NCBI GenBank assembly: GCA_002393865.1
Contig: DGUD01000177.1
Location: forward strand, 1-17,817
Source: Treponema sp. UBA4319
GTDB taxonomy: Bacteria; Spirochaetota; Spirochaetia; Treponematales; Treponemataceae
Direction of reading: 5' to 3'
Length of the DNA: 17,817 nt
A model generated the notes under the pieces. That model had not been told where the DNA came from. It was given only the letters and a program-made list of their open reading frames with translations, and made no database searches. The position numbers and the translations under genes are program-made. This document shows positions 1 to 17,817 of the stretch, piece after piece. Numbering within the stretch: position 1 is the first letter of the stretch; every line of letters begins with the position of its first letter.

Positions 1-22
1 GAGCGCAAGCGTTTACAGCAGC

Positions 23-46
23 CTCTAAAAACTTCGGTTTTTAGAG
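23..46 (-). terminator. Hairpin just after the solute-binding lipoprotein gene
   Basis: A perfect 10-bp stem (CTCTAAAAAC with GTTTTTAGAG) and a 4-base loop begin 7 bases past the lipoprotein stop codon. Read on the minus strand the loop is CGAA. Read on the plus strand it is TTCG closed by C-G, the very stable cUUCGg tetraloop. No clean U-tract follows on the minus strand, so it may be an intrinsic terminator of modest strength, a 3' stabilising hairpin, or a shared structure that also ends a plus-strand gene lying left of the window. Confidence 0.6.
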
Positions 47-52
47 CCTGGC

Positions 53-1435
53 TTATTTGTTCACGGCATCAAGCTTTGACTGAATCTCTGCCTTCTCTGA
101 CTCGTATGCTTCCTGCGGGGTCATCCAGCCGTGGGCAATCATGTTCACCATATACTCGCCTGAGTAGTCAGGGATGATGGTGTCAAGACGCTCCGGTGCG
201 TTTGCGACCATAAGCGCGCAGGTCTCGTCGAGGGCGCGGTCATCGCGGAAGCCCTGCAGGTAAGAGACGGTCTTCCATGAGTCGGGATCGTCGTAACCGG
301 GCACATCGTCGGTGTAGAAGTCAACAATCTTCATGATTTTGTTTGCGGTCGCGTCGTCGTAGATGTTCGGGAGCGCCCACATGGTTGAATCACCGATGGT
401 GAAGTACTTGCCGTCGCTCTTCGGTCCGAGCGGGAAGCAGACCCATCCCCAGTCATCCTTCATCTGTGAGAGCGTACCGTTCGGCTGGCAGATGTATTCC
501 TGCATAACGCAGAAAGCAACCTCGCCGTTCACGAACGCGGTCTGCCAGTAGTCCCACTGGGCATCGCCCTGGGGCAGCTGGTAGTTCTGGAACATCTTGT
601 ACATCCAGTTCCACGCTTCCATAGAATTCTCGTCGCCGATGGCATCCACGAACTTGCCGTTCTGCATCTTGACCTTTGCGCCGCCGTTTGAGTAGGCTGC
701 CGCGATGCCGAAGCAGGTGTAGAATGAAGCCATAGCGTACTGGTCAATCACGCCGTCATTGTTTGTGTCCCTGGTGATTTTGCGGCACATCTCCTCAAAG
801 GTGTCCCATGTCCACTTGCCCTGCTTCTGCAGGTCGTAGGGATAGTCGGGGTCATAGCCGTTCTCCTCAAGGATTCTCTTGTTGAAGATGACGCCTTCGC
901 GCGGCTCGGTCTTGCCAGTGTTGAAGGTATAGAATGAGTTCCCTGAGCGCAGGCGATCCATGATGCCCTTGTTCCACTTTGCCTTGTTCCAGTTCACGTT
1001 CTTGATCTTTCCAAGGTCGTACCAGAAGTCGTTCTGCAGGCCGGAGATGGCTGAGCGTCCGTCGATGATGAACACAACATTGTCCTTTGTGCCGGACATG
1101 ATGAGGTTTGCCACTTCTTTCGGGTGGTCACCCCATCCTGCAAGGTCTTTCTGCACAATCTTGAAATTGTAGGTGTCCATCAGCCACTTGCGGAATGCGC
1201 GCTGATCTTCCTCACTCTTTGAGTTTGCCGGTGCGTCGGGATTCGTCCACCAGTCATAGACGGTCACTTCCATGCCGCCGAAGTCATACACCTTGCCGGT
1301 CTCCGGGTCGATTTCTGCCTGCACGCCCTGATAGCTCGGTACGTTCTGTGCGGCCTGTGCGCCTTTGTCCTTGTTGCAGGAAGCGAACATGAAGACCGTT
1401 GCAGCGGCGAGCGCTGCGATTGCGATTCTTTTCAT
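53..1435 (-). CDS. Extracellular solute-binding lipoprotein of a sugar-type ABC importer
   Basis: A 460-residue protein with a lipoprotein signal: K2-R3, a hydrophobic core and lipobox F-A-S-C with the lipidated cysteine at 20. It should sit on the outer face of the inner membrane (or on the surface) and hand a sugar or glycan to permeases. Length and sequence style fit family-1 extracellular solute-binding proteins. These include VFNKR-like IFNKR near 183, 'WTWDTFEEM' at 208-216, and an acidic DxNxDGxID loop at 223-231 resembling an EF-hand/dockerin calcium loop, common in these proteins. GAGGAG stands 7 bases before the ATG. The gene follows the eight-gene ABC operon but is separated by hairpins and has its own promoter, so it can be made in excess over the permeases, as usual for binding proteins. 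The adjacent permease pair (1750-3640) is its likeliest partner. Substrate unknown. Confidence 0.93.
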   Translation of the reverse strand: MKRIAIAALAAATVFMFASCNKDKGAQAAQNVPSYQGVQAEIDPETGKVYDFGGMEVTVYDWWTNPDAPANSKSEEDQRAFRKWLMDTYNFKIVQKDLAGWGDHPKEVANLIMSGTKDNVVFIIDGRSAISGLQNDFWYDLGKIKNVNWNKAKWNKGIMDRLRSGNSFYTFNTGKTEPREGVIFNKRILEENGYDPDYPYDLQKQGKWTWDTFEEMCRKITRDTNNDGVIDQYAMASFYTCFGIAAAYSNGGAKVKMQNGKFVDAIGDENSMEAWNWMYKMFQNYQLPQGDAQWDYWQTAFVNGEVAFCVMQEYICQPNGTLSQMKDDWGWVCFPLGPKSDGKYFTIGDSTMWALPNIYDDATANKIMKIVDFYTDDVPGYDDPDSWKTVSYLQGFRDDRALDETCALMVANAPERLDTIIPDYSGEYMVNMIAHGWMTPQEAYESEKAEIQSKLDAVNK

Positions 1436-1442
1436 AGAAATA

Positions 1443-1448
1443 CTCCTC
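1443..1448 (-). promoter_or_regulatory. Ribosome binding site of the lipoprotein gene
   Basis: GAGGAG on the minus strand with a 7-base spacer to the ATG at 1433-1435. It fixes the start that also gives a complete lipoprotein signal peptide. Confidence 0.8.
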
Positions 1449-1478
1449 TTTGTCTGCGCTTTGCATTGCGCGAGTTAC

Positions 1479-1514
1479 TTATGCCGGGGAACACGGTGAG
1501 CCAGTATGTCCCAT
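1479..1514 (-). CDS. Possible 11-codon leader peptide upstream of the lipoprotein gene
   Basis: Minus-strand ORF MGHTGSPCSPA followed by TAA. AAGGAG (1519-1524) lies 4 bases before its ATG, a good Shine-Dalgarno match at slightly short spacing. It lies within the predicted 5' leader of the lipoprotein transcript, between the promoter and the lipoprotein ATG 44 bases downstream of its stop. The predicted transcript start (about 1525) falls right at the AAGGAG, so the ribosome site would be at the very 5' end of the RNA. The bases around it (CCAGTA at 1524-1529 region and TACTGG at 1501-1506) can pair as a 6-bp stem that would enclose the start. Whether it is translated, and whether it controls the downstream gene, is inference; chance is a real possibility for so short an ORF. 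Confidence 0.3.
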   Translation of the reverse strand: MGHTGSPCSPA

Positions 1515-1531
1515 TGTGCTCCTTACTGGAT

Positions 1532-1560
1532 AGTATATCATTGTTTAGGTAAATATGCAA
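1532..1560 (-). promoter_or_regulatory. Sigma-70 type promoter of the lipoprotein gene
   Basis: On the minus strand TTGCAT (1555-1560), a 17-base spacer and TATACT (1532-1537). The -10 box matches 5 of 6 consensus bases and is preceded by an A-rich tract (from 1561 on) that could act as an UP element. Predicted start of transcription is about 1525, leaving a leader of roughly 90 bases before the lipoprotein ATG. The 9-mer TTGCATATT is shared with the operon promoter at 13281-13308. Confidence 0.7.
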
Positions 1561-1618
1561 ATTTTTTTTTGCTAAAAACAAAAAATAAAGGCTAAAATTA
1601 AACTTCCCGCCAGAGCAG

Positions 1619-1650
1619 GGCTGCACCGCCTTCGTCTGCGGCGGGCAGCC
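1619..1650 (-). terminator. GC-rich hairpin between operon end and lipoprotein promoter
   Basis: GGCTGC pairs with GCAGCC and CCGCC with GGCGG, with one bulged base and a 9-base loop: an 11-bp stem. On the minus strand it is followed, after 16 bases, by the AT-rich stretch that leads into the lipoprotein promoter, not directly by a U-tract. It may be part of a transcription stop region or an RNA-stabilising structure; a small RNA role cannot be excluded. Confidence 0.4.
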
Positions 1651-1681
1651 GGCCTTTGCTATTTTTACTTTTTCTGTGATT

Positions 1682-1741
1682 GTTTTCAGGATGTGCTGAA
1701 AACGCCCCCGTCCGCGGAGTTTTTGTTCCCGGATGGGGGCG
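1682..1741 (-). terminator. Tandem hairpins ending the ABC operon
   Basis: Two adjoining hairpins start 8 bases after the last permease stop. The first pairs CGCCCCC (1735-1741) with GGGGGCG (1703-1709) plus an inner TCCG/CGGA stem and is followed by TTTT, as expected of an intrinsic terminator. The second is a perfect 8-bp stem GTTTTCAG/CTGAAAAC (1682-1703) with a 6-base loop, sharing one base with the first. Only a U4 tract follows the first hairpin, so termination may be partial, allowing some read-through to the lipoprotein gene. Confidence 0.7.
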
Positions 1742-1749
1742 ATGCGGCA

Positions 1750-2733
1750 TCAGCCCTTCACGCCTGTGCTCGCGAGGCTCTCCACAAAGAGCCGCTGGCA
1801 GAACAGGTACAGGATAATCAGCGGCAGCACGATGAGCAGCACCGCCGACGAGTTGATGGCTCCTGCGAATGCGGGCGGAACGGAGACGTTGCCGCCGCCC
1901 TGCGCGCGGCTCATGTATACGGAAAGCTTGTCGGTAAGGCTTCCTACGGAGCGTGCCAGCAGCTGGATTTTGCCCAGGAAGAGGTTCGCGTAGAAGCTGT
2001 CCGTCCACTGCCACACAAATGAGAAGAGGAAGCAGGAGGTGATGATGGGCTTTGCGCCCGGAATCATAATCCTGAAGAACGTAGCGAACGGACCGCAGCC
2101 GTCCACGTAGCATGCTTCCTCCAGCTCAAAGGGGAAGCTTAGGAAGTACTGTCGTATCATAAAGATGTACAGACCGTTCTTGAGCCCCATGCAGGTAAAG
2201 CACATCATGAGGTAGGGGAGCATGCTGCCCTTCAGGTTGAAGGTGAAGCCCAGCAGCTTGAAGTAGCGGAAGTGCAGGTACAGCGACGTTGAGATTGTCT
2301 GCGGCGGGATGACAATCAGCAGTATGACGCAGAGGAACCAGAAGCGCTTGAGCGGGAACTGGAAGCGTGAGAAGCCGTAGCCCACGAATGTGCACATCGT
2401 CACTTCGATGACAGAAACCAGCAGCGATACCCAGATGGTGTTCAGCAGCGAGGTCTTGTAGTCAAGGATATATGAGGCAATCTTCCAGTTGCTCACGGAA
2501 AAATGCTTGGGGATTACGACTATGGTCGTGTCGTAGAGATCCTTCTCCGCCATAAAGCTCAGCGAAATCTTGTTCAGGATGGGCTGCAGAATCATAAAGC
2601 ACATGCCGAAGAGCAGTATCGCCCGGAACAGGGAGACCGCATATTTCTGGATTGTCAGGCTGAGCAGCCTTCCTCCCGATGCCTCGTTCCGTTCCCAGAA
2701 CGAAAGGCTGTTGTAATCAGTCGTATTAGTCAT
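1750..2733 (-). CDS. ABC sugar-type permease, second pair, MalG-like subunit
   Basis: A 327-residue integral membrane protein of the carbohydrate uptake (CUT1) permease type. Hydrophobic segments lie near residues 33-55, 98-120, 131-150, 170-190, 230-250 and 293-312. The cytoplasmic EAA loop that contacts the ATPase is readable at about 205-228 (EEACYVDG, then IP near 224). The MalG-like assignment rests on the C-terminal pattern ending near ESLASTGVKG, typical of this subunit. Its ATG overlaps the end of the preceding permease gene by 8 bases, so translation is probably coupled. It forms a heterodimer with that neighbour. No ATPase gene is nearby. The N-terminal tail before the first membrane segment is longer than usual. 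Confidence 0.92.
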   Translation of the reverse strand: MTNTTDYNSLSFWERNEASGGRLLSLTIQKYAVSLFRAILLFGMCFMILQPILNKISLSFMAEKDLYDTTIVVIPKHFSVSNWKIASYILDYKTSLLNTIWVSLLVSVIEVTMCTFVGYGFSRFQFPLKRFWFLCVILLIVIPPQTISTSLYLHFRYFKLLGFTFNLKGSMLPYLMMCFTCMGLKNGLYIFMIRQYFLSFPFELEEACYVDGCGPFATFFRIMIPGAKPIITSCFLFSFVWQWTDSFYANLFLGKIQLLARSVGSLTDKLSVYMSRAQGGGNVSVPPAFAGAINSSAVLLIVLPLIILYLFCQRLFVESLASTGVKG

Positions 2734-3640
2734 AGTTATACACCACCTTTGAGATTATCAGAGAGCTGATGCCGATGAGAATCATACAGACAACAAAGTA
2801 AATCCACGCCATTGCGGAGCTGAATCCGAAATTCAGCTGGATAGAAAGCTGGTCCTCTATTTTCTTCATTATCTGGCTGTCCGTGCGCATGAAGAAATCC
2901 ACGACGGTATATACCCAGCAGACCAGCATCAGGGGGCTCACCATGGGAACGGTGATTTTCCACAGGCTTTCCCATGCGGTGCAGCCTTCCATGTCCGCTG
3001 CCTCGTACACGCTCGGAGAGATGTTCTGCAGGCCGGAAAGGAAAATGATTATCTGGATGCCGGAGGCCATGGCGACATCGTAGATGGAGTCAATCACCTC
3101 GAACAGTATCTTGAACATCTTGTCGCCGGGGCCGGCCATGCCGCCCGTGTTGGAAAGCAGGATGTTCTCGATGACCGTTGTAATGGAATTCGCGTTGCCG
3201 GATTCCTCTATGGTCTCCTTGAGCTGCGCCATCATGGTGTTGTTGTATTCTAGTCCCACCAGCACGCCGGAAGAGAGGATGACCGTCAGGAAGAATATAG
3301 AGCGCACGAGGGCGCGTCCCTTGAACTTCTGGTTCAGGATGAGCGCCACGAAAAAGCTGAACACGATGGTGGCCAGCGAGTGATAAATCATCTGGGTGAT
3401 GTTTTCCACGAGCATGCGGTTGAACTCAGGGTCAATCAGGAATGCCCGCTTATAATTCTCCCATCCGCTCCGGACGGCCTGAAATCCGTTCGGTCCGACT
3501 GAGATAGTGGAGAAACTCATCATCAGAGACTGATACAGCGGCTTGAGCATGAAGAACACAAAGCCTATGATGAAGGGGAGAATGAAAACATATCCGTACA
3601 AAGCCCTTCTCTTTGTAAGACCGACTTTTCTCTTGCGCAT
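2726..3640 (-). CDS. ABC sugar-type permease, second pair, MalF-like subunit
   Basis: A 304-residue membrane permease of the CUT1 type. A basic N-terminus (MRKRK) precedes the first membrane segment at about 15-38. Further segments lie near 85-103, 112-130, 190-205, 233-250 and 277-297. The EAA loop is at about 212-236 (YEAADMEG, then VP near 231). Compared with its counterpart at 9335-10273, the external region around 130-180 differs strongly, which argues that the two pairs serve different partners and did not arise by a recent duplication. GGAGG with a 6-base spacer precedes the ATG, one base after the stop of the DUF5696 gene. With the next gene it should form the import channel; the lipoprotein encoded at 53-1435 is the probable binding partner. 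Confidence 0.92.
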   Translation of the reverse strand: MRKRKVGLTKRRALYGYVFILPFIIGFVFFMLKPLYQSLMMSFSTISVGPNGFQAVRSGWENYKRAFLIDPEFNRMLVENITQMIYHSLATIVFSFFVALILNQKFKGRALVRSIFFLTVILSSGVLVGLEYNNTMMAQLKETIEESGNANSITTVIENILLSNTGGMAGPGDKMFKILFEVIDSIYDVAMASGIQIIIFLSGLQNISPSVYEAADMEGCTAWESLWKITVPMVSPLMLVCWVYTVVDFFMRTDSQIMKKIEDQLSIQLNFGFSSAMAWIYFVVCMILIGISSLIISKVVYNYD

Positions 3641-3641
3641 A

Positions 3642-6266
3642 TTAGTCCTCCACCTTCACAACTGCGTAGTCACGGGCGGGAATATAGATTCCCGTATCCG
3701 AATGATAATCTGTATAGCCAAAGTTTACTATGACGGCATAGCCATTGTCGAAGCTTGTCGAGGTGACATCTTTTGTCTCATACTTGAAGTCCGTGATGAG
3801 TGCTCCGGCGACCTTGCCAATCTTTGTGTTGTAATCCCTGTAAACCGCAATGAATTCGTCCTTCCATGCATCGAAATTCGCGGAGTAGTACTCCGTGAAA
3901 TTCGTCTCCTGGATGGCGGTTTCGGGGGCGTTCATGAACGTAAAGTACAAGCCTGCCCCTGACTGTGCCGACTCCAGAAGCTCCTGCCGCTGCTCCGGCG
4001 CGAGGTTTATCGCTTTGCCCGCAAAATTCTTGTAGCCGTGGAGCGCAATCTGGAAGAAGGGAACCGTGTAGTCCGCGAGGGAATAGGCGTTTCCCGTCAG
4101 GTCAAGGTTGGTGATGAAATCCGCTGGCGGAAGCGCGTATGCGTTCCCGAAGTTTATCATGACGCCGAGCCCATCCTTTTTTGCGAGCTCCATCTCCTTT
4201 ACCTGCATCTTCATCGCGTCCTCGCGGTTCACGGAATGCTTTTCGTTGTAATCCGCGGAAACTATGCTGCCGAAGTCGCGGTAGGATACGCCTATGCCGT
4301 AGTTCTTTGCGGCGGCCCTCAGCTTTCCGGACGCTGCCTCGGCTACAACTGGGCGGACAAGGAAATAAGAGTCTGCCTCGTCATTCTTGCCGTACCATAT
4401 CGCCGAGTATTCGTTGAGCTCGCAGAGTTTCTGGCTTACAAAACGAGCCGGAGAGCTGTAGCGGAAGAAACCGTCCGTCCAGCCAGAATGGTAGGCGAAC
4501 TGCATGGTTCCGTCCAGGTAGAGCGTGGAACCTGAAGCCTCGGCAGCCTTTGCCAGCGAGGCAAAGTCCGATGCTCCGCCGAGTTTTCCCATGAATTTCA
4601 CCTTGTTCAGCAGCTTCTGGCGGATTCCTCCGTTGATAAAGCCGGAAAGCTTGTAGTGCACATCCTTGATGCCTTCCGCGTCGATGCTGGCCATAATGTC
4701 CTGCGCCTGCTTGTAGGTCGTGAGCGTGTAAGGGAGGTTCTTTGGGATACCCATAACCTGCTGCACCCTGTCTATCGCGCCCACTATCTCCACTGCGACA
4801 GGAACTTTGCCGCCAGCAACTTTCTGCTGGCCTTTGAAGAGGTGCTCCCGGTATGCCTTTGCCATATCGACGGGATTGGTGCTGTCCACAAAGGTGTAGA
4901 CTTGCCGGAGCGTCTGTCCTTCCGGCAGGCCTTTCTCGAACATATACTGGGCGTTTACGGTGCGCGCGCTTATATCATAGCGCTCGTTGTGCAGCATCTT
5001 GTAGTCAGCGTACGCATAATTGTAGCTGCCCAGTTTTCCTGCTATCTCGGCTTTTATGCCTGCGTACGCGGAGCCGTCCTCTATGATGGAGATAAAGGAT
5101 GATTCGCCTGATGCGATGCCGAAGACCGGGTAGGCGACCTTTGTCTCCGTGACCACGGACTTCCTGTCCTGTGCGTAATCCCAGCCGTAGACATCCGCGT
5201 AGTAGTTGTTCAGCTTTGTCTTGCCGTTGTTGAAGTTGATGATGCTTCCGCCGCCCTCAGGAATAAAGATGAATCCTTCGTCTGTCGCGTTGCCCGCGCC
5301 AAAGTAGGGGAGAAGGGCAATCTTGGTGATGGGGAACTTGAGCCTGTAGGAAATCTCGTCGAAGGGGACTTCCACCACAAGGTTCTTGCCCTCAAGCCGG
5401 TAGATGACGGTCGCGTTGAACGCCGGCACTTCCTTCTCGTTGGATTCCATATACTGTTCCTTGCTCGCGAGGTAGTCCTCATAGGTAAAGCCCGCCTCTT
5501 TGAACAGCGCCTCCACTTTCTCCTTCATGAAGTTCTGGATATTCTCAAAGACGAGGTACAGATCCTCATCCTCCAGACGGGGATATTTCCTGAGCAGCTC
5601 ATTGATGCCGTCCCCCGGAGTCGCCGTCGCAAGGCTGTAGCGATGGTACGCGCGGTTTACCGTGTTTACCTCGCTCTTGGACATATTCGCAGTCCACTTC
5701 TCAAAGTCCTCCTGGTACATCATCAGCGGGAACAGGTACTCCCTGTTCATCTGGCCGATGGTGTAGTGCACGGCGATGGAGTCCCCCTGCTTCTCGATGC
5801 TGTAGAATTTGCGGTTCACGCTGTTGGTATAGAGATCAAAGACCTCTGCGTTCCCGTTTTCCGTGGAATACTCAAGGAGCAGGCTTGAGCGCATGTTGTT
5901 CTTTTCTTTTGCCAGCGCGATGGGGTCGCTGTCAAGGTCTTTGGGGCTTGAGTACCAGGTTTTGCCCGTCGCTTTCTGCAGCAGCGTGAACTGGGTGCTG
6001 ACCGGGTCAAGCTCAAAGCGCAGGTCGGAGGATTCCAGTACCAGCGGTTTCCCCGACATTTTCTCGTCATATTCGTAGAAATCGAATTCCGGCTGGCGGT
6101 ATGAGCCAACGTTGACGAGCCTGATGACGATATACGTGATGAATAGTGCCGCCGCAAGAAAAATTCCGAGCCAGATATAGAAGCCCACGGTTGGCCGGGG
6201 AATTCCAGCAAACAGAGATTGTTTTGCGGAGCCTGTTGTGTTTGTCGTGTTCATGTCCTTTTCCAT
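3642..6266 (-). CDS. Membrane-anchored DUF5696-type protein, glycoside-hydrolase-like
   Basis: An 874-residue protein with one N-terminal membrane helix (about 29-50) and a large outside part. I recognise the DUF5696 family, for which I know no proven activity. Visible landmarks are a beta-rich region ending in LPYFGAG (319-325) and PEGGGSIINFNNGKT (336-350), then SFISIIEDGSA (390-400). After these comes a barrel-like half with FINGG (543-547), LDGT (584-587), SYRDFGS (661-667) and IALHGY (740-745). The overall plan, a beta-sandwich followed by an apparent TIM barrel, resembles GH101/GH66-like hydrolases; D585 and D664 are candidate catalytic acids, which is inference. Within the operon it could trim or hold a glycan before import. 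ATG chosen has GGGGA 7 bases upstream; M5 is the alternative start. No signal-peptidase or lipobox site is seen, so it stays tethered. Confidence 0.85.
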   Translation of the reverse strand: MEKDMNTTNTTGSAKQSLFAGIPRPTVGFYIWLGIFLAAALFITYIVIRLVNVGSYRQPEFDFYEYDEKMSGKPLVLESSDLRFELDPVSTQFTLLQKATGKTWYSSPKDLDSDPIALAKEKNNMRSSLLLEYSTENGNAEVFDLYTNSVNRKFYSIEKQGDSIAVHYTIGQMNREYLFPLMMYQEDFEKWTANMSKSEVNTVNRAYHRYSLATATPGDGINELLRKYPRLEDEDLYLVFENIQNFMKEKVEALFKEAGFTYEDYLASKEQYMESNEKEVPAFNATVIYRLEGKNLVVEVPFDEISYRLKFPITKIALLPYFGAGNATDEGFIFIPEGGGSIINFNNGKTKLNNYYADVYGWDYAQDRKSVVTETKVAYPVFGIASGESSFISIIEDGSAYAGIKAEIAGKLGSYNYAYADYKMLHNERYDISARTVNAQYMFEKGLPEGQTLRQVYTFVDSTNPVDMAKAYREHLFKGQQKVAGGKVPVAVEIVGAIDRVQQVMGIPKNLPYTLTTYKQAQDIMASIDAEGIKDVHYKLSGFINGGIRQKLLNKVKFMGKLGGASDFASLAKAAEASGSTLYLDGTMQFAYHSGWTDGFFRYSSPARFVSQKLCELNEYSAIWYGKNDEADSYFLVRPVVAEAASGKLRAAAKNYGIGVSYRDFGSIVSADYNEKHSVNREDAMKMQVKEMELAKKDGLGVMINFGNAYALPPADFITNLDLTGNAYSLADYTVPFFQIALHGYKNFAGKAINLAPEQRQELLESAQSGAGLYFTFMNAPETAIQETNFTEYYSANFDAWKDEFIAVYRDYNTKIGKVAGALITDFKYETKDVTSTSFDNGYAVIVNFGYTDYHSDTGIYIPARDYAVVKVED

Positions 6267-6279
6267 TTTCTGATCCCCG

Positions 6280-6957
6280 TCAATTTAACCTGAAGAACAC
6301 TTCCCGTCCGAGGGAAATGAAGTATCCTATTCCCTGCGATATAAGGCTGAAGAACAGGAGCATGATGAAGAGGAATACCAGCATCCCGAACACCGTGAAT
6401 ACCGTGAACAGGAGCGTCTTCCCGAAGCTGTAGGCGTGGATCATCATCATTGCCATGATAAAGAGAATCCCGCACCAGATGAGGGATATGTTGTTGAACA
6501 CCCAGTAGAACGTCCCCTCTTCTTTGGTCACAAAGTTGCTGAGGATGATGATGGGAATCTGGATGAGCGGATACGGGGTCAGCGCGTACGCGGAGCCCAT
6601 GTATACGTCGCCGAGGTGACCTTTGCCGTCAAAGAGCGTCGTGACGCCCCAGTTGCAGAGAACAAAGACCACGAGCGGCAGCAGGATTGTCGCTATTTCC
6701 ATAAAGATATTGACCTGCTCCCAGTTCACGTCTATGAACAGGAAACTGGTGAACTGCAATTTCCAGACATGCGTGAGCAGCGTGAGAATCACGATAAAAT
6801 TGGCGGCGGCATAGGAGCCTCGCTTTGCGTGAATCAAATCCCAGAAGCCGTCCGCCGGGTGCCATATAACATAGAGCGAGTAGCGGAGCGTCTGGAGAAA
6901 GTGGGTATACGTCTCTTTCTGCGTTAGTTTTGCAAGTTTCTTGGTCATGTAGTTCAT
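6280..6957 (-). CDS. YIP1-family five-helix membrane protein
   Basis: A 225-residue very hydrophobic protein. A cytoplasmic N-terminus carries the pattern HPADGFWDLIHAKRG (33-47), typical of bacterial YIP1-family proteins encoded beside sugar ABC transporters. Membrane segments lie near 48-65, 86-105, 124-143, 155-175 and 182-207. Between helices 2 and 3 is WGVTTLFDGKGHLGDV (103-118), also a family hallmark. In eukaryotes Yip1 proteins act in vesicle traffic; the role of the bacterial ones is not known to me. The start ATG overlaps the stop of the propeller gene (ATGA) with GGAG 5 bases upstream, so translation is coupled. Its place between the propeller and the DUF5696 genes suggests it scaffolds or helps assemble the surface complex; this is inference. 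Confidence 0.85.
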   Translation of the reverse strand: MNYMTKKLAKLTQKETYTHFLQTLRYSLYVIWHPADGFWDLIHAKRGSYAAANFIVILTLLTHVWKLQFTSFLFIDVNWEQVNIFMEIATILLPLVVFVLCNWGVTTLFDGKGHLGDVYMGSAYALTPYPLIQIPIIILSNFVTKEEGTFYWVFNNISLIWCGILFIMAMMMIHAYSFGKTLLFTVFTVFGMLVFLFIMLLFFSLISQGIGYFISLGREVFFRLN

Positions 6958-8420
6958 AAAGACTCCAGCTCCCTCTTAAAAGATTTGATTCCCCTTACGA
7001 TGAAAGGAATAAAGACTATCGCGCAGAGCACGGCAAGCACCCAGCCAAGGTTCTTCTCGATCCATTCCTTGCGGTAGTACATGAACGCCTTTGAGTAGTA
7101 TCGCTTGAAGCGCTTTACCCTAAAGTAGTCCATCGCCTCTTTGTACTGGTTCTGGCGCAGGCGGGCTTTTCCCAGACCTGCGTAGGCAAGGTCGTAGTTG
7201 CCGTTCAGCCGCATCACCTTATCCCACTCCGCGGCGGACAAATCGTATTCGCCTTCCGCATAGAGCTCCGTCGCGTTATAGATGTAGTCCCCGAACTGCG
7301 TCGGAGAGAACAGCGTGATGGTGCAGCTGGCCTGATCGAGGACAAAGAGATCCCTGCCGCAGTGCTCTATGGAAACCGGCATGCGGAAGAAACCGTCTAT
7401 GTTGCCCGGATTTCCGAATGCGAACAGCAGCTCGCCCTGATTGTCATAGGCAAAGAGCCTGCCGCGGCTTTCGTCGAGCGCGATATATACCTCGTTGTCC
7501 AGCACGGTGATGTCGTTGAAATGGGACGGATTCTCCTGCCCTGCGGCAGTGCCCCACTGCAAGTCGCCCACCGGCGGATCCCAGTTCTTGATAAGGATGT
7601 CCCCGCCGAGCGCGTTCAGCCGCCGGATGGGTTTTGCCTGGTCGTTCAGCAGCTCCTGCGGCTTGAAGGTCTTGAGGACGGCATAGATGAAGCCGTCTTT
7701 GTCAAGGTAGGCATTTGAGTATTCCGTGGGGACAAAGGATTCCATCTGCTCGCGCTGTGCCCTCGTGGATAATTTCTTCCACAGGTAGTCGGTCCAGTCG
7801 TAGGTAACGTCGCTTGCACCGTAGAAGCCGGTGAAGGTGCCGTTGTCCTCGTACTTGATGAAGCCCTTGTTCACGTTTTTTGCAAGGACATACGCCCTTC
7901 CTTTTGAGTCTGCGACCACTTTTTCCGGAAGGAATGTCTTTCCTTCCTCGTAGGTGGGGTCGTTCGGCTCCGTAAAGGAAAGCATGTAGTTCAGATTCGC
8001 GTCGATGCGTACGACGCGCCCGTTGTTCGTGTCCGCGACAAAGAAGGAGCCGTCTTCGCCCACATAGACGTCTGAAGGAGACGCAAAGGTGCTGACGATT
8101 CCCGCCGGGGCAGTGAACTGATCGATGGAGCGGACAAAGGAGAGGCTCTTGTCCTGCCCGTAGCTGAATTCGAGAATCCTGTTGTTGCCTGAGTCCACCA
8201 GATAGAGCGTGTTCCCCCGGCAGAACAGGGAGCTGGGGTTCACGAATTCTGTTCCTATGCCCAAATCCTTTGCGTAGAACACGTCGGCGACCCTGTAGAC
8301 ATCCGGCGAATGCTCTATGTTCTGCCAGACATCGTAAATGTAGGTGTCGCCTTTCGCGAAGAGCTGCGTTCCGAGAGCCGTGAGCGCGGCGATTGTTATA
8401 ATCAGTTTCCGTCGTATCAT
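6954..8420 (-). CDS. Secreted beta-propeller (NHL-like) protein with TPR-like segment and C-terminal membrane helix
   Basis: A 488-residue protein. A cleavable-looking signal peptide (2-22, cut near LFA-K) exports it. Repeated blades follow, with NHL signatures: LYLVDSGNNRILEF (72-85), FFVADTNNGRVVRID (126-140), FIYAVL (244-249), VYIALDESRGRLFAYD (311-326) and DLFVLDQ (357-363). Residues about 383-440 are helical and TPR-like (LYAEGEYDLSAAEWDKV, then AYAGLGKARLRQNQYKEAM). A single membrane helix lies at about 459-477, with a short basic cytoplasmic tail (RGIKSFKREL). The protein is therefore anchored with its propeller outside. Propellers of this class bind ligands or partner proteins; some are lactonases, but no catalytic residues can be assigned here. 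AAGGA stands 7 bases before the ATG, which is 4 bases after the permease stop. A scaffold or sensor role for the transporter is inference. Confidence 0.85.
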   Translation of the reverse strand: MIRRKLIITIAALTALGTQLFAKGDTYIYDVWQNIEHSPDVYRVADVFYAKDLGIGTEFVNPSSLFCRGNTLYLVDSGNNRILEFSYGQDKSLSFVRSIDQFTAPAGIVSTFASPSDVYVGEDGSFFVADTNNGRVVRIDANLNYMLSFTEPNDPTYEEGKTFLPEKVVADSKGRAYVLAKNVNKGFIKYEDNGTFTGFYGASDVTYDWTDYLWKKLSTRAQREQMESFVPTEYSNAYLDKDGFIYAVLKTFKPQELLNDQAKPIRRLNALGGDILIKNWDPPVGDLQWGTAAGQENPSHFNDITVLDNEVYIALDESRGRLFAYDNQGELLFAFGNPGNIDGFFRMPVSIEHCGRDLFVLDQASCTITLFSPTQFGDYIYNATELYAEGEYDLSAAEWDKVMRLNGNYDLAYAGLGKARLRQNQYKEAMDYFRVKRFKRYYSKAFMYYRKEWIEKNLGWVLAVLCAIVFIPFIVRGIKSFKRELESL

Positions 8421-8424
8421 TTCA

Positions 8425-9318
8425 CTAGTCCTTTAAGCCCGATGTTGCCATCGTTTCCAGAATCTGGCTCTGGGAGCAGATAAAGAAGATAATCGGCACG
8501 GACATGGACACCACGACGACAGCCTGTGCCTGTCCGGTGCGCGCGATGCCGCCTGCCATAATCTGATCCATCGCATAACGGAGCATTTTTTTGCTCTCGG
8601 TGTATATGTAGGTGGTCTGCGGGTTGTTCCACAGCGCCGTGATGGAGAAAATCGAGATGGTGAGCCATGCGGGTTTTACGTTCGGCATAACGAGCTTCCA
8701 AAAAATAAGGAATTCGTGGGCGCCGTCGATTTTTGCCGCCTCTATGAGCGACATGGGAAAACCGTCCATGAACTGCTTCATCAGGAAGAGTCCCAGCGAG
8801 CCGCCGATTGCCGGCAGTATGAGCGACCAGTAGGTATCGACCATGTGCAGGCGGCACATAATCAGGTAGTTCGGGATGCCCGTTACGTAGCCGCTGAACA
8901 TGAGCGCTACGACCGCAAGCTTGAAGAACGCCTTTCCGCCGGGAAAGTCATACTTTGCGAGGACGTATGCCGCCATCGAGGCGATGATGACATGGCCTAT
9001 CGTTCCCACCGCCGTCACGAACAGCGTGTTGAAGATATAGCGGGAGAACGGAACCCATGACTGGGTAAGCGTAATGAACAGGTCTGAGTAGTTCCTGAAC
9101 GTGGGGTTGCGCGGCCAGAAAGTCGGCGGCTGCTTGAGCAGCTCTCCGAGAGGCTTGAGCGAGCTTGATATCGCGAACACTATCGGGAACACCATCACTA
9201 TGGAGCAGAGCGAAAGGAATATGTAGATTCCGATGTCTCCGCCGATGGAGCGGATTGGTCCCCTCCGGTACTTTGAATGGCGCACGGTCGTTTTTGTCTG
9301 GTATTTTGACTGTCTCAT
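8425..9318 (-). CDS. ABC sugar-type permease, first pair, MalG-like subunit
   Basis: A 297-residue CUT1-type permease. Membrane segments lie near 27-52, 97-120, 130-150, 160-180, 216-232 and 264-283. The EAA loop, readable at 193-212 (EAAKIDGA, then MP), is close to the consensus EAA-DG-LP pattern used to dock the ATPase. The C-terminus ILETMATSGLKD matches the usual MalG-like ending. A long basic N-terminal tail (about 22 residues with many K/R) precedes the first helix. GAGGA stands 7 bases before the ATG; the gap to the previous permease gene is 16 bases. It pairs with the product of 9335-10273 and should be fed by the membrane-anchored binding protein at the head of the operon. Confidence 0.94.
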   Translation of the reverse strand: MRQSKYQTKTTVRHSKYRRGPIRSIGGDIGIYIFLSLCSIVMVFPIVFAISSSLKPLGELLKQPPTFWPRNPTFRNYSDLFITLTQSWVPFSRYIFNTLFVTAVGTIGHVIIASMAAYVLAKYDFPGGKAFFKLAVVALMFSGYVTGIPNYLIMCRLHMVDTYWSLILPAIGGSLGLFLMKQFMDGFPMSLIEAAKIDGAHEFLIFWKLVMPNVKPAWLTISIFSITALWNNPQTTYIYTESKKMLRYAMDQIMAGGIARTGQAQAVVVVSMSVPIIFFICSQSQILETMATSGLKD

Positions 9319-9334
9319 TTCTGCGTCCTCCTGC

Positions 9335-10273
9335 TCAGTGTCCGACCCTGTTCAGCATTGCCTGGATTATCTTATTGCAGATAATCATCGCAAGGAACAG
9401 CGTGGTTGCGATTGCGGACGCGTAGCCCATCTCAAAGCGGGTAAAGCCGTAGTCAAAGAGGTGCGTCACGACGGTACGGGCGCAGTACTCCGTTGAGGGG
9501 TAGCCTGCGAGCGCCATCGGGATGTCGCAGACATTGAAGGCGTTTGTAATCGACATGACCGCTCCAAAGAGCAGCATCGGCTTCATGTTCGGCAGCGTGA
9601 TGAACCACAGCTCCTGCCAGCGGTTCTGGATACCGTCGATGTAGCCGGCCTCGTACTGGGATTTGTCGAGTCCCTTCAGACCTGCGACGAAGGCGAGGAA
9701 GCCCGTTCCCAGCGACATCCACAGACAGACCGGGATGATGACCTTCATGGCATAGCGCGGGTCTGACAGGAAGAGTATCGGCTGGTCGAGGAATCCGACC
9801 TTGATGAGCCATGAGTTTGCCCAGCCGTAGCGGTCATCGCTGAAGAGATTCTTGAATACGAGGTAGGCCTGTGCCGAGATTGACGGCGTGTAGAAGAAAA
9901 GGACGATGATTGTCCGTATCCAGCGGGGCAGCTCGTTGATGAGCCACGCAAAGATGAATGCGAGGATGTAGCCCACCGGTCCCACGATAAGGGCGGTGAG
10001 GAACGTGTTCTTTACCGCAATCTGGAAAACCTCGTCCTGCAGGAAGAGATTTATGTAGTTTCTGAAGCCGATGAATTCCGGTTTCTCCAGAATATTGAAA
10101 TTCGTAAAGCTGTAATATATAGAATTTATAATCGGCAGCACGTTGAACGTGATGAACAGCACCGCATACGGCAGCAGGAAAAGGTAGCAGAATTTATGCA
10201 CCTTTGCGCTCCTTACCGTGTCGGAAAGCTCTAGCCGTTTTTTCCTGAAATATTTTGTCCACATGTTGTTCAT
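9335..10273 (-). CDS. ABC sugar-type permease, first pair, MalF-like subunit
   Basis: A 312-residue CUT1-type permease. Membrane segments lie near 28-52, 88-112, 119-139, 178-197, 232-248 and 284-304. PYAVLFITFNVLPIINSIYYSF (about 35-56) is the typical first helix of MalF-like subunits. The EAA loop is at 208-231 (EAGYIDG, then LP at 227-228). AGGAG overlaps the stop of the 995-residue gene and sits 7 bases before the ATG; M4 is the only close alternative start. The ten-base gap to that gene supports strict co-expression of binder and channel. No ATPase is encoded in the window, so a shared MsmX/UgpC-like subunit from elsewhere is expected. Confidence 0.94.
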   Translation of the reverse strand: MNNMWTKYFRKKRLELSDTVRSAKVHKFCYLFLLPYAVLFITFNVLPIINSIYYSFTNFNILEKPEFIGFRNYINLFLQDEVFQIAVKNTFLTALIVGPVGYILAFIFAWLINELPRWIRTIIVLFFYTPSISAQAYLVFKNLFSDDRYGWANSWLIKVGFLDQPILFLSDPRYAMKVIIPVCLWMSLGTGFLAFVAGLKGLDKSQYEAGYIDGIQNRWQELWFITLPNMKPMLLFGAVMSITNAFNVCDIPMALAGYPSTEYCARTVVTHLFDYGFTRFEMGYASAIATTLFLAMIICNKIIQAMLNRVGH

Positions 10274-10283
10274 AGTTTGGCTC

Positions 10284-13271
10284 CTAGTCTGTCGGGAGAT
10301 TGAATTCCTGGCGTTTCCTGGTTATCTCCTCGTTGACCTTCCGTGTATAGTCTATCAAGGTCTCGCGGGGATCCTCCTTCTCGTTGAAAACGCGTCTGAT
10401 TCCGTTCACCACGTAGCGCGGAGTGTAATAGCTGCCCGGAATCTCTGGAAGCCCGATTGCTTCGTCCAGCGATTTGCTGAGGATGGTAATCTGGCGGGTG
10501 TTCCATGAGAGCTGCTTGAGCGCCTCCACGTTCGCCGTCGCATAGCGGCCGGAGGAACCGAGGATTGCCTCCTGCTCGCGCCCGAAGCGGACCTGCGTGT
10601 CTGTAGAGACCCACCACTTCATGAATTCCCATGCGTCGTGCATGCGGGACTCGTTCTTGCGTACCGCGTCCATGGTCTTTGCGTCGAATTTTGATTCTCC
10701 GCCCGCAGCCTGAACGTCGTCCATATCCAGCCCCTTGCGTATCATCATCGTACAGACGGTACCGGCGATGTTCGAGCGGTCTATGCTGCCGTCCTCCCGC
10801 ATGGTGCCGGGAAGGTAGGTAAAGTCCCACAGACCCCTGATTTCCGGCGCGGAGACTGAAAGCGTATTGTAGGCCGTGTAGTTCTGGATGCCGAGCGGCA
10901 TCTCGCCCGTGCGGAAGCGGCTGACGAAATCGAATATGGTCGGCAGACCGTAGCTGTTGTAGAAGCTCGTGTACAGCTTGAATGAGCTGATGCCTTCCTC
11001 GCTGTCTATGACGGACTTGGTGCCCGCGGGGTTGTACACGGTGCCGCCCCGCTGGTAAATCATGGAATAGAAATTCGTTATGTCGGATTCTGCCGTTGCC
11101 AGCGTGGGGTAGGGAATGCCAACTGACAGGTTGTTGCCTTGCAATGTCGGCAGAATCTCGACGAGGTCGTCCCATGTCTGGGGAACAGAGACGCCCAGCT
11201 GCTCAAGGATATCCTTGCGGTAGAAGAGCAGGTTGAACGTCTCCTGCTCCGGCAGCGCGTATACTCCGCCGTCGTATTTATAGCCTTCGTACGCGCTCGG
11301 ATGGAAATTCTTGAGCACCTCGTCGCAGTCCGCAAAGCGCTTCAGGTTGACGACCGCGTTGCGGAGCGCGTAGTCCACCGGCGCCCGCGAATAGGCTGAG
11401 ATGACGATATCCGGCCCGTTGCCCGCGACGACGGCGTTGAGCAGCGAGTTGATATTGATGAGCTTTACGTTCACGTTTATGCCGGAAGCGGGGCTGAAGC
11501 TGTCGTCCACCATGTTCTTGAGAATCTGGCTCTGGTCGCGGCCCGTCACAATCCACACCTCAATCAGGTGCTCGGCGTCCTTGTCATATACGTTGCCGAG
11601 GCTCGCGGAGTCCACGAAGAACGACGAGCTGAATGCGGCGATTTCGTGGGCCGCGTTCCTGAAGAAGCCCGCTTTGACCGGATTTACCGGGTCGTTCGCG
11701 CTCTGAAGGAGAATGTAGTCCACGTCCAGCTTGGATTCGGATATGGAGAGGAGCGAGGTTCCCAAAGAGGTGATGTTCTCTTTGAAATTCGCAAAAGCCT
11801 TGGTAATCCTGTCCGGGTGCTTGTAGAACTGCTCCAGCTGGATGGCAAGGGTTTCGGCGGGGGCAATCTTGTCTGATTTTTCCCCGGTGATAGCGATGAA
11901 TTTGTCAACGTAATAATACAGCCGGCGGCTTTCCTGCAGCATTGCCTCCACCTGCTCCGGATAGACCTTGTCGATGGAGTAGTCGCGGAACTGGTCGGGA
12001 TTCACGCCCGTCAGCACAAGGATGGTGCGGTAGATGACGTTCAGGCGGAAGATGCTGTCCTGCAGGGAGCTGACGATGGAGCCGAGCTCGCCGAGCGTAA
12101 CCTCCAGGCGGATTGCATGCGTGCCTTTGGTCAGAAAGAAGGAGTAGGGCTGCCCTTCCTTGTCCGCGAGCGTCACGAGCTTCCAGTCGGAGCTGTATGC
12201 GAAGCCTACTGATTTAAGTTCTTCTACAGGAATCTCGCCGTCGATGTAGACGGAGCGGTATGCCACGTAGCCGCGCTGGTAGAGCTGGCGGGCTTTTATG
12301 GAAAGCGTGTACCAGCCGTCCTCAGGTACCTCCATGTTCCATTCAATCCATTGCCCGGGGGTGCGCCAGGAGTCCCCGCCGGAATAGTTGAGCACTGTCC
12401 GCGAGACGCTGTTCGGCTCGGTACTTGCGGAAGAGCGGTCATAGCGGGCAAAAAGAGACGGATCGGAGCGGATGACAGAGTCCTCACCCTGCACTTTGAC
12501 GGCGACGCCGCTGCCGCTGTAGTCTTCCCGCCGCTGTTTCTGCCGGGCGGCATACTGTTCGTATGTATCGTATTTTGCGACCGGAACGAGGCGGAGGCTG
12601 CTTATCGCCATCGGCTCGTTCGTCGATTCCAGCGTGATGGTATTCGTTCCTTTGTGGAAATAGAACTTGTACGGATCCACCTCGTAGCCCATGTTGCTCT
12701 TGAAGCGGACGGTCTGATAGCTGAAATCCTCCACCTGTGTCGGCCTGATGCTGTTGCCGCGGTTATCCTCGCGGACCGGGCCGCCGTCTTTCCAGAGGCG
12801 GAAGAAGGACATGTCGGAGCCACCGAAGGGAACTTCCCCGTTGATGTACAGGATGCGCTCCATGTTCACGTTCCGGGACGGAACGGCGATGTATTCCATT
12901 TCTATATTGTAGAAACCCGGCTGATCCACTTCGACTTGCCATGTGGCGGATGATTCGTCCGCAGTGATGACGACTGCCTTGCCGTGATAGCTGCTCTCCG
13001 CAGAGACGCCATGGCTCTGCTCCTGGTCGTAATCCTGCACGGCGATGCCGACAGTTACCGCCGGCGATGCAGCCCCCTCATGCTCCTGAAGGTATTCTGC
13101 ATAGGTCTTTGAAGAGGATGCAGCCCCCACAGTGCTGGACAAGTCATAGCCTTCGTATTTTTCCTTGAAAGTCTTTTCCGGTACGAGCCGGGATACGGCA
13201 AAGAGGAGCACGAGCACCCCTATGACAATCAGGATATTGCGGAAGGTTCTGTTTATTTTTATTCCTACCAT
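10284..13271 (-). CDS. Membrane-anchored carbohydrate-binding / extracellular solute-binding fusion protein
   Basis: A 995-residue protein, about twice the length of ordinary binding proteins. It has a basic N-terminus and one membrane helix (about 12-29) without a lipobox, so it is anchored by a transmembrane segment. Outside it shows two beta-rich domains that look like carbohydrate-binding (CBM6/35 or galactose-binding-like) modules. The first is at about 76-230 (GFYNIEMEYIAVP, LYINGEVPF, FYFHKGTNTITLE). The second is at about 256-415 (GWYTLSIKARQL, VYIDGEIPVEE, FFLTKGTHAIRLE). A helical linker (about 430-550) leads to a family-1 solute-binding domain (about 569-985: NGPDIVISAYSRAPVDY, YALPEQETFNLLFYRKDIL, WEFMKWWVS). 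The parallel phrases in the two beta domains suggest internal duplication. It begins the operon and directly precedes the first permease pair. No Shine-Dalgarno is seen before the ATG, which lies 9 bases after the -10 box. Substrate unknown, a poly- or oligosaccharide being likely. Confidence 0.9.
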   Translation of the reverse strand: MVGIKINRTFRNILIVIGVLVLLFAVSRLVPEKTFKEKYEGYDLSSTVGAASSSKTYAEYLQEHEGAASPAVTVGIAVQDYDQEQSHGVSAESSYHGKAVVITADESSATWQVEVDQPGFYNIEMEYIAVPSRNVNMERILYINGEVPFGGSDMSFFRLWKDGGPVREDNRGNSIRPTQVEDFSYQTVRFKSNMGYEVDPYKFYFHKGTNTITLESTNEPMAISSLRLVPVAKYDTYEQYAARQKQRREDYSGSGVAVKVQGEDSVIRSDPSLFARYDRSSASTEPNSVSRTVLNYSGGDSWRTPGQWIEWNMEVPEDGWYTLSIKARQLYQRGYVAYRSVYIDGEIPVEELKSVGFAYSSDWKLVTLADKEGQPYSFFLTKGTHAIRLEVTLGELGSIVSSLQDSIFRLNVIYRTILVLTGVNPDQFRDYSIDKVYPEQVEAMLQESRRLYYYVDKFIAITGEKSDKIAPAETLAIQLEQFYKHPDRITKAFANFKENITSLGTSLLSISESKLDVDYILLQSANDPVNPVKAGFFRNAAHEIAAFSSSFFVDSASLGNVYDKDAEHLIEVWIVTGRDQSQILKNMVDDSFSPASGINVNVKLININSLLNAVVAGNGPDIVISAYSRAPVDYALRNAVVNLKRFADCDEVLKNFHPSAYEGYKYDGGVYALPEQETFNLLFYRKDILEQLGVSVPQTWDDLVEILPTLQGNNLSVGIPYPTLATAESDITNFYSMIYQRGGTVYNPAGTKSVIDSEEGISSFKLYTSFYNSYGLPTIFDFVSRFRTGEMPLGIQNYTAYNTLSVSAPEIRGLWDFTYLPGTMREDGSIDRSNIAGTVCTMMIRKGLDMDDVQAAGGESKFDAKTMDAVRKNESRMHDAWEFMKWWVSTDTQVRFGREQEAILGSSGRYATANVEALKQLSWNTRQITILSKSLDEAIGLPEIPGSYYTPRYVVNGIRRVFNEKEDPRETLIDYTRKVNEEITRKRQEFNLPTD

Positions 13272-13280
13272 AATAAAACC

Positions 13281-13308
13281 ATTTTATCACATTTCCCGGA
13301 ATATGCAA
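13281..13308 (-). promoter_or_regulatory. Promoter of the eight-gene ABC operon
   Basis: On the minus strand TTGCAT (13303-13308), a 16-base spacer and TAAAAT (13281-13286; 5 of 6 bases of TATAAT). The predicted start of transcription is near 13274, only about 3 bases before the ATG at 13271. With no Shine-Dalgarno present, the first gene would be read from a leaderless or nearly leaderless mRNA. An A/T-rich stretch lies directly upstream. The 9-mer TTGCATATT recurs in the lipoprotein promoter. Confidence 0.6.
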
Positions 13309-13315
13309 TAAAAAA

Positions 13316-13355
13316 TTTACTTAAAACCGGACTTTTTTACTTATATTTTTTACTT
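13316..13355 (-). repeat. Three direct copies of AAGTAAA upstream of the operon promoter
   Basis: AAGTAAA on the minus strand (TTTACTT on plus) occurs at 13316-13322, 13336-13342 and 13349-13355, with steps of 20 and 13 bases. The copies sit just upstream of the -35 box, where an activator site or UP-type element would lie. The area is AT-rich, so chance repetition is possible, and the spacing is not helical-turn regular. Confidence 0.35.
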
Positions 13356-13389
13356 GAGTTTTTTGAGCCCGCTACGGACGGCGGAAGTG

Positions 13390-13460
13390 GCCGGGCCTTT
13401 GCAGGCAAGGGGGAACGGGGTGGCTTTCAAAAGGAGGAGGCGCTTTGTCGCTGGCCCGGC
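13390..13460 (-). other. Intergenic inverted repeat after sbcC
   Basis: GCCGGGCC and GGCCCGGC (plus 13390-13397 and 13453-13460) form an 8-bp inverted repeat with a 55-base gap, just past the sbcC stop. It could be a poor or factor-dependent transcription end, or a chance pairing in GC-rich DNA. No U-tract follows, so I see no clear intrinsic terminator between sbcC and the operon promoter. Confidence 0.2.
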
Positions 13461-13463
13461 TCC

Positions 13464-16262
13464 TCATGCCTGCCGGATGCAGATGCTGCTCCCGGCGTTC
13501 GTCTTGCTGACCGCTATGTGGCTGGGAATCGCGCTTGCGAGCGACTCCACGTGCGATATGATGCCGACCATGCGCTGCTCCCGTACCTCGTTCAGTATGG
13601 AGATGGCGCCGTCCAGCGTCTCGCCGTCCAGCGATCCGAAGCCCTCGTCGATGAAGAGGGAGTCGAGCCTGATGCCACCGCTTTTCTGCTGCACGACGTC
13701 GGTGAGGGCAAGCGCGAGGCTGAGGGATGCCATGAAGGTCTCGCCCCCGCTCAGGCTTGCGGTGCTCCGTTCCCGGCCGGTGTAGCTGTCGCTGACGGTG
13801 ATGTCAAGCCCCTTGTAGCCTTTGCCGCCTTCCTTCTCCGTGCGGAGTATGAAGCTGTAGCGGCCCGCGGATACCTTGCGGAAACGGAGGTTCGCGGCGT
13901 TGACGACTTCTTCCAGATAGGTGCCGAGCACCCAGGAATCGAGCTGTATTTTCTTGGGGTTGCTGCCGTTGATGTCGGCGGACAGCGCGATGAGCGGGCC
14001 GTATTCCTTTTCCTTTGCGGCGAGCTTCCCGCTGTCCTCGCTGAGGCGCTGCAGCCGTTCCTGCAGCGTCGCCTGCTCTCCGGCAAGCTGTTCCCTGCGC
14101 GCGACAAGGAGTTCGTTCTGCTGCTGCATCGCCGTGAGCTCCTGCCCGGTTTTCTCCTGTTCCGCGGCAAGCTCCTCCTGTTCCGCGGCATCCGCCCGGT
14201 GCACGTTGAGCTGCGCCTCCACGGTGCGCATCGCCTCCTGCCAGCTTTCGCATGCCGCCGAGAGCCGCGCCGTCTCCTCGGCGGGGATGATGGCGTTGCG
14301 CGCCTCCTCCTCGCTGCCGAAGCTGGAGCCGGCGATTGCCCGTGCGCAGCGTTCCTCTGCTGCGGCACGTTCGTTTTGCAGCGCGCCGAGCTGGGCGGAC
14401 AGCGATTTCTCCTCGCCCTGAAGGCTGCTGCACTGCCGCCCGGATTCCTCCACTGCTTTTGCGAATCGCTCTATGCTGTTCCGGAGCGCCGCTTTCTGCT
14501 GCGCGAGCTCCTGCCTGCGCCTGTGCAGTGCCTCTGTGCCGGAGGAGTCCGCCGTGCCGCCGCATTCCGCTACGGCTTTCGCAAGTGCCGCGGTCGCCTC
14601 GCTGACCGCCGTCTGCTGCCCGGCAATGCGGTTCGGGGTCGGGGTAGGCTCCGTGCGGAGGGGCAGCTCCGCTGCCGCGGGGAGTGTCAGCTGTGCCCGC
14701 GCGGCGGCGTCCAGCAGCTGCCCTGTCATGAGGGCGATGAGCCTGCCGGCCTCCTGCAGCTGGGATTCGCGCCGCGAGAGCTGTTCGCTCTGCTGCCGGA
14801 GCGCGCTGGCTGCGGCCTCGTCAGCCGCTATGCGCTCGTCAAAGTCGATACCGGTGTGCAGGAATGCGGCCGGGGAGGGGTGCGTGGTGGAGCCGCAGAC
14901 GGGGCAGGGGCTGCCTTCCGCGAGCAGCGACGCCAGCGATGCCGCCGCATTGCTGTCTTTTTCGTGCTGCTGCTGCGCGCGGAGCTCCTGGATTTCATCA
15001 TCAAGCTTGAGGAGCAGCCCTTTGCCGCGCTCCTTTTCTGCCGTACAGTCTGCCAGTTCTTGCGCCGCTTTGATGCCTGCGGGTGCTGTCTTGATGTAGA
15101 GCGCTTCGATGCGCTCTGCCGCCTTCTTGCGCTCAAGCTGCGCCCGCTCTTTTGCCGCTGCCTGCGCGAGCTGCGCCTCCACGTCGTGCAGGGCGATGCC
15201 GCATTCCTCAAGCTGGCGCTGCTGCTCGCCCTGCTGTGCTTCCTGCCCGGCAAGCCGGAGTCGCTGTGCCTGCGCGGAGGAGAGCTGCTCCCTCGCAGCT
15301 GCCAGGCGGCTCTGTGCCTGCGCCAGCCGCTGCCCTGCCGCCTCTTTGCCGCGTATGGCCTCGCCGAGCAGGGCTGCTTCCTGCGCGCGCCGGATCCGCG
15401 CCTGCAAGGTGGCGATGTCTGCCCGCTGTGCCTCCAGCGAGGCCTTCCTCTCCTGCAGTGCGGCTGCCGCCCGCGCGTCCTCCAGCCGGGAGGCAAGCTC
15501 GTTCTTTTTGCCGCTCAGCTCCCTGATGCGCTCTGAGCATGCCGCGCAGGCGCCCTGGAGCTCGCCGAGCTCCCCGCTGATTTCCTGCAGCCGCTGCGCC
15601 GCGGCATCCCTGTCAAAGGCCTCAAGGTCTGCCGCGAGCATGCCGCGCAGTGTGTCCAGCTCCCGCTGCGCTGCGTCGGCGTCGCTCCTTGCCTGCTGGC
15701 AGACGGAGGAGTAGAATTCGACGGGGAAGAGCTTTGCGAGCGTGTTTTTTCTGTTCCGGGGATCTTCATGCAGGAATTCCGCGAATTCCCCCTGCGGAAG
15801 GAGCACTATCTGCGAGAATTCGTCCTTGCTCAGCCCGATGAGCTCCTGGATTTTCTCGTTCAGCTCGGACAGCTTGCCTTCCCGCGGCTCCCACGGCTCT
15901 GTCCCCCCGTTCCGGCCGTAGAGCTCCAGCGTCTGGGGCTTCCGGGCTTTTTTGCCGGTCTTTGTGGTGTAGCTGCGCTCCACGGTGCGGATTATCCGGT
16001 ACTGCCGTGCGTTCAGCAGGAAGATGAATTCCACGGAGCCCTCCGCGTCTTCCGCGGCGTAGTCGCTGTGGAGGCGGACGTCCTTTCTGCTGCGGTAGCC
16101 CGCCGTCTCGCCGTAGAGCGCGTAGGTCATCGCGTCGAAGATGGTCGTCTTGCCGCTGCCTGTCCTGCCGGTGACGAGGAACATGTCCTGCAGCGCAGCG
16201 AAGTCGATTTCTTCCTGCACGAAGGGACCGATGTTGCTGAGCCTGAGGAAAAGAGGTTTCAT
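13464..16262 (-). CDS. sbcC: Exonuclease SbcC (Rad50-like ATPase subunit)
   Basis: A 932-residue SMC-like ATPase that, with SbcD, opens and cuts hairpin or protein-blocked DNA ends. The N-terminal half-ATPase holds Walker A GRTGSGKT (32-39) and the Q-loop glutamine at 157 (LLPQGEF). A long Ala/Glu/Gln/Arg-rich coiled coil follows, broken by the zinc hook CPVC (453-456), close to the middle as the family demands. The C-terminal half-ATPase shows the ABC signature LSGGE (837-841), Walker B ending in D872-E873 (FIDEGFGSLD), and the switch histidine in IISHVESL. I chose the ATG at 16260-16262 because it overlaps the sbcD stop as ATGA and starts the family-typical KPLFLRLSNIGPF; the reading frame stays open upstream only as a shadow inside sbcD. 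Length is slightly below that of E. coli SbcC (just over 1,000 residues). The coding region is more GC-rich than the ABC operon. Confidence 0.97.
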   Translation of the reverse strand: MKPLFLRLSNIGPFVQEEIDFAALQDMFLVTGRTGSGKTTIFDAMTYALYGETAGYRSRKDVRLHSDYAAEDAEGSVEFIFLLNARQYRIIRTVERSYTTKTGKKARKPQTLELYGRNGGTEPWEPREGKLSELNEKIQELIGLSKDEFSQIVLLPQGEFAEFLHEDPRNRKNTLAKLFPVEFYSSVCQQARSDADAAQRELDTLRGMLAADLEAFDRDAAAQRLQEISGELGELQGACAACSERIRELSGKKNELASRLEDARAAAALQERKASLEAQRADIATLQARIRRAQEAALLGEAIRGKEAAGQRLAQAQSRLAAAREQLSSAQAQRLRLAGQEAQQGEQQRQLEECGIALHDVEAQLAQAAAKERAQLERKKAAERIEALYIKTAPAGIKAAQELADCTAEKERGKGLLLKLDDEIQELRAQQQHEKDSNAAASLASLLAEGSPCPVCGSTTHPSPAAFLHTGIDFDERIAADEAAASALRQQSEQLSRRESQLQEAGRLIALMTGQLLDAAARAQLTLPAAAELPLRTEPTPTPNRIAGQQTAVSEATAALAKAVAECGGTADSSGTEALHRRRQELAQQKAALRNSIERFAKAVEESGRQCSSLQGEEKSLSAQLGALQNERAAAEERCARAIAGSSFGSEEEARNAIIPAEETARLSAACESWQEAMRTVEAQLNVHRADAAEQEELAAEQEKTGQELTAMQQQNELLVARREQLAGEQATLQERLQRLSEDSGKLAAKEKEYGPLIALSADINGSNPKKIQLDSWVLGTYLEEVVNAANLRFRKVSAGRYSFILRTEKEGGKGYKGLDITVSDSYTGRERSTASLSGGETFMASLSLALALTDVVQQKSGGIRLDSLFIDEGFGSLDGETLDGAISILNEVREQRMVGIISHVESLASAIPSHIAVSKTNAGSSICIRQA

Positions 16263-17473
16263 CGCGTGCCTCCCTGCGCCCGCGCGGCGTATTCCCTGAA
16301 CAGGTCGGTCTCGGCCTCCGGTGGCTGCCCGCCGCCGTTTTCGCCGCTGCCGTAGATGTCCTTGTAGAAGGCGAGGAATATGTCTTCCGCGGAATGGCCG
16401 TTCTGCGCGGCAAGCAGCTCCCGGCGCTCGCTGAGCGTTGTGCTGCTTCCGTCCGCGCCTGTGCTCTGGTCGTAGGCAAAGGAGAGTATGCGGGGAAAGC
16501 GCTTCCTGAGCTGGCCGAGCGGGTTCTCTATGATGCCCCTGTCCGTGCAGACTGCCTGCACGTAATCGTCCTCGTAGCGGCTGAATGCGCTGCCGGCAAG
16601 CAGCTCCCCGAAGGGCGCCCTGAGCACGGAGCAGCGGTGGAGCGGGCGCACGGGGATTTTCTCCACGGAAGGGGGCTCCGCTGCCCGCACCGTCACGGAA
16701 AGCATATATTTGTCCTCGGAGCTTTCCGCGAAGGAATAGCACAGGGGGGAGCCCGAATACCACGCGTTTGCGCCCGCCTGCTGGCAGCTGTGCAGGTGGC
16801 CGAGGGCGGTGTATGCAAAGCCCGCGAAGGAGTCCGTTGCCACCTGTTCCGCGGTACCGACGGGAATCCGCTCGGACTCGCTTCTTCTGCTGCCCGCCGC
16901 AAAGAGGTGGGCGCAGAGCACTGCGGCTTGTCCGCCGCCGCCCGCGCCGAACTGCTCCGCGTGGGCTCTGAGGATTGCCTGCGCCGCCGCGTCAAGCAGC
17001 TCCTGCTGCCCCCGGAGCGCTGCGCCAAAGACATTGCCGTCCGTGCCGCTGCTGATGCAGCCGGCTGTCAGGAACGGCAGCTGGTACACCGCGGCGTCCG
17101 CCACGACGACAGCCTCCGTCATGCTGCGGCAGTCCGTGCAGATGTGGATGCGCTCCGCGGAGAGAATGTCCTGCGCGAAGGAGAGCCGCTCGGCGCTGTC
17201 GTGGTTGCCCGCGAGCATAAAGATATGCATGGCGGGGAATTCGGCATGTGCCGCGGAGAGAAAGCCGCTCAGGAGCGACACTGCCTCCGGCGGCGGTACG
17301 GCGCGGTCGTATATGTCGCCGGGTATGATAAGCGCGTCGTAGGGGCTGCCCGCCGCGTCCGCCTGCCGCAGCGCTTCCGTCAGCTGTGCGAGGAAATGAG
17401 CCTGGTCGTCGATGAGCGGCTGCTCGAAGAATGTCTTTCCGAGGTGCCAGTCGCCGGTCTGGAGGAATCTCAT
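16259..17473 (-). CDS. sbcD: Exonuclease SbcD (Mre11-like nuclease subunit)
   Basis: A 404-residue calcineurin-like metallophosphoesterase, the nuclease half of SbcCD, which acts on double-strand DNA ends and hairpins with Mn. Metal-binding motifs are in order: GDWHLGK (7-13, D8 and H10), GDIYDR (52-57, D53), GNHD (89-92, N90-H91-D92), H189 (CAHLFA) and GHLH (225-228). The C-terminal part (about 270-400) is the capping and SbcC-contact region. The stop codon overlaps the sbcC ATG (ATGA), giving coupled 1:1 synthesis. The ATG has no Shine-Dalgarno and lies where transcription from the upstream promoter should begin, so it is a candidate leaderless message. No lambda Gam-like or RecBCD neighbour is seen. 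Confidence 0.96.
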   Translation of the reverse strand: MRFLQTGDWHLGKTFFEQPLIDDQAHFLAQLTEALRQADAAGSPYDALIIPGDIYDRAVPPPEAVSLLSGFLSAAHAEFPAMHIFMLAGNHDSAERLSFAQDILSAERIHICTDCRSMTEAVVVADAAVYQLPFLTAGCISSGTDGNVFGAALRGQQELLDAAAQAILRAHAEQFGAGGGGQAAVLCAHLFAAGSRRSESERIPVGTAEQVATDSFAGFAYTALGHLHSCQQAGANAWYSGSPLCYSFAESSEDKYMLSVTVRAAEPPSVEKIPVRPLHRCSVLRAPFGELLAGSAFSRYEDDYVQAVCTDRGIIENPLGQLRKRFPRILSFAYDQSTGADGSSTTLSERRELLAAQNGHSAEDIFLAFYKDIYGSGENGGGQPPEAETDLFREYAARAQGGTR

Positions 17474-17479
17474 AAGAAG

Positions 17480-17508
17480 AGTATAGCACGGATGCGGCGG
17501 ACTTTCAA
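17480..17508 (-). promoter_or_regulatory. Sigma-70 type promoter of sbcDC
   Basis: On the minus strand TTGAAA (17503-17508; 5 of 6 of TTGACA), a 17-base spacer and TATACT (17480-17485; 5 of 6 of TATAAT). Six bases separate the -10 box from the sbcD ATG at 17471-17473, so the likeliest start of transcription is the A of that ATG. This is the strongest promoter match in the window. Confidence 0.75.
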
Positions 17509-17645
17509 ACGGCTGTGCCCCCCGAAGCCTCGGAAATCAGTTCTGTGTTCCGCTCCCGGCGGGACTGGTATCTGATTCCGGTCAAATCCGGATGAGCACC
17601 CTGCGGTGGTGCGGAATAGGTATCCGGCCTGTTCGGAAACCTCAT
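17505..17645 (-). CDS. Possible small hypothetical protein upstream of sbcD
   Basis: A 46-codon ORF beginning MRFPNRPDTY and ending SGGTAV. AGGAGG (17651-17656), a perfect Shine-Dalgarno core, stands 5 bases before its ATG, the best ribosome site in the window. The same frame remains open to 17810, where another ATG would give 101 residues (MLKPWAENQHGLKL at the start), but no ribosome site is seen there. The product is hydrophilic with many Arg, Pro and Ser. I know no family for it. Its 3' end overlaps the -35 box of sbcD. It may be a real small gene, or part of a short repeated element; the base composition is closer to 50% GC than that of sbcD. Confidence 0.35.
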   Translation of the reverse strand: MRFPNRPDTYSAPPQGAHPDLTGIRYQSRRERNTELISEASGGTAV

Positions 17646-17817
17646 GGTTTCCTCCTGGGTCTTGCATTTTTTCAGGCTGACGACTTGCAAAAATGCTGTT
17701 TTATGCTTGCTGATTCGGAACAGCTCCATTGAACTCTCTGCCGCTCGTACCACGCCGTACCTGCAACGCAGTTTCAAGCCATGCTGGTTTTCAGCCCAAG
17801 GCTTCAGCATGAAAACA
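17646..17817. other. Edge region without an assigned gene
   Basis: The right edge holds no recognisable RNA gene. It contains the upstream in-frame extension of the small ORF (to 17810) and a 7-bp inverted repeat, CATGCTG at 17780-17786 with CAGCATG at 17805-17811. Composition is clearly less GC-rich than sbcDC. Any promoter for the small ORF would lie here or beyond the window, and I see no convincing one. Confidence 0.4.

What the first reader, a model, noticed from the sequence alone, without database searches (positions are those of the whole stretch)
1750..13271. Compact eight-gene surface operon: two ABC permease pairs plus propeller, YIP1 and DUF5696 proteins, without an ATPase
Gaps of 1-16 bases and ATGA or 8-base overlaps tie all eight genes into one unit. 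The permeases and solute-binding domain are established family assignments. The propeller/TPR, YIP1 and DUF5696 members have no defined role that I know of, yet all three are placed between the two permease pairs and all three are membrane-bound with (for two of them) large outside parts. I infer a multi-protein glycan capture and processing complex at the cell surface, possibly with two import channels working on related products. The idea that it could export or sense a polysaccharide rather than import one should stay open.
Basis: partly seen in the sequence, partly recalled or inferred. Interest (0 to 1): 0.8.

Follow-up and report, generated by a model that had tools for sequence, protein, structure and literature searches.

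The report
Conserved two-importer hemicellulose uptake module
Eight neighbouring genes in a Treponema-like spirochaete encode an uptake machine with two sugar importers and three poorly understood surface proteins, and the same genes in the same order recur in distant gut and soil bacteria, often next to enzymes that digest plant hemicellulose, so it is probably a widespread, undescribed way to take in plant-fibre fragments.

The parts
10284..13271 (-). SBPfus, 995 aa: N-terminal membrane helix (res. 8-29), two beta-sandwich modules (about 74-229 and 257-392), helical region (396-552), maltose-binding-protein-like SBP (564-995)
9335..10273 (-). Permease A1 (CUT1 MalF/UgpA type)
   Evidence: BPD_transp_1 5.1e-13; EAA loop
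8425..9318 (-). Permease A2 (CUT1 MalG/UgpE type)
   Evidence: BPD_transp_1 6e-9; UgpE-like, below its cut-off; EAA loop
6954..8420 (-). NHL propeller + TPR-like segment + C-terminal membrane helix (457-475)
   Evidence: NHL 1.5e-10, TPR_11 8.8e-4 (below its cut-off); hydropathy
6280..6957 (-). YIP1 membrane protein; overlaps the NHL gene by ATGA; fused to NHL in some relatives
   Evidence: Yip1 1.9e-9; fusions
3642..6266 (-). DUF5696, 874 aa: N-terminal membrane helix, beta-sandwich, TIM barrel, C-terminal beta domain (GH129/DagB-like)
   Evidence: PF18952 1.4e-169; model pLDDT 91.5; PDB matches
2726..3640 (-). Permease B1
   Evidence: BPD_transp_1 4.7e-6; EAA loop
1750..2733 (-). Permease B2, overlaps B1 by 8 bases
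   Evidence: BPD_transp_1 6.3e-9; EAA loop
1704..1740 (-). Terminator-like hairpin, GUUUU tail, after permease B2
   Evidence: fold, sequence; not listed by the consensus scan
53..1435 (-). SBP2, 460-aa solute-binding protein with N-terminal signal-like segment, constant partner of the module, possibly with its own promoter
   Evidence: no Pfam or NCBIfam match at 1e-3; matches a gene annotated as extracellular solute-binding protein in L011 at 5e-26; profile hit in 75 of 79 loci with a complete module
1532..1561 (-). Promoter-like site (TTTGCA-18-TATACT) ahead of SBP2
   Evidence: consensus match only

Best explanation
A two-channel CUT1 ABC importer for hemicellulose-derived, probably xylan-derived, oligosaccharides. 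The membrane-anchored SBP fusion holds polymer or long oligosaccharides with its CBM-like modules and delivers to permeases A1/A2; SBP2 most likely feeds B1/B2. A UgpC/MsmX-type ATPase encoded elsewhere in the genome drives both pairs. NHL and YIP1 form a membrane-bound unit that, with DUF5696 (a GH129/DagB-fold protein facing outside), holds or trims the incoming glycan beside the channels; final breakdown is in the cytoplasm. Shown: gene set, order, conservation, predicted folds, EAA loops, hemicellulase neighbours in relatives, genome-level link with GH10, NHL-YIP1 fusions. Inferred: which SBP pairs with which permeases, the ATPase, the physical complex, the role of DUF5696, the exact sugar.
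For: 79 complete loci of 91, 78 in the same order, SBP2 in 75 of 79; the 12 incomplete loci all break off at a locus end. 12 of 12 strong DUF5696 carriers among 296 Spirochaetota genomes have the module. In 72,556 plasmid records, the only NHL and SBPfus matches covering 80% or more of the query, and all DUF5696 matches, fall in the same two records, both with the whole module. NHL-YIP1 fusion in 7 of 91 loci plus L156. Neighbour clusters: GH26+CBM35 in 31 loci, CBM65 in 26, GH130 in 12, GH10 in 10, GH43+GH43_C2 in 7. Hydrophobic N-terminus in 21 of 26 GH26 and 5 of 6 GH5, in 0 of 13 GH130, 0 of 3 GH36, 0 of 3 GH3: the pattern of surface cutting followed by oligosaccharide import. Six-protein tree of 78 loci: window inside a 22-locus clade (support 1.0) with 10 xylan-labelled, 2 mannan-labelled, 10 unlabelled; 3 label changes against a shuffled minimum of 8 in 2000. 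GH10 in 11 of 12 module genomes against 32 of 284 others; within the genus 8 of 8 against 7 of 21, p 0.0015. Unlinked UgpC-type ATPase gene, 52% identity.
Against: No hemicellulase, regulator or importer ATPase gene was recognised in the window. Substrate labels come from relatives; 29 of the 78 tree loci have no label, and the nine-locus clade around the window has only 2 labelled members. A second xylan-labelled group (L030, L031, L038) sits nearer the mannan clade, so labels are not one-to-one with clades. L018, in the 22-locus clade, carries GH130 and GH5; L090 carries GH36. The own genome also has a GH26, and the matching GH26 co-occurrence control did not complete. GH10 may only mark plant-fibre degraders in general; the Fisher tests ignore ancestry. 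One module genome (G302) lacks GH10. The nearest solved SBPs bind beta-1,2-glucan or maltodextrins, not xylan. A second ATPase gene is nearly as close (49%). No interaction or expression data.
Confidence: 0.7

Rival explanations
1. Two ordinary CUT1 importers and three accessory proteins share an operon only for co-regulation; there is no common complex, and DUF5696 is a free-standing surface glycosidase.
For: Both permease pairs have EAA loops and there are two SBPs, so each pair could work alone. L079 shows the two halves can change order. No interaction data.
Against: Co-regulation alone would not be expected to keep eight genes in one order in 78 of 79 complete loci from at least two phyla. 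NHL-YIP1 fusions point to contact. No strong DUF5696 carrier with enough sequence lacked the rest.
Confidence: 0.2
2. The NHL-YIP1-DUF5696 trio is a glycan sensor that reports extracellular hemicellulose, with the permeases as regulated partners.
For: Large outside domains joined to membrane parts; DUF5696 may lack a GH129-type catalytic Glu and its candidate Asp is absent in 13 of 79 sequences, as a binder could tolerate.
Against: No signalling domain was recognised by Pfam in the three. Many relatives carry separate regulators: AraC in 20 loci, LacI in 21, a histidine kinase in 4.
Confidence: 0.1
3. The system exports or recycles a cell-surface polysaccharide of the bacterium itself.
For: The Spirochaetota loci examined have few hemicellulase genes beside them; the YIP1 family is named for membrane trafficking (recalled).
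Against: SBPs and CUT1 permeases with EAA loops are import hardware. Many Bacillota relatives sit beside mannan and xylan degradation genes. None of the 20 recurrent neighbour families scanned was a polysaccharide synthesis gene.
Confidence: 0.05

Closest known systems
CUT1 carbohydrate ABC importers (maltose, UgpAE, LplBC types) with a shared MsmX/UgpC-type ATPase (shared-ATPase idea recalled)
   Same: SBP plus two permeases with EAA loops; ATPase encoded elsewhere, best UgpC-type candidate 52% identical
   Different: Two permease pairs and two SBP types together; one SBP fused to CBM-like modules and tethered; NHL, YIP1 and DUF5696 partners in every complete locus examined
GH129 and the DagB 3,6-anhydro-D-galactosidase group (5wzr, 5opq)
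   Same: DUF5696 has the same three-domain build, beta-sandwich + TIM barrel + C-terminal beta domain (DagB domains from passages of PMC5698469)
   Different: Membrane-tethered, transporter-linked, 11-17% identity, no PF11308 match in 20 members tested, Glu at the aligned GH129 Glu position rare
Gram-positive PULs of Roseburia and Eubacterium rectale (PMC5320581, passages read)
   Same: Many Bacillota relatives combine transporter, endo-hydrolase, trimming enzymes and regulator
   Different: The passages read mention ABC transporter systems without such partners; the term NHL occurs 0 times in that main text
Lin1841 beta-1,2-glucooligosaccharide-binding protein (5ysb)
   Different: Aligned only over residues 568-991; substrate probably differs

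Membership tests
CUT1 ABC importer | Two membrane subunits with EAA coupling loop per channel | tested here: met
   BPD_transp_1 in all four; EAA loop visible in all four window permeases and those of the 15 other loci displayed. A strict pattern scored PermA1 82/82, A2 81/84, B1 44/88, B2 85/85; the B1 misses among the displayed loci read EV instead of EA
CUT1 ABC importer | Carbohydrate solute-binding protein | tested here: met
   SBP_bac_1/8 and MBP-like fold in SBPfus. SBP2 has no Pfam hit; it rests on homology to annotated SBPs
CUT1 ABC importer | Cognate ATP-binding subunit | tested here: inconclusive
   None found in the window; UgpC-type genes elsewhere; pairing not testable here
GH129 glycosidase | Three-domain fold of NagBb/DagB | tested here: met
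GH129 glycosidase | Sequence match to the GH129 Pfam model PF11308 | tested here: not met
   0 of 20 DUF5696 proteins list PF11308 at E up to 1, although a DUF5696 profile finds 5opq at 1.1e-10 (three short stretches, best 0.0012) and NagBb at 7.6e-6
GH129 glycosidase | Catalytic Asp nucleophile (Asp435 NagBb / Asp486 DagB) | tested here: inconclusive
   Candidate D664 is Asp in 66 of 79; its mapping rests on the alignment to one weak GH129 relative (L114); in the alignment to L113 it falls in a gap
GH129 glycosidase | Second catalytic acid | tested here: inconclusive
   A Glu of both L113 and L114 aligns with N705; columns 704-707 hold Glu in 4 of 79. That this Glu is their catalytic acid is inferred; DagB also lacks NagBb's second residue (PMC5698469)
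Gram-positive PUL | Transporter genes beside CAZyme genes and a regulator | tested here: not met
   None recognised in this window; met in many Bacillota relatives

The most novel reading that the evidence does not exclude
A new class of glycan importer: two CUT1 permease pairs bridged by an NHL-YIP1 membrane hub and a non-classical or inactive GH129-fold protein that guides long, decorated hemicellulose oligosaccharides from a CBM-bearing, tethered binding protein into two coupled channels, working as one machine in Spirochaetota and Bacillota.
Probability: 0.3. Interest if true: 0.9.

Novelty: new variant of a known kind. Interest (0 to 1): 0.72.

Why it matters
Gram-positive gut bacteria and spirochaetes have no SusCD-type uptake machine like that of Bacteroides (recalled; a passage of PMC5320581, says so for one E. 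rectale strain). A module with a near-fixed gene order in both phyla, often beside mannan and xylan degradation genes, is a good candidate for a dedicated hemicellulose uptake machine. It gives a likely fold to a family of unknown function (DUF5696), a context to a bacterial YIP1 family, and makes the role of all three accessory proteins directly testable.

Tried and rejected
Papers: DUF5696 occurs in 0 papers of the held library; searches combining Yip1, NHL, DUF624, permease, SBP, xylan and mannan terms listed nothing on the module (listings only, except passages of PMC8106489, PMC5698469, PMC10958521, PMC6344614, PMC5320581, PMC4230839 and PMC13278490). Only open-licence papers are held and supplements could not be read. 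PMC6344614 reports SBPs and permeases among the most upregulated genes of a Butyrivibrio on xylan, and PMC4230839 a GH26 (Cphy1071) among six genes upregulated on several substrates; whether either is this module I cannot tell.

Rejected: export system; SBP2 as an unrelated downstream gene; DUF5696 as a family without known fold. Weak Pfam hits of DUF5696 members other than PF18952 (one member each, E 0.02-0.73) are noise. Two marginal DUF5696 matches (G098, G197; 27.3 and 26.1 bits) showed none of the other module genes in the stretches fetched and are probably not family members. Twelve more genomes of that draw match below the cut-off and were not looked at; 2 of 14 control genomes also match, 0 over the cut-off.

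Limits: one search kept the best 80 of 466 confirmed stretches, ranked by likeness to a Butyrivibrio protein; the other 386 were not looked at. Profiles used for the survey were built from hits in these same loci. Complete loci include L019, whose permease B2 is cut by a contig end. Substrate labels are mine, from sequence clusters of which only a representative was scanned with Pfam; three recurrent clusters were not scanned. The secretion judgement is a crude hydropathy cut. The N-terminal half of SBPfus was not folded or searched alone. I had no coordinates to superpose, so catalytic positions come from sequence profiles. The GH10 two-by-two counts were tallied by hand from the tables, all GH10 matches at E 0.001 counted (43; 40 over the cut-off), and genomes with DUF5696 matches under 100 bits counted as without the module.
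Full report
What is there. The window lies in an unnamed 2.76-Mb draft genome. Close protein relatives are named Treponema sp.; T. bryantii is named at 55% identity, and genome G262 of the same genus has a contig of exactly that record's length, so the genus is very probably Treponema in the wide sense. A terminator-like hairpin follows permease B2, though the consensus scan did not list it; then come a promoter-like site and SBP2. SbcD and SbcC lie upstream, with no visible functional link.

Conservation. Among genus- and order-level relatives, 8 of 38 genomes besides the own one have DUF5696 over the cut-off, and all 8 fetched regions hold the unit in the same order, L019 cut by its contig end inside permease B2. 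A Butyrivibrio fibrisolvens plasmid (pNP243) and a Paenibacillus cellulosilyticus plasmid have it too. A scan of the named genome collection gave 466 stretches that encode a relative, of which the best 80 were kept. Profile searches on 91 loci (window + 90): 79 complete, 78 in identical order. L079 has the NHL/YIP1-DUF5696-B1-B2 block ahead of SBPfus-A1-A2. In each of the 12 incomplete loci the genes run to, or within about 150 bases of, the end of the held sequence on the side where genes are missing. NHL and YIP1 are one gene in L012, L020, L037, L050, L052, L079 and L087 and in L156. As a less biased check, 296 Spirochaetota genomes drawn evenly gave 14 over the cut-off: 12 strong (own one included), all with the module, and 2 marginal at 26-27 bits, without it in the stretches fetched; one of the 12 (L155) shows no SBP2. 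The converse test in plasmids: NHL and SBPfus matches over at least 80% of the query, and all DUF5696 matches, fall only in the two module plasmids; weaker partial matches to NHL or SBP parts occur elsewhere (1 further record for NHL, 268 for SBPfus).

Substrate. Recurrent neighbours in the 91 loci, by cluster: GH26 with CBM35 (31 loci), DUF624 (28), CBM65 (26), LacI (21), AraC (20), GH130 (12), GDSL (11), GH10 (10), GH5 (8), GH43 with GH43_C2 (7), GH36 (4), another GH43 (4), GH3 (3). Counting only genes whose start is held, a hydrophobic N-terminus is seen in GH26 21 of 26, CBM65 18 of 26, GH5 5 of 6, GH10 6 of 10, second GH43 2 of 4, GDSL 2 of 11, GH43 with GH43_C2 1 of 7, GH130 0 of 13, GH36 0 of 3, GH3 0 of 3. 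Of 78 loci in a tree of six concatenated proteins, 32 carry mannan-type labels, 13 xylan-type, 4 the other GH43 and 29 none. Mannan and xylan labels need 3 changes against a shuffled minimum of 8 and mean of 11.5. The window lies within the clade rich in AraC, GH10, GH43 and GH3; a second xylan-labelled group of three Bacillales loci lies nearer the mannan clade. In Spirochaetota, GH10 occurs in 11 of 12 module genomes against 32 of 284 others (p 2e-9, no ancestry correction) and, within the genus, in 8 of 8 against 7 of 21 (p 0.0015). The own genome has 3 GH10 matches, 8 GH43 matches and 1 GH26 match. Xylan-derived oligosaccharides are therefore the first guess for this copy and mannan-derived ones for the GH26-linked clade; the GH26 control could not be run.

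How it most likely works (inferred). Surface endo-enzymes release decorated oligosaccharides; the CBM-bearing SBPfus and SBP2 capture them; two CUT1 channels import them on one shared ATPase; cytoplasmic enzymes finish. The NHL-YIP1 unit and DUF5696 sit at the membrane between the channels. Because NHL's C-terminal helix leads into YIP1 in natural fusions, I infer that the propeller stands outside on a YIP1 base. Whether DUF5696 trims side chains, in keeping with its alpha-glycosidase-like fold, or only binds is open.

Novelty. Individual parts are known kinds; the near-fixed assembly is, as far as the searches show, undescribed in open-licence papers. I file it as a new variant of a known kind (a CUT1 glycan importer) and not as a GH129 member.

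Noticed in passing
L156 (G291:C20:25683-27584): The DUF5696 match in this Spirochaetota genome comes as two pieces with overlapping profile ranges, which suggests an insertion or an assembly quirk.
   Followed up: no
L079: Only complete locus with rearranged order: NHL/YIP1 fusion-DUF5696-B1-B2 precede SBPfus-A1-A2, so the two blocks can change places but stay adjacent.
   Followed up: partly
L012 17958-27181: In Paenibacillus cellulosilyticus the module is followed by several LLM-class flavin oxidoreductases and further SBPs, an unusual setting for a sugar transporter.
   Followed up: no
L013, L014, L015, L016, L019: Same-genus copies share other neighbours (PspC in five, HAAS in four, an argininosuccinate-lyase-like gene in four), none of them seen in the window.
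   Followed up: no
L095 1693-2394 and 27 other loci: A DUF624 membrane protein recurs beside the module in 28 loci and may be a tenth partner.
   Followed up: partly
L012, L015, L052: Two SBP2-like genes beside one module, suggesting swappable substrate specificity.
   Followed up: no
L113, L114: GH129-type proteins (PF11308) are rare in Spirochaetota, 2 of 198 genomes; L113 stands beside what looks by eye like an aminotransferase gene.
   Followed up: partly
window 13464-17473: SbcD and SbcC genes upstream overlap by a few bases; ordinary DNA repair pair.
   Followed up: no
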